Virus record (IMG/VR): IMGVR_UViG_3300032085_001464
Span: 30,757-94,756 of that record
Length of the DNA: 64,000 nucleotides
From: a virus
Direction: 5' to 3' (one strand)
The position numbers were made by a program, and so were the translations under genes. Shown piece after piece: positions 1-64,000 of this stretch. Below the pieces are notes generated by a model. That model ran no database searches, was not told where the DNA came from, and was given only the letters and a program-made list of their open reading frames with translations. Position 1 is the first letter of the stretch, and the number at the start of each line of letters is the position of its first letter.

Positions 1-220
1 GCTTTATCTCTCTCTTATCTTCTTCTGCATCTTGAGCGTTTCTACCACTAATCAGATCTGCAATTGCAGTTAGATTTCTTTGGATTGCAAAGATGTTTTT
101 GTTTAACGAATTATATTGCTTGACAGTCAAGTTCCCCTCAGGAACTCCTGGGTTGTCAACATTACCCTCGGGAGTTCCCTTCTGACCTGGTGGAAGTAGC
201 TTTGTAGGGTCAATAACCAT
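1..220 (-). CDS. Large tail protein, N-terminal fragment (runs off window)
   Basis: Only the first 73 codons are inside the window; the gene continues past base 1. The ATG lies at 218-220 and overlaps the end of the gp51-like gene by 11 bases, which fixes the start. The visible part opens with a Pro/Gly-rich stretch (MVIDPTKLLPPGQKG), followed by a helical, charged segment. I infer a tail protein because it directly follows gp26- and gp51-like genes. The large gp28/gp29-type tail or tape-measure gene of T4-like phages is one possibility, but nothing visible proves it. Confidence 0.55.
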   Translation of the reverse strand, partial: MVIDPTKLLPPGQKGTPEGNVDNPGVPEGNLTVKQYNSLNKNIFAIQRNLTAIADLISGRNAQDAEEDKREIK

Positions 221-389
221 TAGATTGTTGTGCCTTTAAATTCTGCTCTTCAATAAATGTCTCTAATAAACTAAGATAAATGTCCCTTTCCCAAGGGATC
301 ATATTTTCAATATCACTCAAGGAGTATTTATGATGCTGCATGAGGGCGAAATTAACTTTGTAGTAAGCTACAATATCCTCATGTAACAT
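210..389 (-). CDS. gp51-like baseplate hub assembly protein
   Basis: A 59-residue gene whose ATG (387-389) sits three bases from the gp26 stop and whose end overlaps the next ATG, so the three genes form one translation-coupled unit. It begins MLHEDIVAYY and carries the pattern IPWERDIYLSLL at residues 31-42, which is typical of the short second tail-assembly-chaperone/gp51-type proteins that follow gp26 in T4-like phages. The role in hub assembly is inferred from T4. The protein is far shorter than T4 gp51 (about 250 residues), so it may carry only the core segment. Confidence 0.7.
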   Translation of the reverse strand: MLHEDIVAYYKVNFALMQHHKYSLSDIENMIPWERDIYLSLLETFIEEQNLKAQQSNGY

Positions 390-391
390 CG

Positions 392-1105
392 CTAGCTGAA
401 AAAAGATGCTAATCCCTCAAGTACGATCTCATTTTCTACATTAGTATTCGGGTTCTCAAATTTAACAGTATGAGAAAGCTTAGGCATAGTATTAAAGAAG
501 GATTCGATTTGTTTGAACTGAGAAGAATTCAAACCCTCAATAAATTCAATCCATTCCTTCTTAGGTGTATCCTTTGACTCCCAAGTCTCATCATCCGAGT
601 AAATCATATCAACACAGGATGCAATGACATCGAATGATGCATTGAGATCAAGACCGGCACCAAAATTTTGACTGATGAACTCTCCAAGAGATGGATACTT
701 CATCCTCAGAGTTAAAGTATCATCTAATTTGATATCTCGATTATGTTCAGGATAATCAATAACCTGAATTTCATCAATATAGACTGTCAAGGGAACTTTA
801 GTTTCTCCATCATCCTGACAGGTAACAATAACATCAATAGATTCTCCAACTGACTTTCCACGAACATTCAAAAATAGATATTCGATATCAAAAGTAGAGA
901 GTTCATTTACTTTCACACCACGAGTGATGATACATGCGGTGAGAACATCTTTGATAGCTCTCGCAATCTGTTCAATGTCCTCGCTCTCCATAGCCAAAAC
1001 AAGAACTTTTTCTTCTTTGACTAGGAATGGGCGATACTTAATTTTTTTCTTTGTGGACGGAATAACCAACTCAAATGTCGGAGTTGCAATCTTTGGTAAA
1101 GACAT
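392..1105 (-). CDS. 26: Baseplate hub protein gp26-like
   Basis: 237 residues, starting MSLPKIATPTFELVIPSTKK. The order is a conserved N-terminal strand region, the segment KYRPFLVKEEKVLVLAMES at about residues 23-41, a central region with CQDD, and an acidic C-terminal half. This is the layout of the T4 baseplate protein family (gp26 type), which acts in central hub assembly of the contractile tail. It heads a minus-strand unit with the gp51-like gene and the truncated large tail gene. A late-promoter-like box lies 20-27 bases upstream of its ATG. Confidence 0.85.
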   Translation of the reverse strand: MSLPKIATPTFELVIPSTKKKIKYRPFLVKEEKVLVLAMESEDIEQIARAIKDVLTACIITRGVKVNELSTFDIEYLFLNVRGKSVGESIDVIVTCQDDGETKVPLTVYIDEIQVIDYPEHNRDIKLDDTLTLRMKYPSLGEFISQNFGAGLDLNASFDVIASCVDMIYSDDETWESKDTPKKEWIEFIEGLNSSQFKQIESFFNTMPKLSHTVKFENPNTNVENEIVLEGLASFFS

Positions 1106-1124
1106 AATAATTGTTCAGTAATTT

Positions 1125-1132
1125 TATTTATT
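1125..1132 (-). promoter_or_regulatory. Late-promoter-like box (AATAAATA) before gp26
   Basis: The minus strand reads AATAAATA, one base off the T4 late consensus TATAAATA, in the short gap between the gp54 stop (1137) and the gp26 ATG (1105). The distance to the start codon matches other such boxes in this window. Confidence 0.45.
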
Positions 1133-1136
1133 AGGG

Positions 1137-1934
1137 TCAAAAAGGTATTACCTCAATAGGTTGAACCCTAGGAGGGTTATTTTGATCAGTTTTTGGAGCT
1201 AGTCCACTATCTCCATTAGGATCGCTAGAGTATTCTCTCCCCGTCGTTTCCTTATATTCTTTCTTATCCTCCACAGACCATTGAGTTGAAACCTCTCTCT
1301 GATCTGAACGGGTATCTAAACTACCAATACTTCCAAGAACATACCTATCATAACTGAAAGTCACAGTAATTTCTAGAACTCGATTAGTTCCATAATCTAC
1401 TGCAGATGGGACGATATTAACTGGGAACGCATTGATAAAGGTATAGTCTATCTTCTGGAAGTGGTCTTTGTCAAACTTACTTACACCCATTTGACTACAC
1501 TTATAGTTGTCGGGAAACAACATTCTACTGTAATAGGCTCTTTTATCTTGACTTACTTCTCCACCACTTGCAATAAATTCTTGCCATAGTTGGAAGAACT
1601 TTAACACAAGATAGTTCTTATCAACAATAAAGGTGAATGAACTATCGGTAAAGACTCTTGTGTGGGCATACTTTTGGACAATACCCATGTAATTGCCTTT
1701 TATTTGTGCGGTAGCAAAAGCAGCACCAGGAAGTTCTGCTCCCTTACACAACAAATTTAACTCCCTGGTAAGAAAATACCGAGAAAGTAAAGGTTCCTTC
1801 GCTTGAACATAATTTAATAAACCGGTTGGGAAAGCCAGAAGTTGAAACTCGAAATGATTCGTTGTAGCTACATTCGTAAACAACGATTTTATTTCTGTTG
1901 TAGTTCTCTTCCTGGGGTAATTTCGTCGTGGCAC
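1137..1934 (-). CDS. 54: Baseplate-tail tube initiator gp54-like
   Basis: 265 residues in the tail-tube (gp19/gp54) family. The segment ELPGAAFATAQIKGNYMGI (about residues 67-85) and the following strand-rich part are typical of tube-fold proteins. The C-terminal 60 residues are polar and probably disordered. In T4, gp54 with gp48 caps the baseplate and starts tail-tube polymerisation; gp48 lies nearby on the opposite strand. The reading frame starts with GTG at 1932-1934 and no ATG is available before residue 82, so GTG is the likely start. It could be another tube-fold paralogue, but the neighbours favour gp54. Confidence 0.75.
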   Translation of the reverse strand: MPRRNYPRKRTTTEIKSLFTNVATTNHFEFQLLAFPTGLLNYVQAKEPLLSRYFLTRELNLLCKGAELPGAAFATAQIKGNYMGIVQKYAHTRVFTDSSFTFIVDKNYLVLKFFQLWQEFIASGGEVSQDKRAYYSRMLFPDNYKCSQMGVSKFDKDHFQKIDYTFINAFPVNIVPSAVDYGTNRVLEITVTFSYDRYVLGSIGSLDTRSDQREVSTQWSVEDKKEYKETTGREYSSDPNGDSGLAPKTDQNNPPRVQPIEVIPF

Positions 1935-1963
1935 ACTAAATACCTTAGGTTAAATATTTTATA
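1935..1963. promoter_or_regulatory. Divergent intergenic region between gp54 and gp4
   Basis: Only 29 bases separate two divergently transcribed structural genes. It is AT-rich, with CTAAATA and TTAAATA on the plus strand and ATATTTAAC on the minus strand. These resemble weakened late boxes, so both promoters must overlap here or reach into the coding sequences. No perfect TATAAATA is present. Confidence 0.35.
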
Positions 1964-2398
1964 ATGGCGTATAGAGGTAGATTTCAACCTAGCAATATTG
2001 AAAAATATCGAGGAGACCATCGCTCTATTATTTATCGCAGTTTATGGGAACGAAAGTTCATGGTTTACTGTGATAGAAATGAAAACATTCTTGAATGGGG
2101 CAGTGAGGAGATTGTTATCCCATATCGTTCTCCTCTAGATGGAAGAATTCATAGATATTTTCCAGATTTCTATATCAAAGTTCGCGAAAACACGGGAGAT
2201 ATTAAAAGATATATTATAGAAGTGAAACCAAAAAAGCAGTGTATTGAACCAAAGGTACAAAAGCAACGAACTAAAACATACATCCGTGAAGTTGCTGAGT
2301 ATGCTAAAAATCAAGCGAAGTGGAAAGCTGCTACTGAATATTGTAAGGATAGATTATTTCAATTTAAAATCTTAACAGAGGACAATTTAGGTGTATGA
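1964..2398 (+). CDS. 4: Head completion protein gp4 (TnsA-like nuclease fold)
   Basis: 144 residues closely resembling T4 gp4/gp50 over the whole length. It has YRSLWERKFMVYCDRN (about 24-39), IHRYFPDFY (62-70) and IIEVKPKKQ (84-92). PD at 67-68 and E86-V-K88 form a PD-(D/E)XK signature as in TnsA-type endonucleases. The family acts at the portal after packaging, preparing filled heads for tail joining. It is the first gene of the only long plus-strand unit, and its stop overlaps the next ATG (ATGA). Confidence 0.9.
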   Translation: MAYRGRFQPSNIEKYRGDHRSIIYRSLWERKFMVYCDRNENILEWGSEEIVIPYRSPLDGRIHRYFPDFYIKVRENTGDIKRYIIEVKPKKQCIEPKVQKQRTKTYIREVAEYAKNQAKWKAATEYCKDRLFQFKILTEDNLGV

Positions 2399-2742
2399 GT
2401 AGGTTACAACCCATAGTAGATGAACTTATCGGTTTAGAACAACCAGAAGATATTTTCACTAAGATTATGGAAGTTTTAGACAATCTAGAAATTATTCCAG
2501 AAGGAGGAAAATTCTATACTTTTATATACAAAGCAAAGACACCAAACATAAAATATGATGAGTTTCCACTAATTGCCTGCACTAGTGTAGATAAATGGGG
2601 ATTCACTGGATTTAACTTTCATTGGAATCTAACAAGAAACTATACTTGGGAAGAATGCCAAAGTCAGTTATATGTTATTGAGGCTAATGAACTTGAAGAT
2701 GCCAGATCTTTATCATATGCAAAATTCAAAATGTCCACATAA
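2395..2742 (+). CDS. Conserved hypothetical protein between gp4 and gp48
   Basis: 115 residues, translation-coupled to gp4 by a four-base overlap. The central part has aromatic-rich strands (FYTFIYKAKT at about 41-50, GFTGFNFHWNLTRNYTW at about 69-85) and suggests a small alpha/beta domain. I know this type only as an uncharacterised gene in the structural region of T4-like phages. Its position between a head-completion and a baseplate gene suggests a morphogenesis role, but that is inference. Confidence 0.65.
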   Translation: MSRLQPIVDELIGLEQPEDIFTKIMEVLDNLEIIPEGGKFYTFIYKAKTPNIKYDEFPLIACTSVDKWGFTGFNFHWNLTRNYTWEECQSQLYVIEANELEDARSLSYAKFKMST

Positions 2743-2761
2743 ATAACTAATAAAAAAACGG

Positions 2762-3685
2762 ATGGCTCATCCACAACTGCTTAGATATCCTCTCGATATT
2801 ATAGACTCCACAACAGACTATATGTTTTTGGAGGTTATGGAATATGTGCCTTCAAAAGTACCTACTTTTGACCCAGGTAGTGGTAGAAGAAAACCGGGAA
2901 CAGGAACTGATGTTTTTAAATCGGCAGGTACGAAAGCAAAACAAAGTATTATCTTACCAATACCAAATTCTATCGCATCAGTAAACAGAACTGGTTGGGG
3001 AGAAAGTAGAATATCTGCACTTGCTGGTTCAGGACTCAAGGCAGCAGGATTGTTAGTTGATGCAGCTACGGGTAAACTTCCTGAGGGTAGCAGTTTAGGT
3101 GAAACAGCTGCTGATTTTGCCGCCAGCGAAGCTTCAGGGTTGGGTGGCGGTACCGGTACTGGATTTGATTTGTATAGAAAATATTTTAAAACACAAGCTC
3201 AGAGAGCGATTGTTAATGCAGTTGCAGGAACTTCGATTGGATTAAATGATGTTCTTGGTAGACAAGAGGGTCAGATTATAAATCAAAATGTAGAACTACT
3301 GTTCAATAGTGTGTCTATTAGACCTTTTGGATTCAACTGGGATTTGACTCCTAGAAATATAAATGAGTCAAAATCAGTCCTACAAATCATAAAAACTCTT
3401 AAAAGGACATCTGCAGCAAAGTCAATAAAAGGTAAAAACGCATTCTTACAAGCACCGGATGTTTTTAGACTCAGCTATAAGAAAGGAACTGCAGATCAAA
3501 AATATCTGAATAAATTTAAATTATGTGCCCTAACAAGTGTTGGAGTAGATTACACGGGTTCTGGTATTCACGCAACATATAATGATGGGACACCGATTCA
3601 TTATAGGTTGAATTTATCATTTACTGAGCTTGAACCAGTATATGCCGAAGATTATGACGACAACTACAACGACGCAGGATTCTAA
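2762..3685 (+). CDS. 48: Baseplate tail tube cap gp48
   Basis: 307 residues. The N-terminal segment LLRYPLDIIDSTTDYMFLEV (residues 6-25) matches the diagnostic opening of T4 gp48, which caps the baseplate and, with gp54, nucleates tail-tube growth. A Gly/Ala-rich middle (about 90-145) is followed by a conserved tube-like fold ending in a tyrosine/aspartate-rich tail. Its last base is the first base of the gp53 start codon region, so the two are tightly coupled. Confidence 0.88.
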   Translation: MAHPQLLRYPLDIIDSTTDYMFLEVMEYVPSKVPTFDPGSGRRKPGTGTDVFKSAGTKAKQSIILPIPNSIASVNRTGWGESRISALAGSGLKAAGLLVDAATGKLPEGSSLGETAADFAASEASGLGGGTGTGFDLYRKYFKTQAQRAIVNAVAGTSIGLNDVLGRQEGQIINQNVELLFNSVSIRPFGFNWDLTPRNINESKSVLQIIKTLKRTSAAKSIKGKNAFLQAPDVFRLSYKKGTADQKYLNKFKLCALTSVGVDYTGSGIHATYNDGTPIHYRLNLSFTELEPVYAEDYDDNYNDAGF

Positions 3686-4326
3686 TGGCTAGTCACTCAT
3701 ACTTCAATCTTTTACCAAACTTTCAATACCTCAACCCCAATCAATCTGGTGGTAGAAAGAAGCAATATGTGGAGGTAAAGAATCTTTTTACGCGAATGAA
3801 GATCAGAGACTCTGTTTCTGAGTTTGCAACTAACCTGACAAAATACGATATTGATGAAAATCAACGACCTGATGATGTCGCTAATGAATTATATGGCGAT
3901 CCAAATTATGATTGGGTAGTTTTATTGACTGCCAATATCATCAATGTCAGAGATGAATGGCCATTATCATCTAGACAACTATATGATGTTATGTATGACA
4001 AGTATGAGGAAAATCTAAATTCTACTCGTCACTATGAGACAAAAGAAACAAAAGATTCTCAAGGAAGACTTTTAATTCCTGGCGGTCAGGTTGTTGATTC
4101 CACATTTAGAATCCCAAACCCAGACTCTCCTGGTCAAGATATTAACCCAACTGTTGGAGTTTCTAATTGGCTAGTAGAAGTAAGAAAAAACAATAAAAAA
4201 CGAACGATAAGAGTACTCAGAAGTGAATACTTAACATCGTTCGTTAATGAATTTAGAGATTTTCTAGAATATCAAGAATCTTCTCAGTTTGATCCTCAGA
4301 CTGGAATTAAAATTGCTTCTGACTAA
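3685..4326 (+). CDS. 53: Baseplate wedge subunit gp53
   Basis: 213 residues. The segment PDDVANELYGDPNYDWVVLL (about 62-81) is characteristic of the gp53 family, which has a LysM-like part and finishes assembly of the baseplate wedges. It starts MASHSYFNLLPNFQYLNP directly at the gp48 stop. It is the last gene of the plus-strand unit; its stop overlaps the stop of the convergent minus-strand gene at 4323 by four bases, leaving no space for a terminator. Confidence 0.9.
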   Translation: MASHSYFNLLPNFQYLNPNQSGGRKKQYVEVKNLFTRMKIRDSVSEFATNLTKYDIDENQRPDDVANELYGDPNYDWVVLLTANIINVRDEWPLSSRQLYDVMYDKYEENLNSTRHYETKETKDSQGRLLIPGGQVVDSTFRIPNPDSPGQDINPTVGVSNWLVEVRKNNKKRTIRVLRSEYLTSFVNEFRDFLEYQESSQFDPQTGIKIASD

Positions 4327-4727
4327 AGAAGTGCTTCTAGTTGTGATGCCGTAGTTGCAGAATTAATATCAGAATAGGGTACAACAGGATTATCTTTCAG
4401 TACTGGAGATTCTCCCTTCATTTCTGCTAGTGCTGTAATCTCTTGATTCTCGGTTCTGATCTGCAGATACCGACTTTCCAGCTCTTTCTGGCACAGATTT
4501 TTTGCACTTACAAGATCCACATCCACAGCTGAATTTGAGTGGTTGTATTTCCATGCGTTTCTGAATACTGTAGAGGGCAATTCGGTATGAGAGATCATCG
4601 AGTACTCTGATGTAGGTACATCCTTAGAGATGATATCTATATCAGAGAGAATGCACTGATCTGACGGAATGACGACATTACAAAACCCGTCAGGGCCATT
4701 ATAAACAATTACTTGAGTGCGTGACAT
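4323..4727 (-). CDS. Hypothetical protein, possible tail-fibre-associated
   Basis: 134 residues beginning MSRTQVIVYNGPDGFCNVV. The N-terminal half looks strand-rich and the C-terminal part (about 75-134) helical, with QKELESRYLQIRTENQEI. This two-part layout is seen in small phage tail accessory and fibre-assembly proteins, but I do not recognise a specific family. It lies with the preceding 52-residue gene behind a TATAAATA box, which suggests late expression. Confidence 0.6.
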   Translation of the reverse strand: MSRTQVIVYNGPDGFCNVVIPSDQCILSDIDIISKDVPTSEYSMISHTELPSTVFRNAWKYNHSNSAVDVDLVSAKNLCQKELESRYLQIRTENQEITALAEMKGESPVLKDNPVVPYSDINSATTASQLEALL

Positions 4728-4729
4728 TA

Positions 4730-4888
4730 TCAGGCAGAAACAACTACAATATTCTGAGCAGACGGGAAGAGTTGCGTTACTCTTGTTTCTGCCATACTAG
4801 CAGATTCAGCAATTACTTCAAGTCTTTGAGTATTGGTATTGTCACCATCATCGTATGTGACAATATATCTATTACCGGAGAAAGACAT
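4730..4888 (-). CDS. Small hypothetical protein (52 aa)
   Basis: Starts MSFSGNRYIVTYDDGDNTNT at 4886-4888 and ends with TGA at 4730-4732, three bases before the next gene. A predicted strand-helix-strand arrangement (YIVTYDD, then a helix around ESASMAETRVTQL, then IVVVS) makes it a plausible compact domain. It is the first gene after the late-promoter box at 4932-4939. Function unknown. Confidence 0.6.
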   Translation of the reverse strand: MSFSGNRYIVTYDDGDNTNTQRLEVIAESASMAETRVTQLFPSAQNIVVVSA

Positions 4889-4912
4889 TTTTAGCTAGAA
4901 AAAAACTACGAA

Positions 4913-4930
4913 AGGGAGGTCTCCCTCCCT
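4913..4930 (-). terminator. Intrinsic terminator-like hairpin after gp32
   Basis: AGGGAGG / CCTCCCT stem of seven base pairs with a GAGA loop, followed on the minus strand by a broken T-run. It lies just downstream of the gp32 stop (4940). The late box at 4932-4939 sits between the stop and the hairpin, so transcripts begun there would start inside the stem and escape it. Confidence 0.55.
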
Positions 4931-4931
4931 A

Positions 4932-4939
4932 TATTTATA
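4932..4939 (-). promoter_or_regulatory. Late promoter TATAAATA
   Basis: A perfect T4-type late box on the minus strand, 44 bases before the ATG of the 52-residue gene and directly after the gp32 stop. It probably drives 4888-4323. Confidence 0.65.
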
Positions 4940-5821
4940 TCATTCCTCTGCAAGACGCTGGAAATAGGACAGAGCGTCATCATCTTCTGTAGATCCACCC
5001 ATATCAACCTTACCGGCGATTGGGTCATTTACTACAGGTTGTGCTTCTTCATCCATAACCTCAGGGTCAGGAGCTTTAGGAGTAGAAGATCCAAGAACAT
5101 AGTTCAAACGAGTCTTCAGTTCATCATAGGATTTGAACTGAGAAGGATCAACTAACTCTGCAAGAGAATACTCTTTCTTCCAAATTGCTTCCATAGCATC
5201 ATCATCATCCAGGAGAGGTGCTTGACGAGCAAACTCACTAGAATCATAATTCCAGTAACCTGCAACTTTTTTGATTTTGATCTTAAAGTCGGCACCCTGC
5301 CAGAAGTCGAATGGGTTGATTGGTTCTTCGTCTTCAAACTCAGGTTGCATGGCAGACATAACCTTATCAAAGATCTTCTTACCAAACTTATAAAGGAAGA
5401 CCCTACCCTCGTTATCAGGGTTTGCAGGATCTTTTACAACATAGATGTTGGAGTAGTAAGAAAGCTTACGCTTCTGCTTACGAGCAGTCTCTTTGTCAGA
5501 ATCAATGCCACTGTTCCAGAGACTAGAATTGAGTTCGGAAACAGGATCTTTGGCACCACTAGTGGTCAAAGAGTTTTCAATATACCAACCACCAGGACCT
5601 TGGAAGGCATGGGAGTACATCTTTGCCCATGGGAGATCTTCACCATCAGGGGCAGGAAGAAAACGGATAACAGCATATCCATTGCCAGCTTTATCGACCT
5701 CTGGTTTCCAGAGACGCTCGTCAGCTGAGTTGCCACCCTTATTGGTTTTCTCTACTTCCTTAACCAGTTTAGCGGTTAGTGAACCAAGGGAGGACTGTTT
5801 TTTAAGTGATGCGAATGACAT
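4940..5821 (-). CDS. 32: Single-stranded DNA-binding protein gp32
   Basis: 293 residues. The N-terminal cooperativity region (MSFASLKKQSSLGSLTAKL) is followed by the OB-fold core with YSNIYVVKDPANPDNEGRVF (about 122-141) and YKFGKKIFDKV, then an acidic C-terminus (EDDDALSYFQRLAEE) used in T4 to contact replication partners. The zinc ligands of T4 gp32 are largely gone: H71 aligns with the T4 histidine, but S84 and the following stretch replace the three cysteines, and the protein has no cysteine at all. A consensus promoter lies 40-70 bases upstream. It is expected to coat ssDNA during replication and recombination. Confidence 0.95.
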   Translation of the reverse strand: MSFASLKKQSSLGSLTAKLVKEVEKTNKGGNSADERLWKPEVDKAGNGYAVIRFLPAPDGEDLPWAKMYSHAFQGPGGWYIENSLTTSGAKDPVSELNSSLWNSGIDSDKETARKQKRKLSYYSNIYVVKDPANPDNEGRVFLYKFGKKIFDKVMSAMQPEFEDEEPINPFDFWQGADFKIKIKKVAGYWNYDSSEFARQAPLLDDDDAMEAIWKKEYSLAELVDPSQFKSYDELKTRLNYVLGSSTPKAPDPEVMDEEAQPVVNDPIAGKVDMGGSTEDDDALSYFQRLAEE

Positions 5822-5861
5822 TAGATTTGGCCTGTAATTGGATTTGGCTTGTTACTGGTCT

Positions 5862-5891
5862 ATTATAGGGCGACAGTGCTCCCATTGTCAA
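5862..5891 (-). promoter_or_regulatory. Sigma70-type promoter for gp32
   Basis: On the minus strand, TTGACA (5891-5886), an 18-base spacer and TATAAT (5867-5862), followed by AGACC. Both hexamers are perfect. The -35 lies inside the last codons of the upstream DUF1825-like gene, so gp32 can be expressed separately from the gp33 unit. Confidence 0.8.
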
Positions 5892-6217
5892 GAGATCTGC
5901 TCTCTGACTTTTGTTAAGGTTTTCTGCATGTTGCCGAAAAGGACTGCACAATCAACATCTTTGGGGAACCCCATCATGATAGCTGATTTGCGGACACTCT
6001 CACGCATTTCTTGTGCGCGAGGATCATCAGACAGTGACATTCTCGTATACAGAATTCTCTGTTTTTCTAATAGTAGATCGAGTTTATCGATATGCTCAAT
6101 TTTCTCTTCACGATCTAATTCGCCAAAAGAAAATACTTCAGTGTAGATTTCTTCCTGAAGTTCATTAATTTCCTGTAACTCCTCTTGAACAAGTTCTGAG
6201 TCGAAAAAATCTGACAT
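5888..6217 (-). CDS. DUF1825-like protein (cyanobacterial family)
   Basis: 109 residues starting MSDFFDSELVQEELQEINEL. The opening (FFDSE.VQEE), the FDREEK-like segment near residue 34 and the closing helix (FGNMQKTLTKVREQI) match the DUF1825 family of small all-helical proteins, otherwise known to me from cyanobacteria. It has two long acidic amphipathic helices. It sits between gp33 and gp32, in the place where T4 has gene 59 (helicase loader). I do not claim it replaces gp59. The function of the family is unknown. Confidence 0.7.
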   Translation of the reverse strand: MSDFFDSELVQEELQEINELQEEIYTEVFSFGELDREEKIEHIDKLDLLLEKQRILYTRMSLSDDPRAQEMRESVRKSAIMMGFPKDVDCAVLFGNMQKTLTKVREQIS

Positions 6218-6240
6218 CTTTCTAATTTACCTTGGCTTAT

Positions 6241-6495
6241 TTAGAGAGGCAACTTTGCTCTAGTGGTCTTCTTCATAAAATTAAGATCTTGAGCATCACG
6301 CTTCAATTTCTCTTTCAATGGCTTTGAAATTAACTTACTAATTGAGTCTATTTCAATACCATTCTCCTCACAGAAAAGCACAATGGCTTCAATGTAATTC
6401 ATTTTTTCTTTTAGTACAAGAGTCTCTATTTCTAAAGAGAACTTTGCAGCATTCATGAACTTTTTGCCCAATGCCTTTGTTAATTCATTTTCCAT
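6241..6495 (-). CDS. 33: Late transcription accessory protein gp33
   Basis: 84 residues. The segment MNYIEAIVLFCEENGIEIDS (about 32-51) aligns with the conserved core of T4 gp33 (MSYLEATTAFLEENSI), followed by the ISKPLKEKL and QDLNF segments and the tail TRAKLPL. In T4, gp33 bridges the host polymerase beta flap and the sliding clamp to activate late promoters; the short hydrophobic C-terminus is the clamp-binding part. Its start overlaps the nuclease gene by 11 bases. It is consistent with the TATAAATA boxes seen elsewhere in the window. Confidence 0.85.
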   Translation of the reverse strand: MENELTKALGKKFMNAAKFSLEIETLVLKEKMNYIEAIVLFCEENGIEIDSISKLISKPLKEKLKRDAQDLNFMKKTTRAKLPL

Positions 6496-7144
6496 TTAAG
6501 TGATACTCCGCGAAGTTTCTGATGTATTTGGTAAGTAACTTCATGTACTTAAGTTTATCATATTCTTGATACACTTTGCAAGACCCATCTTCACATGCCA
6601 TGATAATGACAAATTTTTTGACAGGTGTGCCAGTCAGTTCATAGTACATACAAGCATAAGCAGCACATTGAACAAGATAACCTTCAATCCACTTATATGG
6701 TTTAGGTTTTGCCGATGTTTTAAAGTCAATAACTGCTAATTCACCATCATACTCAGCGATACAATCTACAGTTCCAGCAACTCCTAATTGCTCACTATAC
6801 AAAGATCCTTCTAGAGTGTGAATGTTACTAATCCGATTTAGATCGGGTTTGGCAATTTTAAACAAAAATTCAGGAAGAGGCTTTACCTTGGGGAGATCAT
6901 CATTCTTTAGATAATGCTCTGTAAGAGTGTGCATATCTGTACCACGACTCGTAGAGAGTTTAGTCTTTAGATTTGCTGCTTCTTCTCCAACTCTTTTCCG
7001 CCATTTGATGAAAATTTCTCTATTATAAAAACTGATAATAGAGGTAATGGATACCATCTTTGTGTCAGGTGTTTCATAATATCGTACACCATCAATGGTG
7101 TTCCTCTCTAACCGAGGAAGTTCAATTTCAAGATGATTAAACAT
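6485..7144 (-). CDS. PD-(D/E)XK exonuclease (RecB/Cas4-like)
   Basis: 219 residues with a complete RecB-type motif set: H72 (RGTDMH), E112 in LEGSLYS, D127 in GTVD, D140 and K142 in AVIDFKTS, and Q159/Y163 in VQCAAYA. The order and spacing suit a metal-dependent exonuclease of the PDDEXK_1 type, common near phoH in cyanophages. There is no cysteine cluster like that of iron-sulfur Cas4/AddB enzymes. Likely roles are host DNA degradation or recombination. It overlaps phoH by one base and gp33 by 11. Confidence 0.85.
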   Translation of the reverse strand: MFNHLEIELPRLERNTIDGVRYYETPDTKMVSITSIISFYNREIFIKWRKRVGEEAANLKTKLSTSRGTDMHTLTEHYLKNDDLPKVKPLPEFLFKIAKPDLNRISNIHTLEGSLYSEQLGVAGTVDCIAEYDGELAVIDFKTSAKPKPYKWIEGYLVQCAAYACMYYELTGTPVKKFVIIMACEDGSCKVYQEYDKLKYMKLLTKYIRNFAEYHLNGK

Positions 7145-7896
7145 TACATACCGAGTGCCAATTTAGTAGCAAGATATTCTTTACAGAGACCAGAACGAAC
7201 AATATCATCAACACCAAATTCAATTGATGCGAATGATGGCATTTGCTCTAGAATCTTCATAAAGTCTAGGATGCCATTTTTTTCGTAAGTCTTAGTCAAA
7301 TCAGTCTGGGTAGCATCACCACAGAAATGAATTTTAGAATTCTCCCCAACTCTAGTGATTATACTATCAAGTTCATGAAAATTCAAGTTTTGGCATTCGT
7401 CTACAATGACAATTGCATCATCAAGAGTAGTTCCACGAATGAATGATGTTGACCAGAAAGAAATAGTCTCTTGCTGCTTTAGATTGCCATACAACATCTC
7501 AAAGTCAGAATCAGTAGGCATCTCAAACATATATTTTACCATATTCTTATAAGGAATTTGGTAAAGAGCTGACTTATCCTCATGATCTCCGGGAAGGAAA
7601 CCAATTTCTCTAGTGGATACTAAAGAACGGACAATATAGATTTTTTGATAAGGAGAGTATTCGTCAAGAACATCTTTAATAGCATTATACAGTACAATAA
7701 AGGTTTTGCCCGTACCAGCTGCTCCATAAGCAAAAATATTTTTCCCCTGAGAATAGTCCTTGAATAGGGTTTCTTGATTATCTGTTAAGGGTTGAATATC
7801 AACCAGGAAGTCCGTATTAATAGGTTTCTTCCTTCTCATCTGCTTACTGGTCATTCCAGCACCGGCACTTGGATCGGACTTTCTCTTCCTAGGCAT
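7144..7896 (-). CDS. phoH: PhoH-like ATPase
   Basis: 250 residues. Walker A is GAAGTGKT (58-65, K64) and Walker B is IVIVDEC (D166, E167), followed by a GD sensor motif (FCGDATQTD). This is the PhoH P-loop fold, related to superfamily 1 helicases. In cyanobacterial hosts phoH can be phosphate-regulated; in the phages its role is undefined, with RNA or nucleotide metabolism proposed. The N-terminus (1-25) is basic and probably disordered. Confidence 0.92.
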   Translation of the reverse strand: MPRKRKSDPSAGAGMTSKQMRRKKPINTDFLVDIQPLTDNQETLFKDYSQGKNIFAYGAAGTGKTFIVLYNAIKDVLDEYSPYQKIYIVRSLVSTREIGFLPGDHEDKSALYQIPYKNMVKYMFEMPTDSDFEMLYGNLKQQETISFWSTSFIRGTTLDDAIVIVDECQNLNFHELDSIITRVGENSKIHFCGDATQTDLTKTYEKNGILDFMKILEQMPSFASIEFGVDDIVRSGLCKEYLATKLALGM

Positions 7897-7899
7897 AAT

Positions 7900-8154
7900 T
7901 TAGTCTAAAGTGAGTTTTTGGCAGTTTTTACCAGTTTTTTGTGCATTAGCTAATACTTCATTCCAACCGGGTTTAGATTTAAGAAGTTTATCTTTCCATT
8001 CTCCAACTTCACCAACACCGGGCATGGTTGATGGATCAGAATAATCACGAGTCCAGTCAGGATTATCTTCACGCCAGGAGTCCCAAGCATGAACACTCAT
8101 CACTACTTCTTTTTGTTCACCGGTTTCTTTGTGTACTACAGGATAAGTTGCCAT
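7900..8154 (-). CDS. Conserved hypothetical cyanophage protein (84 aa)
   Basis: Starts MATYPVVHKETGEQKEVVMS. The segment WREDNPDWTRDYSDPSTMPG and the tail WKDKLLKSKPGWNEVL recall small proteins found beside phoH in other cyanophages, sometimes named FmdB-like. There is no zinc-ribbon cysteine pair here (a single C at residue 79), so the FmdB label is not supported. Function unknown; it is co-transcribed with phoH. Confidence 0.6.
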   Translation of the reverse strand: MATYPVVHKETGEQKEVVMSVHAWDSWREDNPDWTRDYSDPSTMPGVGEVGEWKDKLLKSKPGWNEVLANAQKTGKNCQKLTLD

Positions 8155-8180
8155 ATCAAAATATTATGCGAAGTTATTTA

Positions 8181-8819
8181 TCAAAACCAATTGAGTGCCT
8201 TGCCGACAGTAGGATATTGTTCGCAGAAAATACTCTTAGCCTGAACTGCGATATCCATATGTTCTTTCTGAGTACCATGAGCACTTCTAAGATCTATATA
8301 ATGCACCCACGAGCGACATGAGCCTGTCATATAGATTCTTGTGGGGGTTGCTAAGGGAAGCACCATTCTAGCGCACTCCTTGGCGATTCCAGCGTCTAGC
8401 ATGGTCTGATATAGATCCATACCTTCAGTAAAGTATTTCTGTATAGCAATCTCAAAAGTTTGTCTTTTAAATGCATCAACATTGTCAAGACTATTTTGGC
8501 GATTCTTGTAATCTTGGCCACGCAATTCAGGAATAGGAATACTACTAGCTAACATAGAACTGTCAGCATATCTTTGTGAAAATTCCTGGAATGTAAAAGA
8601 ACGGTGACGAAGCACTTGAGCTGCGATTGCCCTAGAAGTTTCAATTTCTAAAGTCATGTATGCTTGCTCAAACACAGACCAATGTCCATGATTAATACAA
8701 TACTTTAAGAGACCTTCAAAGCTAGGATTATCCTGATTATTAGGATTTGAAACCCTTGCTATGTACGCCATCGTCTCCTCTGGATTCGGAGTCGATTGAA
8801 CTAGTCTCACTTTTTCCAT
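8181..8819 (-). CDS. thyX: Flavin-dependent thymidylate synthase ThyX
   Basis: 212 residues with the ThyX signature RHRSFTFQEFSQRY (71-84). It methylates dUMP to dTMP using methylenetetrahydrofolate, FAD and NADPH. Length and the surrounding HGH (44-46) and YMTLEIETSRA segments fit the family. It works with NrdAB, encoded at 58.8-62.3 kb, to raise dTTP for phage DNA. Its 5' end overlaps the preceding small gene by 80 bases. Confidence 0.93.
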   Translation of the reverse strand: MEKVRLVQSTPNPEETMAYIARVSNPNNQDNPSFEGLLKYCINHGHWSVFEQAYMTLEIETSRAIAAQVLRHRSFTFQEFSQRYADSSMLASSIPIPELRGQDYKNRQNSLDNVDAFKRQTFEIAIQKYFTEGMDLYQTMLDAGIAKECARMVLPLATPTRIYMTGSCRSWVHYIDLRSAHGTQKEHMDIAVQAKSIFCEQYPTVGKALNWF

Positions 8820-8961
8820 GATTTCCTTTCAGTTGTTTTAATTTTAATCCCTTTTTAGCAACTTTCCTTGCTTTCTTCATATACAAAAGTTCTTCATCTG
8901 TATATAACCAAGGTTGTTTAAGTGCTTCCTTGGTTAACCGAATTGTATCCTTCATCCGCAT
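8740..8961 (-). CDS. Small basic protein overlapping thyX
   Basis: 73 residues. The N-terminal 47 residues (MRMKDTIRLTKEALKQPWL, then a lysine-rich helix) look like a genuine small conserved cyanophage protein. The last 27, encoded within thyX in another frame, are Ser/Gly/Asp-rich and probably follow from the overlap. The start may be the ATG at 8955 (MKDTIRL). Function unknown; the basic helix could bind nucleic acid. Confidence 0.5.
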   Translation of the reverse strand: MRMKDTIRLTKEALKQPWLYTDEELLYMKKARKVAKKGLKLKQLKGNHGKSETSSIDSESRGDDGVHSKGFKS

Positions 8962-9175
8962 AGTAGACCTCGTAGTATTTTAGTAGTCCGTGAGTTATCA
9001 TATTTCCTTGGGATACCCAATCATGAGCACATTCATATATGCTCTGGTTTGAATATTTAGGAGATCCATCTGGATTCAACTCACTACCAAAATTCTTCAA
9101 AAGGATTGATAGAGCAGAGTTTCTAACTTGCATTTTTTCTGGAGTATATCTCCAGTCAGTCTGCATATCCGTCAT
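8918..9175 (-). CDS. Conserved hypothetical protein (85 aa)
   Basis: The upstream in-frame TTG at 9190 is unlikely; the ATG at 9173-9175 (MTDMQTDWRYTPEKM) or 9166 is preferred. The segment RNSALSILLKNFG and QSIYECAHDWVSQGNMITH suggest an all-helical fold of a type repeatedly present near thyX in cyanophages. It overlaps both neighbours by 20 to 45 bases. Function unknown. Confidence 0.6.
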   Translation of the reverse strand: MTDMQTDWRYTPEKMQVRNSALSILLKNFGSELNPDGSPKYSNQSIYECAHDWVSQGNMITHGLLKYYEVYYADEGYNSVNQGST

Positions 9176-9326
9176 CGTCTCCGTCTCCAAAGTATTCTAC
9201 TGGATCATCATAGTTTTCGCGCTTATCTTGTTGATAAGCTTCTGCATCGGAGAACACTTCAGATTCTAGTTCTTGCACCAATGCTTTCATGGTCAAGACC
9301 AAACCCTTTAAAACTTGTCTGTCCAT
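9156..9326 (-). CDS. Small acidic hypothetical protein (56 aa)
   Basis: ATG at 9324-9326, TGA at 9156-9158. The first half is a helix (VLKGLVLTMKALVQELE), the second half very acidic and ends in DGDDDGYAD. It overlaps the next start by 20 bases, as expected in a coupled unit. It is the first gene after the terminator at 9354-9386. Function unknown. Confidence 0.5.
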   Translation of the reverse strand: MDRQVLKGLVLTMKALVQELESEVFSDAEAYQQDKRENYDDPVEYFGDGDDDGYAD

Positions 9327-9353
9327 AAAAGAATGAGGTTTTGATCATTATAC

Positions 9354-9386
9354 ACAAAAAAAGAGGACTCGTCAAGAGTCCTCTTT
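9354..9386 (-). terminator. Intrinsic terminator
   Basis: A perfect 11-base-pair stem AAAGAGGACTC / GAGTCCTCTTT with a five-base loop (9371-9375), followed on the minus strand by a run of Ts. It ends the transcript of the DUF4278-like gene (9406-9549). Confidence 0.85.
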
Positions 9387-9405
9387 AATTCGTCCAATCT
9401 AGTAC

Positions 9406-9549
9406 TCAGCTTTTTGATGCGAACTTACGCTCAACTTTAATACCACGATACATTAATTCGTGATTTTGACGAGCAGTTTGCTCCTCAATTACTTTTGCTT
9501 TGTACTGGTCTGCGTCATACTTGACGCCACGGTATGTGATTGTAGACAT
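9406..9549 (-). CDS. DUF4278-like mini-protein
   Basis: 47 residues, ATG at 9547-9549. It carries two copies of the YRG motif, TYRGVKYD (5-12) and MYRGIKVER (33-41), separated by a charged helix. This is the hallmark of DUF4278, a small family of cyanobacteria and cyanophages. The ribosome binding site before it is AGGAG. The strong terminator directly downstream suggests a short discrete transcript. Function unknown. Confidence 0.7.
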   Translation of the reverse strand: MSTITYRGVKYDADQYKAKVIEEQTARQNHELMYRGIKVERKFASKS

Positions 9550-9619
9550 CGGTTTACTCCTGAAGTTGGGTGAAAATTAACCTTCTCAGCTTTCGCTGGA
9601 TCCGTTTTTTCCCGTTCCT

Positions 9620-9787
9620 TCAGTCGTGTGCGTCCCAATACCACCGACACTCTGGTGCTGAGTCCTTAAGGGTCTCAACCAACTCAACCTTAACTTGATT
9701 GCTAAGGTTTTGATTATTCTCAATCTTCAGCATGATAGCATCAGTTTGAGTACAGGTGAGTGTTGTGTAGAATAATACTTCTAACAT
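9620..9787 (-). CDS. Conserved small cyanophage protein (55 aa)
   Basis: ATG at 9785-9787, TGA at 9620-9622. Sequence features are MLEVLFYTTLTCTQTDAIML, a central Asn/Gln/Leu helix and the ending DSAPECRWYWDAHD. The hydrophobic N-terminus with a CTQ motif could be a signal or lipobox-like segment. I recall similar small proteins in other cyanophages and cyanobacteria but no function. It has its own consensus promoter at 9852-9881; its leader carries a CCAGA-GCAA-TCTGG mini-hairpin with a GNRA-type loop. Confidence 0.6.
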   Translation of the reverse strand: MLEVLFYTTLTCTQTDAIMLKIENNQNLSNQVKVELVETLKDSAPECRWYWDAHD

Positions 9788-9851
9788 GGGATGAACGACT
9801 CCGTTCCGCGACTTACTTGCGTCCAGATTGCTCTGGATGAACGACAGGTCT

Positions 9852-9881
9852 ATTATAGACCACTATCATTATTTATGTCAA
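9852..9881 (-). promoter_or_regulatory. Sigma70-type promoter
   Basis: TTGACA (9881-9876), 18-base spacer, TATAAT (9857-9852) on the minus strand, followed by AGACC, exactly as at the gp32 promoter. The spacer also contains ATAAATA directly after the -35. Confidence 0.8.
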
Positions 9882-9892
9882 CCCTATAGGGC

Positions 9893-9922
9893 AAAAAAAA
9901 CCCGGAGATTTTTTCCCCGGAT
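9893..9922 (-). terminator. Intrinsic terminator
   Basis: Minus strand: CCGGGGA ... TCTCCGG stem with an A-rich loop, followed by eight Ts. It ends the unit 11325-9943, just before the promoter at 9852-9881. Confidence 0.75.
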
Positions 9923-9942
9923 TCTTGAAAATAAAAGTCAAA

Positions 9943-10215
9943 TTACTTTTTAGACTCTTTATTTTTACTTTTATACCCATACATCTTTGGGTTGACTTTC
10001 CCATCAGTCTGAGTCCAACCCTTTAATCCATGCTTATATTCGTCGTAATAATAATCAAAAAGATCTACTTGTTTGTAGGATGAGGCAATATCATACTTTT
10101 TATGTCCCTCAGAGTCATAGTATTCGATTAAAAAAGCCGAGTATGGCAAAGATTTATCTTTTGCCAACTCGGGATCGCAATCCTTATGTAGGATGGTTAC
10201 TCTTTCGTTGTTCAA
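9943..10215 (-). CDS. Hypothetical protein (90 aa), likely TTG start
   Basis: Reads NNERVTILHKDCDPELAKD, then a tyrosine-rich centre (FLIEYYDSEGHKKYD, LFDYYYDEYKHG) and a lysine-rich tail. No ATG exists before residue 79. The TTG at 10213-10215 overlaps the upstream TGA (TTGA), which supports it as a coupled non-ATG start. No family recognised. Confidence 0.55.
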   Translation of the reverse strand: MNNERVTILHKDCDPELAKDKSLPYSAFLIEYYDSEGHKKYDIASSYKQVDLFDYYYDEYKHGLKGWTQTDGKVNPKMYGYKSKNKESKK

Positions 10216-10661
10216 CTACGATTACCCCACTCAACATCAGGATATGCTTCCTTGACGACATTGTGAGTGATACGATACTTCTTACCCAAATTCTTATCCT
10301 TAACCAAGCAGATAATTTCTGCTTCATCGGGATGAAGAGACTCTAAAAGTTCAATGAACAAAGATTCTCTACGAGTCCTCTTAAGACTATCATTACCCCC
10401 CTTTACATAGTTATAAAGAGTTCTATACTGACTAGCTAATTTACTCTGAGATTCTACAGTAGGAGAATCATTTGGAGTGAATGGAACATCTCCTTCAGGA
10501 ATGGCACTTATGACACTATCATCAAAGTTCCACACAAATAAAGAGACTAAAGCAGGAGATCTATGCTCTTTGAGCAGATTGATTTTTGCTGCTTTAGTTT
10601 TTGCACTCGACACAGCTTGCAAAATTTCAGATTGGAGTGGATGTGGTGGTAATTTACTCAT
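10212..10661 (-). CDS. Conserved T4-like phage protein (DUF6433-like)
   Basis: 149 residues from the ATG at 10659-10661 (MSKLPPHPLQSEILQAV). It is helical, with the features KAAKINLLKEHRSPALVSLF, FDDSVISAIPEGDVPF and a C-terminal helix-turn region (KNLGKKYRITHNVVKEAYPD) that could bind DNA. The same arrangement occurs in several T4-like phages as an uncharacterised family; I tentatively match it to DUF6433. Next to glutaredoxin and nucleotide genes. Confidence 0.6.
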   Translation of the reverse strand: MSKLPPHPLQSEILQAVSSAKTKAAKINLLKEHRSPALVSLFVWNFDDSVISAIPEGDVPFTPNDSPTVESQSKLASQYRTLYNYVKGGNDSLKRTRRESLFIELLESLHPDEAEIICLVKDKNLGKKYRITHNVVKEAYPDVEWGNRS

Positions 10662-10678
10662 GATTTTCAAATTAATAA

Positions 10679-10903
10679 TTAGTCTTCGTCATCGGCATCG
10701 TCTTCATTAAAACGAAAGGCGATTAATGAGTCAGGAAGAATATTTCCATTCTCATCATACATTTCAGGGTGGAGAACTTGTTGTTGATCTGAACGATCAT
10801 GATGGTACATCATATATTCTCTAAGTACCCATCCTAGCATACATCCAACGATTAATGCACCTATGACCAAGAACGATCCTGCAACTAAACTTACAGCTAG
10901 CAT
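10679..10903 (-). CDS. Small membrane-anchored protein
   Basis: 74 residues. A single N-terminal transmembrane segment (residues 1-27, SLVAGSFLVIGALIVGCMLGW) is followed by a basic turn and an acidic, Asn-rich cytoplasmic or periplasmic tail ending DADDED. This may be a signal-anchor. Function unknown. Confidence 0.6.
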   Translation of the reverse strand: MLAVSLVAGSFLVIGALIVGCMLGWVLREYMMYHHDRSDQQQVLHPEMYDENGNILPDSLIAFRFNEDDADDED

Positions 10904-10907
10904 TGTT

Positions 10908-11150
10908 TTACTCCGAGGAATTATTTTTTCTGATATCCAAATAAAAATTCAGATGTAGAACAATATCTCTCCTGAAGAAAGATAACATGTTACCGAACTT
11001 TATTTGAAAAGTTTTTGGTTGTTCTTTCTTTTTTCCTCCGCTGAGAATGAACTCCACCCCCCGATTTCCGTGGGTATCTTTATTTAGTTCTGGTTCAGAC
11101 AAGATTCTGCTCTTTAAAATACTGTACTGTTTCAGCAGCTCCTCCAACAA
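10908..11150 (-). CDS. Doubtful ORF between glutaredoxin and membrane protein
   Basis: An open frame of 80 codons begins with TTG inside the glutaredoxin gene and runs to a TAA just before the next ATG. The first internal ATG (10991) leaves only 26 codons. The composition after the glutaredoxin stop (KKKEQPKTFQIKFGNML) is not clearly protein-like. The 190-base gap otherwise holds a CTAAATA-like box and a possible ribosome site. I keep it only as a possibility. Confidence 0.25.
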   Translation of the reverse strand: MLEELLKQYSILKSRILSEPELNKDTHGNRGVEFILSGGKKKEQPKTFQIKFGNMLSFFRRDIVLHLNFYLDIRKNNSSE

Positions 11151-11325
11151 CTTTATCGTTGTGAACTACCTGAGGAAAATACTGCGTATTAAATTCATTT
11201 TGAAATTCTTCAATAGTAAAATCCTGATTTAATGTGTAGACTACATGCTTTTGCTCTGTAATCTCCATGAGCTGTTTTACTTGACGACAGTGACCACACC
11301 CTGGCATTGAGTAGATTGTAAACAT
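11095..11325 (-). CDS. grx: Glutaredoxin
   Basis: 76 residues with the redox motif C10-G-H-C13 in SMPGCGHCRQ, a cis-proline segment (YFPQVV, about 49-54) and the GG motif (VVGGAAETVQYF). It is the length of phage NrdC-type glutaredoxins, which reduce ribonucleotide reductase. The reductase genes of this phage are at 58.8-62.3 kb. The active site CGHC differs from the common CPYC, which may shift the redox potential. Confidence 0.88.
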   Translation of the reverse strand: MFTIYSMPGCGHCRQVKQLMEITEQKHVVYTLNQDFTIEEFQNEFNTQYFPQVVHNDKVVGGAAETVQYFKEQNLV

Positions 11326-11362
11326 AACTTACTGCTTTACCTACAAGTAGATTTATAAAAAA

Positions 11363-11917
11363 TTAAATTGCTCTATTATATCCCCGGAGCTGTGGGGGCA
11401 CATGATCAACATTTGCAGAAATAACTATTCTTCTTCCCTCATGATTATCAGGAACCCAATGCGGTAAGCTAGCGTCAAACACTAAAACTAATCCATTTTC
11501 TACAGGTCTACATGAGTCTCCAAAACAAATAGGGGCAGAGTTTTCCTCCACATCAATATAAAAAATGAAAGACAATGCTGAGGGAAAGTGACTATGATAT
11601 TTTGTCCCTTCATTTGGACCATAATCCATAGCCCATAGATTAGTTACCTCATATATGCCGTTACTATAAAAGTACTGCTTGCCAATAGAGTTGGCAAACT
11701 CCTCAAAGTAATTTGCAATTGAAGAAAATCTAGAATCAACCTCATGAAGATTCCAAGCAGATCTCCAACTCGCTTCGACATTACTATCAGAGACACTATC
11801 AGGGTTTTCTTTTTTATGATCTAAAATATTCTGTTTGAATTCATCCAACCTTTCAGTCCATCTAGACTCAAAAATTGGCATTTGAACAGAGACTTTACTA
11901 ATTCCGATATCGGTCAT
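11363..11917 (-). CDS. 2OG-Fe(II) oxygenase-like protein, copy A
   Basis: 184 residues from the ATG at 11917 (an upstream in-frame TTG is unlikely). The double-stranded beta-helix region is visible: YHSHFPSALSFIFYIDVEE with an H-x-H-F iron-site-like motif, then GLVLVFDASLPHWVPDNHEGRR with the distal histidine and the arginine that binds 2-oxoglutarate in the family. It is a tandem paralogue of the next gene, sharing HFPSA, YIDVEE and the closing GRRI. Substrate unknown. Confidence 0.75.
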   Translation of the reverse strand: MTDIGISKVSVQMPIFESRWTERLDEFKQNILDHKKENPDSVSDSNVEASWRSAWNLHEVDSRFSSIANYFEEFANSIGKQYFYSNGIYEVTNLWAMDYGPNEGTKYHSHFPSALSFIFYIDVEENSAPICFGDSCRPVENGLVLVFDASLPHWVPDNHEGRRIVISANVDHVPPQLRGYNRAI

Positions 11918-11919
11918 AA

Positions 11920-12480
11920 TCAAGATTCATCAATAATACTAATGTTCATAGCAACAGCAATCCTTCTCCCCTTCGTAGGCGGAACATGATGTGTAATGAA
12001 TCCAGGAAACAAAACTAACATCCCATTCTTTACATGGACTTCCTTATCTTCCAATAAGATAGGAGCAACATCTTCTTCGACATCAATATAGTAAACGCAA
12101 GACCATGCTGATGGAAAGTGATCATGAGGGGTAGCTTGATCACCCTCCTCCATGACTACTGCCCATAAAGAAGCGAGTTTATACTTTGCATGAGTATGGA
12201 ATACCTGCTCCGTAATGTAGTCTAGCACATATATGACATAATTGCCAATGTCCAAAAACCTATCATCAGTTTGATGTGTATCCCACTTAGTTAACCATGC
12301 CTTGACAGAATGGCCTGCGGTCTCATCTGTATCCAGATATTCTGGATCTTGAGATCTTTTCTCCAGAATTATATCTTTAAATCTATTAAATTCTTCTGGA
12401 CCATTTTCAATAATAAAGGTGGGCAACTTAGTGACCACCTTATCATATTGAATAACCCTAGATGTAGGTCCGTTCTCCAT
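11920..12480 (-). CDS. 2OG-Fe(II) oxygenase-like protein, copy B
   Basis: 186 residues from the ATG at 12480 (MENGPTSRVIQYDK). The motif set is HDHFPSAWSCVYYIDVEEDVAP, NGMLVLFPGFITHHVPP and GRRIAVAMN. It is recognisably the sister of the downstream gene, so a local duplication is likely. It overlaps the end of the giant subtilase-fibre gene by 23 bases, so these oxygenases may act on that protein or be carried with it; that is inference only. Confidence 0.75.
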   Translation of the reverse strand: MENGPTSRVIQYDKVVTKLPTFIIENGPEEFNRFKDIILEKRSQDPEYLDTDETAGHSVKAWLTKWDTHQTDDRFLDIGNYVIYVLDYITEQVFHTHAKYKLASLWAVVMEEGDQATPHDHFPSAWSCVYYIDVEEDVAPILLEDKEVHVKNGMLVLFPGFITHHVPPTKGRRIAVAMNISIIDES

Positions 12481-15400
12481 CTTGTCCACCAAGCGTCATA
12501 ATACTAAGTTCGCCCAAGTCTTCAAGGGCAGGAATTCCATTATACACCCTAACGGTATATCCGTTAACTGTTCTGTCAGAAATTCGTAAATTAACGATAC
12601 CACCTGGGAAAGCATTTGTACCACTTGCGATACCAATGACAGCATAGTCAGTATCATTCATTGCATCAGCAAAGTTAACATTGTAGATACCAGTACCGGT
12701 TTGAACGATAGAGCTTACATTATGTGAGCGATCTCCAGGGACATAATCACTGTTACCAACACCAAGGTTAGTGTTCATGTACCAAGAAGTGGCGCGACCT
12801 TCATAGAATTGAGTGTAAGTAGCAGTCTTGAGACCTACAAGATTCTTAAACTCCCCAACTCTGCTGACCTTATGGAAATCATTATTAAACACTTGGATGG
12901 AGTTACCCATGCTTCCAAATTGTGTTCCAATACCAGCACCATAATACAAGAGTTGAGGAGTGTTCTCATCAATGAGAATTTCAGTATAAGTTCCAGTCTC
13001 AGTTACATTATCAGAGTACTGATTCGGAGTTGTTGTACCAAATCCTACTGCAGAACCATCTGCAGCATAGTAGAACCTGATCGGATAGTTTACCTGCTGT
13101 GATGCATTCTCAAAGCGATAGGTTTGACCTACTTCAAATCTCAGGTAAGGAGATTCATAACCCTGAACATTGATAGAACGATCAGATCCGATGCCATAAT
13201 ATCTGTGATCTGTTGTCTTTGTACCAATAGTAGTAGGTAGAGGCTTGTATGTGCCCTCAAACTGCGTATAAAGGTTCTTAGCGGTGTCTGCAGCGCCCGT
13301 TAAGGTGGAGAAACTAGAACTATTAGCAAAGAGTGCATTGTTTGCCTGAGAGGCGAGTCCAGCGAGCGTAGCGTAGGTAGCAATGCCAGCGACAATAGCC
13401 TCAGATGCAATACCTGCAAGTGTAGCACGAGGTGCCTCGTTAATCGTTACTGTAACGATACCAGCAGAGACTGGACTTACATCGAGACCAGCATTAAAGT
13501 TGACTGTTCCTGCTGTACCGACTGCGGATCCAGAGTCTTGAATGATGACACCGGAACCAGAAGCAACAATATTAGTTAACTGAGATCCGTCACCAATAAA
13601 TCTCGGTGCAGTGATGTCATTATTAGATGTGATTGTAGCATCAACATCCAATTGAGAAGCTGTTCCTGCAGTTGTTGCACTGTCAGCAGTATTTGCCGAG
13701 GTCGCTGTGGTTGCTACCGTAGCCAATCCAGCAACAGTTGCAAAGTCTGCTTGAGTTGCTTTAGGAACAGAAACCCCAGCGGCAAGACTATTAGCAGTTT
13801 GTGCAACACCTACGGTATCTGCAGCAGTAATAGTGACAATACCAGCAGAGATTTGAGATACTGTCAGATTCTGACCGAAGTTAATAGTAGCAGCAGTACC
13901 AACAGTACTATCATCATCCTTAATGATGACACCTGCACCAACACCAGTTACACCAGTAATACCAGAACCATCTCCAAAGAATGCAGTAGCAGTAATGTTA
14001 CCGCTGGTATTAACATTGATGTTTGTACCAATACCAGAGGGACCAGGGTCCTGAGGTACAGAGTGAGCAACAAAAGTCAGATTGGGTTTAGAACCACGAA
14101 CAATCAAGCTCTGACCCTTAGCAAGAGCAAGGTTGTCGATCTGAACATCCTGCAGAGGAGCCAGTCTTAAACCAAATACCAGGTAGTCAGACTCTTGGAA
14201 CTGTGCGAGACCACCAGAGGACAGACCAACTGACATGCCAACAGTAGAGTCAGAGTTCTGGTTTGTAGCATGAACTGTGACTAGGCTATCTTCTTGTGCT
14301 GTAAAAAACTCAAGGTTAGTATTGATCTGGAAAGGAGGATTGAATCCAAGAGTACCAGATCTTCTTCTACCATGAACCAGAGCAGAGTCAGGACCCAACT
14401 TATCAAACTTTCTAGTAGCAAAGGCAAGGAAAGAGATGTTAGGGTCGAAAGAAGATACGAAGATCTTATCTCCAGGTTTGATACCAACTTTTTCAATCAG
14501 TCTCGTACCACCTCTATCAAGGGGAATACCATAGGTAATATAGTCACTCCTTTTGAATCCAGGAGTACTAGAAATACCAATAGAGAATGTAGAACGGAAG
14601 TCGTTCTGGTTTGCAACACTAATGCTAACCTCAAGGAGGTTATCTGCCTCATATAACTGAACCGGCTCAACAACACCGTTCGTTAGTGTTGTTTTAATAG
14701 AAGCAAGTCTACCAACCTCAGCAAGAGCAGCAGAAGGAGTGGTGAAAGAAATTACTGCTGAGAAAGGAGATGTATGTTCAACACCAGATGTACCATCAGC
14801 GTTAGAAAGATGACGACATCTTACATAGAAGGTATGATTAGAGTTAAGTCCTTCAGGAATTATCTGAGATAAAGAAGTATTATTGTTACCAACACTAGTA
14901 AATACTATAGTAGTAAATCCAATATCTTCAGCAACTTCAAACTCAACTGCTTTTAAAGTACCAGATACTGCTTCACTATCAATAGAAACAAATGCACTGG
15001 ATACAAGAGCAATACCAAATCTCTGATTTAGAGTAGTTCCACTGATAGGACTAATAATCGTAGGTGCCTGAACACCAGGAGCATTACCTAAGGTAGCGAA
15101 TGAAACAATACCTGTAGAGTAATTAGAGGTATATGAAGTAAATGATGTGCCATCATCGTTAGACAGATGTCTTGTACGAGCATAGTGGGTCGTGAAACCT
15201 GCTAACTGAACATCAACTGTTTGGATTAGACTAGTATTATTATCTCCAGTAGATTCCCAGACAATAGAACTAAAGTCAGATGCAGTAGAGAGTTGCATCT
15301 CAACTGCTTTTAAAGTACCAGATACGGTAGTATCTCCAATAGCAACATAGCTACTAGATCTTATCTGTAAGCTTTCAGTACTAACACCAACATCATTATT

Positions 15401-17398
15401 GATTGGAGATTCAATAGTCGGTTCTGTAATACCAGCAGATTCTGTCAGAATACCAGAAGCAGTGTCAAGATAAACAATCGCTACACTGCCACCAGATCCA
15501 TCAGGACTTCTTTGGTTGAACTGACCAGTCCACCACTGAAAATTAGAATCACCATAGTCAGAAGTTGGAAACTGATCAAAGAGTAAATCGGAACCAGTCT
15601 GTGTACTACCAGCAGCAACAGTGGAAGAGTCCGTTGCACCAACACCAACACCCCGACCATAATCATTCAGCAACCACTGTCTCAGTTCCTGAGATGTAGC
15701 GTCAGGTTTTCTCTGCAAGTATAAAGCTACAAGACCAGTAACTACAGGAGCAGCAGCAGATGTACCGTTGAAGTTAGCGTCGAAATGAGTAGGATTATCA
15801 TATCTCTGGAAGTCTGCATAAGGTCCACTAGGAAGACCAGCAGCTAGAGTGTCTTCAGCAGGTGCATAAATGTCAACACCAGGACCACTATTAGAATATT
15901 CAGCTTTTCTTTCTTTGTAGCTAGATTCCACAAAGTCATCAAGAGCACCAACATTGATAACAGGATGATATCCAGTGGTCTCATCGACACCAATACCCTG
16001 AGGATTCATCCAATCCCTATGGGATGTTGGTGTCCTCTGTCCACCAAACTCAGCCCTTGGATCATTAGAACCAAAGTATTGGTCGGCAACACCATTAAGT
16101 CTATGAGGATCTGTTCGTCCAATACCAATATACTGGTTGTTATTACCAGCAGCGGCAATCATAATTACACCGGCTTCGATCATCTCAGCGCCAGCAGCAT
16201 CAGTGGCGCTAGATCTAGATGAAGAAGACCATGATTTATAAGCACCTGATACTTGATTATTGAAACCAATAATCATATCTTCAACACCAGCTGGAGCTCC
16301 AGCTGCGACACTGCTCATGTCAATGGTACTAGTAATACCAGTAAATTTGTATCTTACAGTTCCCGATGGGAGGACAGCAGCCTGATAACCCCAAGAACCA
16401 TTAACAACCGTAGGATTTCTTACCCCAGTTTGAGTGTTTACTGGTTTATATTGATGGAAGAACTTAATGAGATCATAAGATGTCTCAATATCCATACCAA
16501 CATTATCAGACACACAAGGCATTGCCCAGATGTTTGATTTAAATGCAAGACCAAAGTTCTTACCAGCAGCAAGAGATGCAGCTGCAGTACCGTGACCACT
16601 ACCTAAGTTATTAGAACCTGCCGTGCCAATACCGATAGCACCATTTCTATTGTAACCAGGAGGAATAACTACTTCAGGAAGAAGAACGAACTCAGCAGAT
16701 CTAGCATTGTTATCTTCCCACCATGCTTCAGCTCTAGCAGTATCAACACCTACTGATCCGTCTTCTAAGGTATAAACAAATCCACCACTATTAAAGTAAC
16801 CAGGGTCAAGATAATATGGGAAGTCAAGAACAAGGTCAAGCACCCTACTTTTCCCACTATCATCCAAGAATTCTGGGTGTGATTGTAGAGTACCAGAGTC
16901 TTGAATAACAATATCTACATTTCTACCATCATATAAGAAGTTAAAGTTACCCTGCTTGGGTGCAATATCACCGACTACACCAGACCAAAAATCTCCGTTG
17001 GTTGCGATACCAGAAAGTCTAGGAAGTGCCCAGTTTGTTCTATTTAATTCTGCAGAAGTTGGATTTGAAGCTGGTGGACCATTACTATCTAAATCTCTAT
17101 AGATTTTAACATCACTATCAAACCTTAACGGCATTACCAGAGATGGATCTGGAAAGCTTTCTCTATTGTCCTTTAGTGAAAGTTCAATCCACTTAACATG
17201 AGGATGACGAGCAATCTCTTGAGCCTCGTCATCTGTTAACTCATAAGTACCACGAACTGCACTAATTGAGTGCTCATCGGTACAAGTAATTTTTCTGTCT
17301 GGAATTCCGTCCTGATTAGAGTCGATAGTGAGAGACCCATGGATCTCATTCCAATGATCAGCACTAGTAACTGCCAGGGTATATCTTTTAAGAGTCAT
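12458..17398 (-). CDS. Giant virion-type protein with N-terminal subtilase (S8) domain
   Basis: 1646 residues. The catalytic set is complete: D167 in IQDSGT, H269 in GSGHGTAAA, oxyanion N419 in AAAGNNN, and S547 in NGTSAAAPV. The protease spans about 150-585 after a 150-residue N-terminal part that could be a prodomain. Then come two fibronectin-like repeats (about 660-895, each with GTLKAVE and RHLSN-DGTS), two beta repeats (about 915-1115, each with SDY and KPG/KGQ), two phage-fibre repeats (FGDGSGITGV and IGDGSQLTNI, each followed by SAGIVT) and a C-terminal fibre-tip-like region. It is unlike cellular subtilases in having no signal peptide. Likely a tail or virion-surface protein that cleaves a host surface protein or itself. 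Confidence 0.85.
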   Translation of the reverse strand: MTLKRYTLAVTSADHWNEIHGSLTIDSNQDGIPDRKITCTDEHSISAVRGTYELTDDEAQEIARHPHVKWIELSLKDNRESFPDPSLVMPLRFDSDVKIYRDLDSNGPPASNPTSAELNRTNWALPRLSGIATNGDFWSGVVGDIAPKQGNFNFLYDGRNVDIVIQDSGTLQSHPEFLDDSGKSRVLDLVLDFPYYLDPGYFNSGGFVYTLEDGSVGVDTARAEAWWEDNNARSAEFVLLPEVVIPPGYNRNGAIGIGTAGSNNLGSGHGTAAASLAAGKNFGLAFKSNIWAMPCVSDNVGMDIETSYDLIKFFHQYKPVNTQTGVRNPTVVNGSWGYQAAVLPSGTVRYKFTGITSTIDMSSVAAGAPAGVEDMIIGFNNQVSGAYKSWSSSSRSSATDAAGAEMIEAGVIMIAAAGNNNQYIGIGRTDPHRLNGVADQYFGSNDPRAEFGGQRTPTSHRDWMNPQGIGVDETTGYHPVINVGALDDFVESSYKERKAEYSNSGPGVDIYAPAEDTLAAGLPSGPYADFQRYDNPTHFDANFNGTSAAAPVVTGLVALYLQRKPDATSQELRQWLLNDYGRGVGVGATDSSTVAAGSTQTGSDLLFDQFPTSDYGDSNFQWWTGQFNQRSPDGSGGSVAIVYLDTASGILTESAGITEPTIESPINNDVGVSTESLQIRSSSYVAIGDTTVSGTLKAVEMQLSTASDFSSIVWESTGDNNTSLIQTVDVQLAGFTTHYARTRHLSNDDGTSFTSYTSNYSTGIVSFATLGNAPGVQAPTIISPISGTTLNQRFGIALVSSAFVSIDSEAVSGTLKAVEFEVAEDIGFTTIVFTSVGNNNTSLSQIIPEGLNSNHTFYVRCRHLSNADGTSGVEHTSPFSAVISFTTPSAALAEVGRLASIKTTLTNGVVEPVQLYEADNLLEVSISVANQNDFRSTFSIGISSTPGFKRSDYITYGIPLDRGGTRLIEKVGIKPGDKIFVSSFDPNISFLAFATRKFDKLGPDSALVHGRRRSGTLGFNPPFQINTNLEFFTAQEDSLVTVHATNQNSDSTVGMSVGLSSGGLAQFQESDYLVFGLRLAPLQDVQIDNLALAKGQSLIVRGSKPNLTFVAHSVPQDPGPSGIGTNINVNTSGNITATAFFGDGSGITGVTGVGAGVIIKDDDSTVGTAATINFGQNLTVSQISAGIVTITAADTVGVAQTANSLAAGVSVPKATQADFATVAGLATVATTATSANTADSATTAGTASQLDVDATITSNNDITAPRFIGDGSQLTNIVASGSGVIIQDSGSAVGTAGTVNFNAGLDVSPVSAGIVTVTINEAPRATLAGIASEAIVAGIATYATLAGLASQANNALFANSSSFSTLTGAADTAKNLYTQFEGTYKPLPTTIGTKTTDHRYYGIGSDRSINVQGYESPYLRFEVGQTYRFENASQQVNYPIRFYYAADGSAVGFGTTTPNQYSDNVTETGTYTEILIDENTPQLLYYGAGIGTQFGSMGNSIQVFNNDFHKVSRVGEFKNLVGLKTATYTQFYEGRATSWYMNTNLGVGNSDYVPGDRSHNVSSIVQTGTGIYNVNFADAMNDTDYAVIGIASGTNAFPGGIVNLRISDRTVNGYTVRVYNGIPALEDLGELSIMTLGGQDGERTYI

Positions 17399-17471
17399 GC
17401 CTCAAAATCTATAGGTGAGCACCTTTTTTATATTTAGGTATGGTAGAATATATATTATAAAGAGCCTTACT

Positions 17472-18269
17472 ATGAATATTGTTACTGGAGCGAAGGGATT
17501 CATTGGTGGACACTTTGCCAAAAACATGGATAGTGTGCTTGAAATTGATATTGATAACTGCTTTGACCTGTTGAATAAATTTAATCGTTGGGAAGAGGTA
17601 AACACAATCATCCACATGGGTGCTCGCTCATTCACAACAGATAAAAATGTAGATTTAATTTACAAGTATAATATTGATTATAGCATCAAGCTATTTGAAA
17701 AGGCAATTGAGTATGGTATTCCCGTCAAGTATGCCTCCTCTGCTTCCACTTATGGTCGTTGCATGTCAACTGATGGTATTATTAATCCTCTAAACCACTA
17801 CGCATTATCAAAAGCAACGGTTGATTACTGGGTGCAAGACAATATGCATAGATTCTCACACATCCAAGGATTTAAGTTCTTTAATGTATATGGTAGCGGT
17901 GAGGTCCACAAAGGAGAGCAGGCAAGCCTTGTAAGTAAGTTCAAGTGGCAATCTGCTACAGGCAAAGTTCATCCCTTTGAAGGATCAAATAAGGTACATA
18001 GAGATTATATCTGGGTAGGAGACATTGTAAATGTTGTGCTCACTAATAGTGCAGGTAGTGGTATCTATGACCTAGGAACTGGTGCTGCAATTACTATTCA
18101 AGAAGTGGCAGATTTAGTTGCACAAAAAACCGAGGCTATGGTAGAGGAAATTCCTTTCCCACCAAACCTCGTTGGTAAGTATCAATACAATACTCAAGCA
18201 GATATGAATTGGTTAAACTATAAGTTCAAAACCGTTGCTGATTATATCAATTACCACGATGAATTCTGA
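17472..18269 (+). CDS. hldD: NAD-dependent epimerase, HldD/RfaD-like
   Basis: 265 residues from the ATG at 17472. It opens MNIVTGAKGFIGGHFAKNMD, a TGxxGFIG Rossmann motif, and has the short-chain dehydrogenase catalytic tyrosine and lysine in NHYALSKATV (about 116-125) with S/T upstream (SSASTYG). Features FFNVYGSGE and HRDYIWVGDI fit ADP-L-glycero-D-manno-heptose 6-epimerase. It faces the rest of the sugar module on the opposite strand, and its last 23 bases overlap the end of the cupin gene. The longer frame from 17415 has no support. Confidence 0.8.
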   Translation: MNIVTGAKGFIGGHFAKNMDSVLEIDIDNCFDLLNKFNRWEEVNTIIHMGARSFTTDKNVDLIYKYNIDYSIKLFEKAIEYGIPVKYASSASTYGRCMSTDGIINPLNHYALSKATVDYWVQDNMHRFSHIQGFKFFNVYGSGEVHKGEQASLVSKFKWQSATGKVHPFEGSNKVHRDYIWVGDIVNVVLTNSAGSGIYDLGTGAAITIQEVADLVAQKTEAMVEEIPFPPNLVGKYQYNTQADMNWLNYKFKTVADYINYHDEF

Positions 18270-18606
18270 TTGAGTCTGAATCAAAGTGTTGCGTTGAGAA
18301 TTCAAACAGTTCTGAGTCTTCCAACGCAATCATCTGATGCTTTAGCCCAGTAGGAACATAAAACTTATCTCCAGGTTCTAAGACTTTAAGTTCTGCTTTA
18401 CTGAGATCTTCATCCCACCCAAAATACAATGAGATGAGACCACTCTGTAGGTAGAAGGTCTCATCTTTTATTTTATGGTAGTGCCACGAGCACCTTTTGT
18501 TCTTTTCCAGGAACAAAAGTTTACCACAGTACATTTCATTATTTACAATCCACTTTTCATAACCCCATCCTTTGGGGACTACCTTAATTGAAGAAGTCTT
18601 TGTCAT
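18247..18606 (-). CDS. Cupin sugar-isomerase-like protein
   Basis: 119 residues from the ATG at 18606. It has a cupin core: WGYEKWIVNNEMYCGK, the metal-site segment WHYHKIKDETFYLQSG (H, H, E) and GDKFYVPTGLKHQM (second histidine motif). It resembles the C-terminal cupin of type II mannose-6-phosphate isomerases and stand-alone sugar cupins. It overlaps the HAD gene by 23 bases. It may be an isomerase or binding protein for a heptose or mannose phosphate. Confidence 0.7.
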   Translation of the reverse strand: MTKTSSIKVVPKGWGYEKWIVNNEMYCGKLLFLEKNKRCSWHYHKIKDETFYLQSGLISLYFGWDEDLSKAELKVLEPGDKFYVPTGLKHQMIALEDSELFEFSTQHFDSDSIRIHRGN

Positions 18607-18907
18607 TAATTCCCTTGTCGTCAATGTAATAATCTGATGATGGTTTACCTAGATATAAATTATGAAACTTACACCCCCACGACTCTAATTGATTCTTAGT
18701 AAATTCGTAGAACTCTTTCTCAGCTAACTCACGATTATTATCGTACCTACCCATGCCTCTGGCGGTAAGATAATTTATAGTATGACCTTCATCATAAAGC
18801 TTATTTATTTTCTGTATACGATCCCATCTAGGGGTTGCGAGAGTATACCTAGATTCTCCCTTCCCAGCATAGCAAATTGTTTCATCGATATCAACAGTAT
18901 ATCTCAT
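18584..18907 (-). CDS. HAD-family sugar phosphatase
   Basis: 107 residues. Motif I is VDIDETI (D6, D8), motif II is the T in YLTARG, and the conserved acidic end is YYIDDKGIND. This short HAD is like capsule and lipopolysaccharide phosphatases. In the heptose pathway a GmhB-type HAD removes the 7-phosphate, so this is a candidate for that step, although it is shorter than GmhB. It is coupled to the kinase gene (ATGA). Confidence 0.75.
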   Translation of the reverse strand: MRYTVDIDETICYAGKGESRYTLATPRWDRIQKINKLYDEGHTINYLTARGMGRYDNNRELAEKEFYEFTKNQLESWGCKFHNLYLGKPSSDYYIDDKGINDKDFFN

Positions 18908-19698
18908 ATATTTAAAATCCTATCAACATTATTCATAGTGAGAATATATGTACCAGGATTCTGTACTGCAATAGCAGCTGCCTTATTAGCAAAACAAATT
19001 GCTTCATCCATTGACGGAAGTTGAATGTAATAGAAAACTAAAGATGCAAGGAAAGTATCTCCAGCTCCAGTCACATCAAATGTCCGAACAAGATCTGCAC
19101 ATGGAAACTTTTTCTTATTCCATGCAGCACCCTCAGACCCCATGGTAACAATCATATTCGTAGAGTTTGGAATATGATCTGGATCTAAACTCTCAAATTC
19201 TTTCTTGTTAATTTTATAGATGACATTACTGTGCTCCGTAGGAAGTATAGTTTTTTTCGTATCCACAAATATCTTAGTATTAGGATACCTACCAGCAATG
19301 TCACTGATTGTTTTTGCGTCGGGAATATAACCTTTGTTATAGTCCGAAATGACAATAGCATCATATGTTTCATGCAATAAAGCCATCTGCAGTTCAGATG
19401 GATGCAAGGGTTTTACATCAGGTTCATTATCTACTCGGACAATCTGTTGGTTAGATCTAATATCAATATATCTCGTCTTAGTGAGAGGTTCCTTATTAGT
19501 AAGAAAAGTTACATTAATACCAAGAGACTCTAGATTTGCATGAACATTAGCAGCCATGCCAGGTGCCTGTTCTTTTTGACTTTGAATCAATATAGGAACT
19601 GGTGCCTCTGGGCTTAGTCTATTGCATGGACCATAGACCCATTCATCAGTACAACTATCCCCGATCAATAATACTTTGTATGGTCTTGCTAGTTGCAT
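18904..19698 (-). CDS. PfkB-family heptose kinase (HldE domain I-like)
   Basis: 264 residues. It opens YKVLLIGDSCTDEWVYG with an RLSPEAPVPI segment, typical of the HldE/RfaE kinase domain, and carries the PfkB signature DVTGAGDTFLASL (about 214-226, catalytic D). It would phosphorylate a heptose 7-phosphate at C1. In bacteria this domain is usually fused N-terminally to the nucleotidyltransferase; here the two are separate genes in reverse order with a 44-base overlap. Confidence 0.82.
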   Translation of the reverse strand: MQLARPYKVLLIGDSCTDEWVYGPCNRLSPEAPVPILIQSQKEQAPGMAANVHANLESLGINVTFLTNKEPLTKTRYIDIRSNQQIVRVDNEPDVKPLHPSELQMALLHETYDAIVISDYNKGYIPDAKTISDIAGRYPNTKIFVDTKKTILPTEHSNVIYKINKKEFESLDPDHIPNSTNMIVTMGSEGAAWNKKKFPCADLVRTFDVTGAGDTFLASLVFYYIQLPSMDEAICFANKAAAIAVQNPGTYILTMNNVDRILNI

Positions 19699-20059
19699 AA
19701 TCTTCTAACCTAGGGAAAAAATGTAATTCAGTAGCGTACATAGATCCAATGACTGACTTTCCTTCCCAGTCAGATCCTACTACCATTATATCAGGTGCAG
19801 TAACAGCTATGCACTTTTCTAGTTCTTCATCAGAACCAAATAGAACTACATGATCTACAGTCTTAAGACTTTGTAGCATGTATGCTCTATCTTCGGCGTT
19901 ATTTATTGGGCGAGAAGGACCTTTCTTTTCCCTTACCCGCTCATCACTATCAATACCAACAACTACTACATCACCCATAGACTTTGCATACTCTAAGAGT
20001 TGCAAATGTCCAGAATGAAGAATATCAAAGGTTCCGTTTACAAAAACTTTTTTAGTCAT
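19655..20059 (-). CDS. Cytidylyltransferase-fold transferase (HldE domain II-like)
   Basis: 134 residues with the nucleotide-binding motif GTFDILHSGHLQLL (about 8-21, HSGH) and KKGPSRPINNAEDR. It corresponds to the HldE C-terminal domain that makes ADP-heptose from heptose 1-phosphate and ATP. It lies between the carbamoyltransferase and the kinase, overlapping both. Glycerol-3-phosphate cytidylyltransferase has a related fold, but the neighbouring kinase and epimerase favour the heptose assignment. Confidence 0.8.
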   Translation of the reverse strand: MTKKVFVNGTFDILHSGHLQLLEYAKSMGDVVVVGIDSDERVREKKGPSRPINNAEDRAYMLQSLKTVDHVVLFGSDEELEKCIAVTAPDIMVVGSDWEGKSVIGSMYATELHFFPRLEDYATSKTIQSIIDRG

Positions 20060-21845
20060 TAGATACCTGGATTATTTTACCATATTCAGGAAGATAAAGA
20101 TACTCGATATCAGAGTTAGCAAGAGTACGGCAAGCGTCGTCCAAGGTCTCCACCAGAGGTTCACCACCAAGATTAAAAGAGGTATTGAACAAAATCGGAC
20201 AACCCGTAGCATCATAGAAGGTTTTGATGAGGTCATAGTAATTCTTGTTCTGTTCTTCAGTAACAGTTTGAATACGACATGTTCCGTCAACATGAATAAT
20301 AGCTGGGATCTTTTCTTCAATACCAGGTTGACACTTAACAGCATACATCATGAAGGGAGTATCTTCCATCCCACGCAAATCAAACCATTCGTCAGCATAT
20401 TCAGCAAGAATAGATCCAGCAAAGGGACGGAAGTATTCACGATGCTTCACATTATTAACAAAATCTTTACCCTCAGGATCACGGGGATCATAAAGAATAG
20501 AACGATTGCCGAGAGCACGAGGACCAGCTTCTGATTTTCCTTGGAAAAGTGCGACGATATTCTCATTAGAGATCAAATTAATTACATCGTCATTGTTAGC
20601 ATCACTTACAATACCACTATACTTGTCAGCAATATCAATAATCTGCTCAATAGTATAGTTATAGTCAGGACCATAGTACAAATCAGTAATTCTAGAGGGA
20701 ACTGTTGTTTGTTTCTTACCATTCAATTGATAATGTACATATAAGGCAGCTCCAATAGCAGTTCCACCATCATTACTGACAGGTTCAACAAAGAGATTGA
20801 TACCATCTTCTTTCAACTTATCAAGATACCAATAGTTTGCTACACAATTCAATCCATATCCACCAGAAAGAACAATATTCTTTTTACCAGTGAGTTCAAC
20901 TGCTTTATAGATTAGCTTCAAAACTGCTTCTTGCGTTTCAGTTTGCACTGCATAAGCAAAGTCTCTACGATTCTTAAGTTTGGTCAAATCGTCAGAATCA
21001 TGATTATTTAAAAAAGGATATTCTTGAACATTAACATGCCCAGCATTAGGATAAGTAGGAACAATAACATTCCTATCTACTGTTCCAACCTCTTTAAATA
21101 GAGTGGGGACTTCTTCGTTAGGTTCTCCATATGGAAATAATCCCATAGTTTTACCAGCCTCGATAGCATGCCAACCACAGTATTGTGTAGCAGCTTCATA
21201 TGCTTTTACGATACCTGCAGTTTCATCGAGAGTATAAGAGAAGAAACCAGTTTCACCAGGATAAGCCATTGCTGCTTCCATTTCAGGAACATAATTTGTG
21301 CAGCAGGGACCACGAGTTCCGAGATGTTTATATACAGTATTAATGTCGTTTGGGAACTTACAATTAAAAATAGTTTCAGTTTCCCATACAGTTTCAGTAT
21401 GCCCCATTACATCAAACTGAATGAAGGTTCCGGCTCCATCAACTACAAGTGCAGCTGCTTCTTCAAATCCAGACCGATAAAAAGCAGCAGCAGCATGAAG
21501 TTTATGGTGAACATTACCAACATCAACAACTTGAGGATGCATCTTGCTTGGATCTGGTTCTACATCTTTAATCAAACCAAGTTTTCTTGCCATCCCAACA
21601 TAGATTGCCTCATTGCTATACTCAAGACTACCACAATCCCTCTCCATTAATTGAGTGTGACCAACAACAAGATAATCAAGTTTATCAGTGTACTTCTGTA
21701 TCTCTAATAGTGAGGCAATAGGTCCGCCATCATATTTACGACGAGATAATCTCTCTTCCTCAACAGCAAAAATAAGCTCACCATCTTTCAGAAGACATAC
21801 TCCAGCGTTGTGTCCGCGAGTGATACCAGCAATCCACTGTGTCAT
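20052..21845 (-). CDS. Carbamoyltransferase (NodU/CmcH family)
   Basis: 597 residues. The N-terminal Kae1/ASKHA-type domain has GHNAGVCLLKDGELIFAVEE (about 11-30) and the histidine segment VHHKLHAAAAF; the C-terminal domain has SEAGPRALGNRSILYDPR (about 437-454). Enzymes of this family transfer carbamoyl from carbamoyl phosphate, through carbamoyl-AMP, to a hydroxyl of a sugar or antibiotic. The flanking genes (nucleotidyltransferase, GT9) imply a carbamoylated sugar as product. Length is normal for the family. Confidence 0.88.
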   Translation of the reverse strand: MTQWIAGITRGHNAGVCLLKDGELIFAVEEERLSRRKYDGGPIASLLEIQKYTDKLDYLVVGHTQLMERDCGSLEYSNEAIYVGMARKLGLIKDVEPDPSKMHPQVVDVGNVHHKLHAAAAFYRSGFEEAAALVVDGAGTFIQFDVMGHTETVWETETIFNCKFPNDINTVYKHLGTRGPCCTNYVPEMEAAMAYPGETGFFSYTLDETAGIVKAYEAATQYCGWHAIEAGKTMGLFPYGEPNEEVPTLFKEVGTVDRNVIVPTYPNAGHVNVQEYPFLNNHDSDDLTKLKNRRDFAYAVQTETQEAVLKLIYKAVELTGKKNIVLSGGYGLNCVANYWYLDKLKEDGINLFVEPVSNDGGTAIGAALYVHYQLNGKKQTTVPSRITDLYYGPDYNYTIEQIIDIADKYSGIVSDANNDDVINLISNENIVALFQGKSEAGPRALGNRSILYDPRDPEGKDFVNNVKHREYFRPFAGSILAEYADEWFDLRGMEDTPFMMYAVKCQPGIEEKIPAIIHVDGTCRIQTVTEEQNKNYYDLIKTFYDATGCPILFNTSFNLGGEPLVETLDDACRTLANSDIEYLYLPEYGKIIQVSND

Positions 21846-22822
21846 TTACCAAATCCTTTTGTAGGGGTTTCTGTTGTCTCTTTTTTCTTTACCGGTTTTC
21901 CAAGTCTATCTCTACAAGACTTTAACACACTTTCAATATCATCTTCTGTCATTGCCATACATTCATCATTCTGCATGTCAGCATAGTCTTCCATTGTCAA
22001 TCTAATGGGAGAGAATGTTCTCTTATCCTCTCCCAAATCAATTATATCAAATTGATCGTCATTTGGATAGCTAATATTGATAGGATATGTTGATCCAATC
22101 ACTGCTGTTACACTAGTATCAGTTGCAGCTGCAATGTGTTGACCAACAGAATCGCAACCCAAGAAATGATCTGCCCTATTAATAATAGATGTCCAAATAC
22201 GGACATCAGGAATTTGAGGTAGAATAAACGGATACTTAGAATCTCCATCCTCTGTCTGAAATGGGAACTCAGACATTACAATCACACAGTAATCTTTTTT
22301 GAGATCATTAACAATCTTACTAATATCTCCAAGACTAAAACTTCTAGATGTTGGGTCAAAAATATACCCACCCTCATCCATTACACCTCTACCAAAAGGT
22401 TGAATTACAATAACCTTTTCTTTACCAGTAGCTTTAATTGCGTTATCGACTAGTTGAAGACCCTGAATACCCTCATGCTTTGCTAGTTTAATCGTAGGTT
22501 TGGGAAGTTCCCTAGGCTCTTCTGTGCCATTGATTTCCATATCAAATGCTTGAGCAATACTACATTTTTGATTGTAGTAATGCCAACGACGATATGGTTC
22601 AGGTGTGACACAATCTCTGTCTTTGATCTTATCTTCAAAAAGATCTTTATGCCAGTTATCGTATGCGTATTTGTGAAGGACTGGATGGGACTTGTAGAAG
22701 TTCATCCCACCCTCACACACAATGATAAAATCATCATGTGTTTCTGCATATTTTTCAAAGGCAGGGATGGAGGTGATAACTCTACCAGCTCCTCCATTAA
22801 TGAAGAATGCTTTTGATCTCAT
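21842..22822 (-). CDS. Glycosyltransferase family 9-like (heptosyltransferase type)
   Basis: 326 residues. GT-B organisation is visible: an N-terminal GGAGRVITSIPAF (about 10-22), and a C-terminal domain with VIVIQPFGRG (about 137-146), ADHFLGCDSVGQHIAAA (about 217-233) and VIGSTYP. The GCDSVGQHIAAA segment corresponds to the D-SG-HLAAA motif of GT9 heptosyltransferases. The tail is lysine-rich. It is coupled by ATGA to the carbamoyltransferase. It probably uses the ADP-sugar made by the downstream genes. Confidence 0.75.
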   Translation of the reverse strand: MRSKAFFINGGAGRVITSIPAFEKYAETHDDFIIVCEGGMNFYKSHPVLHKYAYDNWHKDLFEDKIKDRDCVTPEPYRRWHYYNQKCSIAQAFDMEINGTEEPRELPKPTIKLAKHEGIQGLQLVDNAIKATGKEKVIVIQPFGRGVMDEGGYIFDPTSRSFSLGDISKIVNDLKKDYCVIVMSEFPFQTEDGDSKYPFILPQIPDVRIWTSIINRADHFLGCDSVGQHIAAATDTSVTAVIGSTYPINISYPNDDQFDIIDLGEDKRTFSPIRLTMEDYADMQNDECMAMTEDDIESVLKSCRDRLGKPVKKKETTETPTKGFGK

Positions 22823-22848
22823 ACTAATTTGGTCAACAAAGTATATAG

Positions 22849-23586
22849 TTATAAAAAGAAAACCTGATTCACTCGATCATGTTCGGTGAACATCCCATGA
22901 TCAATGTTCTGCGAGTGCATCACATCAGATTCATAAAAGATACATCTATTATACACCATTTCAGCCTCATATTCAACTCTCCACTCCCTATCACCATACA
23001 ACCACTTTCTGATGTATGGAAAACATTGTTCGGGTCTTGTAACCTCATCATCAAATCCCTCGGGTTTGTCAATATATTCCGTTACCTTATATGGAAGAGA
23101 CATCTGCCCCTTGTACGAATATAAATTTGTACCACCTTGACATTCTTCTGGAGTATTCAAATAAATCACTGCGCCAAACTGATTGGATTCTGTAGTAAGC
23201 TCTTGCAGATATGAATCTTGATGAGGAATATTGAACCATGGTGCATGAAATGCACTATCATAATTCATAACATTACACATGAATCCAACAGTATCCCACT
23301 GGAATTCATATGATTGTTTATCAATATTCTTAGACCATAGAGAATTGTCTAAACAATACTCATCAAAAAAGGGTTTAAGATTCTTCTTTACTTCTGAAGT
23401 CTCTTTGAATATTCTTTGACCAGGAAGATCGCCTATTAAACTCTCATTTGTTTTTCTCTCTAAGCTTAAAGAGAGATTTCTTATTTCGTCTGGATTTTTA
23501 TAAAAATTATCGGCAATTATAATCGTTCTATTTTGCGGTCCTACTCTCTTAACACTAACATCAAGATTTTCATTAAGTTCAAACAT
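22849..23586 (-). CDS. 2OG-Fe(II) oxygenase-like protein (DUF6445 type)
   Basis: 245 residues. The iron-site candidates are HQD in IPHQDSYLQEL (about 131-141) and a distal histidine in ESDVMHSQNIDHG; AVIYLNTPEECQGGTNLY supplies the core strands. This is the layout of DUF6445, a 2OG-oxygenase relative. It stands between the glycan module and the fibre genes and may belong with either. Substrate unknown. Confidence 0.65.
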   Translation of the reverse strand: MFELNENLDVSVKRVGPQNRTIIIADNFYKNPDEIRNLSLSLERKTNESLIGDLPGQRIFKETSEVKKNLKPFFDEYCLDNSLWSKNIDKQSYEFQWDTVGFMCNVMNYDSAFHAPWFNIPHQDSYLQELTTESNQFGAVIYLNTPEECQGGTNLYSYKGQMSLPYKVTEYIDKPEGFDDEVTRPEQCFPYIRKWLYGDREWRVEYEAEMVYNRCIFYESDVMHSQNIDHGMFTEHDRVNQVFFL

Positions 23587-23603
23587 TTTATAAAATCCTA
23601 AAA

Positions 23604-23638
23604 ATCAAAAAAAATTCCGGGGAAAATTTCCCCGAAAT
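23604..23638 (-). terminator. Intrinsic terminator
   Basis: GGGGAAA/TTTCCCC stem flanked by TTC/GAA, followed on the minus strand by eight Ts. It closes the fibre gene unit ending at 23665. Confidence 0.75.
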
Positions 23639-23664
23639 TATGGAATTAAAAAGTCAATTTCGTT

Positions 23665-24546
23665 TCAGGACCAAGTTGTAACAACAACCAGTCCACCACC
23701 ACCCCAGTCACCCCAGCATTGACTGCCTTGGGTAGATCCAGAGAATCCACCGCCACCAGGGAACAACGAAGGTGAAGAACAACATCCTCTACTGTTACCA
23801 TAGGAGCAGCGAGTTACACCAAAGTTTCTATCTGTGGACCAAGGACCAACTGGAGAAGATGCAACTGCAAAGTCGTCCGAGTGACAACTATACGATTTAA
23901 ATTCACCACCGGACAAACCACAAATGTAGAATTCGTTTTCTGGGTTTGCTGTATCAGGCTTAGATTGTCCATCAGGCCAAGAAGCAGAGCAAGCGTTATA
24001 ACAATTGTTTCTTTGTGCTTGCTTTGCACAGGCATAACAAGAAGCAACTGTACACTTTTGGTTAGAGTAAGATCCGCCCTGCATACAGAAGGTTCCTAAT
24101 CCACCACCTAAGACGAAAGAAGGGCACCCATAGAATCCACAACCGGTTCTACCGTGACAACAACCACAGCAGGAACACCTACTAGTAGATCCCGAACAAA
24201 TTGTAAACTGAGTAGATCCAGCGACAAAATGACCACAGTTAGCGTACTGCATCTTGGTGGCATAACCACCACCACCGCCACCCATACCAGCACCGTTGCC
24301 GCAGCAACGACCACCTGCACCTGATCCACCACCAGATACAATTTCAAATTGAATAGTGGTTACTTTTTCTGGTACGGTCCAGAGGTAACAACATCCACCA
24401 TTACATGGGACATTATGACAACAGTTATAATAGAAGCTTCGACAAACATTACCCGTAGATACGCCCGTTACTTTAGTTGGACCTACAGTTCCGTTAATAA
24501 ATGCATCATCAGCATCAATTTTTTTATAGGTCTGATAATCCGCCAT
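23665..24546 (-). CDS. Gly- and Cys-rich virion-type protein, copy 1
   Basis: 293 residues with 29 cysteines (about 10%). A short N-terminal segment (MADYQTYKKIDADDAFINGT) is shared with the other copy. The region LWTVPEKVTTIQFEIVSGGG (about 55-74) followed by a GMGGGGGGYATK run resembles the Gly-rich domain of phage tail fibres. Cysteines occur in pairs: NCCHNVPCNGGCC, GRCCGN, RCSCCGCCHGRTGCGFYGC and RGCCSS. The end is CWGDWGGGGLVVVTTWS. Every cysteine has a counterpart in the paralogue at 25326. Such density suggests disulfides in the extracellular particle or metal binding; neither is shown. Confidence 0.7.
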   Translation of the reverse strand: MADYQTYKKIDADDAFINGTVGPTKVTGVSTGNVCRSFYYNCCHNVPCNGGCCYLWTVPEKVTTIQFEIVSGGGSGAGGRCCGNGAGMGGGGGGYATKMQYANCGHFVAGSTQFTICSGSTSRCSCCGCCHGRTGCGFYGCPSFVLGGGLGTFCMQGGSYSNQKCTVASCYACAKQAQRNNCYNACSASWPDGQSKPDTANPENEFYICGLSGGEFKSYSCHSDDFAVASSPVGPWSTDRNFGVTRCSYGNSRGCCSSPSLFPGGGGFSGSTQGSQCWGDWGGGGLVVVTTWS

Positions 24547-24551
24547 AATAA

Positions 24552-25295
24552 TTAGGCTCCTACAGTGCTAGTATCAGTAGAATCCAATCCAGTCTCAGGA
24601 GAATCTCCAGTAAATGCGTCACGATCACCAGGCTCTCTAGGCCATACGATCAGATAAGTATTGTTACCAACACTACTCCAAGTATCTGGCAAGTCTCTCA
24701 ACTTTTGACGATATGTTGTCCACTCACTAACAAAACCTGCTGGAGCGTCTGCAGGAATTTTATCATCAGATTGTGCAAGTAAGATATCTCTTGTTCTTCT
24801 TACTTCTTCCCATCCAAAGGAATGACTAGCAGATTCATCTTCTAGATCAATTTCTGTGTGGGGACCAGAGAATCTACCTGTATTCCAAAGACTAGTCTCA
24901 AAATTATAACCGAATGAGCACATATCATATACTTCATTGAAGTAAAGATAGTTAGGAATGATTGGGTTAGGCTCCGAATCAGGACCAGCAGGAGTTTCAA
25001 TCAGTTCTGGAGGAAGAATACCTCCATACATTGCAACTGCATTCATAGGATGAGTATCAGCATTAAGCTCAACAACTCTTGCCCCAGCTGGAGGATCTCT
25101 GTCTTCACCAGGATCAGATGGGAAAGAATGCTCTACTTCCCACTTAGGATCAGCATCTGTTCCATTATTCATATACCAGAAAGTAATCCTATCTGGTCCA
25201 GTATATGTACAGATACCACTTCTATTTGTGTCCTGAGTATCGCCATACCACTCGGTAGGTACAGGATAAACAATTGTTTTAGTAATTTGCGCCAT
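24552..25295 (-). CDS. Tail fibre assembly-type protein (Phage_tail_APC-like)
   Basis: 247 residues. The C-terminal part, WEEVRRTRDILLAQSDDKIP (about 161-180) followed by WTTYRQKLRDLPDTW (about 192-206), matches the pattern of the Phage_tail_APC/fibre assembly family, W-x-x-VR-x-x-RD-x-LL, then W-x-x-YRQ-x-LRD-x-P. The N-terminal 150 residues are strand-rich and may be part of a virion protein. It sits between the two Cys-rich paralogues and may assist their folding or be the fibre partner. Confidence 0.65.
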   Translation of the reverse strand: MAQITKTIVYPVPTEWYGDTQDTNRSGICTYTGPDRITFWYMNNGTDADPKWEVEHSFPSDPGEDRDPPAGARVVELNADTHPMNAVAMYGGILPPELIETPAGPDSEPNPIIPNYLYFNEVYDMCSFGYNFETSLWNTGRFSGPHTEIDLEDESASHSFGWEEVRRTRDILLAQSDDKIPADAPAGFVSEWTTYRQKLRDLPDTWSSVGNNTYLIVWPREPGDRDAFTGDSPETGLDSTDTSTVGA

Positions 25296-25319
25296 TGCTA
25301 AAATGTACTCCGTTGTAAG

Positions 25320-25327
25320 TATTTATC
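25320..25327 (-). promoter_or_regulatory. Late-promoter-like box GATAAATA
   Basis: Minus strand GATAAATA followed by CTT, 25-32 bases before the ATG at 25295. One base differs from the T4 late consensus; the same GATAAATACT occurs before 30793. Confidence 0.5.
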
Positions 25328-26204
25328 AGGACCAAGTTGTAACAACTACGAGACCGCCGCCGCCCCAGTCACCCCAGCATTGACCACCTTGACTCGCACC
25401 ACTAAATCCACCACCACCAGGGAACAACGAAGGTGAAGAACAACATCCTCTAGTGTCACCAGTGGAGCAACGACCTACTCCAAAGTTTCTTCCACTTGTC
25501 CAAGGACCAACTGGAGAAGATGCAACTGAAAATGATCTTGAGTGACAGTTAACATGCTTCAGTTCACCACCGGACAAACCACAAATATAGAATTCGTTTT
25601 CTGGGTTTGCTGAATCAGGCTTAGATTGTCCATCAGGCCAAGAAGCAGAGCAAGCAGTAAGACAGTTGGTTCTTTGTGCTACTTTCAGGCAAGCGTAGCA
25701 ACTATTAGTGCATCTCTGCGATGCGAAAGATCCACCTTGCATACAGAAGGTTCCTAATCCACCACCTAAGACGAAAGAAGGGCACCCATAGAATCCACAA
25801 CCGGTTCTGCCATGGCAACATCCACAACAAGAACATCTGCTACTGGAACCAGCACAAACAGTAAACTGAGTAGATCCAGCGACAAAATGACCACAGTTAG
25901 CGTACTGCATTTTAGTAGCGTAACCGCCGCCGCCTCCACCCATGCCAGGTCCATTACCACAGCAACGACCACCTGCACCTGATCCGCCACCAGATATAAT
26001 TTCAAATTGAATCGTAGTTACTTTTTCTGGTACGGTCCAAAGGTAGCAGCAACCGCCATTACATGGGACATTATGGCAACAGTTAAAATAAAAGCTTCTA
26101 CAAACATTACCTGTAGATACGCCCGTTACCTTACCGGGTCCAATGGTTCCATCAATAACTGCATCAGAGGCATCGATTTTTTTATAGGTTTGATAGTCAG
26201 CCAT
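25326..26204 (-). CDS. Gly- and Cys-rich virion-type protein, copy 2
   Basis: 292 residues, 29 cysteines, nearly identical to the protein at 23665 in the Gly-rich core (about 55-165) and the end. The two differ mainly around residues 165-200 and 215-255, where loops vary but each cysteine is kept (for example QRCTNSCYACLK against QKCTVASCYACAK). Differences of this kind, with a fixed cysteine frame and variable loops, suit a receptor-binding scaffold. It has its own CATAAATA box upstream. Confidence 0.7.
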   Translation of the reverse strand: MADYQTYKKIDASDAVIDGTIGPGKVTGVSTGNVCRSFYFNCCHNVPCNGGCCYLWTVPEKVTTIQFEIISGGGSGAGGRCCGNGPGMGGGGGGYATKMQYANCGHFVAGSTQFTVCAGSSSRCSCCGCCHGRTGCGFYGCPSFVLGGGLGTFCMQGGSFASQRCTNSCYACLKVAQRTNCLTACSASWPDGQSKPDSANPENEFYICGLSGGELKHVNCHSRSFSVASSPVGPWTSGRNFGVGRCSTGDTRGCCSSPSLFPGGGGFSGASQGGQCWGDWGGGGLVVVTTWS

Positions 26205-26237
26205 TGTTTATATTCTTAATGGTGAAATTCGTAATAG

Positions 26238-26245
26238 TATTTATG
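26238..26245 (-). promoter_or_regulatory. Late-promoter-like box CATAAATA
   Basis: Minus strand CATAAATACT, 34 bases before the ATG at 26204. Confidence 0.5.
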
Positions 26246-26291
26246 AAAACATAATAAAAAGAAGGGAGATTGCTCTCCCTTGTGATATGAA

Positions 26292-29200
26292 TCAGATGGT
26301 GATGATTCTCCATCCTTGTGATCCATCATAGTATACCAATTCAAATGCCGCGCCTTCAGTAGATACAACCAAGTCAGCAGCGTCACCCATGATTGGTTCA
26401 CCATTTCTACCAATTGTAAGGTTGTTAGTATCAAATGTCTTGGCGATATCAAAGATTCTAATGGAGTCACCCTTAACAGGAGATAAAGGTAAAGTGACAG
26501 TGAATGAACCACCACTAGTATTACACCAAGCTTGCTGTCTATTTGCCAATGTAGTTCCATCAGCACTGACATCTACATTAGCGTAAGCACCTAGAGGCAA
26601 CCAACTAGATCCGTTATAGAATTCAAATCCATCAGCATCAGTATCGTAACGAAGACCACCTTCGATCAGATCAACACCAGTTGGACGAGAGGCTTGAGCA
26701 CCACGAGGAGGAACCAGGATACCAGAAGTGGAATCCATCTTACCGCGAGTGAGGAAGCCACGAACTGCTTTCTCAGTAGGACATGCACTGTTAGAGTCGC
26801 CAGACAGGAATTCGTCCGAGGAGAATTCGTTGACTGCTTCACCAATCTGACCACCAATGGCACCCAGTCTCAGTTCAGAAAGACCTGACAGGTTGAATGC
26901 GGAAGCATCCAGGGTAGCAGCACCAGTCAACTGGTTAACAGAGAAGTATTCACCAACTCTGAAGTTACCGCCTTGGTCAGTAGATACGAAGAAGATCTTA
27001 CCAGTATTCAGTACAGTTGTCTCGTTACCCTGAGAAGCTGTGTTCTCATCAACAGTTGGATAATTAGTTTGTGAGGTGTTACCTGTACCAATTAGCAGGA
27101 AGTCATGACCTGTGAGACGAACCTTGGAGAACTTAGATCTCATCAAGAACTCTTGATCATCAAACGAAGCAGGAGCAGATCCTTTAACTGGTGCAATGTT
27201 GATCGTTGCACGACCAGATGCAAAGTCATATGCAGAAACTGTTCTAATAATGTAACTAATTGAATCGGAGAATCCCAATCCAACTGTAGTGAATCCAATC
27301 GCATCACCAACAAGTGGTGTTGTACTCAGTCCGACTACTTCAAATAGTCCATCTTTCTGTCCGCCAACGGCGTTAGATGCAGATGCAATCTTAACATATC
27401 CTGTAGCACCAGCACCAACACTGTCAAATTCAATGAACTCACCAGGTGTGAAGACAGTAGTACCAACACCAACAGCACCGTTAGCACCATCGGGGTTACC
27501 AAATCCAGCATTGTACTTAAAGTACAGTTGATCACCAGCGATCTGATTGTTTGTAACAACAGCACGAGCTCCTGATACAGTACCACGCATCGTAGCACCA
27601 ACAGAGATAGTACCAGCAGAAGTACCAACTTGGGTAGACATCTTGTCACCATAGAGGCGACCAGGACGAGCAGATTCTAGTGTGGAGAATCCAACAGCCA
27701 ATGCACCGTAGTTACCATAGGAGTTGTTACCTGAGAGAGATCTGATTTCAGATCCATCATCAGAAACATAACCGAAAGCACAGTAGTAAGTGAAGGAAGA
27801 AACAATTTCAGCAAGAGCATCGTCTTCAAGCCAGAAACCTACGCCACCGGAGTGAATGTTGGTAAAGGCATCGAATACCATCGATTTACCACCTCTACCC
27901 TCTCGTGCTTGCCTGGCTTCGTGAACACCACCCTCAATAAAGACACCAATAGCACCTTGATGTCCAGTGCCGTCAATACACAGGTTAGAGAAGGCAGTAC
28001 AGTCTTTGATGTAGGGTGAACGCTCAAGGATAGGAGTATCAGGATTAAGTCTGAAGTAAACACCGCAAGATGTAGTACCTACACCAACCTTGGGTTGCCA
28101 CTTATCAGTATTGAAAGCATCATTAGTGTCATAATTAAATCCTTGCAGACCACGCATCGTGATTGCCTGAACCGTAGTAGAGTCAGACACGAAGAACATC
28201 GTCTGACGGCTATTAGGAACAAGACCGTCAGTGGAAACACCAGGTGCTGGTTCAACAGTCGTTCCTCTCAGGACATCACCGGCAATGGAGAAGTTCTTAG
28301 GTAGAGTAATAGGAAGCTGTTCACTGAATACACCAGCAGACAACTTAAGAATGATAGGAGATACATCAGTAACCTCACCACCACTCACATAAGTATGAGC
28401 AATAGTAGAGATGCCAACATTAGTTACGAAACTGTTGGAATCATTAACGGCGTCAACTCTAAAGAAGAATCCTTGTGTACCATCAGGGAAGATAGTAGTT
28501 GTAACACCAGCATGTGCCTGAGCACAAGTGAATGCAATACCCTGAAGTTTAACCTGACCCTGAGGGAACAAACCATGGGCAGCAGCAGTAACTGTTGCAA
28601 TACCACTGGTTTCATCATAAACAAAGTTTGTGATATCCCTTCTGGTTTGACCAGCAGTAGAAGCATAAGCAATTGAACCCCAAGCATTGTCTGGGGTAAG
28701 ACCTGTGTTATTATTACTACCCTGCTGTGCATCAACATAGTATACCTTGGTGCGAAGACCAGGATACTGCCACTCAATCTCATCGCCAGAAGAGACTCTT
28801 AGATATGTGCCTTGCGTACCAATACCCTGTCTCGTAGGTCCAGTACCATCTCTGGTAAGCAAGTCACCTTTGGTTGTCAGCAGTGCTGCGCTGTCACCGA
28901 TAGCGAACGCTGCCCACATGCTAACAGCAGTACCAGGTTGAACATTAATGTTCGATGAAGCTACCGAGATGTAAGCAGAGGATGAATACTCGGCAACATC
29001 ACCGATCTCATATACACTAGAACCACTCCAGGTACTTCTCCAGTTAAATCCTCTAGCTAACAGAGACCAACCATTAGTACCAGTATCAATGGTAGTAATA
29101 GCAGTACCGACAGGTCGGTTGTCTCCAAGAATCTTAACTTGGTCAGCAATATAAGTATTACCACCAAGGGTTACAATCTCACCACGAGCATAGATCTCAT

Positions 29201-29960
29201 TAGGATCGTAGGTAGTACCTGCTCCAGTACCAATACCACCAACAAGAACTGACCACTGATCAGCGTTTTCGTTAGGTTGAGCACCTTTAGGGTTAGTACC
29301 GATAGCAACATAAGATGCACCGATGTACTCTACAATATCCCCCCTTTCATAGCGGGTATTTGCATTGTAAAGACCTTCATTAGTGAAGGCTTTATTAAAG
29401 TCTGTAAAATTAGATGCTGGAGGATAGAAACCATCCGAACCTACTCCAGTAGGATCATGGAAACTAGTAGAAACCCCCTGCATTGTAAAGTCGCTAGCGA
29501 CTTGGAAGGGAACAATTGTACGATACTCTTGTCCACCATACTTAACAACATCATTGATGCCATAATAAGTGGCAGTTGTAAAAGCACCTCGGAAGTTCAG
29601 TCCCTCAGCATAGAGATCCCAGTATGCTGGGAAATCAGAACTGTACCAGTTGCTTTGTACACCAACTGACACATGTTGTGCCGTACAGATATATTGATTA
29701 CCGCCTTCCTTGACGATATCGTTTACAACATATCCGGTGCTAACTGTCCACTCGCCAGCATAGTTCTGACCCTCTGTATGGAGGTCCCAGTTGGCACTAT
29801 CGTTTGGAAATCCAGTAGAACTGGCATCTGAAGTATGATTTGTTGTACAAACATAACTGCTGGCACCGTATCTAACGATGTCATCAATAATGAATGCGGT
29901 AGAAGCTGTCCAGGCACCACGCCAGTTAAATTTCAGTCTACCAAGTCTAAATTCTGCCAT
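26292..29960 (-). CDS. Large tail fibre/virion protein with carbohydrate-binding-like repeats
   Basis: 1222 residues. The first 370 residues hold about six repeats of the form F-x-W/A-G-x-W ... Y-x-x-x-D-I-V-x-Y-G-x-x-Y-x-C, ending in W-D-L/W-S-L, similar to small chitin-binding/CBM5_12 modules. A linker with KGDLLTRDGTGPTRQ (about 366-380) leads to a long beta-helix-like region (about 410-1060, with NNTGLTPDNAWGSIAYA as in pectate-lyase-like fibres). The C-terminus has phage-fibre motifs (GGLRYDTDADGFEFYNGSSW, about 1120-1139) and a compact tip. This is probably a host-binding or baseplate-attached fibre, with the repeats contacting envelope glycans. Confidence 0.75.
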   Translation of the reverse strand: MAEFRLGRLKFNWRGAWTASTAFIIDDIVRYGASSYVCTTNHTSDASSTGFPNDSANWDLHTEGQNYAGEWTVSTGYVVNDIVKEGGNQYICTAQHVSVGVQSNWYSSDFPAYWDLYAEGLNFRGAFTTATYYGINDVVKYGGQEYRTIVPFQVASDFTMQGVSTSFHDPTGVGSDGFYPPASNFTDFNKAFTNEGLYNANTRYERGDIVEYIGASYVAIGTNPKGAQPNENADQWSVLVGGIGTGAGTTYDPNEIYARGEIVTLGGNTYIADQVKILGDNRPVGTAITTIDTGTNGWSLLARGFNWRSTWSGSSVYEIGDVAEYSSSAYISVASSNINVQPGTAVSMWAAFAIGDSAALLTTKGDLLTRDGTGPTRQGIGTQGTYLRVSSGDEIEWQYPGLRTKVYYVDAQQGSNNNTGLTPDNAWGSIAYASTAGQTRRDITNFVYDETSGIATVTAAAHGLFPQGQVKLQGIAFTCAQAHAGVTTTIFPDGTQGFFFRVDAVNDSNSFVTNVGISTIAHTYVSGGEVTDVSPIILKLSAGVFSEQLPITLPKNFSIAGDVLRGTTVEPAPGVSTDGLVPNSRQTMFFVSDSTTVQAITMRGLQGFNYDTNDAFNTDKWQPKVGVGTTSCGVYFRLNPDTPILERSPYIKDCTAFSNLCIDGTGHQGAIGVFIEGGVHEARQAREGRGGKSMVFDAFTNIHSGGVGFWLEDDALAEIVSSFTYYCAFGYVSDDGSEIRSLSGNNSYGNYGALAVGFSTLESARPGRLYGDKMSTQVGTSAGTISVGATMRGTVSGARAVVTNNQIAGDQLYFKYNAGFGNPDGANGAVGVGTTVFTPGEFIEFDSVGAGATGYVKIASASNAVGGQKDGLFEVVGLSTTPLVGDAIGFTTVGLGFSDSISYIIRTVSAYDFASGRATINIAPVKGSAPASFDDQEFLMRSKFSKVRLTGHDFLLIGTGNTSQTNYPTVDENTASQGNETTVLNTGKIFFVSTDQGGNFRVGEYFSVNQLTGAATLDASAFNLSGLSELRLGAIGGQIGEAVNEFSSDEFLSGDSNSACPTEKAVRGFLTRGKMDSTSGILVPPRGAQASRPTGVDLIEGGLRYDTDADGFEFYNGSSWLPLGAYANVDVSADGTTLANRQQAWCNTSGGSFTVTLPLSPVKGDSIRIFDIAKTFDTNNLTIGRNGEPIMGDAADLVVSTEGAAFELVYYDGSQGWRIITI

Positions 29961-29972
29961 TGTAGGTTCTCG

Positions 29973-30323
29973 TTAAACAGGTTCAGAGTATGAATGGGTT
30001 CCGTTGACCTGAAGGACTAGATATCCATCAGTGTCTAGGTAATAAAAAAGGTTGCGCCTATCAAAGCGTATCTGTTGATATTTATCTTGTGGGTTATTGG
30101 CAAGTGATTTTTGTTCAGTGGTTTCTTCAACATAATCGTTGTAGTCCCCGAACTCTTCAACCTGCGTTCCATCTAAACGATGAGGATCAAGAGTTTCACT
30201 GGTAGATGCCGTGCTTACTTTACTAAAGAACAGCATGTCATTTGCATCTCTCCTCAACGCATAAACATAATAACCCGTAGAATCTTTAGGCTGAAAATGT
30301 GCGTTACTTAAAGTTAATGCCAT
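29973..30323 (-). CDS. Small structural-type protein (116 aa)
   Basis: Starts MALTLSNAHFQPKDSTGYYV. It is strand-rich, with YALRRDANDMLFFSKV at about 21-36 and a closing FYYLDTDGYLVLQVNG. The stop codon region overlaps the start of the next gene by one base. It is consistently part of the fibre unit; I do not recognise a family. Possibly an adaptor or chaperone of the large fibre. Confidence 0.55.
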   Translation of the reverse strand: MALTLSNAHFQPKDSTGYYVYALRRDANDMLFFSKVSTASTSETLDPHRLDGTQVEEFGDYNDYVEETTEQKSLANNPQDKYQQIRFDRRNLFYYLDTDGYLVLQVNGTHSYSEPV

Positions 30324-30793
30324 TAGCTAATGATTCTCCAATAAGTACCTGTCCACAAGAACATAACAGTCACTCCCGAAACATCTAAGTTAACGGGACC
30401 ATTATCAATGTTGCCAATCGCATCTTTGAATTGATGCGCGGATGAGGTCAATATAACATTATTTATATTCCAGTTTTGTCCGCCATCAGCGATCTCAATA
30501 CTGTCTCCAATAGAGAGATTGACCACGGGCATTGTAGCGTTAATGGCACCAGCACTAGTATTCGCAAGATATCTCTTGTTAACAACTAACTGGGTAGTAA
30601 TAGGACCAGTAAGGTCAGTATAGACAGGAGTGGCACCAGTTGCTGCTTGAGCAACTGTTTCTACATTGTTCCCAGATCTGATATAGATTTTCTGGTCAAC
30701 TATATTAATAGCCATCTCTCCATCTTCCAGGTCTACTAAACCAGGAATCTGACCCTGCGTGGTACTTCTTTTTGGTTTAATGCGTGTAGGCAT
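30323..30793 (-). CDS. Fibre-type protein with Mtd N-terminal-like domain
   Basis: 156 residues. GLVDLEDGEMAINIVDQKIY (about 19-38) is the signature of the Mtd_N/fibre N-terminal motif (L-x-x-GE-x-A-x-N-x-x-D-x-x-x-Y). It is followed by a beta-rich knob with IGDSIEIADGGQNWNINN and a terminal WTGTYWRIIS. It looks like a short fibre or attachment domain. A GATAAATA box precedes it, so it is the likely first gene of the 30793-26292 unit. Confidence 0.7.
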   Translation of the reverse strand: MPTRIKPKRSTTQGQIPGLVDLEDGEMAINIVDQKIYIRSGNNVETVAQAATGATPVYTDLTGPITTQLVVNKRYLANTSAGAINATMPVVNLSIGDSIEIADGGQNWNINNVILTSSAHQFKDAIGNIDNGPVNLDVSGVTVMFLWTGTYWRIIS

Positions 30794-30821
30794 TACGACA
30801 AAATGAATATGTGACTCATAG

Positions 30822-30829
30822 TATTTATC
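30822..30829 (-). promoter_or_regulatory. Late-promoter-like box GATAAATA
   Basis: Minus strand GATAAATACT, 29 bases before the ATG at 30793. It overlaps the stop of the upstream oxygenase gene. Confidence 0.5.
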
Positions 30830-31313
30830 AGAAGTAACTTACCGATAATACAATTCTAGCTTTTTGATCAGTACAGGTGGTGCTATGGTGTGGTTCAGAT
30901 CCATCAAAAAGAACAACTCTATTCTCAACACTCTCTACTTTTGTTCCATCTTTGAATCCAGTATATCCATTACAAGTATTCAAATATAAAACTGCAGTCT
31001 TATGATTGTAATGATAATCCTCATGAAAATCATGTTCAATAAATTTACCACTATTGGGATACAAATTAAATCTTACTCTTATAAGAGCTTTTACATTTAA
31101 ATAATTTACTAACAAATGATCCAGTTCTTTTATGAAAGAACTCTGTGGTTCAAACCGATCAAATACCCTATGAGTAAAAAAGAAATGGTTATCGTTCATT
31201 TCACCTAAGTTAGCAACCTCTTGACAAAATACCCAAGGAAACTGTGTACTGAATACACTATTCTTTAGATGATCAAAATAGTCTTGCTCCAAATAATTAT
31301 CAAGTATCTTCAT
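30828..31313 (-). CDS. 2OG-Fe(II) oxygenase-like protein
   Basis: 161 residues from the ATG at 31313 (MKILDNYLEQDYFDHL), overlapping the preceding gene by 14 bases; an ATG at 31325 is also possible. It has HDFHEDYHYNHKTAVLYLN (about 115-133) with an HxD-like iron site, then VLFDGSEPHHSTTC with the distal histidine and KARIVLSVSYF with the co-substrate arginine. Prolyl-hydroxylase-like fold. Substrate unknown. Confidence 0.75.
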   Translation of the reverse strand: MKILDNYLEQDYFDHLKNSVFSTQFPWVFCQEVANLGEMNDNHFFFTHRVFDRFEPQSSFIKELDHLLVNYLNVKALIRVRFNLYPNSGKFIEHDFHEDYHYNHKTAVLYLNTCNGYTGFKDGTKVESVENRVVLFDGSEPHHSTTCTDQKARIVLSVSYF

Positions 31314-31893
31314 GGTAATATTCATAGAGATTAAACGCGATTGACATCCGAGGTTCTTTACCATCACTCAAATTTCTATCTACATTATGAGCTAATGATG
31401 CAGGAAAAAGAATCATCAATCCATCATCAGGTTCGACAGAAAAACATGTTTGCTGAGTTAATGATAAATTATGTTCATCTAAATGATGAAAAGTAATACC
31501 CCCAGAGTTATCTGGTACATTTATGTATAGTACTCCAGCTATAGATGACCCAGGATGAGTGTGTCTTACATTATAACACTCAACATAATTAATATTAAAC
31601 CACATGTTGGCAAGACGAGGTTGAAAATTAACCTCTACGAGTTCATTCTTATAGTACACTTCCAACAAACTCAGGATTCTATCACTTAAATAATTTAGAA
31701 AAGGGGTAAAGCTTTTCTCTAGATAAAAATCATCAGGACTTTGATATCCATCAACATTACTTCTATGGTTTGGTTGATAAACTTTAGCATAATTTTCCAT
31801 CCAATCCATGAAATGATCTTGAATATCATCAAAGTCATCATCAAAAGATCTTGCCACAACATATGGCAGAATGGAAAAAGAATCTTCAGTCAA
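31300..31893 (-). CDS. 2OG-Fe(II) oxygenase-like protein (PF13759 type)
   Basis: 197 residues. Clear family features are RHTHPGSSIAGVLYINVPDN (about 108-127), GGITFHHLD, and GLMILFPASLAHNVDRN followed by PRMSIAFNL. The frame begins with TTG at 31891-31893, eight bases inside the upstream gene; no ATG occurs before residue 29, and the family normally starts near SILPYVV, so TTG is the likely start. It is coupled to the next oxygenase. Confidence 0.78.
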   Translation of the reverse strand: MTEDSFSILPYVVARSFDDDFDDIQDHFMDWMENYAKVYQPNHRSNVDGYQSPDDFYLEKSFTPFLNYLSDRILSLLEVYYKNELVEVNFQPRLANMWFNINYVECYNVRHTHPGSSIAGVLYINVPDNSGGITFHHLDEHNLSLTQQTCFSVEPDDGLMILFPASLAHNVDRNLSDGKEPRMSIAFNLYEYYHEDT

Positions 31894-32548
31894 TGTAATT
31901 ATTCTCCTCTAACCATTCGCGAGTCATTGGGGTTGGTTCGTAAACTTCCCACATAGAACCAGTAGCACATGCATCTAGTGCTGCCATAGTCATACCTTCT
32001 GTCTTACCTGCCCAGGTTGCTTCTGCTTCCCAAGGTACAGCAGACTTAGGATAGGTACGCTCTACCATCTCTCTCCAGAGCATAGGAACTTCATCTTCAG
32101 GTTTAATAATAGCAATCATACTATTATTAATTGTTCCTGCCATACAATCTTGTGCAGCATGCCATCCCTCATGTCTCATGACTGCCATAAGAACTCCAGG
32201 ATCATTCATATAATTTTCATTCAGGAAGAAGTTATTACTTACAGTATGATAGACACCACGATGACCTACTGGGAAATACTTATCGTCAGCAAGATATACT
32301 TTCACACCAACCTGATTAAGGGAGGAAAGCATATGATTAAACTCGTTCGCAACTACAGTAAAACGAGAGTAGTTTTTATATTCGGATGAGACATCCAATA
32401 AGGAGTGTACTTCTTTCACACCATCAGTACATTCACCTAATAGCATACATCCCATGGAATCCATAGTCTTATATCCTTTAGTGATTTTATCTTCGTTAGC
32501 GAAGACTGGAGATGCTGCTAGAAGCAGAGCTAAAAGAAGTTTTTTCAT
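31886..32548 (-). CDS. Secreted HExxH metallopeptidase-like protein
   Basis: 220 residues. A classical signal peptide MKKLLLALLLAASPVFA (cleavage after A17) is followed by a domain with HEGWHAAQDC (H126-E127-xx-H130), the zincin active-site motif, and a later acidic helix with WEAEATWAGKTEG (about 174-186) that could give the third ligand. Several cysteines (34, 40, 135) fit an exported protein. This could be a periplasmic protease acting on the host envelope in infection or lysis. The family is not recognised beyond the motif. Confidence 0.65.
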   Translation of the reverse strand: MKKLLLALLLAASPVFANEDKITKGYKTMDSMGCMLLGECTDGVKEVHSLLDVSSEYKNYSRFTVVANEFNHMLSSLNQVGVKVYLADDKYFPVGHRGVYHTVSNNFFLNENYMNDPGVLMAVMRHEGWHAAQDCMAGTINNSMIAIIKPEDEVPMLWREMVERTYPKSAVPWEAEATWAGKTEGMTMAALDACATGSMWEVYEPTPMTREWLEENNYID

Positions 32549-32550
32549 AA

Positions 32551-32835
32551 TTAAACTCTAAAGTGAATTGGTTGTGAATCTGATTGAGGTAAAGACTGCT
32601 GAATTTCAAGTTCTTGACCCTCAACTACAATCTTTGCAGGAGGAAGTCCATGTTGCCCAGGCAACTCTTTATCTGTAGTAGCCGTAATATCAATAACTTG
32701 ATCGGTAATAAATTTATTTTTTCTATATGTTCTACCAGGAACCATGGAACATAAGTTTATTGCATCTTTTTCCCATCCACAGTCAGCATACTTTTTACCA
32801 AGAGAATCATATACTGAGTAATATTCATTTCCCAT
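32551..32835 (-). CDS. Hypothetical protein (94 aa)
   Basis: The ATG at 32833-32835 (MGNEYYSVYDSLGKKYADCG) is preferred over a TTG seven codons upstream, which would lie over the likely transcription start of the promoter at 32860-32888. Features: WEKDAINLCSMV and QVIDITATTDKELPGQHGLP. It is followed within two bases by the metallopeptidase gene. Function unknown. Confidence 0.5.
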   Translation of the reverse strand: MGNEYYSVYDSLGKKYADCGWEKDAINLCSMVPGRTYRKNKFITDQVIDITATTDKELPGQHGLPPAKIVVEGQELEIQQSLPQSDSQPIHFRV

Positions 32836-32859
32836 AAGAGGAGGTGCTATTCCCAACTA

Positions 32860-32888
32860 ATTATAGCATATTTATTTTACTTGTCCAA
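32860..32888 (-). promoter_or_regulatory. Sigma70-type promoter downstream of purM
   Basis: TTGGAC (32888-32883), 17-base spacer, TATAAT (32865-32860) on the minus strand. It overlaps the purM stop and would start RNA about 18 bases before the ATG at 32835. The spacer also contains AATAAATA. Confidence 0.6.
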
Positions 32889-33810
32889 TGACCCATGATC
32901 TCATGCCAAATGGTGTATCAGCAATCAAGCTCTGAGTTAATGTTGCCACCTCTGGCGGCACTACCAGACAGAATCCAATACCACAGTTGAACACATTACG
33001 CATCTCCTCTTCGGCAATCTCTCCTGCCTCCTGAATCTTGTTAAAGAGTTCTGGTCTCTCCCAAGCATCATAGTCAACATCAACTGTAAGACCTGATGGA
33101 AGACACCTAGGAAGATTCTCAGGGATACCTCCACCAGTGATGTGTGCCATGCCTAAGATAGGAACCTCATCCAACAGGTACTGGATCAGACGGGCATAGA
33201 TGGTGGTCGGTATCAGAAGCTCTGGCATCTCCTTATAGTAAATGTAATTTCTATTAAGCAAATAGTTAACAAGAGTATATCCATTACTATGAAGTCCACT
33301 ACTCTCAATACCAATGACTACATCACCAGGTTGAATGTTAGTACCATCAACAATTTCATTCTTCTCTACAACACCAGTACAGAAACCAGCAAGGTCATAA
33401 TCAGTTTGTCTGAAATGTTCTGCCGTTTCTCCACCTAGTAGTTCCATACCAGCCATCACACAACCAGTATTAATTCCATATACAATGTCACTCACATTAC
33501 CGTCAAGGGATTTGGTAGAGATATAGTCTAGAAAATATAATGGTTTAGCACCACTACAGATTACATCATTAACACACATAGCAACCAAATCTATACCGAT
33601 AGTAAGGTACATATCGGCAATCCTACAGATATTCATCTTAGTTCCGACACCATCAGCACCAGATACTAATACAGGTTTCTCATATCCTGATGGGATTTCC
33701 ATCATTCCATTGAACCCACCATCAATCTTAGGTGCCAGTGCTTTGATATATTCTACAAAGGATCTACCCTTGATAATGTCAACACCAGAAGTTTTGTAGT
33801 CCATTTTCAT
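32872..33810 (-). CDS. purM: Phosphoribosylformylglycinamidine cyclo-ligase PurM
   Basis: 312 residues. Conserved blocks are SGADGVGTK (about 50-58), DLVAMCVNDVICSGA (about 74-88), LGGETAEH (about 120-127), SSGLHSNGYTLV (about 169-180) and HITGGGIPENLPR (about 223-235). The enzyme closes the imidazole ring (FGAM to AIR) in purine synthesis, using ATP. It is slightly shorter than bacterial PurM. It overlaps purC by four bases, so the two steps are co-expressed to support nucleotide supply. Confidence 0.95.
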   Translation of the reverse strand: MKMDYKTSGVDIIKGRSFVEYIKALAPKIDGGFNGMMEIPSGYEKPVLVSGADGVGTKMNICRIADMYLTIGIDLVAMCVNDVICSGAKPLYFLDYISTKSLDGNVSDIVYGINTGCVMAGMELLGGETAEHFRQTDYDLAGFCTGVVEKNEIVDGTNIQPGDVVIGIESSGLHSNGYTLVNYLLNRNYIYYKEMPELLIPTTIYARLIQYLLDEVPILGMAHITGGGIPENLPRCLPSGLTVDVDYDAWERPELFNKIQEAGEIAEEEMRNVFNCGIGFCLVVPPEVATLTQSLIADTPFGMRSWVIGQVK

Positions 33811-34505
33811 TGAATAGCAAGGGGTTGTAGTTGGTCAAGAATATAACGATAGGCAGGTACAATATCTCCTTCATCCTTCCTGAATAGATCTTTATCAAAT
33901 CTTTCATCACTACCAATCTTCCAGAGCCTCATACTATCAGGACTGATCTCATCAGCCAGTATCAGTTCTCCATGAGCAGTATAACCATATTCAATCTTGA
34001 AGTCAACCAAATCAATACCCATGATGTAGAACATCTGACGAAGGAAATCATTGATACGGAGTGTCATCTCAATGAAAGGTTCTGGATCATATCCCATGAG
34101 ACGCACACGATCCTTTGTGAGCAGAGGATCATGCTTACTATCATCCTTCAGAAAGAACTCAACAATTGGATTTGGTAGTGGATAACCCTCCTTGAGAGTT
34201 GTCTCACGAACAATAGATCCAGCAGCACGATTCCTACAAATAACTTCTAGAGGAACGATGTCTACATTCTTACAGATCATCTTGTTAGCACCAACCATAT
34301 TAATATAATGAGTTGGGATAAGCTCTTTGGCAAGTTTTTCAAAAATGATAGATGAAATACTACAGCAAAGAGATCCCTTTCCTAAAGGATGATCTTCCTT
34401 CTCTCCATTTCCTGCAGTCACCTTATCATGATACTCAATAATGACTTGCTCTGCATCATCACCTTGGTATACAGTTTTTACCTTTCCTTCTGTAATTACT
34501 TCCAT
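33807..34505 (-). CDS. purC: SAICAR synthetase PurC
   Basis: 232 residues. ITEGKVKTVYQGDDAEQVII (about 4-23) is the ATP-binding opening, followed by VICRNRAAGSIVRE (about 93-106), VDFKIEYG (about 163-170) and ADEISPDSMRLW (about 179-190), all hallmarks of PurC. It joins CAIR with aspartate. Length fits bacterial enzymes. A terminator lies just upstream, separating it from the photosynthesis genes; no clear promoter is visible in the short gap, so it may depend on read-through. Confidence 0.95.
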   Translation of the reverse strand: MEVITEGKVKTVYQGDDAEQVIIEYHDKVTAGNGEKEDHPLGKGSLCCSISSIIFEKLAKELIPTHYINMVGANKMICKNVDIVPLEVICRNRAAGSIVRETTLKEGYPLPNPIVEFFLKDDSKHDPLLTKDRVRLMGYDPEPFIEMTLRINDFLRQMFYIMGIDLVDFKIEYGYTAHGELILADEISPDSMRLWKIGSDERFDKDLFRKDEGDIVPAYRYILDQLQPLAIQ

Positions 34506-34530
34506 AAAAAAGAGGGTGTTTAACCCTCTT
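34506..34530 (-). terminator. Intrinsic terminator
   Basis: AAGAGGGT / ACCCTCTT stem with a five-base loop, then Ts on the minus strand. It ends the psbA-psbD side just before purC; the T-run abuts the purC ATG. Confidence 0.8.
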
Positions 34531-34539
34531 AGTATACCA

Positions 34540-34755
34540 TCATTCAGTTTGCTTGTAAATGTTTTCTAGTTTCTCTCTACTGAGATCAACATACATCAAC
34601 TCTTCACCTGCCTGTGGTGCCTCAGGATGCTTTGGTTTGGGAGGATTCCTCATCTCTATATTAATAGATTGAATGTTAGACCACATCATAGCGAAGGCAC
34701 CACCAGCAATGAGAGCGAAGCATATAAAGTATAGCGTGAACTCGAAACTATTCAT
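34540..34755 (-). CDS. Small single-pass membrane protein after psbD
   Basis: 71 residues. One transmembrane helix (about 7-28, TLYFICFALIAGGAFAMMW) is followed by a proline-rich stretch (RNPPKPKHPEAP) and an acidic tail (GEELMYVDLSREKLE). It is the gene following psbD and may act at thylakoid membranes, but no photosystem subunit is recognised. The terminator follows directly. Confidence 0.6.
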   Translation of the reverse strand: MNSFEFTLYFICFALIAGGAFAMMWSNIQSINIEMRNPPKPKHPEAPQAGEELMYVDLSREKLENIYKQTE

Positions 34756-34803
34756 GATGCCTTATTTAAGTTTAGGATTGAAATTTTAATAAGAAAATAC
34801 TTA

Positions 34804-35859
34804 TTAAAGGGCATTACCACGAGGTAATACTTCCTCGGGGAATACGAATGACTCATGTGGTTGATCAACTGGTGCCAACCATGCTCTCAAGCCTTCATTC
34901 AATAGGATGTTCTTGGTGTAGAAGGTCTCAAACTCTGGGTCTTCTGCTGCACGAATCTCCTGACTCACAAAATCATAAGCACGAAGATTAAGAGCAAGCC
35001 CAATGATGCCAATAGAAGATGTCCAAAGACCCATGACAGGAACAAACAGCATAAAGAAGTGCAACCAACGCTTATTACTAAAAGCAATCCCGAAGATTTG
35101 CGACCAGAAACGGTTCGCTGTAACCATCGAGTAAGTCTCCTCTTCTTGAGTGGAATCAAATGCCTTGAATGTGTTTGCTTGTTCTCCATCTTCATACAAT
35201 GTATTTTCTACAGTGACACCATGGATAGCACTGAGCAGTGCTCCTCCCAGGATACCTGCCACTCCCATCATATGGAAGGGATTGAGCGTCCAATTATGAA
35301 AGCCCTGGAGGAAGAGAAGGAAGCGGAAAATCGCCGCGACACCGAAACTCGGCGCAAAGAACCAAGATGACTGTCCCAAAGGATAGATGAGGAATACAGA
35401 CACGAATACAGCAATAGGACCAGAAAAAGCAATCGCATTGTAGGGACGAATTCCAATTAACCTAGCCAACTCGAATTGACGAAGCATGAAACCAATGAGG
35501 GCAAAGGCTCCATGGAGTGCCACAAAATTCCAGAGTCCCCCAAGTTGGCACCACCGCTGGAAATTCCCCTGAGACTCAGGACCCCAAAGTAGAAGAAGAG
35601 AATGACCCATAGCATCAGCAGGCGTCGAGACAGCTGCCGTGAGAAAGTTAGCACCCTCAAGATAGGAACTAGCAAGACCGTGGGTGTACCAGCTCGTAAC
35701 AAAAGCTGTCCCAGTAAGCCAACCGCCAATGGCCAGATAAGCAGTGGGAAGAAGTAGTAGTCCAGACCAGCCCACAAATACAAAGCGGTCGCGTTTAAGC
35801 CAGTCATCCAGGACATCAAACCACCCCCTTGTCGGTGCTGTTAGTGTACTTGTCGTCAT
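34804..35859 (-). CDS. psbD: Photosystem II reaction centre protein D2
   Basis: 351 residues, full length. It begins [22 protein letters not shown] and has the five transmembrane helices of D2 with [20 protein letters not shown], the [10 protein letters not shown] segment carrying the chlorophyll histidine, and the end LPRGNAL. It supplies new D2 to keep photosystem II working during infection. An adjacent psbA on the same strand is usual for phages of broad Synechococcus host range. A small alternative frame overlaps its start. Confidence 0.97.
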
Positions 35860-35956
35860 TTTTACTTACCGTTTTAATACCTTTTAAGTGAAATAATTGT
35901 GGCCAAGTATCACGAATGATCTCGGCAAGTTTGATAGGTGTATCAGAACTAATCAT
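35816..35956 (-). CDS. Possible 46-aa ORF overlapping the psbD start
   Basis: ATG at 35954-35956, TGA at 35816-35818, 44 bases into psbD. It reads [20 protein letters not shown], then [15 protein letters not shown]. The first 30 residues look like a plausible amphipathic helix, and the frame fills an otherwise empty 140-base psbA-psbD gap. It may be a leader peptide for psbD. No family recognised and no strong ribosome site. Confidence 0.4.
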
Positions 35957-36003
35957 AATAGTAACACACAAAGTATGGGGACTACAAGAGTTAGAATACC
36001 TAT

Positions 36004-36031
36004 AAAAAACCCCCCCACATATGTGAGGGGG
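36004..36031 (-). terminator. Intrinsic terminator after psbA
   Basis: CCCCTCACAT/ATGTGGGG stem, almost fully palindromic, followed by six Ts on the minus strand, 22 bases after the psbA stop. It separates psbA from psbD, which must then have its own promoter or arise by read-through. Confidence 0.85.
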
Positions 36032-36052
36032 TGTAGACTACCGTCAGGCATA

Positions 36053-37129
36053 TTAGCCTACGGCAGGTGCGGTAAGTGCCACAGGTGTGGACTCAGCAGC
36101 AGCAAGATCCAAGGGGAAGTTGTGGGCGTTACGCTCATGCATAACTTCCATTCCAAGACCAGCACGGTTCAGTACATCTGCCCAGGTGTTCAACACACGA
36201 CCCTGACCATCAAGGATGGACTGGTTGAAGTTGAAACCGTTCAGGTTGAATGCCATCGTGGAGACGCCAAGGGCGGTGAACCAGATGCCAACAACAGGCC
36301 ATGCAGCAAGGAAGAAGTGCAAGGAACGGGAGTTGTTGAATGAAGCGTATTGGAAGATCAAACGACCGAAGTAGCCATGTGCTGCGACGATGTTATAGGT
36401 CTCTTCTTCTTGACCGAACTTGTAACCGTAGTTCTGTGACTCTGTTTCAGTTGTTTCACGAACAAGTGAGGAAGTAACGAGACTTCCGTGCATAGCAGAG
36501 AACAAAGATCCACCGAATACCCCAGCAACACCGAGCATGTGGAACGGGTGCATAAGGATATTGTGTTCTGCTTGGAATACAAGCATGTAGTTAAAAGTAC
36601 CAGAGATACCAAGAGGCATAGCATCGGAGAATGAACCTTGACCGAAAGGATAGACGAGGAATACTGCACTCGCAGCAGCGACTGGTGCCGAGTAGGCAAC
36701 ACAGATCCATGGACGCATACCTAGACGGTAAGAGAGTTCCCACTCACGACCCATGTATGCATAGATACCGATGAGGAAGTGGAATACTACCAATTGGAAA
36801 GGACCGCCATTGTAAAGCCATTCATCCAAAGATGCAGCTTCCCAGATGGGGTAGAAGTGAAGACCGATTGCGTTTGAAGAAGGAACAACTGCACCAGAGA
36901 TGATGTTGTTACCGTACATGAGTGAACCAGCTACAGGTTCACGGATACCGTCAATATCGACGGGAGGTGCTGCGATGAATGCAACAATGAAGCAGACAGT
37001 TGCTGCAAGCAGTGTTGGGATCATCAGTACACCGAACCAACCAACATACAAACGATTATTGGTTGAGGTTACCCACTCACAGAAATTCTGCCATGGGGTT
37101 GATTGTTGTCTTGAAAGAGTTGTAGCCAT
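36053..37129 (-). CDS. psbA: Photosystem II reaction centre protein D1
   Basis: 358 residues from the ATG at 37127-37129 ([16 protein letters not shown]); a start four codons earlier is less likely. The sequence is uninterrupted, with no intron. Residue 129, matching position 130 of plant/cyanobacterial D1, is glutamate in GREWELS, as in the high-light D1:2 isoform. D in FSDAMPLG is the conserved manganese-cluster ligand. The C-terminal extension after LDLAA is present for processing. It replaces damaged D1 during infection. Confidence 0.97.
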
Positions 37130-37150
37130 TGTTTTGAACAAAAAAGTAAG

Positions 37151-37201
37151 ACCATCAGGGAATGGTGGAGTTACTATTTTCCTACCACCCTCAGGTAGGA
37201 A
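37151..37201 (-). promoter_or_regulatory. psbA leader with two hairpins
   Basis: In the mRNA, TTCCTACC / GGTAGGAA (37201-37194 and 37186-37179) forms an eight-base-pair stem with a seven-base loop, and ACCAT / ATGGT (37166-37151) forms a second stem 22 bases before the ATG. The leader is about 150 bases long. Such structures could protect the mRNA or control translation. Confidence 0.5.
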
Positions 37202-37280
37202 TATTAAAGACGCTTTTATACACCCTAGAGGTCTTGGTTTGCGGGGTGTTGTTGACCGTTACATTTCGTAACTGTGTCTT

Positions 37281-37314
37281 TATTTATATTAGCACTTCCT
37301 CACATATCTGTCAA
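37281..37314 (-). promoter_or_regulatory. psbA promoter: sigma70 hexamers and overlapping TATAAATA
   Basis: TTGACA (37314-37309), 17-base spacer, TAATAT (37291-37286) on the minus strand, and a perfect late box TATAAATA at 37288-37281 overlapping the -10. The -35 lies within the last codons of the halogenase-like gene. Both early/middle and late polymerase forms could use this site. Confidence 0.7.
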
Positions 37315-38412
37315 GAGGTGCGTGTTGTCAATCCAGCTTTTAAAGCTGGTCCCATACCAATGCCCGTAAGAATCGTCATGGTTATAGACAAGTTCATGTC
37401 TACTATTGGATTTGGCAGAACGAATGAAGTCAAAGAAGTACTCATCATAAGAATGATTCTTTGCCATCTGCTCTGCTTCTGACCAGAACATTGTAGCATA
37501 CTTTGACCCGTTTGCGTAGTGCCAGAGAATGAAGTTCTGTATCTCTTCCACATGTGTCACAAGGTCCTGTAGAACTGATCTCTTAGACTCGTTACCCAAA
37601 ATCCAATCAAGAGCTAAACTAGTCCAACGATAATAGGTTTCAACTGAACTTGCTTCTAAAGGCTCAATGAACATTAACCTATTACCATTCAGAATAACCT
37701 TATCATTCTGAATAGGTCTCCTAGCTAAGTAATTTTTAAATTGAAGATGTTCTGTGCCTTGAATACCGTATAGATTTGCTAGGTTTTCTTCTGCCTCAGT
37801 CTTTGATGTATAATTTTGATTGTATAGGTATCCATAATTAGTCTGATCTTTATCAGGTATAGAGAACATCCAACCATCTGGTGTAGCAATACACCTTGTC
37901 CAATGCTGATGAACATCTACATCATTACTCTTCCCAAGAAGAACACTGTTCAATGGATTTTTCAGGATGTTGTAATAAGAAAAATCTTTTGGGGTTCCCC
38001 TACAGTCAAAGACATAATCACAGTCAAGATCATTACAGTCCTCAACATTCTGCTCAATGAACTTACATACTTTTTTATCTTTCATATACTCTCTCAATTT
38101 ACTAGGAGAGTAATGAATAGCTGTGTAGTTCATAGGGAAAGGATGGAAGAATTTATCCTTCTTCTTCCCCCAGTCTTCATATAGGATTCCAGTTTTAAAT
38201 GTTGCATCAATTGGATTATTATACCAATCAATACCAAACACATCTGAAAGAAGAACCACAAAATTTATTAGTGACCCTTGCCCCACCTTTTCGATAGGAA
38301 CTTCTGGATCATAGTAAAGCTCAATCTCCACATCTTGACCGTATGTTTCTGCAAATACGACCATGGCAACAGTCAGTCCAGCGTTACCACCACCAACAAC
38401 ACCAATTTTCAT
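37300..38412 (-). CDS. Tryptophan-halogenase-like flavoprotein
   Basis: 370 residues. FAD motif GGGNAGLT (7-14), the halogenase-like GWMFSIPD (W-x-x-x-IP in place of WxWxIP) and FIEPLEASSVETYY near residue 250 (equivalent to the FLEPLESTG block of PrnA) place it in the flavin-dependent tryptophan halogenase family. At the place of the catalytic lysine of PrnA (K79 in AIKFVNW) it has leucine 77 (GILYEDW). It is also shorter than PrnA (about 540). It may be a non-halogenating flavoenzyme. It overlaps the next upstream gene by four bases. Confidence 0.78.
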   Translation of the reverse strand: MKIGVVGGGNAGLTVAMVVFAETYGQDVEIELYYDPEVPIEKVGQGSLINFVVLLSDVFGIDWYNNPIDATFKTGILYEDWGKKKDKFFHPFPMNYTAIHYSPSKLREYMKDKKVCKFIEQNVEDCNDLDCDYVFDCRGTPKDFSYYNILKNPLNSVLLGKSNDVDVHQHWTRCIATPDGWMFSIPDKDQTNYGYLYNQNYTSKTEAEENLANLYGIQGTEHLQFKNYLARRPIQNDKVILNGNRLMFIEPLEASSVETYYRWTSLALDWILGNESKRSVLQDLVTHVEEIQNFILWHYANGSKYATMFWSEAEQMAKNHSYDEYFFDFIRSAKSNSRHELVYNHDDSYGHWYGTSFKSWIDNTHLLTDM

Positions 38413-38573
38413 TGAATATATTCTTGAAGGAGATTAAGTATTTTATTTAACGAATCGTGAGCACCATCGTGCCAATCACTATTCTTATCGTCTTTTTGAC
38501 CATCGTAGAGTTCAGTTTTTATTTTATAAACTCTAGCCAAAATATCATTTTTAGTCACGAATCCATGAGGCAT
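38409..38573 (-). CDS. Small hypothetical protein (54 aa)
   Basis: ATG at 38571-38573, ending with TGA that overlaps the halogenase-like ATG. Sequence features: MPHGFVTKNDILARVYKIKT, then a charged stretch KDDKNSDWHDGAHDS and a C-terminal helix. The translational coupling suggests an accessory role for the flavoprotein. No family recognised. Confidence 0.6.
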   Translation of the reverse strand: MPHGFVTKNDILARVYKIKTELYDGQKDDKNSDWHDGAHDSLNKILNLLQEYIQ

Positions 38574-38576
38574 AAT

Positions 38577-38849
38577 TTACATTCCAGGAATGGGAAGTCC
38601 AGTACTTTTAGGAAAAGTTGATTGGGCAGGAGGAACAACACCTCCAGTAACACTAGGAAGTTCGGGCATAGCAGCATCCATCATGCCAGGTAATGCTCCA
38701 GTAATTGCTTCTGTTGCAGCTGCTGTAACTTGGGATTTAATATTCTCAACAATAGAATCTTTGTTGAGATAAACATAAGCACCACCGCCGATGATGCTTG
38801 CAGTTCCAATAAAGGATAGAACTGAAAGTACATTAATTAGTTTTTGCAT
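38577..38849 (-). CDS. Small membrane protein (90 aa)
   Basis: One N-terminal hydrophobic segment (about 5-28, LSVLSFIGTASIIGGGAYVYL) is followed by an amphipathic, alanine-rich stretch and a proline-rich tail (PPAQSTFPKSTGLPIPGM). It lies three bases from the next gene. It may be membrane-anchored with a periplasmic or cytoplasmic tail. Function unknown. Confidence 0.6.
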   Translation of the reverse strand: MQKLINVLSVLSFIGTASIIGGGAYVYLNKDSIVENIKSQVTAAATEAITGALPGMMDAAMPELPSVTGGVVPPAQSTFPKSTGLPIPGM

Positions 38850-38863
38850 GGTTACCCATCTGC

Positions 38864-38892
38864 AAAAAAGGACACCTTATATAGGTGTCCTT
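38864..38892 (-). terminator. Intrinsic terminator after peroxiredoxin
   Basis: AAGGACACC / GGTGTCCTT, a perfect nine-base-pair stem with a seven-base loop and a six-T run on the minus strand, six bases after the peroxiredoxin stop. Confidence 0.85.
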
Positions 38893-38897
38893 AGTTA

Positions 38898-39431
38898 CTA
38901 TGACAACAACTTTTTTAGTTGTTCATACATGTATTCTGGACTGGAAATATCATACTCATCTAATGCTAGATTATTTTCCATACCATTTTCTGGTAGCATG
39001 AGTTTAATTTCACCATCATCAACATAAGCAGAGTACCTCCAAGAACGAAGACCAAATCCCATGTGTTCCATTTTGACACACATACCCATTGCTTTTGCAA
39101 AGGAAGCGTTACCGTCAGGAATCATCTCTACATTTTTAATCTTCAAGGACTTTGCCCAGGCTTCCATAACATAGTCATCGTTGACACTAGTACAATAGAT
39201 TGCATCAATGCCAAATTCTTTTTTGAATTTATCAAAAAGAATATCATATGTTGGAAGCATCTCATTTGTACATGTGGGAGTAAAGGCTCCTGGCAGTCCA
39301 AATAAAATAGCTTTCTTATCGCAGAAGTATCCGTAGGAAGTACTTATAGTTTTTCCTTCTAGACTTTCGTCAATAGGATCGGGTACTGGAGATCCGTGAA
39401 GAATAAATTCTTGATAGGGAATGCGATTCAT
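38898..39431 (-). CDS. Peroxiredoxin (Prx5 type)
   Basis: 177 residues with the peroxidatic cysteine C54 in PGAFTPTCTNEMLP and the conserved arginine region (RSWRYSAYVDDG, about 129-140). This is the Prx5/AHP1 group, which reduces peroxides with a thiol donor; the phage glutaredoxin could serve. It would counter oxidative stress when photosynthesis is kept running. C37, C79 and C117 are possible resolving cysteines. Confidence 0.9.
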   Translation of the reverse strand: MNRIPYQEFILHGSPVPDPIDESLEGKTISTSYGYFCDKKAILFGLPGAFTPTCTNEMLPTYDILFDKFKKEFGIDAIYCTSVNDDYVMEAWAKSLKIKNVEMIPDGNASFAKAMGMCVKMEHMGFGLRSWRYSAYVDDGEIKLMLPENGMENNLALDEYDISSPEYMYEQLKKLLS

Positions 39432-39434
39432 ATC

Positions 39435-39551
39435 TCAAATAGGTTGCATTAGTCCTCCCTGAGGACCATTATCATCATCGTCAGCATCTGTTTCGCTTAA
39501 TACTGCTCCCATAATAAAAGCTGCAAGCAAAGTAGTTGCTAACAATAACAT
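39435..39551 (-). CDS. Small hydrophobic-acidic protein (38 aa)
   Basis: ATG at 39549-39551, TGA at 39435-39437. An N-terminal hydrophobic segment (MLLLATTLLAAFIMGAVL) is followed by a tail of aspartates and GPQGGLMQPI. The start overlaps the hli stop by one base (TAATG). It probably is a membrane micropeptide working with Hli or a signal-anchored peptide; I know it only as a companion of hli genes. Confidence 0.6.
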   Translation of the reverse strand: MLLLATTLLAAFIMGAVLSETDADDDDNGPQGGLMQPI

Positions 39552-39670
39552 TATAGTACTCCAGGAATGATTTGTCCAGTGGTCAGGTAAGTGCCTACAG
39601 CAATGACAAAACCAAGCATTGCCAAACGAGCGTTGAGGATCTCTGCCTCAGGGGTGAATCCGAATTTCAT
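39551..39670 (-). CDS. hli: Short high-light-inducible protein
   Basis: 39 residues starting MKFGFTPEAEILNARLAMLG. It has the Hli chlorophyll-binding motif E-x-x-N-x-R-x-AM-x-G in one transmembrane helix. This is near the minimum length for the family. Hli proteins bind pigments and protect photosystem II in high light. It is the second hli gene of a unit started at the promoter at 39952-39980. Confidence 0.9.
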   Translation of the reverse strand: MKFGFTPEAEILNARLAMLGFVIAVGTYLTTGQIIPGVL

Positions 39671-39714
39671 GATTGTTTTCCTAGTGTAAGATAAAATTTA
39701 GTTTGATTTACTGG

Positions 39715-39924
39715 TTAAAGCACACCAAAAAAGAAGTTGCCGGTGATAGCATATGAAATGAATCCTGCGACAATACCCATCATAGCATAACGACCGTTAA
39801 GCTTTTCAGATCTCTCGGCATATGTCTCAAGACCATGACGCTCTGCGTCAGTCTTTGAGATATACATCTGGGGTTCTTTAGCGAACAGATTCTGTTGTCC
39901 GCGATCATTGGTTGTTACAGTCAT
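39715..39924 (-). CDS. hli: High-light-inducible protein
   Basis: 69 residues. A polar N-terminal half is followed by ERSEKLNGRYAMMGIVAGFI (about 37-56), the Hli helix with E-x-x-NGR-x-AM-x-G. It is the first gene after a perfect consensus promoter, so it is probably expressed early. Function as for the other hli: photoprotection of photosystem II. Confidence 0.93.
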   Translation of the reverse strand: MTVTTNDRGQQNLFAKEPQMYISKTDAERHGLETYAERSEKLNGRYAMMGIVAGFISYAITGNFFFGVL

Positions 39925-39951
39925 GATACATTCCGTTATAAATCTTTACAT

Positions 39952-39980
39952 ATTATATAGTAGATCTAAAGACTTGTCAA
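39952..39980 (-). promoter_or_regulatory. Consensus sigma70 promoter for hli
   Basis: TTGACA (39980-39975), 17-base spacer, TATAAT (39957-39952) on the minus strand: perfect hexamers at ideal spacing. The -35 overlaps the stop of the upstream gene. Confidence 0.85.
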
Positions 39981-40186
39981 TAGTCTGAGTCAGTACCATA
40001 TCTGATACAGGTCTTTTTGTTTTCTGCTGATGATCTACACCACTGTCTCACATAACCATCTGCATCCTTATCCATTGTGAAGTGAGCATGGTTATGTAGT
40101 GCCCCTATCAATACTAGCATTCCAATAGTAATAATATTAAGATGAACTATTGGACTACTAACTATTTTTAGAAAATAATCTTTCAT
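39977..40186 (-). CDS. Small membrane protein with two cysteines (69 aa)
   Basis: One transmembrane segment (about 13-30, LNIITIGMLVLIGALHNH) is followed by a polar tail with two cysteines (YVRQWCRSSAENKKTCIRYG). The tail could form a disulfide if outside the cytoplasm. It begins directly after a promoter-hairpin element (40187-40242). Function unknown. Confidence 0.6.
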   Translation of the reverse strand: MKDYFLKIVSSPIVHLNIITIGMLVLIGALHNHAHFTMDKDADGYVRQWCRSSAENKKTCIRYGTDSDY

Positions 40187-40213
40187 AAAAAAAGGGGATG
40201 CCGTCGCACCCCC
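40187..40213 (-). terminator. Terminator-like hairpin abutting a promoter
   Basis: GGGGxTGC / GCAxCCCC stem with a CGAC-type loop, followed by seven Ts on the minus strand. It follows the porin-like gene but also lies at +1 of the promoter at 40214-40242, only a few bases before the ATG at 40186. Confidence 0.7.
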
Positions 40214-40242
40214 AGTATAACATCTAGATGTTTATGTGTCTA
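40214..40242 (-). promoter_or_regulatory. Promoter with palindromic spacer
   Basis: TAGACA (40242-40237), 17-base spacer, TATACT (40219-40214) on the minus strand. The spacer contains the palindrome ACATCTAGATGT at 40220-40231, a possible operator. Confidence 0.5.
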
Positions 40243-40251
40243 TATGAAGGA

Positions 40252-40623
40252 TCAGAAGCTGTACTTAACGCCCAACTTAGCACCGTAACCACGGTCGAGA
40301 TCTTCGTCACCAGAACCAACGAAGGAGACTTCACCATATGCACCCAGTGCATCGGTCAGTGCAAGACCCAGACCCGCCTTACCAGAAGGAACGCTTTCAG
40401 CGTCACCACCATCAGGAGTCAGCACAGTGGCACCACCCTGGACATAGTACGAAGCAGACTCACCGAGTTCGCCTTCAAATCCTACATGCAGGTCTGTTCC
40501 AGCACCATTATACTCGGAGCCAGTCCAACCAGCATTGGTTTCGACATTAACATATGGACCTGCAAGGGCAGCGCCAGCAGAAGCGAAAAGAGCAGCGGAA
40601 GCTGCGAATACAGATTTAAACAT
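40252..40623 (-). CDS. Porin-like outer membrane protein
   Basis: 123 residues. Signal peptide MFKSVFAASAALFASAGAALA (1-21), then a beta-barrel-like pattern of alternating residues (YVNVETNAGW, TDLHVGFEGELG, SYYVQGGATV, GKAGLGLALT) ending in KLGVKYSF with the terminal phenylalanine of outer membrane barrels. It resembles the small barrel fragments of cyanobacterial porins. Possibly inserted in the host outer membrane during infection. Its promoter has a TATAAATA box and a 20-base palindrome. Confidence 0.65.
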   Translation of the reverse strand: MFKSVFAASAALFASAGAALAGPYVNVETNAGWTGSEYNGAGTDLHVGFEGELGESASYYVQGGATVLTPDGGDAESVPSGKAGLGLALTDALGAYGEVSFVGSGDEDLDRGYGAKLGVKYSF

Positions 40624-40701
40624 TTGAAAATTCCTTTAAGTATATCTCGTGGAGTGTCCCACGGATGATAGAGAGATCGACATTCTCTCGTTTTAGATAC
40701 G

Positions 40702-40721
40702 AACTGTCACATGTGACAGTT
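40702..40721. repeat. Perfect 20-bp palindrome downstream of a late box
   Basis: AACTGTCACATGTGACAGTT is a perfect inverted repeat. It begins four bases downstream of the TATAAATA box and so spans the expected transcription start. It could be an operator or a 5' hairpin in the mRNA of the porin-like gene. Confidence 0.7.
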
Positions 40722-40725
40722 GTAA

Positions 40726-40733
40726 TATTTATA
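40726..40733 (-). promoter_or_regulatory. Late promoter TATAAATA
   Basis: Perfect late box on the minus strand, about 100 bases before the porin-like ATG at 40623, next to the palindrome at 40702-40721. It overlaps nothing coding; the upstream GT25 gene ends at 40738. Confidence 0.65.
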
Positions 40734-40737
40734 CATG

Positions 40738-41526
40738 TTACTTCCCTTCAAAACCAGGAGGAAGTCTGCCAAGGTAAGGATTGAGATCAAAGAATTGATT
40801 CCAATCCTCAACCATATTAGCATCATTCCTCCAAAAGTTCCAGAGGGCATCATGACATTGACGATGATATACATCAACATGAATGTTATGAATATCTGAC
40901 CCAAGAGCAATCTTATACATGAGTATAGGCATTGCGTAGGTCATCCCGCTATTGTAGATGAGATCATCTGCAACTGCACGGGGTTTAATTCTACCATCTA
41001 ACTTGTACTTACCTTTACGAGTGTAAAGAGAAAGTAGCTTTTCAGCATACCTACGATTGATAACATAGGCAGCCGTTGAGAAGTCGTTAATGAACCTGTA
41101 GTGCATTTGCATCACAGGGACGGCAGGATTGATAATTGCGATTTGGAGACAGTCCCATGCAGCAGGTGCATTACGGAAGAAGTCTTTCCAAGAGAATGGC
41201 CAATGCTTGACCACCTCAAGATCGCAGTCATCTTCCATCATTATAGCATACTCTTCGTCGGAATTGTCCAACCAATATTGAATAGCTTTAAGATGGGATG
41301 TAACACATCCGATTTCACCAGAGGACATGTTGTCAGGGTACTTACCTGCAATGATGTCGCTAAGATCATCATTGCGTCCATCGTAAGCAGAGATTCTGGT
41401 GTTCTCCACTTCCCAATATGCAAACTGGTTCTCCATCCATTGGCGGCGATCTTCTTTGCCGTCAAGGTTCAACCAATATACATGGGGGAGATCTTTGAGT
41501 TTTTGTGCAGACTTATTTTTGTCCAT
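40738..41526 (-). CDS. Glycosyltransferase family 25-like
   Basis: 262 residues. VYWLNLDGKEDRRQWMENQF (about 16-35), GEIGCVTSHLKAIQYWLD (about 70-87) and AIMMEDDCDLE (about 93-103) are GT25 hallmarks. This is a GT-A family that adds galactose or glucose to lipooligosaccharides. It is the last gene of the glycan operon and ends two to five bases before a late box. It overlaps its neighbour by 14 bases. Confidence 0.82.
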   Translation of the reverse strand: MDKNKSAQKLKDLPHVYWLNLDGKEDRRQWMENQFAYWEVENTRISAYDGRNDDLSDIIAGKYPDNMSSGEIGCVTSHLKAIQYWLDNSDEEYAIMMEDDCDLEVVKHWPFSWKDFFRNAPAAWDCLQIAIINPAVPVMQMHYRFINDFSTAAYVINRRYAEKLLSLYTRKGKYKLDGRIKPRAVADDLIYNSGMTYAMPILMYKIALGSDIHNIHVDVYHRQCHDALWNFWRNDANMVEDWNQFFDLNPYLGRLPPGFEGK

Positions 41527-42466
41527 GCTTTGCGATCACTTCTTGTACATTAGGCAGGTAGTGGTTTTGTAAGACTGTTGACCAATCAAACTCTTTTGCA
41601 TACTCAAGGATCTCATCACGATGAGTGATGGAGTATTCCCTATTCTTAATTATAGCATACTCTACAAATTCTACATCATCAATCTTAGATTCTGGGATGA
41701 CTGTGATGAATTCCCTATCAGTATCAAGGTTTGCTTGAGCAAACTCACTAACCACTACACCAAGACCAGAAGCAAAAGCTTCCATAATTACAAGAGAGTG
41801 TGCCTCACCATCAGATAGAAGGACAAGGTTGCCATAATCAGTTAGATAATCATGAAGATACTCCTTCTTCCATTCACCAAGATAGTTCTTGTTAGGATTA
41901 AATTTTTTATCTGCAATGTTACCAGCAAAGAACAAGCTATCGATAGACTGAAACTTATGCTGACGCTTACGATAGTCAACCTTAGCAAGGTAGATGCTAC
42001 GATCAGGAAACTCTGGAGTATCAGTAGTGCGGAACAGATCTAGATTGACACCATTAGGTACGATGAACAATCTATCATCAGGAATATCACCAAGAATATG
42101 ATATGCTTTCCTAATACCTTCTGACAGACAGAACACATTTGGTTTAGTCTGTTGAAACTGACCAAAGATTTGGCCATACCCATTCATCTTGTGGGACTGC
42201 TCAAGGTATGCGAAGTGGGTGGTACACGCACAAGGATATTGAATATAAGGATAGAGAACAACCCAGTCATCGTAATGAATATGCACGAAATCGGGACTAT
42301 ACGCATTGACTCTTTTTATAATTTCTCTAGGATCTGAGATATTAATGATGTCAACTTCATGACCGAGTTTCTCTAGGGTAAGTTTATAGTCCCAGATAAG
42401 GCTCTCTACTGCCCCCCATCCTACTGGGGGAATAGCAGTCGCGGGACCAATAATACTAAATCTCAT
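41513..42466 (-). CDS. GT-B glycosyltransferase (GT4 type), copy A
   Basis: 317 residues. The N-terminus has PPVGWGAVESLIWDYKLTLE (about 13-32), and the C-terminal donor domain has LLSDGEAHSLVIMEAFASGL (about 217-236) with the E-x7-E motif of GT4 enzymes. A tandem paralogue lies next to it, sharing GWGAVExLIWDY and the same architecture. Likely retaining transferase on a cell-surface glycan. It ends with lysine-rich residues overlapping the GT25 start. Confidence 0.8.
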   Translation of the reverse strand: MRFSIIGPATAIPPVGWGAVESLIWDYKLTLEKLGHEVDIINISDPREIIKRVNAYSPDFVHIHYDDWVVLYPYIQYPCACTTHFAYLEQSHKMNGYGQIFGQFQQTKPNVFCLSEGIRKAYHILGDIPDDRLFIVPNGVNLDLFRTTDTPEFPDRSIYLAKVDYRKRQHKFQSIDSLFFAGNIADKKFNPNKNYLGEWKKEYLHDYLTDYGNLVLLSDGEAHSLVIMEAFASGLGVVVSEFAQANLDTDREFITVIPESKIDDVEFVEYAIIKNREYSITHRDEILEYAKEFDWSTVLQNHYLPNVQEVIAKHGQK

Positions 42467-43425
42467 AGCAAAGATTGCAACTTCGGAATGTATTCATAAG
42501 CAAGAATATTTTCAAGACCGAATTCGTTGATACCGTATTCTCTAATCTCTTTTCTATACTGCTTCGATACTTTTTTATTATTGTCAATCACATTGAGAAT
42601 GTGATCGATGTTATTTATTTGACTCTCAGGAATCACATCAATCCATGGTTTGGATGTATCCAACTCGGGAGTAATTGCTTCTGAGCAAACAATACCCAAT
42701 CCACAAATCAATCCTTCTTTAATAACCAAAGGAGTAGTGTTCTCTACTTCACTCAACAAAACCATGTTTGAATAACATGTAATGTATTCATTAAGCTTTT
42801 CTCGAATAACCTCTCCCTTGTAATTTGAATTCTTTCTATCAAACTTACCACCAAACTCCATGCGACCCATGAAATCAACGGTATCAATACCTTCTAAAAG
42901 ATACTGACGCTTACGATCTACAATTTGAGAGAAGCATAATGTTCTATCCCAACTGGCAAACTCATCGAACTTATATGGATAAGGACGGACACCAAGTTTG
43001 CTCAACCAAACACGATTAGGATTAGCACCAAATTCCACCCAAGTGTTAAAGTCTTTCTGAGATGAGCAGAAGATATGAAAGTTTCTGTTAGCAGCATACT
43101 TCTGTACCACAGGTCCATAGTTATCTTTACCCCACATGTGAGGAGTATTAACATATGGGTAGTGACTAGACACTACTAGTTTCTTACATAGAGGAACCAA
43201 GTCATCGATGATATCATGAAAGACATCATAATGTAGATGCACTACATCATACTTACCATGTTCCACCTCAAACTTAATCAGTTCTCTGTCTGGAGTATTG
43301 ATAATTTCTACTCGATGACCAAGCTCCCTAAGAATCAGAGTGTAATCCCAGATGAGCATCTCAACAGCACCCCACCCCTCAGGTGGAATGTTCATAATAC
43401 CAGGACCAATTAAAGCAATCTTCAT
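42463..43425 (-). CDS. GT-B glycosyltransferase (GT4 type), copy B
   Basis: 320 residues from the ATG at 43425 (MKIALIGPGIMNIPPEGWGA), preceded by GGAGG; the upstream in-frame TTG is rejected. The C-terminal domain has LLSEVENTTPLVIKEGLICG (about 224-243). It is a paralogue of the next gene with clear divergence in the acceptor side, so the two may add different sugars. ATGA overlaps on both ends couple it in the operon. Confidence 0.8.
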   Translation of the reverse strand: MKIALIGPGIMNIPPEGWGAVEMLIWDYTLILRELGHRVEIINTPDRELIKFEVEHGKYDVVHLHYDVFHDIIDDLVPLCKKLVVSSHYPYVNTPHMWGKDNYGPVVQKYAANRNFHIFCSSQKDFNTWVEFGANPNRVWLSKLGVRPYPYKFDEFASWDRTLCFSQIVDRKRQYLLEGIDTVDFMGRMEFGGKFDRKNSNYKGEVIREKLNEYITCYSNMVLLSEVENTTPLVIKEGLICGLGIVCSEAITPELDTSKPWIDVIPESQINNIDHILNVIDNNKKVSKQYRKEIREYGINEFGLENILAYEYIPKLQSLL

Positions 43426-44279
43426 TGATAATCCTCCCAATACATAGTTTTCTTAATCTGATCAATAAATCCAGGACTATGATACTTAAGTGAATCTACA
43501 TTCTCACATGCACTATGGAATGCAAAGATCTTTTTATACTCATCTTCCTGAGGATTCTTCCCATAAAATGTATCATCTTGCATCTTCAAATCTTGCTGAT
43601 CAGCTGCAGCACAATGATTAAAAGATCCGTTAGTAAATTTGTATCCACCAACTTCATTGAGGGCAAGACAAAGAACTAACTCATCAGTCACTCCAGTATG
43701 GGCACCAGGACGACTAAAGATATCTTCAAAAATTTCATTATACCTTTCAAATAATTTATCATGCTTTTCTTTTTGGAACATGAATGCCCCAGAAGCTCCA
43801 TAGACATACTCAGAATGATCATCAGGGAGATACTTAGATAGTCCTGTCCTATCTACAATCACATTCCTAAAATAATCATCCAGTGTAGGAACCCACCAGT
43901 GCTGAGTAAGTAAAAAATCTTCTCCTGCCTCTTCAATCAGCTCATCAATACGATCATTAACAATAACACAATCAGTATCAAGGTAAATACAATGATCAGT
44001 CTCTACATGCTTGTAGAGATTATAACGCTCTGCCCAGGCATGAGGTTGGAACCAATTACGATCATCATCACCGTTCTTAAGATACCTCTGTTTTAGTTTG
44101 TCTTCATCAGTGAAAACAATCTTAACTTTTGGATCTTCAATATCCAAACGATTGTCCATATCAATGATAAGAATCTCATGGTCCTGCTTAACCCGTTCAA
44201 GGGACTCACAAGCTCTCATGAGATTCGTATAATACTTATCGTCACCGCCGACGATAAAACCAAAGGTTAGTTTACTCAT
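43422..44279 (-). CDS. GT-A glycosyltransferase with DxD
   Basis: 285 residues. LTFGFIVGGDDKYYTNLMRA (about 4-23) opens a nucleotide-sugar domain, and HCIYLDTDCVIVND (about 96-109) has a DxD metal site as in GT8-like enzymes; WWVP and HTGVTDELVLCLALNEVGG give acceptor-side features. The family number cannot be fixed by eye. It is coupled by ATGA overlaps on both sides. Confidence 0.72.
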   Translation of the reverse strand: MSKLTFGFIVGGDDKYYTNLMRACESLERVKQDHEILIIDMDNRLDIEDPKVKIVFTDEDKLKQRYLKNGDDDRNWFQPHAWAERYNLYKHVETDHCIYLDTDCVIVNDRIDELIEEAGEDFLLTQHWWVPTLDDYFRNVIVDRTGLSKYLPDDHSEYVYGASGAFMFQKEKHDKLFERYNEIFEDIFSRPGAHTGVTDELVLCLALNEVGGYKFTNGSFNHCAAADQQDLKMQDDTFYGKNPQEDEYKKIFAFHSACENVDSLKYHSPGFIDQIKKTMYWEDYQ

Positions 44280-45208
44280 AGCAATTTAAGGAGTCCGTTA
44301 ATACGATTAACATATGTATGATGCTCTTTTGTATAGCGCATCTGTCTGAGAATTAATTCTTTATCTTCTCTATACTTTAATCCTGCTTCAAAAAGATCAC
44401 TAATGTTTTCTTCACAGATAACTTCAGGTCCAGCAAATTTAGCAAGCTTGGGTGAGTTGGTAATACCTAAATGCCCGTAACTCATAGACTTAAAAACTCT
44501 ACAAGTTTTGGTGCCCCACCTCTTATGAGTATCATTTCTAAGATCTGGATTCATAAAAGATCTTTGCATAAGATCTCTCATGACTGATCCATCTAAGGGA
44601 TTAACCCACGGATTAGACCAACCAGTTCTCACATCAATTTTAGCACACAATGTTCCAAACTCTTGAATTAGATGGGCATTTTTAAACCTACCTTCATGAG
44701 AAATGCTTCCGATAAAATAGAAAGTATTCTCTCTTGGAATGTTTACCCACTCTTCATCAAACTCTTCTGGCATTAGATCAGTAGCCCATGCAAGATATAC
44801 AATATCGTACCCCTTCTCTTGTGAAGAGATACGATCAATGCAAACTCCAGTATCTAATTCTTCAAAGTCATTTAAATCATGATGGAACTCATAGTTATCT
44901 TTGTCCATACTATCCTGGTGATAGCGAACATCAACTAGTTTCTTACAGTTGCCAAGATACTTCTCAGGGTTTACGCATACATGAACATAGTAAACGCAAC
45001 TAGCAAGGACCGGGATATTTTTATCTGCGTATCCTTCAGTAAAAAACACACAGTCTTCATAATCAAAGTCCGAGTGTTCAGGATATTCATCATCATGGAA
45101 CCAATGAACTTGATGTCCTGCTCTTTCTAGGGCCTTTTTAAATCCCTCATGAACATAAGAGTATGTGTCAGAGTGTAAGGGATACCCCCATAGTACACAC
45201 TTCATCAT
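44276..45208 (-). CDS. GT-B-like glycosyltransferase
   Basis: 310 residues. The N-terminus MMKCVLWGYPLHSDTYSYVH and the C-terminal donor-type segment WGTKTCRVFKSMSYGHLGIT (about 229-248), then SPKLAKF and EENISDLFE, correspond to the glyco_trans_1_2-like C-terminal domain of bacterial surface transferases. No DxD is apparent. Probably uses a sugar nucleotide made in this operon or by the host. Confidence 0.65.
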   Translation of the reverse strand: MMKCVLWGYPLHSDTYSYVHEGFKKALERAGHQVHWFHDDEYPEHSDFDYEDCVFFTEGYADKNIPVLASCVYYVHVCVNPEKYLGNCKKLVDVRYHQDSMDKDNYEFHHDLNDFEELDTGVCIDRISSQEKGYDIVYLAWATDLMPEEFDEEWVNIPRENTFYFIGSISHEGRFKNAHLIQEFGTLCAKIDVRTGWSNPWVNPLDGSVMRDLMQRSFMNPDLRNDTHKRWGTKTCRVFKSMSYGHLGITNSPKLAKFAGPEVICEENISDLFEAGLKYREDKELILRQMRYTKEHHTYVNRINGLLKLL

Positions 45209-45906
45209 ACCCTCCCTAGCATATAATCTTCTGCTTTTTTAGTTTCTCCATCTACACACTTCATTGTATCAATAGTATGGGATGGTACAAGATCAGGATG
45301 AGCCCACCAATCTTCAAAGGGATGCTCATCATCTACAGAAATATTATCAGCGATCAAGATGTAGCCATATGACGAAAGATACTCACGAGAAGCATCTCTA
45401 ACATCAGTACCGTCATTATACGCATCATGTTCAAATGTGATTGTAGCAAATTTATATTTGTCAAGATCAATCTTTTTCAATGCTTCAAATGTGACCGCAG
45501 CTGGTTCACAATCTACTTGTAAGTAATCAAAGTTAGGACCAATACCAACTTCTTCAAACAATGCATCAAAGTCTGCAGTGGTAGCATCCCCTACAGCGAC
45601 CTTTGCACGACGATGTTGATTATATAAATCAGCTTCATGATCTTTGATCTCAAGACCAATACCATTCCACTCGAAGCGAGATTCAAGGAGAGCAGTATTG
45701 TTAGAAATTACTGGATGTCCAGATCCGATCTCAACAAAAGTTCCTTTTGGACGACCATCAGTCATACTCAAAACAAACATATCCTGGTAACACTGCGAGA
45801 AGTTCTGGTGACTTACCAGTTCAAGTCCAGGGAATTTATATCTGAGTTCATCTGCTTTGTCCGCAGTGAAGAAGGTTGGCATTTGCCATGCATTTGGATC
45901 GCTCAT
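45205..45906 (-). CDS. FkbM-like methyltransferase
   Basis: 233 residues. SAM motif GTFVEIGSGHPVISNNT (about 55-71), then GIGLEIKDHEA, and VDCEPAAVTFEAL with LQVDCE (about 129-134) as in FkbM family enzymes. These methylate hydroxyls on sugars or polyketides. In this operon the likely target is a sugar on the glycan. It starts 4 bases into the GT6 gene end. Confidence 0.75.
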   Translation of the reverse strand: MSDPNAWQMPTFFTADKADELRYKFPGLELVSHQNFSQCYQDMFVLSMTDGRPKGTFVEIGSGHPVISNNTALLESRFEWNGIGLEIKDHEADLYNQHRRAKVAVGDATTADFDALFEEVGIGPNFDYLQVDCEPAAVTFEALKKIDLDKYKFATITFEHDAYNDGTDVRDASREYLSSYGYILIADNISVDDEHPFEDWWAHPDLVPSHTIDTMKCVDGETKKAEDYMLGRV

Positions 45907-46598
45907 ACTTGATAAGATGAATTATCTTTGGATAGGTGTACAATTTTTCTTTGGTAGGGATAGTTAGGATAGCATTCTGGGAATGCATAGTCCGGTGCAA
46001 CAGCAAACACCCTATCGTTGTTTTCAATAAAGAATCTATTGAGATGACTTTCATCATGCCATAGAGCAATTATATCATTACTATAATCTTTGTCAACTCT
46101 GTCTTTTAAGAGTTTCATCATAGGAATGACTGCTTCAATTTTACCTCCCCAGAGGCATCCTTGATAGTATTGAAGAGGTTCTCCCTTCACATAAGCTTCG
46201 GATTCAGGATTAGTTTCAAAGGTTCCCGTACCAGTCAAGTAATGACATGGATGGTGAACAGCAACAAAGTCTTTATCATCATCGAGAAGTTCTTCAGAGA
46301 AGACTACAGAGTCAACTCTCATATCAGCATCTAGAAAGAGCAACCATTCATGCTCTTTCAGAAGTTCTTCTGCTGTTAAGATAGTGTGAAATCTTTCTAG
46401 TGTGATTGCAGGCCAGTCTTTATGCTCAATAGGAACAACCGTCATGTTATCAGGTACATCACCACCAAGTTCCCCATCAGTAAAAACATAATATTGTTTT
46501 TTCAGATCAGGAAAAAGAAGTTTTTCGCAAGTCTCATAATATTTCGGAAGGAAATCTAGATACTTGTTTGTCCCAATGAATATAATAGCTACACTCAT
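45903..46598 (-). CDS. Glycosyltransferase family 6 (ABO/alpha-1,3-Gal transferase family)
   Basis: 231 residues from the ATG at 46598 (MSVAIIFIGTNKYLDF), which overlaps the GT11 stop by four bases. Diagnostic features are LFLDADMRV with DxD D90/D92, a YYQGCLWGG segment (about 144-152) and WHDESHLNRFF (180-190); the glutamate E183 matches the catalytic-site glutamate of ABO transferases. GT6 enzymes add Gal or GalNAc alpha-1,3 to a galactose, usually one carrying alpha-1,2-fucose. Many bacterial GT6 proteins have lost DxD, while this one keeps it. Its neighbour is a fucosyltransferase. Confidence 0.85.
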   Translation of the reverse strand: MSVAIIFIGTNKYLDFLPKYYETCEKLLFPDLKKQYYVFTDGELGGDVPDNMTVVPIEHKDWPAITLERFHTILTAEELLKEHEWLLFLDADMRVDSVVFSEELLDDDKDFVAVHHPCHYLTGTGTFETNPESEAYVKGEPLQYYQGCLWGGKIEAVIPMMKLLKDRVDKDYSNDIIALWHDESHLNRFFIENNDRVFAVAPDYAFPECYPNYPYQRKIVHLSKDNSSYQV

Positions 46599-47404
46599 AT
46601 CACTTTCCATCCTTCACAGTACAAATCTTTTGTATCATTTGTTTTATCTAGAGGAGGTCCGAACCAGGTTTTAGGAGCGATGACTTTCTTATTCTTATTA
46701 GTAGAGAGCCACGCTCCCCACCAACTAAAAGAACTATTTGCAATAATAAAATCACTGCAGAGAGACATCATACAAAGATCAAGATACTGATCATTTGTTT
46801 GAGAAACTAAGAATCTATCGTTATCGAAAGTTGATTCATCCAAACACCATTCGGGATCATCCGAGAAGATAATCACTTCCCGTTCAGGACCGAAGTATGT
46901 TAACGCTTCCTTATAGTAATTTATATCACAAATAGGATGGTGCGAATAATTAGCATAATCACTACGGCGAATATGAAGAGCGATAGGATTTGTTACATCC
47001 ATCAACATCTTCTTACAAGGCTCTAGATAATCCTCAGTAAAAGTAAAGTCCTTCAGAATATCTTCCCTGATATGTTTGAAATATTTTTCAGACTGAAAGA
47101 ATCCAAAGAGACTAACAAAGTCTGGACAATTATTAAACAGATTCTCATCAAAGTGATAAAACTCTTCTCTAACAATAGGGCGATCAGAATCAATGTACTG
47201 AACTTGAAGAGGATTTAAGTCAGTCAATTCAAAAGGAACAAACAACTGGTGCTCATTCCATTCATCATCATTACTCTTAAATTTTGAAGGAGGGACACAA
47301 TAATTAAATCCCCTGTTAGCAGCAATGCCTTTTACTGCAGCATACTGAAACATTTGATTGGCAAGACGCTCTTTCATCTTGCCGACATAATTAATACCAA
47401 TCAT
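46595..47404 (-). CDS. Glycosyltransferase family 11 (alpha-1,2-fucosyltransferase type)
   Basis: 269 residues. Features of GT11: RLANQMFQYAAVKGIAANRG (about 13-32), FGFFQSEKYF (about 100-109), the GDP-fucose motif HIRRSDY (144-150) and NSSFSWWGAWLS (about 223-234). It transfers L-fucose from GDP-fucose to a galactose-type acceptor. The two genes upstream make GDP-fucose, the next gene downstream is GT6. This would make an H-type, then A/B-type, structure. Confidence 0.9.
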   Translation of the reverse strand: MIGINYVGKMKERLANQMFQYAAVKGIAANRGFNYCVPPSKFKSNDDEWNEHQLFVPFELTDLNPLQVQYIDSDRPIVREEFYHFDENLFNNCPDFVSLFGFFQSEKYFKHIREDILKDFTFTEDYLEPCKKMLMDVTNPIALHIRRSDYANYSHHPICDINYYKEALTYFGPEREVIIFSDDPEWCLDESTFDNDRFLVSQTNDQYLDLCMMSLCSDFIIANSSFSWWGAWLSTNKNKKVIAPKTWFGPPLDKTNDTKDLYCEGWKVI

Positions 47405-48354
47405 CTTGTTTGAATATCAGTGTTTGCAGTATACCATTCATAGGTCTTACGAAGACCATCTAGTAATTTATAGTTCGGCTTCCAACCTTTTTCCAAGAGT
47501 TTTGTATAGTCTAAGGGACGCTTTGGAGTTCCATCTGGTTTAGATACATCCCAACAGATGTCTCCAGGGTAACCAGTAACTTTAGCAATCATCTCTGCTA
47601 GCTCTTTAATAGAAACATCTTCACCTGACCCCACATTCAGCAACTCTGCCTGACTATAGTTATCCATGGCGAAGAGACATGCATCAGCAAGATCATCTAC
47701 ATGGAGAAACTCCCTACGAGGGTCTCCTGTGCCCCAGCAGGTGACCGGATCGTTACCTTGAGTCCAGTTATTAAACTTCTGCATCATCGCCGGAATGACA
47801 TGCCCATTCATGGGGTGGAAGTTATCATTAGGACCATATAGGTTAGCAGGCATAAGAGAAACACTCTTGAATCCATACTGCTTGTAGTAGGACTTGAGCA
47901 TGTAGATACCATGAATCTTAGCTAGAGCATATGCATCATTAGTAGGCTCAAGTTCTCCAGACATCAACGACTCTTCTTGTACAGGAGTCTCTGCAAACTT
48001 AGGATAGATGCATACACTTCCCAAAAACAAAAACTTTTTAACACCGCTTTTCCAAGCATTGTGAATTAGATTGTTTTGAATCTGAGTGTTCTGATAGATG
48101 AACTCTGCCGAATATGTATCATTGGCGTGGATGCCACCGACACGAGCAGCAGCATCAAATACATAATCAATTTGTTCATAATCAAAGAAACTTTCTACAG
48201 CATCTTGATCCATAAGATCAAGTTCTTGCCTAGTCCTAGTAACAATGTTTTCATACCCTTCATGTTCTAAACGACGAACAATAGAAGATCCAACTAAACC
48301 ACGATGACCAGCGACATAAATCTTTGAATCTTTTTTCATTGTTCTAAGTTTCAT
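47401..48354 (-). CDS. fcl: GDP-L-fucose synthase
   Basis: 317 residues. GHRGLVGSSIVRRLEHEG (about 16-33) is the NADP-binding motif; SVCIYPKF with the catalytic serine and AYALAKIHG with Y and K follow the Fcl pattern, and DPRREFLHVDD is the family tail motif. It turns the GDP-4-keto-6-deoxymannose made by Gmd into GDP-L-fucose by epimerisation and reduction. Coupled to GT11 (ATGA). Confidence 0.93.
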   Translation of the reverse strand: MKLRTMKKDSKIYVAGHRGLVGSSIVRRLEHEGYENIVTRTRQELDLMDQDAVESFFDYEQIDYVFDAAARVGGIHANDTYSAEFIYQNTQIQNNLIHNAWKSGVKKFLFLGSVCIYPKFAETPVQEESLMSGELEPTNDAYALAKIHGIYMLKSYYKQYGFKSVSLMPANLYGPNDNFHPMNGHVIPAMMQKFNNWTQGNDPVTCWGTGDPRREFLHVDDLADACLFAMDNYSQAELLNVGSGEDVSIKELAEMIAKVTGYPGDICWDVSKPDGTPKRPLDYTKLLEKGWKPNYKLLDGLRKTYEWYTANTDIQTR

Positions 48355-49601
48355 GGGGCGATTACAACTTCAGGTTCTGGAAGAGGGAACAAGAAACGCT
48401 TTCCTTTAAACTTAGGATTCTTAAGGAAGAAATTTCTAAAGTGCCAAGGTAGAACAATATGAAGATCATATTCATTCATCATAATGTCTTCTTCATCCTT
48501 AATAGGAATCCATGTACCAGGTGTAAATGATCCATCCTTATCAGGATTAACATCACCAATAGCCTCTACATCATCAGGACCAATCTCCCATGTTTGAAGA
48601 GTCACATTACCTTTAGTACTAGCACCTAGACAACAGATCTTTGCATTATTTGATTTGTAGAAGTCCATGATCTTCCAGAACTGGTCTTTACAATCATTAA
48701 TTCTCTGAGCAAATTCTTCCCAAGGCTCAATAGTATCTAACTTCTTTTCAAGTTCTAGAGCGATGATACCAGTGAGTTTAGTTGTACACTCTTTACGCTC
48801 ACTATTAGTAGCGTGAGTAACAACAACAGAGATGCTGCCACCATTGACATCATTGAAATCAAAATCAACAATCTTGAATCCCGCTTTGTCCATGATGTAT
48901 TTAAGTTGTCTCATACCATAGTAAGACAGATGCTCATGACACACAGTATCAAAAGAATTCTGCTTCAGCATCTCAGGCATGTAGCTCTGCTCAAGAACCC
49001 AGATACCCTGAGGATCAAGGACTTCATGGACCTGACGAGCAAACTCACAAGGATCCTCTAGGTCATAGAACATAGAGAATGATGTAATGACCTTTGCCTT
49101 TTGCTTACCAAACCGCTCACGGAAGGCATCAGCAGAGAAGAAGTCTGCAATGTAACTCACATGGTCAGGGATAAAATCTCTAAACTTTTTAGAGGTAGGA
49201 TCAATACTCATGAGCTGAAGATCATGAGGGAAACAACTTAGGAAGGTGCCATCATTACCAGCAATATCAACAACAATATCACCCGACTCTAGTTTAGTAT
49301 CCGCCTTGATTTTTTCTGCTTTCTCACGCAAGTGACGGATCATAGAACCATTCAAACCAGAACGGTATCCATATTCTTCACCATACATGGTAGGAAGATC
49401 AAAGGTATGTTCTAGTTGAACATGCCCACATCCACCCTTCTTCTCATCGCATTTGACAAGAGCTAAAGGACCCCTATACATTCCAAAGTCAATCGTTTTT
49501 GGAAAAATACCAGAGAGATACTGATCACCAAGATCGAGTACCGTAACTAGATGTTCGTTACCACAAACTCTACATTTTTCAATTTTGTAAAATTTATTCA
49601 T
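48351..49601 (-). CDS. Sugar C-methyltransferase with zinc-binding N-terminus
   Basis: 416 residues from the ATG at 49601, which overlaps the gmd stop by four bases. The N-terminal cysteines C10 and C13 (KCRVCGN) with [11 protein letters not shown] form the zinc site of Methyltransf_13-type enzymes; the SAM motif is [17 protein letters not shown] (about 107-123), and the C-terminal domain has [13 protein letters not shown] typical of the Methyltransf_14 part. Relatives methylate a keto-sugar carbon, so a branched 6-deoxysugar is likely. The sugar may be made from the same GDP-4-keto intermediate that Gmd produces. Confidence 0.85.
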
Positions 49602-50590
49602 TGTCCGTAAATACACATGTCTTGTACAAGTTCCGAAAAACTAATATCTGGTTCCCATCCGAGGACAGTTTTAGCCTTGGTATAATCACCCAGTAGTTGT
49701 TCAACTTCTGTTGGGCGGTAATATTTAGGGTTGATGCGAATGATGTCTCTGTTCATACATTTACAGAAACCAACCTCATCCAATCCCTCTCCACGCCACT
49801 CAATACTGAATCCATAATACTGAGAAGCTTCTTCAACAAACTCCCTAACACTACGCATCTTACCAGTGGCAAGAACAAAATCGTCAGGAGTATCATGCTG
49901 AGAGATCATCCACATACCACGAACAAAATCTTTAGCATGCCCCCAATCACGCTGAGCATCCAGATTACCAAGCTCTAAAATATCTTGCAGACCTGCAGAG
50001 ATCTTTGACAATCCCATCGTGATCTTACGGGTAACGAAGGTTTCACCTCTCCTAGGGGATTCATGGTTGAATAGGATACCATTACTAGCATGGATACCAT
50101 ACGCTTCACGATAGTTTCTGACCATCCAGTAAGAGTATAGTTTTGCCACCCCATAGGGGGATCTTGGATAGAAGGGAGTTGTTTCTTTCTGAGGAACTTC
50201 TTGTACGAGTCCATACAATTCACTAGTAGATGCCTGATAGAACTTACAGGGATGATCTAATAGACGAATAGCTTCCAGAAGACGCAGTGTTCCTAGAGCA
50301 TCAACTTGACCCACATACTCAGGCATCTCGAAAGACACCTTAACATGGCTCATTGCACCAAGGTTATAAACCTCAGTTGGTTTGATCTTTTGAATAATAC
50401 TGATAAGATTACCAGCATCAGTCAGGTCTCCATAATGGAGATGAATACGATCATAGATATGATCAATTCTATGAGTATTAATAAGAGAAGAACGGCGTAC
50501 AATGCCATGAACTTCATATCCTTTTTCAAGGAGAAGTTCTGCAAGGTACGATCCATCCTGTCCTGTAATACCAGTTATTAATGCAATCAT
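49598..50590 (-). CDS. gmd: GDP-mannose 4,6-dehydratase
   Basis: 330 residues. [20 protein letters not shown] (about 3-22), [10 protein letters not shown] (about 119-128) with the catalytic Thr/Ser and Glu, and [15 protein letters not shown] with Tyr and Lys define GMD. It makes GDP-4-keto-6-deoxy-D-mannose, the branch point for fucose and other 6-deoxysugars. It heads the operon of eleven minus-strand genes ending at 40738; no clear consensus promoter is visible directly upstream, where small genes are packed. Confidence 0.95.
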
Positions 50591-50593
50591 TTT

Positions 50594-50911
50594 TTAATTA
50601 AATGTAATAATATCCTGTCCTCCAAGACTACTAATAGCTACAGTATCAGCAGCTACAACAGTAGCAGTAGGATTGCCAGTGAAACTAATGCCATCCTGAC
50701 CCCAATCAAAAGGGCTAGCGGAGGAAGAATTGAAAGTAATATTGTCTTCGGAGGACATTGCTTGATCAGCACATGCTTGATCTGCGATAGCACGAAGTCC
50801 CAAGTAATGCCGCCAAATTTCTGACAGCGTTCTAGTATCCTCGTCGTTATTTAGTGCAGAAATAAGTGCATTTTTTACAGAGTCAGCAGCAGTTTGGTAG
50901 GAGTTGTACAT
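50594..50911 (-). CDS. Hypothetical protein (105 aa)
   Basis: Start at the ATG at 50909-50911 (MYNSYQTAADSVKNAL), three bases after the upstream stop. A helical N-terminal half with LGLRAIADQACADQAMS is followed by a strand-rich end with repeated GxDxI-FT (GQDGISFTGN, GGQDIITFN). The two matching ends suggest a small beta repeat. Not recognised. Confidence 0.55.
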   Translation of the reverse strand: MYNSYQTAADSVKNALISALNNDEDTRTLSEIWRHYLGLRAIADQACADQAMSSEDNITFNSSSASPFDWGQDGISFTGNPTATVVAADTVAISSLGGQDIITFN

Positions 50912-50913
50912 AA

Positions 50914-51195
50914 TTAATAATTGGATGATACGGTATCTTTGGTATAACATGGTACACCATGAGGATCTAGCCACTTAGTATACTCAAAATCTTCTATAGC
51001 TAGAAAACACTGGTCGGCATTATCAAAAAGATAGATGTCAGAGTATTTTTTACTATACTCATCTGCCTTTTGAAGACGCAAGTCAGGCTTATCATTGAGT
51101 TGAATGTAACCCTTTTGCACATAGCGATAAGGATAACGCTCATGAATAACAAGCGTCTTAGTCGATGCAACAGACTTTGGATCTAGATCATTCAT
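50914..51195 (-). CDS. Hypothetical protein (93 aa)
   Basis: Starts MNDLDPKSVASTKTLVIHER. Tyrosine-rich, with YRYVQKGYIQ and YSDIYLFDNADQCFLAIED, and a mixed alpha/beta composition. It is coupled to the next gene and overlaps the preceding one by eight bases. No known family. Confidence 0.5.
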   Translation of the reverse strand: MNDLDPKSVASTKTLVIHERYPYRYVQKGYIQLNDKPDLRLQKADEYSKKYSDIYLFDNADQCFLAIEDFEYTKWLDPHGVPCYTKDTVSSNY

Positions 51196-51409
51196 TGATA
51201 ATACCTTCAGTTACAAGATCATTGTACAGACAGTCTAGCAGAATTTCGTAGTCATCACAAGGATCGTTCTTAAATTGAATTCCCTTTTCCCTGTAATACT
51301 TAGTGACCTTACGAAAAACTTTTGGATACTGGTGATCTAGATCAACTTGACCTTCAACAGTACTACGAAGAATGTTGATGTGTTTCCTGAACTTAGTAGT
51401 GACAGACAT
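51188..51409 (-). CDS. Small helical hypothetical protein (73 aa)
   Basis: Begins MSVTTKFRKHINILRSTVEG and has a basic first half and an acidic helical end (CDDYEILLDCLYNDLVTEG). It is first in the small-gene unit leading into gmd and follows a possible TATAAT box. Function unknown. Confidence 0.5.
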   Translation of the reverse strand: MSVTTKFRKHINILRSTVEGQVDLDHQYPKVFRKVTKYYREKGIQFKNDPCDDYEILLDCLYNDLVTEGIINE

Positions 51410-51431
51410 TGCTCTGTTTGATTACCTTGTT

Positions 51432-51437
51432 ATTATA
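51432..51437 (-). promoter_or_regulatory. Possible -10 box (TATAAT)
   Basis: A perfect TATAAT on the minus strand, preceded by GGGG, 23 bases before the ATG at 51409. No good -35 is visible at 16-18 bases, so an activator or extended recognition would be needed. It may serve the small-gene and glycan unit. Confidence 0.4.
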
Positions 51438-51477
51438 CCCCATATTTACTGGTTTGAGTAGGACCTATGGACAGTTC

Positions 51478-51669
51478 CTACTTTGGTTTGATCACAAAGG
51501 GTGGGTGCCGATCAAACTTATCAATTTGATATCCCTCTACCATTGCCTGACGAATGATGTTGTCGTAACTGTGGGAGTGAAGAGGAATGTGACGATGCAA
51601 TAGAAAATCCTCACAGTCCTCTGCAAGGCATTCTTTCTGCTCATGAGTCAGGTTATTCAGGTCAATCAT
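51478..51669 (-). CDS. Small hypothetical protein (63 aa)
   Basis: MIDLNNLTHEQKECLAEDCE opens a helical segment, then HRHIPLHSHSYDNIIRQAM with five histidines in 16 residues, possibly metal-binding. It overlaps the upstream gene by four bases. Function unknown. Confidence 0.5.
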   Translation of the reverse strand: MIDLNNLTHEQKECLAEDCEDFLLHRHIPLHSHSYDNIIRQAMVEGYQIDKFDRHPPFVIKPK

Positions 51670-51914
51670 CGTACTTCAAAGTTTAGTTTACGAACTTTGC
51701 GTTTGCGTCGGTTCTCTTGGTACTCTAAGTCATTTCTACTAAGAACATGACTATCCTTAGAATTGTTTTCATTTTTTAACAAAACGACTTCACTAAGATC
51801 CATAGCTGTAATTTTGTCATCCAATAATGTCATCATATTTGGGCAACCGCAACTCTGACTCTTGGTTGAGCTGGTCAATTCTACATTGCAAATTTTGCAT
51901 TTGACAGATAGCAT
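51666..51914 (-). CDS. Small zinc-ribbon-like protein (82 aa)
   Basis: Starts MLSVKCKICNVELTSS with C6-x-x-C9, followed by QSCGCPN (C22, C24), enough for a four-cysteine zinc site. The C-terminus is basic (YQENRRKRKVRKLNFEVR), which suggests nucleic-acid contact. Other cyanophages have a similar small gene, of unknown role. A nested frame (51817-51969) overlaps its start and was not accepted. Confidence 0.6.
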   Translation of the reverse strand: MLSVKCKICNVELTSSTKSQSCGCPNMMTLLDDKITAMDLSEVVLLKNENNSKDSHVLSRNDLEYQENRRKRKVRKLNFEVR

Positions 51915-51965
51915 GTCTTAATAACTCCTTTATTTCAGATAATTCTTCTTTAATTTTTTTCTTCT

Positions 51966-52619
51966 TCATAAAAAAGTAACCTCAGTAAATCTAGTTGTTT
52001 GTTTAAAGAAGTCGTCTACAATTGTTTGACCATGAAACCATTTTCCAGGAAACACGACCCCACAATTAAATCGATCTAAGATACACAAATCTTCCTTGAA
52101 CTGTTTATTGGTTTTCCAAGGACTTGTATGTTCGGTGTCCCTTTTACTAGAATAGCTCTTTGCTTTTGTATTGCAAGGAGTATACAATGAAGTGCCAGAT
52201 TTCATATGATGAGTTGGATTCAAAAAGATAATAAAATTTAATTGACCATCAGTGTGAGGATGCCAGTGTCTCTCTTTTGGAACATCATTAATCAATCTAA
52301 ACTGATTGATCGTATGGGGTGCAGTTTGTGGATCTACTTCTAGATTATAATTATTTGCTATCGATTCTAACAAATATTTTCTGTGCAAATCCCACCTATT
52401 ATCCAATAGCATTTGACCATCCATAAAGTCAATGCCATTGAGAGATCCCTTACAAGATTTATGAGTTACAATACTATTAACAGAGTTAAGGTATTGATAA
52501 ATTTTTTCAGGGTACTTATATATATCGTCAATGAATAAAATCTCAGAATCTTTCCAAGGAACATTCACAATATTCCAGGATTCATTAAGTTGAAAATCTT
52601 TATTACTGAAAAAATTCAT
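51966..52619 (-). CDS. 2OG-Fe(II) oxygenase-like protein (DUF6445 type)
   Basis: 217 residues. RHWHPHTDGQLNFIIFLNPT (about 117-136) has an HxD-type iron site, and GVVFPGKWFHGQTIVDD carries the distal histidine. It shares with the 22849 protein the PEKIYQYLN-type opening (YKNPDEIRNL there). The first base of its ATG (52619) is the discriminator base of the tRNA-Val. First of four successive oxygenase genes. Confidence 0.65.
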   Translation of the reverse strand: MNFFSNKDFQLNESWNIVNVPWKDSEILFIDDIYKYPEKIYQYLNSVNSIVTHKSCKGSLNGIDFMDGQMLLDNRWDLHRKYLLESIANNYNLEVDPQTAPHTINQFRLINDVPKERHWHPHTDGQLNFIIFLNPTHHMKSGTSLYTPCNTKAKSYSSKRDTEHTSPWKTNKQFKEDLCILDRFNCGVVFPGKWFHGQTIVDDFFKQTTRFTEVTFL

Positions 52620-52690
52620 GGGAGATACAAGGATCGAACTTGTGACAATCTCGGTGTAAACGAGGTGCTCTACCTCTGAGCTAATCTCCC
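52619..52690 (-). tRNA. tRNA-Val (UAC)
   Basis: 72 bases fold into a full cloverleaf: acceptor GGGAGAT/ATCTCCC, D stem GCTC/GAGC, anticodon stem CTCG/CGAG with loop TTTACAC (anticodon TAC), T stem ACAAG/CTTGT with TTCGATC loop. No encoded CCA. The C27-A43 pair is a mismatch. The 3' discriminator base is the A of the downstream ATG. Confidence 0.93.
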
Positions 52691-52693
52691 AAA

Positions 52694-52766
52694 CGACTCA
52701 GGTTGGGGTCGAACCAACGACCGACTGCTTAGAAGGCAGTTGCTCTGTCCACTGAGCTACTGAGTC
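52694..52766 (-). tRNA. tRNA-Arg (UCU)
   Basis: 73 bases: acceptor GACTCAG/CTGAGTC, D stem GCTC/GAGC, anticodon stem ACTGC/GCAGT with loop CTTCTAA (anticodon TCT, reading AGA/AGG), T stem GTTGG/CCAAC. Its 5' end overlaps the last ten bases of the oxygenase gene at 52757. Useful for AGA codons, which the phage uses often. Confidence 0.93.
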
Positions 52767-53362
52767 TTAAACATGAAGGTGTAATTAACTCTTCTGTGAT
52801 TGGAACCTGGTTTCATCGAAACTCTATTTGTTTCGTGAAAGTACTTGGAGTTGAATATGAGAAGACGATTATACGCATATGGTATAATCGTCTTCTCTGA
52901 TCTAGTATACTCCAGATATTTCCGAATCAACTTGACATCCGTATTATACTCACGCCATGTCCATGTCGGAGGCGGTTTGATATCGTAAAGAATCAAACCA
53001 TTTTTCTCTGGATCTTCTACAGAAGAATCTGGAGTGACCCAGAGATTCACATTATAACATGCTGGGTCAGCATGTGGAGTCACACCTTCGGCATTATTGT
53101 CGTAAACAAATGCCCATCCTCTATCAAAATGACCAAGGAATGGGAACCTTGTTTCCAACCCTGTTATTATAGCAGAAAGAATGGGAAGGCGCAACCTCTC
53201 TTTAGAAAAATTAAGAGAGTAGTAGTCTTCATAGATATCATCCGGGTCTTCTGCATTGAGAGCGTACTCCCTAAGCTCATCGATGACTTCGGGGAGGAAT
53301 AGTCCATCCTCCACATGATATCTATGTTCCTGAATAATCTTCTTTAGAATATTTGAGTGCAT
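52757..53362 (-). CDS. 2OG-Fe(II) oxygenase-like protein
   Basis: 201 residues. TPHADPACYNVNLWVTPDSS (about 94-113) gives the HxD iron site, and FHETNRV with NHRRVNYTFMF gives the distal histidine and arginine. It is longer at the N-terminus than the next members. Its last codons lie inside the tRNA-Arg, so gene and tRNA share one transcript or need processing. Substrate unknown. Confidence 0.75.
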   Translation of the reverse strand: MHSNILKKIIQEHRYHVEDGLFLPEVIDELREYALNAEDPDDIYEDYYSLNFSKERLRLPILSAIITGLETRFPFLGHFDRGWAFVYDNNAEGVTPHADPACYNVNLWVTPDSSVEDPEKNGLILYDIKPPPTWTWREYNTDVKLIRKYLEYTRSEKTIIPYAYNRLLIFNSKYFHETNRVSMKPGSNHRRVNYTFMFKTQ

Positions 53363-53852
53363 AGGTAAAACGATGATCCGAATTCAAAGGAGTTGCTCTA
53401 TGCAAAATCCAAGAAGTAAATTTTAATAAAGTATTAGGGACGGGAGGGACACCAATAATTTTATTGTCCAAGAAGAACTCCGTACATCCCCCCTCATCTA
53501 CTCCAGTATAATTTTTGTTGGCATAGAAAATGAAAGTAACTTCATCTTGATCAATATCACAGTCTTTATGAAAGTTTGCGATCTCTCTAGGAGCAAAGCA
53601 ATTAATGTATGCTCGGTATAATTTATACTCCTGAATCTCTGGATATCTAGCATAGATTATGGTTTCTAAGATGCCTACAATGGCATCATCTTCTTCATTT
53701 TCTGGATCTAATTCACAAATCAATCCTGTTGGTTTGTGGGAATCATCGTCTCGCTCACCATATGCATACTCAGCGTCATATGCATACTCACTTACTTCTC
53801 TAAAGTCTTCTGAAGATAGAGCTTTGTCAAGGGAAAGAATGTTTGGTTTCAT
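53322..53852 (-). CDS. 2OG-Fe(II) oxygenase-like protein
   Basis: 176 residues from the ATG at 53852, which overlaps the next stop (ATGA). The iron site is HKDCDIDQDEVTFIFYANKN (about 93-112, HxD-like H-K-D), then WILHRATPLNSDHRF with the distal histidine and arginine. The end overlaps the following gene by 41 bases. Prolyl-4-hydroxylase-like. Confidence 0.72.
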   Translation of the reverse strand: MKPNILSLDKALSSEDFREVSEYAYDAEYAYGERDDDSHKPTGLICELDPENEEDDAIVGILETIIYARYPEIQEYKLYRAYINCFAPREIANFHKDCDIDQDEVTFIFYANKNYTGVDEGGCTEFFLDNKIIGVPPVPNTLLKFTSWILHRATPLNSDHRFTYALKYSKEDYSGT

Positions 53853-54415
53853 AATGCGTCGTTGAGCTCCTGTACTCTCCATACCACAGTGTATCTATAC
53901 ACATGAGGATGCCGTGGTCCTAGTCCTCTATGTTTAATCTCCGATGGGAAAATTAGTACCCTACCAGGTACATATTCATGCTCTTCTATAACATTATCTT
54001 CATCATCAAGTAGTTGAAACTGACCACCCCATTCTAAAGTATCCCATTCCAAATTCGGCATGTACATAATTGTATAGGAACCTTCTTCTCCATCTATATG
54101 ACTAGTCCCATCACAAAAAGAATGCTGTAAGTTAAAATCAATTCTATTAAGATAAAATCTTTTATCAAGAAGCTCTTCTAATTCCTCCAACATATCAAAG
54201 AAAATCTCACTGTCATCCATGAGATTTACTACTTTGTTTATTGACTCCCTTTCAAATATGTTTTCCCCCATCAATCTATGAGTTCCATTCTCTCCATAAG
54301 GAACTGAAGTACCGTTCGCAATGTTAGTAGCAGTTACTGGTAGGTTTTTGATTTGCGTCTCAACCTTAACCATATACGAAAGCTCAAATTGCTTATCAAT
54401 TACTGTTGCAATCAT
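53849..54415 (-). CDS. 2OG-Fe(II) oxygenase-like protein
   Basis: 188 residues. HIDGEEGSYTIMYMPNLEW (about 106-124) is the H-x-D segment, then RVLIFPSEIKHRGLGPRHPH with the distal histidine and YRYTVVWRV with the arginine. A coupled start (ATGA) links it with the next gene. Together with its three neighbours it forms a tight run of oxygenase genes. Confidence 0.75.
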   Translation of the reverse strand: MIATVIDKQFELSYMVKVETQIKNLPVTATNIANGTSVPYGENGTHRLMGENIFERESINKVVNLMDDSEIFFDMLEELEELLDKRFYLNRIDFNLQHSFCDGTSHIDGEEGSYTIMYMPNLEWDTLEWGGQFQLLDDEDNVIEEHEYVPGRVLIFPSEIKHRGLGPRHPHVYRYTVVWRVQELNDAL

Positions 54416-54551
54416 CTAAAGTCCTATTATAAATCACAACTCGACCATTCTCATGCGTAAAAACTAACTCATCATCTGGATGCCACATTAGTTCTTCAAA
54501 AAGAGCATTGAGCTTGTCCATATCCTCATAAAGTTGATTAGGATTTGTCAT
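54396..54551 (-). CDS. Small hypothetical protein (51 aa)
   Basis: From the ATG at 54551: MTNPNQLYEDMDKLNALFEE, then WHPDDELVFTHENGRVVIY. Strand pair after a helix. Overlaps the oxygenase start by 20 bases. Function unknown. Confidence 0.5.
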   Translation of the reverse strand: MTNPNQLYEDMDKLNALFEELMWHPDDELVFTHENGRVVIYNRTLDDCNSN

Positions 54552-54747
54552 TGTTTTCCTCCTTTGTTTTGTGGTTGAATTCAATTACAATTTTTTCGTG
54601 AGTTGTTGTTCTATCAGAACAATAATAATGCATTAATTCACCGTTCAATATTTTACAAACATTATCTAGTTGTAATTGGGTGACAAACTCTTTAAACCCA
54701 TCATCCATCCAAGATTTATTCGATCCTGGTGTGTTAAAATCATCCAT
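54538..54747 (-). CDS. Small hypothetical protein (69 aa)
   Basis: From the ATG at 54747: MDDFNTPGSNKSWMDDGFKE, then LQLDNVCKILNGELMHYYCS and a strand-forming end. Overlaps the next start by 14 bases. Function unknown. Confidence 0.45.
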   Translation of the reverse strand: MDDFNTPGSNKSWMDDGFKEFVTQLQLDNVCKILNGELMHYYCSDRTTTHEKIVIEFNHKTKEENNDKS

Positions 54748-54752
54748 TATTA

Positions 54753-54959
54753 TTACCAAAAATTATGTTTGAAAGAGTTCTTTTCGAGATCTTCATAATA
54801 TTTTATCAATCTCTCTACTTGTTTTTTATCAGTACCACAGGGAGCATTCTTTAAACAAATAAGAATACATTTTTCATCACCGATAGGAGGTTTAATAGAA
54901 AACCCCCACTTATCTACTTTACCCCTCGGTGCTTCGCATGGATCAAATTCATGTGGCAT
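54753..54959 (-). CDS. Small hypothetical protein (68 aa)
   Basis: From the ATG at 54959 (MPHEFDPCEAPRGKVDKWGF), which overlaps the previous stop by one base (TAATG). Contains CILICLKNAPCG and a C-terminal helix. Function unknown. Confidence 0.45.
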   Translation of the reverse strand: MPHEFDPCEAPRGKVDKWGFSIKPPIGDEKCILICLKNAPCGTDKKQVERLIKYYEDLEKNSFKHNFW

Positions 54960-55273
54960 TAGTCTCGCTGTCTCCAATCATCAGGTTTGTCTTGGTGAAA
55001 CCAACTCTTGATATCGTCAGCATCAGTAAATCCCTTCTTGTGATTGGATGGATCGGGATCTCCTAAACCCATCCTATTCAGAAAATCGTCTGTGCTACCT
55101 TCTTCGATATTTTGAGATGCTTGGCGTCTTGCCATCTTTAACATCTCATTAGCAGATGTATTTGCCTTAGCAAGTTTCTGTGCCCAAACCATATCATCTA
55201 ATTTAACTTTTTCTCCATTAGCAATACATTTACAAATAAACTCCAGCTTTAGTCGGTACTGTGTGGAAAGCAT
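54959..55273 (-). CDS. Small helical hypothetical protein (104 aa)
   Basis: MLSTQYRLKLEFICKCIANG begins an all-helical N-terminal half with MVWAQKLAKANTSANEMLKM, followed by a disordered DPDPSNHKKGF stretch and a tail WFHQDKPDDWRQRD. Common as an uncharacterised protein of cyanophages. A CTAAATA-like box lies upstream at about 55285. Confidence 0.55.
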   Translation of the reverse strand: MLSTQYRLKLEFICKCIANGEKVKLDDMVWAQKLAKANTSANEMLKMARRQASQNIEEGSTDDFLNRMGLGDPDPSNHKKGFTDADDIKSWFHQDKPDDWRQRD

Positions 55274-55300
55274 TCGGAACCCCTAGCAAACTTATTTAGT

Positions 55301-55966
55301 CTATACTTGGACCCAGTGATGTGGTGAAGTGACGACATTTTCGTAGTTGTGGTCTACATTTACAGTAGAGGTCACGAAGATATCATAAACGATTGAAGCT
55401 CTAAAGTCAACTCCATTAAACTCTGTTACCCTATGCAAAATATTAGATGGAAAAATAATTAGATCACCATCTTCTGGATCTAAACTGTAAATACCATAAT
55501 CATCATTAACATTCAATGGAAGATTATCCATATAACCTTCAGAGGCAAGAGTCAATGTTCCACCATTCCCCTGAGTTCTTAAGTAGTAGATACCACTAAA
55601 GTGAGATCCCTTATGCAAATGATCTGGATTGCCACCCTCGTCTGGTCTACACACATTGGGCCAGGACTTTTGAAAGAAGATGTCATGATCATAATCCTTG
55701 TCATCTTCAGTTTGTCTACACATACCAGATAGATACTGCCTCGTAGCATGTGCCATCTGAGCATTCAACCAATAAAATTCTTTAGTTTTATGTAAGAGAA
55801 AAAACTTTGGTATGTCTTGGTCACCAGTAAAGTTACCATTATCTTCAATCTCTTCTAAGTTTTTATAGTAAAACTCTTTACATAGATCCATCATTCCTTT
55901 CCACTCTTTTTGTGGACAGGGAACATTTGATCTGTAAATTGCTGTTGGAAAGATATGTTCTATCAT
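55301..55966 (-). CDS. 2OG-Fe(II) oxygenase-like protein (PF13759 type)
   Basis: 221 residues. It begins MIEHIFPTAIYRSNVP, as the family usually does, and has DHLHKGSHFSGIYYLRTQGN (about 115-134), GGTLTL, and DGDLIIFPSNILHRVTEFNG with the distal histidine and RASIVYD with the arginine. It is a clear member of the group also present at 31300. Substrate unknown. Confidence 0.78.
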   Translation of the reverse strand: MIEHIFPTAIYRSNVPCPQKEWKGMMDLCKEFYYKNLEEIEDNGNFTGDQDIPKFFLLHKTKEFYWLNAQMAHATRQYLSGMCRQTEDDKDYDHDIFFQKSWPNVCRPDEGGNPDHLHKGSHFSGIYYLRTQGNGGTLTLASEGYMDNLPLNVNDDYGIYSLDPEDGDLIIFPSNILHRVTEFNGVDFRASIVYDIFVTSTVNVDHNYENVVTSPHHWVQV

Positions 55967-55973
55967 AAGCCAA

Positions 55974-56612
55974 TTACAGGTTTTGAGCCAGAGATATCAC
56001 GGGAAGATGTAACCAATTATTTTTACAGTAATTGCAATTATCAGGGACTTCTACATCATATGGGGATATTTTAATACCAAACTGAACCCCTTCGGGCAAA
56101 TCCATTAAGGTGCGATATACATTTTTCCCCCAGTCCTCAATATCATTTCCTTGACTAGAACAATAAAAAGAATACCGGGATCGTTTTTTTGCCAGATGTT
56201 TAAAACATTTTAATATAAAGAAAGTGACTGCACAATTATTAATACAAATATTAGAGGTATCCCCCTCTAAGTATGGGTCAAAGAAAAAACAATCAAACTT
56301 TCCCAATCCACTTATATCAGGCCATGCTTGTTTGATAACTGTAGTATTAGGATATTGTTTAGACCACTCCAAAGCTTTTTCATAGACTACAGGATCTGGT
56401 TCCAGTACAGTATATGATTTAGGTTTCCACTTCATAATTTGATCAGCAGAATATCCCATACCAAATCCAATCTCTAGAACATCACCATAAGGTTCTAAGA
56501 AATCTATACAATCTATCATATACTTATGTTCCCATTCCATCATGTACTGATGGTCTCTGGAGGAACCGTAAAGTATATCGTTATCGTTTATGTCTCTTCG
56601 ATATTCGGCCAT
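55974..56612 (-). CDS. Class I SAM methyltransferase, guanidinoacetate-methyltransferase-like
   Basis: 212 residues. HQYMMEWEHKYMIDC precedes the SAM motif DVLEIGFGMGYSADQI (about 44-59), as in guanidinoacetate N-methyltransferase (VLEVGFGM). KFDCFFFDPY (about 105-114) is motif IV-like. It has many cysteines at the end (YCKNNW). It could methylate a small molecule or an arginine-type group. Its start overlaps the GIY-YIG gene by 25 bases. Confidence 0.65.
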   Translation of the reverse strand: MAEYRRDINDNDILYGSSRDHQYMMEWEHKYMIDCIDFLEPYGDVLEIGFGMGYSADQIMKWKPKSYTVLEPDPVVYEKALEWSKQYPNTTVIKQAWPDISGLGKFDCFFFDPYLEGDTSNICINNCAVTFFILKCFKHLAKKRSRYSFYCSSQGNDIEDWGKNVYRTLMDLPEGVQFGIKISPYDVEVPDNCNYCKNNWLHLPVISLAQNL

Positions 56613-57034
56613 GAATAATAATCTTTTTTATAATAACGACCCAAGATATTACTATTGTAATACTTGGGGTCACCGTTTTCAAGAGATTCTGTTAGGACAG
56701 AATGGACAAATAATTGTTTGGTTTCTTCGTAGTTAACTTTACCCTTTGTTAATTGTAACGAAAGTATTTCTCGTTTGAAGGAACTATTTCCAAGTCCACG
56801 GCGGTCCCGATTAAGTTCGTCAGAGCTTCCGTAGTATCTTTTCCAGTCGCTCTCACTCTTAACTCGCCTACCTCCACCTCTAGGCTTTCGTAGTTGGTGA
56901 AAGTACTTCCTACCGATGTATTGCCTACCTGATTCGAGATTAGTAATCCGGTAGACAAAACCGACAAACTCACCAATGTTCTCAGATAAAAAAGGTTGTC
57001 CTTCAAAAATCCAGGGGTTTTCATAATCAACCAT
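56588..57034 (-). CDS. GIY-YIG endonuclease-like protein
   Basis: 148 residues. GFVYRITNLESGRQYIGRKY (about 24-43) holds the GIY/YIG-type pair (GFVY ... YIGRK), and the later E/N residues lie in SSFKREIL and YYNSN. It is of SegE type from T4-like phages. Such enzymes are often free-standing homing endonucleases. No intron is near. Its role may be to bias inheritance of flanking phage sequences. Confidence 0.7.
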   Translation of the reverse strand: MVDYENPWIFEGQPFLSENIGEFVGFVYRITNLESGRQYIGRKYFHQLRKPRGGGRRVKSESDWKRYYGSSDELNRDRRGLGNSSFKREILSLQLTKGKVNYEETKQLFVHSVLTESLENGDPKYYNSNILGRYYKKDYYSWPNIEET

Positions 57035-57061
57035 GATGTATTTAAACTACATTATATAGTC

Positions 57062-58720
57062 TCAGTTGTTCATGAATTCATCAATGATCTCAACAATCTG
57101 AGCACCAGTGAGTTGCATCATGATCTCTTCTGCTTCCTCTACACTCTCAATGAGGTTGTTCTCACTGAGAAAAGCAAGGATTACATCATAGTGACTAACA
57201 TCTTCAAAGTGAGGGTTCTTCTGACCCTTCACTTTATCCATATCCTTACGAGCCTTCTCGTTATTCTCCTGACGCTTCTTCATATCTGTTTCCAGATACT
57301 GGGGATGGTCATCTACTTTCATGCCACGCTTCTTCTCAAGGCGTTCCTTTCTCTCCTTAGTACCCTTTTCAGAATCCTTATCCCTAATACCTTCTAACAA
57401 TTTACCTTCTGGTTCGTAACCAGCCGTTTGAGTGGTTGGTTTAGCTTTTACTCTTTTTGGTTCTGGACCAATCCAAGGAGGTAAGAAAACACCTTGCTTT
57501 TTACTCTTGTCTCTCGCATCTTTCATACGCTCATTATGACTCTTGGGAACCATAGGATCTTGATTAGGTGATACACCATATGGTGCTTCCGAGAGATCCT
57601 CTTCCTTTACACAGTTAGGAACTTCCTTACCGTTCTTTTTCTTAGTACCCTTTGCCTTGTAACCATCCCAACAGGTAGAAGCACCAACATTCTCGCGGGC
57701 TTTCTTCAAACTTTCAAAGACACTGCCCTCAAGCATGGGGTTTTTTGTCTTTGGCTTTAACTGATTACCAAACTTTGCCTTTGATGCAGCCATACCAAAC
57801 TTCGCTGCAGCACTACCTGATTTTTTTCCACCAGGTTGATTTCTTAAACGGTCATACTCGGCGTTGCTTGCAGTATCTTTCGCAGAAAGTGCAGGTTTTG
57901 CTTTAGGTGCAGGTGAAGGACTGGATGTAGAAGAAGATGATGAAGAAGATGATGAAGGATTCATTCTAGAATCACCTTTCATTTGTTGTCTAGTTTTTGC
58001 CTGCTGTTCTGCTGCCTTCTGTCTCATCTGTTCTGGTGTAGGACCAGAAGGACTAGTTTTAGTTGCTGATTGGTCTCCGTAGACCTTACCTTTCTTCATG
58101 TCATCAGGACGGTCTTTATCAGGGATAGTTGGAAGTGATGGGTCTCCGTAGACCTTACCTTTCTTCATGTCAGCAGGACGGTCTTTATCAGGGATTGTTT
58201 TTGATGAAGTATTTTTTCTGGTAAACAGATTTTTGATCGCTGTACCAAGCTTGCGAAGTTCTGGTCCTTCAGAAAGATGCATTACAATCGCCTTCGCTTG
58301 CCTCTTCTCAGTAGACTGAAGGTTCTCATGCAAGCGGGGGTTTACTGCCTTCAGAGCAGAGATAAACTCATACCCAACCATCTCGGGAGGAAATGCCTCT
58401 ACAATATTATCAATAAGTCTAGAGTTCTCGTATCCTTCTTCGATTAGAATCTCTGCAATATAGAGATACTGTTCAGCAAATACAGGATTCATAGCCTGCA
58501 GTCTCTTCAGATAGAAAGACTCGGATGTACACTTATCTGTTTTCTTCTTCTTACTACCAGGAGAATACTTACCTAGCATTAGACGCTTATCAATTTGGTC
58601 TTGCGTCTCTTTTTTCTTGCCTTTAGCAGCGTCCATACGAGCTGCGCCTTTTGGATCAATTGCCTCAGAAGTAATCTGAGCATAAGAATCCGCAAGTTTG
58701 TTAAGATCAGAGGAAAGCAT
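57062..58720 (-). CDS. Basic, repeat-bearing structural-type protein
   Basis: 552 residues, lysine-rich. The N-terminal domain (1-160) is helical. A 23-residue motif (TIPDKDRPADMKKGKVYGD) occurs twice in tandem (about 173-215), followed by a serine run (about 255-265) and Pro/Ala/Lys-rich linkers. The C-terminal 45 residues (DVILAFLSENNLIESVEEAE and on) form an acidic helical module that recurs in cyanophage virion proteins. A TATAAATA box 27-34 bases upstream marks it as late. It could be a head-internal or scaffold-like protein. Confidence 0.65.
   Translation of the reverse strand: MLSSDLNKLADSYAQITSEAIDPKGAARMDAAKGKKKETQDQIDKRLMLGKYSPGSKKKKTDKCTSESFYLKRLQAMNPVFAEQYLYIAEILIEEGYENSRLIDNIVEAFPPEMVGYEFISALKAVNPRLHENLQSTEKRQAKAIVMHLSEGPELRKLGTAIKNLFTRKNTSSKTIPDKDRPADMKKGKVYGDPSLPTIPDKDRPDDMKKGKVYGDQSATKTSPSGPTPEQMRQKAAEQQAKTRQQMKGDSRMNPSSSSSSSSSTSSPSPAPKAKPALSAKDTASNAEYDRLRNQPGGKKSGSAAAKFGMAASKAKFGNQLKPKTKNPMLEGSVFESLKKARENVGASTCWDGYKAKGTKKKNGKEVPNCVKEEDLSEAPYGVSPNQDPMVPKSHNERMKDARDKSKKQGVFLPPWIGPEPKRVKAKPTTQTAGYEPEGKLLEGIRDKDSEKGTKERKERLEKKRGMKVDDHPQYLETDMKKRQENNEKARKDMDKVKGQKNPHFEDVSHYDVILAFLSENNLIESVEEAEEIMMQLTGAQIVEIIDEFMNN
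58072..58199. repeat. Two-copy 69-bp tandem repeat within the basic structural gene
   Basis: The copies start at 58072 and 58141 and match over about 59 bases with a few changes. The reading frame is kept and encodes the 23-residue DKDRP-MKKGKVYGD repeat. Confidence 0.85.
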
Positions 58721-58746
58721 TTCTCTTCAACATATTCCAGTAGAAT

Positions 58747-58754
58747 TATTTATA
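58747..58754 (-). promoter_or_regulatory. Late promoter TATAAATA
   Basis: Perfect late box on the minus strand, 27 bases before the ATG at 58720 and directly after the nrdB terminator. Confidence 0.7.
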
Positions 58755-58757
58755 AGC

Positions 58758-58797
58758 ATAAAAAAAGAGGGTTACCTGACTGTGACCAGGACCCTCT
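58758..58797 (-). terminator. Intrinsic terminator after nrdB
   Basis: Outer stem GAGGGT/ACCCTC, inner stem CCTG/CAGG, then seven Ts on the minus strand. It closes the nrdA-nrdB unit. A late box follows immediately. Confidence 0.8.
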
Positions 58798-58814
58798 GCG
58801 GCGACGATATACTT

Positions 58815-58822
58815 TATTTATA
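58815..58822 (-). promoter_or_regulatory. TATAAATA box at the nrdB stop
   Basis: Perfect match to the late consensus on the minus strand, overlapping the nrdB stop codon. It lies before the terminator, so transcripts from here would have to pass it. It may be chance or a second late start. Confidence 0.35.
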
Positions 58823-59972
58823 GTTGGAACCCGGCGAAGGTATCTTTCTTCACATCCTGCTTGATACCACCAACGATGTAAGACTCAACCTCTGTCTCCT
58901 GAGGTGCTACCTGAAGACCCTTAGAAGAGGTCCAATGAGTAGTCCAGGGCAGTGGGTTATTCTTAGCAGCAATGTCATAGATAGGATCAAGACCAATCGC
59001 TTTCATACGACGGTTAGCTACCCATTCAACATACTGGGATAGAAGTTTCTCATTCAGACCAATCATAGATCCGTCTTTGAACAGATACTCTGCCCATTGC
59101 TTCTCTTGTCCAACAGCTTCCTTAAAGGTATCAATCAACCAGGTCTTTTCTTCCCTAGCAATTTGTTGCATGTCTGAATCATCACCTTTCGCCCAGTTGT
59201 TGAGGATGTTTTGAGTAATGACAAGATGGAGGTTTTCGTCTCTTGCGATGAGAGAGATAATTTTAGCGGATCCTTCCATAAGCTTGAGTTCACCAAACGC
59301 AAACGAGCAAGCGAACGAGACATAGAACCTGATACCTTCGAGAATATTGACATTTGCTACCGCACGGAAAAGTTTTCTTTTAAGTTCATAACGATTTTCT
59401 CTAAATGATCCGGCACCTTCTTGTGCATGCTGCCAATCATTACTACCACCGTACTGTTGAGCAGCATTGATGAACTCATCATATGCCTGTGTAATCGATC
59501 TAGCCCGTTCTAAAATCCTTTCATCATGAATGATAGTATCAAAGATCTCTGAGGGATCACTATAAACATTCTTGATAATATATGTGTAAGATCTACTATG
59601 AATCATCTCCATGAACTGCCAAGCATTCATACATGCTTCCAATTCAGGAAGAGAACAGTAAGGACTGAACGCCATACCAGGACCACGACCTTGAATAGAA
59701 TCAAGCATGATCTGATACTTTAAGTTAGAAGTATAGATATGCTTTTGTTCTGGACGAAGTAGTTGATAATCACCACGATCTTTTTGTAAAGAAATCTCCT
59801 CAGGTCTCCAAAAGTATCCTAGTTGTTGAGTAGTCAGGCGATCAAATACAGGATACTTATACGAATCATATCTCTGAATTCCAAGAGGAGAACCAAAAAA
59901 CATTGGTTGTTTTTTGGTTTCATGATCGTTCGTATTAAAAACTGTCATTCCTTGCACACTTGTTTTAGGCAT
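58818..59972 (-). CDS. nrdB: Ribonucleotide reductase class Ia, beta subunit
   Basis: 384 residues from the ATG at 59972 (MPKTSVQGMTVFN); a start twelve codons earlier would overlap nrdA. Iron ligands are visible in AWQFMEMIHSRSYTYI (E and H, with the radical tyrosine in RSY) and SLIARDENLHLVI (DE-x-x-H). It provides the tyrosyl radical for NrdA. The end (VKKDTFAGFQL) is the acidic-hydrophobic tail that docks on alpha. Terminated directly downstream. Confidence 0.95.
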   Translation of the reverse strand: MPKTSVQGMTVFNTNDHETKKQPMFFGSPLGIQRYDSYKYPVFDRLTTQQLGYFWRPEEISLQKDRGDYQLLRPEQKHIYTSNLKYQIMLDSIQGRGPGMAFSPYCSLPELEACMNAWQFMEMIHSRSYTYIIKNVYSDPSEIFDTIIHDERILERARSITQAYDEFINAAQQYGGSNDWQHAQEGAGSFRENRYELKRKLFRAVANVNILEGIRFYVSFACSFAFGELKLMEGSAKIISLIARDENLHLVITQNILNNWAKGDDSDMQQIAREEKTWLIDTFKEAVGQEKQWAEYLFKDGSMIGLNEKLLSQYVEWVANRRMKAIGLDPIYDIAAKNNPLPWTTHWTSSKGLQVAPQETEVESYIVGGIKQDVKKDTFAGFQL

Positions 59973-59988
59973 GGTGTCAGCGTTAGTT

Positions 59989-62280
59989 CTAAATTGCACA
60001 GGCGTCACACTCCTCTTCTTTAGTTAGACTGTTTAATAGCGTATTGAGATCTGGTTTCTCTTCTTCTACATCATCATTCTTGTTGTCGTAAGTGTTCTGA
60101 TAATAGCTAGTCTTCCAACCGTACTTATATGTAGTCAGGAGATCATTTGCCATCACAGAAACGGGGACCTCGTTGTCCTTATAGTTCTCTGGATTGTAGC
60201 TCCAGTTACCAGAAATTGCCTGATCAAAGAATTTCTGCATCACGGCGACGATCTTAATATAACCTTCATTAGATTCCATATCCCAGAGAAGGGTATAATG
60301 AGATTTGTGAGTATTATACTGGGGGACAATCTGCTTAAGAGGTCCTTTCTTGGACTTCTTAACGGACAAGTATCCACGAGGAGGCTCGATTCCATTGGTA
60401 GCGTTTGACACAACGGAACTACTCTCCGAAGGCATCTGTGCGGACAATGTTGAGTTCCTAAGACCATAGGATACGATAGATTCTCTGAGACTTTCCCAAT
60501 CATACTTCAGGTTATGAGGTACAATACCATCTACTTCTGTCTTATATGTATCAATGGGAAGAATACCAGAAGAATACTTAGTCCTATCAAAATACCCACA
60601 AGGTTCTAGTTCTTTGGCAAGCTGATTAGACGATTTCAGTAGATAGTATTGGAAAGCTTCTGTAAGGTCGTGGACAAGATTCCATGCTTCAGGACTATCA
60701 TACCCTACCTTATTCCGTGCAAGATAATGTGCGAGACCAATAAATCCAACGCCCAAAGAACGACGGTTCTTAGTACCGATTTCAGCAGCCTTAACAGGAT
60801 AACCTTGGAAATCAATCAGTGCATCCAATCCACGAACAGAAAGATCACACAGTTCTTCCAATTCATCTAAGTTACGAAGCTTGCCAATGTTGATAGCAGA
60901 AAGAATACAGAGAGCAATCTCTCCATTAGGATCATCAATATGCTGAAGAGGTTTGGTTGGGAGAGTAATTTCCTGACATAAATTACTCATCTCTACCTTG
61001 TCTTTAAAGGATGAGTGAGTGTTGCAGTGATCGATATTCATAATGTAAATACGACCAGTCTCTGCTCTCTCTTTGAGAAGACTTAAGAATAGCTCCTGAG
61101 CCGATACAGTTTGTCTCGGAATAGATCTATCTGATTCATAGTCCACATAGCAAGCGTCAAATGCATCAGTACCAAAAGCATCATACAGACCCGGAACATC
61201 ATGAGGACTGAAGAGTGTGATTTGTCCATTGGAGATAAATCTTTCGTAAAAAAGTTTACTGATCTGAATACTATAATCCAGTTTACGAACGCGATTATCT
61301 TCAGTGCCTTTATTATTTTTCAAGACAATTATGTCTTGGATTTCTTTATGCCAGATAGGAAAGTGAACTGTAGCAGAACCACCTCTGATACCGTTTTGTG
61401 TACAGCATCTGACAGTTGATTCAAACTTTTTAAGGAAGGGGACAACACCTGTGTGTTGTACCTCGCCGTCTCTAATCTTAGAATTGATGCCACGAATTCT
61501 GCCTGCGTTAATACCGATACCAGCCCTTTGTGCGACATATTTACCAATAGCCATATCGCTGCTAAAGATACTATCGAGGGTGTCATCAACATCAACGAGA
61601 ACACAAGATGCAAATTGACGCAGGGGTGTCCGCACTCCTCCCATGATTGGCGTTGGGATGTTGATTTTGTGCTTGCTGATTGCTTCGTAGTACCTTCTGA
61701 CATAATCTAACCGTACATCCTTTGGGTATTCAGCGAACACAGTTGCAGCAATCATCATGTACATGAATTGAGGAGTTTCATAAACTTCCCCAGCACTACG
61801 ATCTTGCACTAAGTATTTATCCACAACCTGCCTAAGTCCAGCATATGTAAATAACATGTCCCGTTCATGGTCGATGAAGGAGTCCATCTTTTCAATCTCA
61901 TCATCACTATAGTGAGTGAAGAAATATTTGTCGTAGATTCCTCTAAGGACACATTGCTGGGCATGATCACCTAGGGAAGGATGCTCATGCATACGACCCC
62001 ACAATTGCTTCCTCAGAGCGAACAGAAGCAGTCTAGCTGCGACGAATTGATAGTTGGGGTTGTCTAGATCAATAAGATCGGAAGCAGAGCGAATTAGGAT
62101 CTCCTGAATCTCTGCTGTTGTTATGCCGTCATAGAATTGAATACCAGAATTGATTTCAATCTGGGACGCAGAAACACTGGCAAGATCCTTACATGCCTCT
62201 TCTACCATCTTATGCATCTTGTTTAGATCAAGAACCTCTAACACTCCTGATCTCTTACGAACCTTAGTTCCGTTGGTCAT
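59989..62280 (-). CDS. nrdA: Ribonucleotide reductase class Ia, alpha subunit
   Basis: 763 residues from the ATG at 62280 (MTNGTKVRKRSG), which overlaps the primase stop by four bases. The N-terminal ATP-cone is short; ASCVLVDVDDTLDSIF gives the first active-site cysteine and GEIALCILSAINIGKL the second; the C-terminal ECDACAI holds the redox cysteine pair served by glutaredoxin or thioredoxin. It makes deoxyribonucleotides for phage DNA. Normal length. Confidence 0.96.
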   Translation of the reverse strand: MTNGTKVRKRSGVLEVLDLNKMHKMVEEACKDLASVSASQIEINSGIQFYDGITTAEIQEILIRSASDLIDLDNPNYQFVAARLLLFALRKQLWGRMHEHPSLGDHAQQCVLRGIYDKYFFTHYSDDEIEKMDSFIDHERDMLFTYAGLRQVVDKYLVQDRSAGEVYETPQFMYMMIAATVFAEYPKDVRLDYVRRYYEAISKHKINIPTPIMGGVRTPLRQFASCVLVDVDDTLDSIFSSDMAIGKYVAQRAGIGINAGRIRGINSKIRDGEVQHTGVVPFLKKFESTVRCCTQNGIRGGSATVHFPIWHKEIQDIIVLKNNKGTEDNRVRKLDYSIQISKLFYERFISNGQITLFSPHDVPGLYDAFGTDAFDACYVDYESDRSIPRQTVSAQELFLSLLKERAETGRIYIMNIDHCNTHSSFKDKVEMSNLCQEITLPTKPLQHIDDPNGEIALCILSAINIGKLRNLDELEELCDLSVRGLDALIDFQGYPVKAAEIGTKNRRSLGVGFIGLAHYLARNKVGYDSPEAWNLVHDLTEAFQYYLLKSSNQLAKELEPCGYFDRTKYSSGILPIDTYKTEVDGIVPHNLKYDWESLRESIVSYGLRNSTLSAQMPSESSSVVSNATNGIEPPRGYLSVKKSKKGPLKQIVPQYNTHKSHYTLLWDMESNEGYIKIVAVMQKFFDQAISGNWSYNPENYKDNEVPVSVMANDLLTTYKYGWKTSYYQNTYDNKNDDVEEEKPDLNTLLNSLTKEEECDACAI

Positions 62281-63245
62281 ACCTTCTTCCACTCTGTAAA
62301 TTTAACTTGTGCTTCTAGACCTGAGTATGTATGTGATTCTACCACATCCTTTACATTAATGCCACTCAATGACATATCATTCAAGTCTTTTTCTTTAATT
62401 CTGCTTGGCCAGATGACGACTTTCTCGCCTCTAGATATAGCTCTTCCGATGCGTCCAACAATCTCGCCATTACGGGGCTCGTTATCAAAAGCATAAACGC
62501 AATCGCTTCCCTCAAGACAACTAAGGTCACCGTCAGCGCCACACAGAGCCACACTATTGTTGAGGAAAGTGCTGTCAAAGGGTCCTTCAACCACATAGAC
62601 TGGTAGGTCTTTATTGATTGTGTCAATTCCATAAATTTTGGGTGCATTGTCATCGAGCATTACAGTGATGTATTTAACCTTACTAGAACCTAGAGCTCTA
62701 CCCTGAAACCCAATTAAGTTACGATTATAAAACAAAGGAATTACAATGCGAGACTCTTCACTAGTAGTGCTTGTAAAAACTTCCTTATATGAGTTAGCAA
62801 AGGACTTAAACTTTTCCGCAAAATAAAATTTGGTAGGGTCGATTCCACGCTTTTGTAGATAGGTTCTACCAACTTCCACCTCACTGCATAGAGGAAGAGT
62901 GATACTGGATTGGAATGTAGGTTTTTCAAAAACGAATGTAGGTTCCTCAGTGGTAAAAGTTTTTCCAGTAAATCCTTCTTTGAATTTTTCTATGGCATAC
63001 TTCTTTTGAAGAGTCGTATCGATCTTCTTTAAAAAGTTATTAAACGACATTGAAGCACCACAATTGTGACACTTAAAATTAGTGTTGTTCTTTACTGAAT
63101 AGATATACCCACGCGCTTTATTCTTATAGCGTTGAGAATCTCCACAAATTGGGCAACGAAAGTTATAGAGGTCTGCCTTTACCCTCTTAAACTTACTAAG
63201 TCTCGCTGATACTAGACCAATATACTTAGAATCAATTAGGTCCAT
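62277..63245 (-). CDS. 61: DNA primase gp61
   Basis: 322 residues. Zinc-binding N-terminus CPICGDSQRYKNKARGYIY with CHNCG (about 31-62), then a TOPRIM domain with VYVVEGPFDSTFLNN (about 212-226) and the acidic YAFDNEPRN (about 249-257). This is the organisation of T4 gp61, which makes pentaribonucleotide primers with the gp41 helicase. Coupled to nrdA and preceded by a small membrane protein gene. Confidence 0.9.
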   Translation of the reverse strand: MDLIDSKYIGLVSARLSKFKRVKADLYNFRCPICGDSQRYKNKARGYIYSVKNNTNFKCHNCGASMSFNNFLKKIDTTLQKKYAIEKFKEGFTGKTFTTEEPTFVFEKPTFQSSITLPLCSEVEVGRTYLQKRGIDPTKFYFAEKFKSFANSYKEVFTSTTSEESRIVIPLFYNRNLIGFQGRALGSSKVKYITVMLDDNAPKIYGIDTINKDLPVYVVEGPFDSTFLNNSVALCGADGDLSCLEGSDCVYAFDNEPRNGEIVGRIGRAISRGEKVVIWPSRIKEKDLNDMSLSGINVKDVVESHTYSGLEAQVKFTEWKKV

Positions 63246-63253
63246 TCATCAGA

Positions 63254-63637
63254 CTAGGTGCCTGGTATCATTTTAGCAGGTGGTTCTCTATCCGTCAAGA
63301 TATTTGTAATAACTCTAGATCCAACTGGGGATATCAAGACACTGATGACAGCAAAAGCTCCTGCAACGCTCCACATTTTCTTCTCTAGAATCCTCAGTCT
63401 TTCATCGATAAGACGAATGTCTCTTTCACATCCTTTCTTAATTGATGTGGTTTCTCTTTTTATATCTTCAGACAGTCTATCTAACTTCTCAAAGAGAATT
63501 GCATCAACTTTATCTTGTGTATCTAATTTTTCATTATGAACAGCAAGAAGTTTACCCATCTGGGTAGAATTTTCTTGGAGAGAATCAACTACTCTTTCTA
63601 ATCTTTCTAGGATTGCAGAGTTTATCTGATTATCCAT
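63254..63637 (-). CDS. Coiled-coil protein with C-terminal membrane segment
   Basis: 127 residues. A long coiled coil (about 5-87, with ILERLERVVDSL and KLDRLSEDIKRETTSIKKG) is followed by one transmembrane segment (about 89-108, WSVAGAFAVISVLISPVGSR). It is of the type found near replication genes in T4-like phages, which might tether something to the membrane; it could also be lysis-related. Function unknown. Confidence 0.55.
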   Translation of the reverse strand: MDNQINSAILERLERVVDSLQENSTQMGKLLAVHNEKLDTQDKVDAILFEKLDRLSEDIKRETTSIKKGCERDIRLIDERLRILEKKMWSVAGAFAVISVLISPVGSRVITNILTDREPPAKMIPGT

Positions 63638-63815
63638 TTTTTTTAGTGCGATCTTTCATCCACCTTTTTCTTGAGCCTCTGCCCAGGTATACATACTTAC
63701 CAGCAACCGGACCTTTAGGGTCGGAAGTATCAGAAAATCCACCAGATTGACCAACTGCATTAGCAGCCATCATTTCTTCTACAATAGTTATAATTTTTTT
63801 TAAGCGACGATCCAT
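63630..63815 (-). CDS. Small basic hypothetical protein (61 aa)
   Basis: From the ATG at 63815 (MDRRLKKIITIVEEMMAANA), which overlaps the previous stop by one base (TAATG). A basic helix is followed by a glycine/serine stretch and a basic tail (GRGSRKRWMKDRTKKNG). Small genes like this are recurrent in cyanophages, of unknown function. Confidence 0.5.
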   Translation of the reverse strand: MDRRLKKIITIVEEMMAANAVGQSGGFSDTSDPKGPVAGKYVYLGRGSRKRWMKDRTKKNG

Positions 63816-64000
63816 TAGACTGCTCTTAGCTGTTCTAGGCAATAATCATCATCAGTAATACTATTTAGTTCCGTGCGAGGGAATTCAGGAACTCTACCAA
63901 GATATGTCAAAAAGCTTTTGGTACACGACCAAAGTTCTTTAACCAATTTAAAATATACAAGGGGAACTCCAGCGTCACCAAAAACATTAAAAAGGACTAT
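63815..64000 (-). CDS. C-terminal fragment of an unidentified protein (runs off window)
   Basis: The last 61 codons are inside the window, ending with TAA at 63815-63817; the 5' part lies beyond base 64000. It reads IVLFNVFGDAGVPLVYFKLV, then KELWSCTKSFLTYLGRVPEF and a terminal TDDDYCLEQLRAV. Helical with aromatics. I do not recognise the family. It is the first visible gene of the primase unit. Confidence 0.5.
   Translation of the reverse strand: MVLFNVFGDAGVPLVYFKLVKELWSCTKSFLTYLGRVPEFPRTELNSITDDDYCLEQLRAV

Follow-up and report, generated by a model that had tools for sequence, protein, structure and literature searches.

A head-to-tail, overlapping series of five genes, encoding Gmd, a sugar C-methyltransferase (CMT), Fcl and glycosyltransferases of families GT11 and GT6, was identified from ORF coordinates on the minus strand of a T4-like cyanophage contig (Table 1). 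We read this operon, at a probability of roughly 0.4, as converting GDP-mannose into a GDP-activated L-sugar that would be used in branching of the H-then-A/B type, probably on a host surface glycan. The window (i.e. the whole stretch of DNA analysed, 64,000 nt) comprises positions 30,757 to 94,756 of IMG/VR record IMGVR_UViG_3300032085_001464, and its T4-like cyanophage setting was recognised from Pfam matches to psbA/psbD-type, PhoH and nrdB proteins and from two tRNAs. The cassette of gmd, fcl, GT11 and GT6 described in an earlier note on this DNA proved to be real, with open frames for all five genes, Pfam matches, motifs and modelled folds, and genes for a GDP-mannose-derived L-sugar do adjoin the GT11-GT6 pair. 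The four-base overlap of GT11 and GT6 was borne out in that the stop codon of GT11 and an internal Met codon of GT6 (at 46598) both fall within the bases ATGA; the GT6 frame may, however, begin 12 bases earlier, at 46610, giving a protein of 235 rather than 231 aa.

Table 1. Genes of the cassette and of the adjoining island (positions within the window)
Feature	Position	Strand	Evidence
gmd	49598..50590	-	TIGR01472 527.9 bits (cut-off 415); PF16363 3.3e-146
Sugar C-methyltransferase (CMT), 421 aa	48351..49616	-	PF08421, PF13489, PF08484; overlaps gmd and fcl
fcl, GDP-L-fucose-synthase-type epimerase/reductase, 317 aa	47401..48354	-	E. coli GDP-fucose synthetase 3.4e-102
GT11, fucosyltransferase-type glycosyltransferase, 269 aa	46595..47404	-	HIRRSD; PF01531 3.7e-26; phrog_2644 1.5e-103
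GT6, ABO/BoGT6a-type glycosyltransferase	45903..46610	-	DAD, Q-G-C pocket, WHDE; PF03414 4.7e-25
Putative FkbM-like methyltransferase	45205..45906	-	2/6 aligned members match PF05050 weakly, best 1.3e-4
ORF, glycosyltransferase-like	44276..45208	-	Pfam score under cut-off
ORF	43422..44279	-	No informative match (Pfam, PHROG profiles)
ORF, glycosyltransferase-like	42463..43440	-	phrog_33732
ORF, glycosyltransferase-like	41513..42466	-	phrog_33732; above Pfam glycosyltransferase cut-off
GT25 glycosyltransferase, island end	40738..41526	-	PF01755 3.7e-13; phrog_2835 8.4e-114

Poor profile scores for GT6 and GT11 had been named in advance as a reason to abandon the blood-group-like reading. GT6 scored 88.5 bits against PF03414 (cut-off 25), far beyond chance, and GT11 scored 92.5 bits against PF01531 (cut-off 23.9); chance similarity was rejected for both proteins by these scores. 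The motifs reported earlier (HIRRSD, DxD in the form of DAD, and WHDESHLNRF) are all present without loss, HIRRSD being the HxRRxD motif of family GT11. Searched by sequence against the PDB, GT11 gave zero matches at E<=1. Its model (pLDDT 92.1) has a GT-B fucosyltransferase fold, and the 50 PDB matches listed by Foldseek were all POFUT1, FUT8, NodZ or plant FUT1. GT6 matched BoGT6a (6.4e-29) and human ABO (3.3e-20) by sequence, and the structural comparison that had been suggested returned a GT-A fold of the ABO/BoGT6a type, with Z of 31.2 to BoGT6a and 27.9 to a human enzyme. The fold, WHDE and the acceptor His-Pro are common to phage GT6, BoGT6a and human GTA/GTB; the phage enzyme shares DAD with the vertebrate enzymes but has no membrane anchor, whereas BoGT6a has NXN.

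Assignment of the second donor to A or B fared less well. The donor-selecting residues of phage GT6 are Gln and Cys, unlike Met/Ala in human GTB or Ala/Gly in BoGT6a, and those of an A or B synthase were not found. Because the Gln/Cys pocket matches neither GTB nor BoGT6a, the A/B donor cannot be read off, a point counted against our main reading, and the 'blood group A/B' label is only partly supported. As a small DXD enzyme with an unusual donor pocket, phage GT6 offers a comparison with the ABO enzymes.

The pair is not an oddity of one phage, as GT6 was found in 71 phage records and in many scanned loci. A pool of 230 GT6 loci, among which a contig could recur, was drawn from three alignment-led GT6 scans (80 loci kept from each of 444, 309 and 316 relatives), an initial GT6 scan that yielded 10 loci, a GT11 scan from which 80 of 563 were retained, and six cultured phages, and was reduced to 104 representatives (<95% identity). 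DAD, Q-G-C and a C-terminal Lys were conserved in 104/104 and WHD in 103/104; conservation of Q-G-C, His-Pro and WHDE is partly selected because the scan patterns contained these motifs (Q-G-C in the second and third alignment-led scans, His-Pro in the first and third, WHDE in the first). In a set of 87 GT6 sequences, the IMG/VR loci of which came from the first alignment-led scan, Q-G-C was present in 87/87 and no in-frame stop occurred. One genome comparison asked whether cyanophage surface-sugar clusters are stuffer DNA (PMC3037559), i.e. head-filling genes without selected function. This is very improbable here in view of the partly pattern-selected GT6 conservation, the open GT6 frames and the CHEH motif found in 52/52 viral CMT representatives with a pattern that includes part of CHEH.

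After 13 of the 104 representatives were dropped for having <5 kb upstream, 91 non-redundant viral loci remained. GT11 was present in all 91 and lay directly upstream of GT6 in 73, indicating that the GT11-then-GT6 pair is real and conserved. Donor modules, scored if anywhere within 9 kb of GT6, are exchanged among these relatives, with plain gmd-fcl in 24/91 loci and a GDP-mannose 3,5-epimerase in 30/91. On gene content, the former loci are predicted to supply L-fucose and the latter L-galactose; acceptance of GDP-L-galactose by some fucosyltransferases is reported in PMC8787198. A tentative extension, somewhat less probable than the main reading, is an exchangeable H-antigen-like system in which one conserved GT11-GT6 pair would be served by three donor modules and the determinant would bear L-fucose, L-galactose or, here, a C-methylated 6-deoxy-L-hexose. 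The lineage might so vary the host (or virion) surface, somewhat like animal ABO, to exclude competing phages or grazers.

Several counts weigh against the main reading. A recognised donor module was lacking in 14/91 GT6 loci, and only 19 of 38 flanked non-redundant GT11 loci contained GT6, so GT11 also occurs without it; the 19 others comprised nine with no module, eight with the epimerase and two with epimerase, gmd and fcl. Full-strength gmd (PF16363, over 500 bits) was found in ACG-2014f and DSL-LC02 but not in the other four of six cultured phages with the pair, whose best PF16363 matches were 246.5 (Bellamy), 89.5 (S-CAM9), 244.3 (SynMITS9220M01) and 89.8 bits (S-PRM1). Donor-module changes numbered at least 7 on the GT11 tree and 10 on the GT6 tree. 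Nearest neighbours agreed in donor module in 68/73 cases for GT11 vs 67/73 for GT6 and, among 43 loci with all four genes, in 39 for GT11, 37 for GT6, 40 for GTd and 38 for GT25. With neighbours of >=75% identity left out, agreement was 65/73 for GT11 vs 59/73 for GT6, and 39, 35, 8 and 24, respectively, in the four-gene loci. Tighter tracking of the donor module by GT11 than by GT6 is unproved on these figures, and the absence of a clear GT11 advantage was likewise counted against the main reading.

The first sugar attached is probably something other than ordinary fucose, to judge from the genes that supply it. Gmd exceeded its equivalog cut-off. Fcl aligned over its full length with the E. 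coli synthetase and kept the catalytic S, C, Y, K and H (residue list taken from PMC3539893); against the NCBIfam equivalog it scored 439.6 bits, below the cut-off of 500. CMT has a zinc-binding domain (PF08421), a SAM domain (PF13489) and a C-terminal C-methyltransferase domain (PF08484), the architecture of sugar 3-C-methyltransferases (TylCIII, TcaB9, MtmC), together with their catalytic His/Glu region. Among the matches listed (2/10), it aligned to 4rv9 and 5t64, and the closest solved chain was a D-mycarose 3-C-methyltransferase (1.9e-41). These nearest solved relatives presumably act on dTDP-sugars, which was counted against the main reading. A survey of 81 viral CMT loci gave 52 representatives, of which 16 were dropped for short flanks; in 33 of the remaining 36, CMT was immediately flanked by gmd on one side and fcl on the other, whereas it preceded fcl in one more and adjoined a gmd homologue in the other two. 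A contig scan with CMT returned none titled cyanobacterium among the 80 loci kept of 351 relatives.

A plain fucose pathway has no extra step between Gmd and Fcl; here the CMT gene intervenes. The L-fucose of the earlier note is doubtful in this phage because CMT lies inside the gmd-fcl operon, and ordinary fucose is improbable as first sugar because related viruses put other sugar-making genes beside the pair. The position of CMT suggests a C-methylated 6-deoxy-L-hexose. A similar set (i.e. gmd, a TylCIII-type methyltransferase and a fucose-synthase-type enzyme) is given in PMC3539893 as a route to GDP-L-virenose in Coxiella; that route was put forward in silico for the O antigen of a bacterium and is likened here by description only. 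Alternatively, plain GDP-L-fucose could be made, GT11 forming a true H disaccharide and GT6 adding Gal/GalNAc to yield A or B, with CMT serving another sugar or part of the pool. The intact Gmd, the catalytic residues of Fcl, the loci with gmd-fcl but no CMT beside the pair, the fucosyltransferase matches of the GT11 model and the closeness of GT6 to ABO-type enzymes agree with this. We consider it unlikely given the place of CMT in the viral loci, the single full-strength gmd match in a sibling record (G001) and GT6 pocket residues that are neither human B nor BoGT6a.

For the main reading, we infer both donors, the linkages, the acceptor, the target and the benefit as follows. Gmd would produce GDP-4-keto-6-deoxy-mannose, CMT would methylate this product (at C3 by homology) and Fcl would epimerise and reduce it to a GDP-C-methyl-6-deoxy-L-hexose of the methyl-fucose or virenose type. 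GT11 would move the C-methyl sugar onto a galactose-like residue, and GT6, expected to be metal-dependent, would put an alpha-linked second sugar on the same residue. The acceptor would most likely be an intermediate of a host surface glycan that lies on the cytoplasmic face and is passed outward by the host's own machinery, and the outcome an infected cell with an altered surface. The determinant is best read as H/A-like and branched, with an exchangeable first sugar, and its base is probably a host surface glycan. That LPS-type clusters of cyanophages alter the host surface to block superinfection had been suggested earlier (PMC2984593, PMC3037559), and a 2005 proposal by Sullivan on P-SSM2 is cited in PMC2984593.

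The glycan might instead be placed on phage proteins (e.g. a collagen-like or fibre protein, hydroxylated by a phage 2OG oxygenase and with GT25 as the priming enzyme), in which case the determinant would sit on the virion itself. Matches to 2OG-Fe(II) oxygenases adjoin the island (three at or above cut-off, one below), GT25 lies within it, and a collagen-like GXY protein is encoded in G001. No export machinery was seen in this 179,846-base record, in which no multi-membrane-span proteins were found except PsbA, PsbD and two short ORFs considered to be spurious, a result that counts for the main reading as well. The collagen match is, however, below its cut-off (25.9 vs 27.2 bits), and its gene lies a long way from the island; the host surface is also the target preferred in published proposals (PMC2984593, PMC9602691), and we consider the virion an unlikely target. 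DNA glycosylation was rejected on the basis of a review, which reports that evidence for it is lacking in cyanomyoviruses (PMC2984593). As to the neighbouring genes, the earlier mention of a C-methyltransferase holds, whereas FkbM identity of the putative methyltransferase is weak, as the protein itself matched no Pfam family at E<=1. Only one of the four ORFs between it and GT25 exceeds a Pfam glycosyltransferase cut-off (Table 1).

Both GT6 in cyanophages and the surface-sugar clusters of these phages have been published before, the latter described since at least 2010, apparently without a predicted product. LPS-type islands of T4-like cyanophages (P-SSM2, S-SM2, S-SSM7; S-SCSM1) are clusters near hli03 and tRNAs (PMC3037559, PMC9602691), and S-SCSM1 is reported to encode GDP-mannose dehydratase, GDP-L-fucose synthase, GDP-mannose 3,5-epimerase and an alpha-1,2-fucosyltransferase (PMC9602691, PMC3037559). 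The GT11-GT6 pairing, CMT inside gmd-fcl and module exchange are not described in the cited parts of these papers. In E. coli O86, the blood group B structure is formed by the successive action of GT11 WbwK and GT6 WbnI (PMC4202792). By description only, its O antigen is like the phage system in having GT11 then GT6, and unlike it in the bacterial chromosome, a GT6 that is as a rule of the NXN type and plain fucose. The island setting resembles those of S-CAM9 and Synechococcus phage DSL-LC02. The latter shares gmd-CMT-fcl (CMT 63.7% identical), GT11 directly before GT6 and GT25 at the end, but has six genes between fcl and GT11, and its record annotation carries no blood-group-like reading. 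Donor module, GT11 and GT6 form a conserved core that offers an assayable product and reaction order for many phages of the group. This core also draws attention to the variably named GDP-mannose 3,5-epimerase, which is often called something else (UDP-glucose 4-epimerase in 10/37 records).

The island forms one run of overlapping minus-strand genes, i.e. gmd, CMT, fcl, GT11, GT6, a putative methyltransferase, four further ORFs and GT25. The four-base overlap between GT11 and GT6 described in the earlier note was confirmed as ATGA, in which the GT11 stop meets an inner GT6 Met; an alternative GT6 start is possible 12 bases earlier. Family membership of both transferases, also proposed there, was upheld as each exceeded its curated cut-off by a wide margin. 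The GT11 sequence had no PDB match at E<=1; its model (pLDDT 92.1) matched POFUT1, FUT8, NodZ or plant FUT1 in all 50 structure matches listed, with a best E of 9.6e-07 and TM-scores, normalised by query length, between 0.46 and 0.61. Gmd scored over its equivalog cut-off whereas Fcl fell under, although all five catalytic residues listed for the E. coli enzyme (PMC3539893) are conserved in Fcl.

Relatives of GT6 were detected in 71 phage records (by first word of name: 60 Synechococcus, 4 Prochlorococcus, 3 'Marine', 2 uncultured and 2 'Bacteriophage') and, in one scan, in 444 IMG/VR stretches. A set of 230 loci was reduced to 104 representatives (<95% identity), 91 of which had at least 5 kb upstream. 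GT11 was present in all 91. It lay directly upstream of GT6 (within 60 bases) in 73, with stop and start codons overlapping or abutting in 50 (gap of -13 to +2 bases), and farther upstream in 13; in five (L077, L241, L244, L246 and L273) it was downstream, not upstream, three of these directly. Other island genes adjoined GT6 less often (GTd directly upstream in 5/91; GT25 and the FkbM-like gene directly downstream in 6/91 and 16/91, respectively). Relative to the window, identity drops as low as about 47%, indicating that the coupling is old. The dependence does not hold in reverse, as only 19 of 38 flanked GT11 loci carry GT6.

Donor modules were counted within 9 kb of the pair in the 91 GT6 loci. 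GDP-mannose 3,5-epimerase was found in 30, gmd-fcl in 24 and gmd-CMT-fcl in 19, with rarer occurrences of epimerase plus gmd (two), gmd plus CMT (one) and fcl alone (one); no recognised module was present within this distance in 14. In the two phages tested, the epimerase identity is clear, with plant GDP-mannose 3,5-epimerase matching at 2.3e-82 vs 5.5e-15 for fucose synthetase in Bellamy, and at 6.2e-81 vs 3.5e-20 in S-CAM9. This epimerase occurs in 37 phage records (E<=1e-40), under names including UDP-glucose 4-epimerase (10), nucleotide-sugar epimerase (10) and GDP-mannose-3',5'-epimerase (one, S-SCSM1). The module predicts GDP-L-galactose as donor; several fucosyltransferases accept this donor (PMC8787198), and in a plant mutant L-galactose can substitute for L-fucose (PMC6899859). 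When module labels were mapped onto the gene trees, GT11 required 7 changes and GT6 required 10. Nearest neighbours agreed with module in 68/73 cases for GT11 and 67/73 for GT6, two other island genes being about as good; exclusion of near neighbours gave 65/73 vs 59/73, a cut that is not equivalent for genes changing at different speeds. As these tests did not clearly separate GT11 from GT6, specialisation of GT11 to its donor is not claimed.

From domain order and nearest structures, CMT is predicted to be a sugar 3-C-methyltransferase; the nearest solved relatives act on dTDP-sugars. CMT was placed precisely between gmd and fcl in 33 of 36 flanked viral representatives; in one of the other three it preceded fcl, and in two it adjoined a gmd homologue. 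GT6 was present in 21 of the 36 loci. Among the 80 bacterial loci kept (of 351 CMT relatives), a gmd match above 45% identity occurred in 45 and an fcl match above 40% in none. Matches to CMT occurred in five of 50,697 phage records (E<=1e-10), i.e. DSL-LC02 (63.7%), whose genes are again ordered gmd-CMT-fcl, and four uncultured phages (24 to 37%). A route to GDP-L-virenose through Gmd, TylCIII-type and fucose-synthase-type enzymes has been proposed in silico (PMC3539893). Because of this proposal and the placement of CMT, a C-methylated 6-deoxy-L-hexose is judged a likelier first sugar than the plain L-fucose envisaged in the earlier note.

The phage GT6 matched BoGT6a at 6.4e-29 and human ABO transferases at 3.3e-20 at best, and its model (pLDDT 88.0, built from 28 rows) superposed with Z scores of 31.2 on BoGT6a and 27.9 on a human enzyme. 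Its metal motif is DAD, so a metal-ion requirement is expected; nearly all of the bacterial GT6 enzymes known at the time were reported to carry NXN (PMC3961637). At the donor-selecting positions (numbered 266 and 268 in PMC4202792), alignments placed Gln and Cys in the phage enzyme, unlike Met and Ala in human GTB (4frq) or Ala and Gly in BoGT6a. The same two residues occurred in 87/87 GT6 sequences, from a scan not selected for them. An A/B assignment, as previously suggested, is not supported.

The window is part of a 94,756-base virus record; its photosystem-type, PhoH and tail proteins, together with a ribonucleotide reductase subunit and two tRNAs, fit a T4-like cyanophage. The sibling record G001 (179,846 bases) carries the window's sequence: 29/32 sampled 60-mers match exactly, and the other three, from window position 58,001 onwards, fall past its end. 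A crude Kyte-Doolittle scan of G001 (ATG-initiated ORFs of 100 residues or more; record possibly incomplete) revealed no flippase, polymerase or transporter; four ORFs had at least three hydrophobic spans, i.e. PsbA, PsbD and a pair of short ORFs (116 and 105 residues) judged spurious. With no export machinery seen, the product would have to leave the cytoplasm through the host's own export of LPS or capsule intermediates, or else remain there on targets such as phage proteins. Circumstantial support for phage-protein targets comes from oxygenase matches adjoining the island, from GT25 and from a collagen-like protein just under its Pfam cut-off, whereas published proposals prefer the host surface (PMC2984593, PMC9602691), the former regarding LPS clusters as a means of superinfection exclusion.

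Published work describes two cyanophages with GT6 (PMC3961637), cyanophage LPS clusters near hli03 and tRNAs (PMC3037559) and, in S-SCSM1, gmd, fucose synthase, GDP-mannose 3,5-epimerase and alpha-1,2-fucosyltransferase (PMC9602691). GT11-GT6 pairing, donor exchange and a CMT operon in phages were not described among the literature matches listed, which cover few subscription papers. Additional features of the window and of compared loci are listed in the table.

Features of the window, and of compared loci where a locus is named
Position	Strand	Feature
45205-45906	-	FkbM-like gene, putative methyltransferase
45903-46610	-	GT6
46595-47404	-	GT11
47401-48354	-	fcl
48351-49616	-	CMT
49598-50590	-	gmd
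L012:8128-9210		GDP-mannose 3,5-epimerase
L013:8068-9186		GDP-mannose 3,5-epimerase
L370:17777-19420 (G001 77777-79420)		547-residue collagen-like protein with GXY runs (Collagen 25.9 bits vs cut-off 27.2)
53322-55966, 11363-11923, 22849-23586	-	DUF6445 protein and several matches to 2OG-Fe(II) oxygenases, some of them adjoining the island
12458-17398	-	predicted protease on tail fibre; 1646 residues, subtilase domain (PF00082, 1.4e-19) fused to parts matching tail fibre families
17415-21845		second gene group with possible sugar roles: nucleotide-sugar epimerase (+ strand), PfkB kinase, carbamoyltransferase
37300-38412	-	tryptophan-halogenase-family protein (PF04820, 5.4e-33) near psbA-type gene
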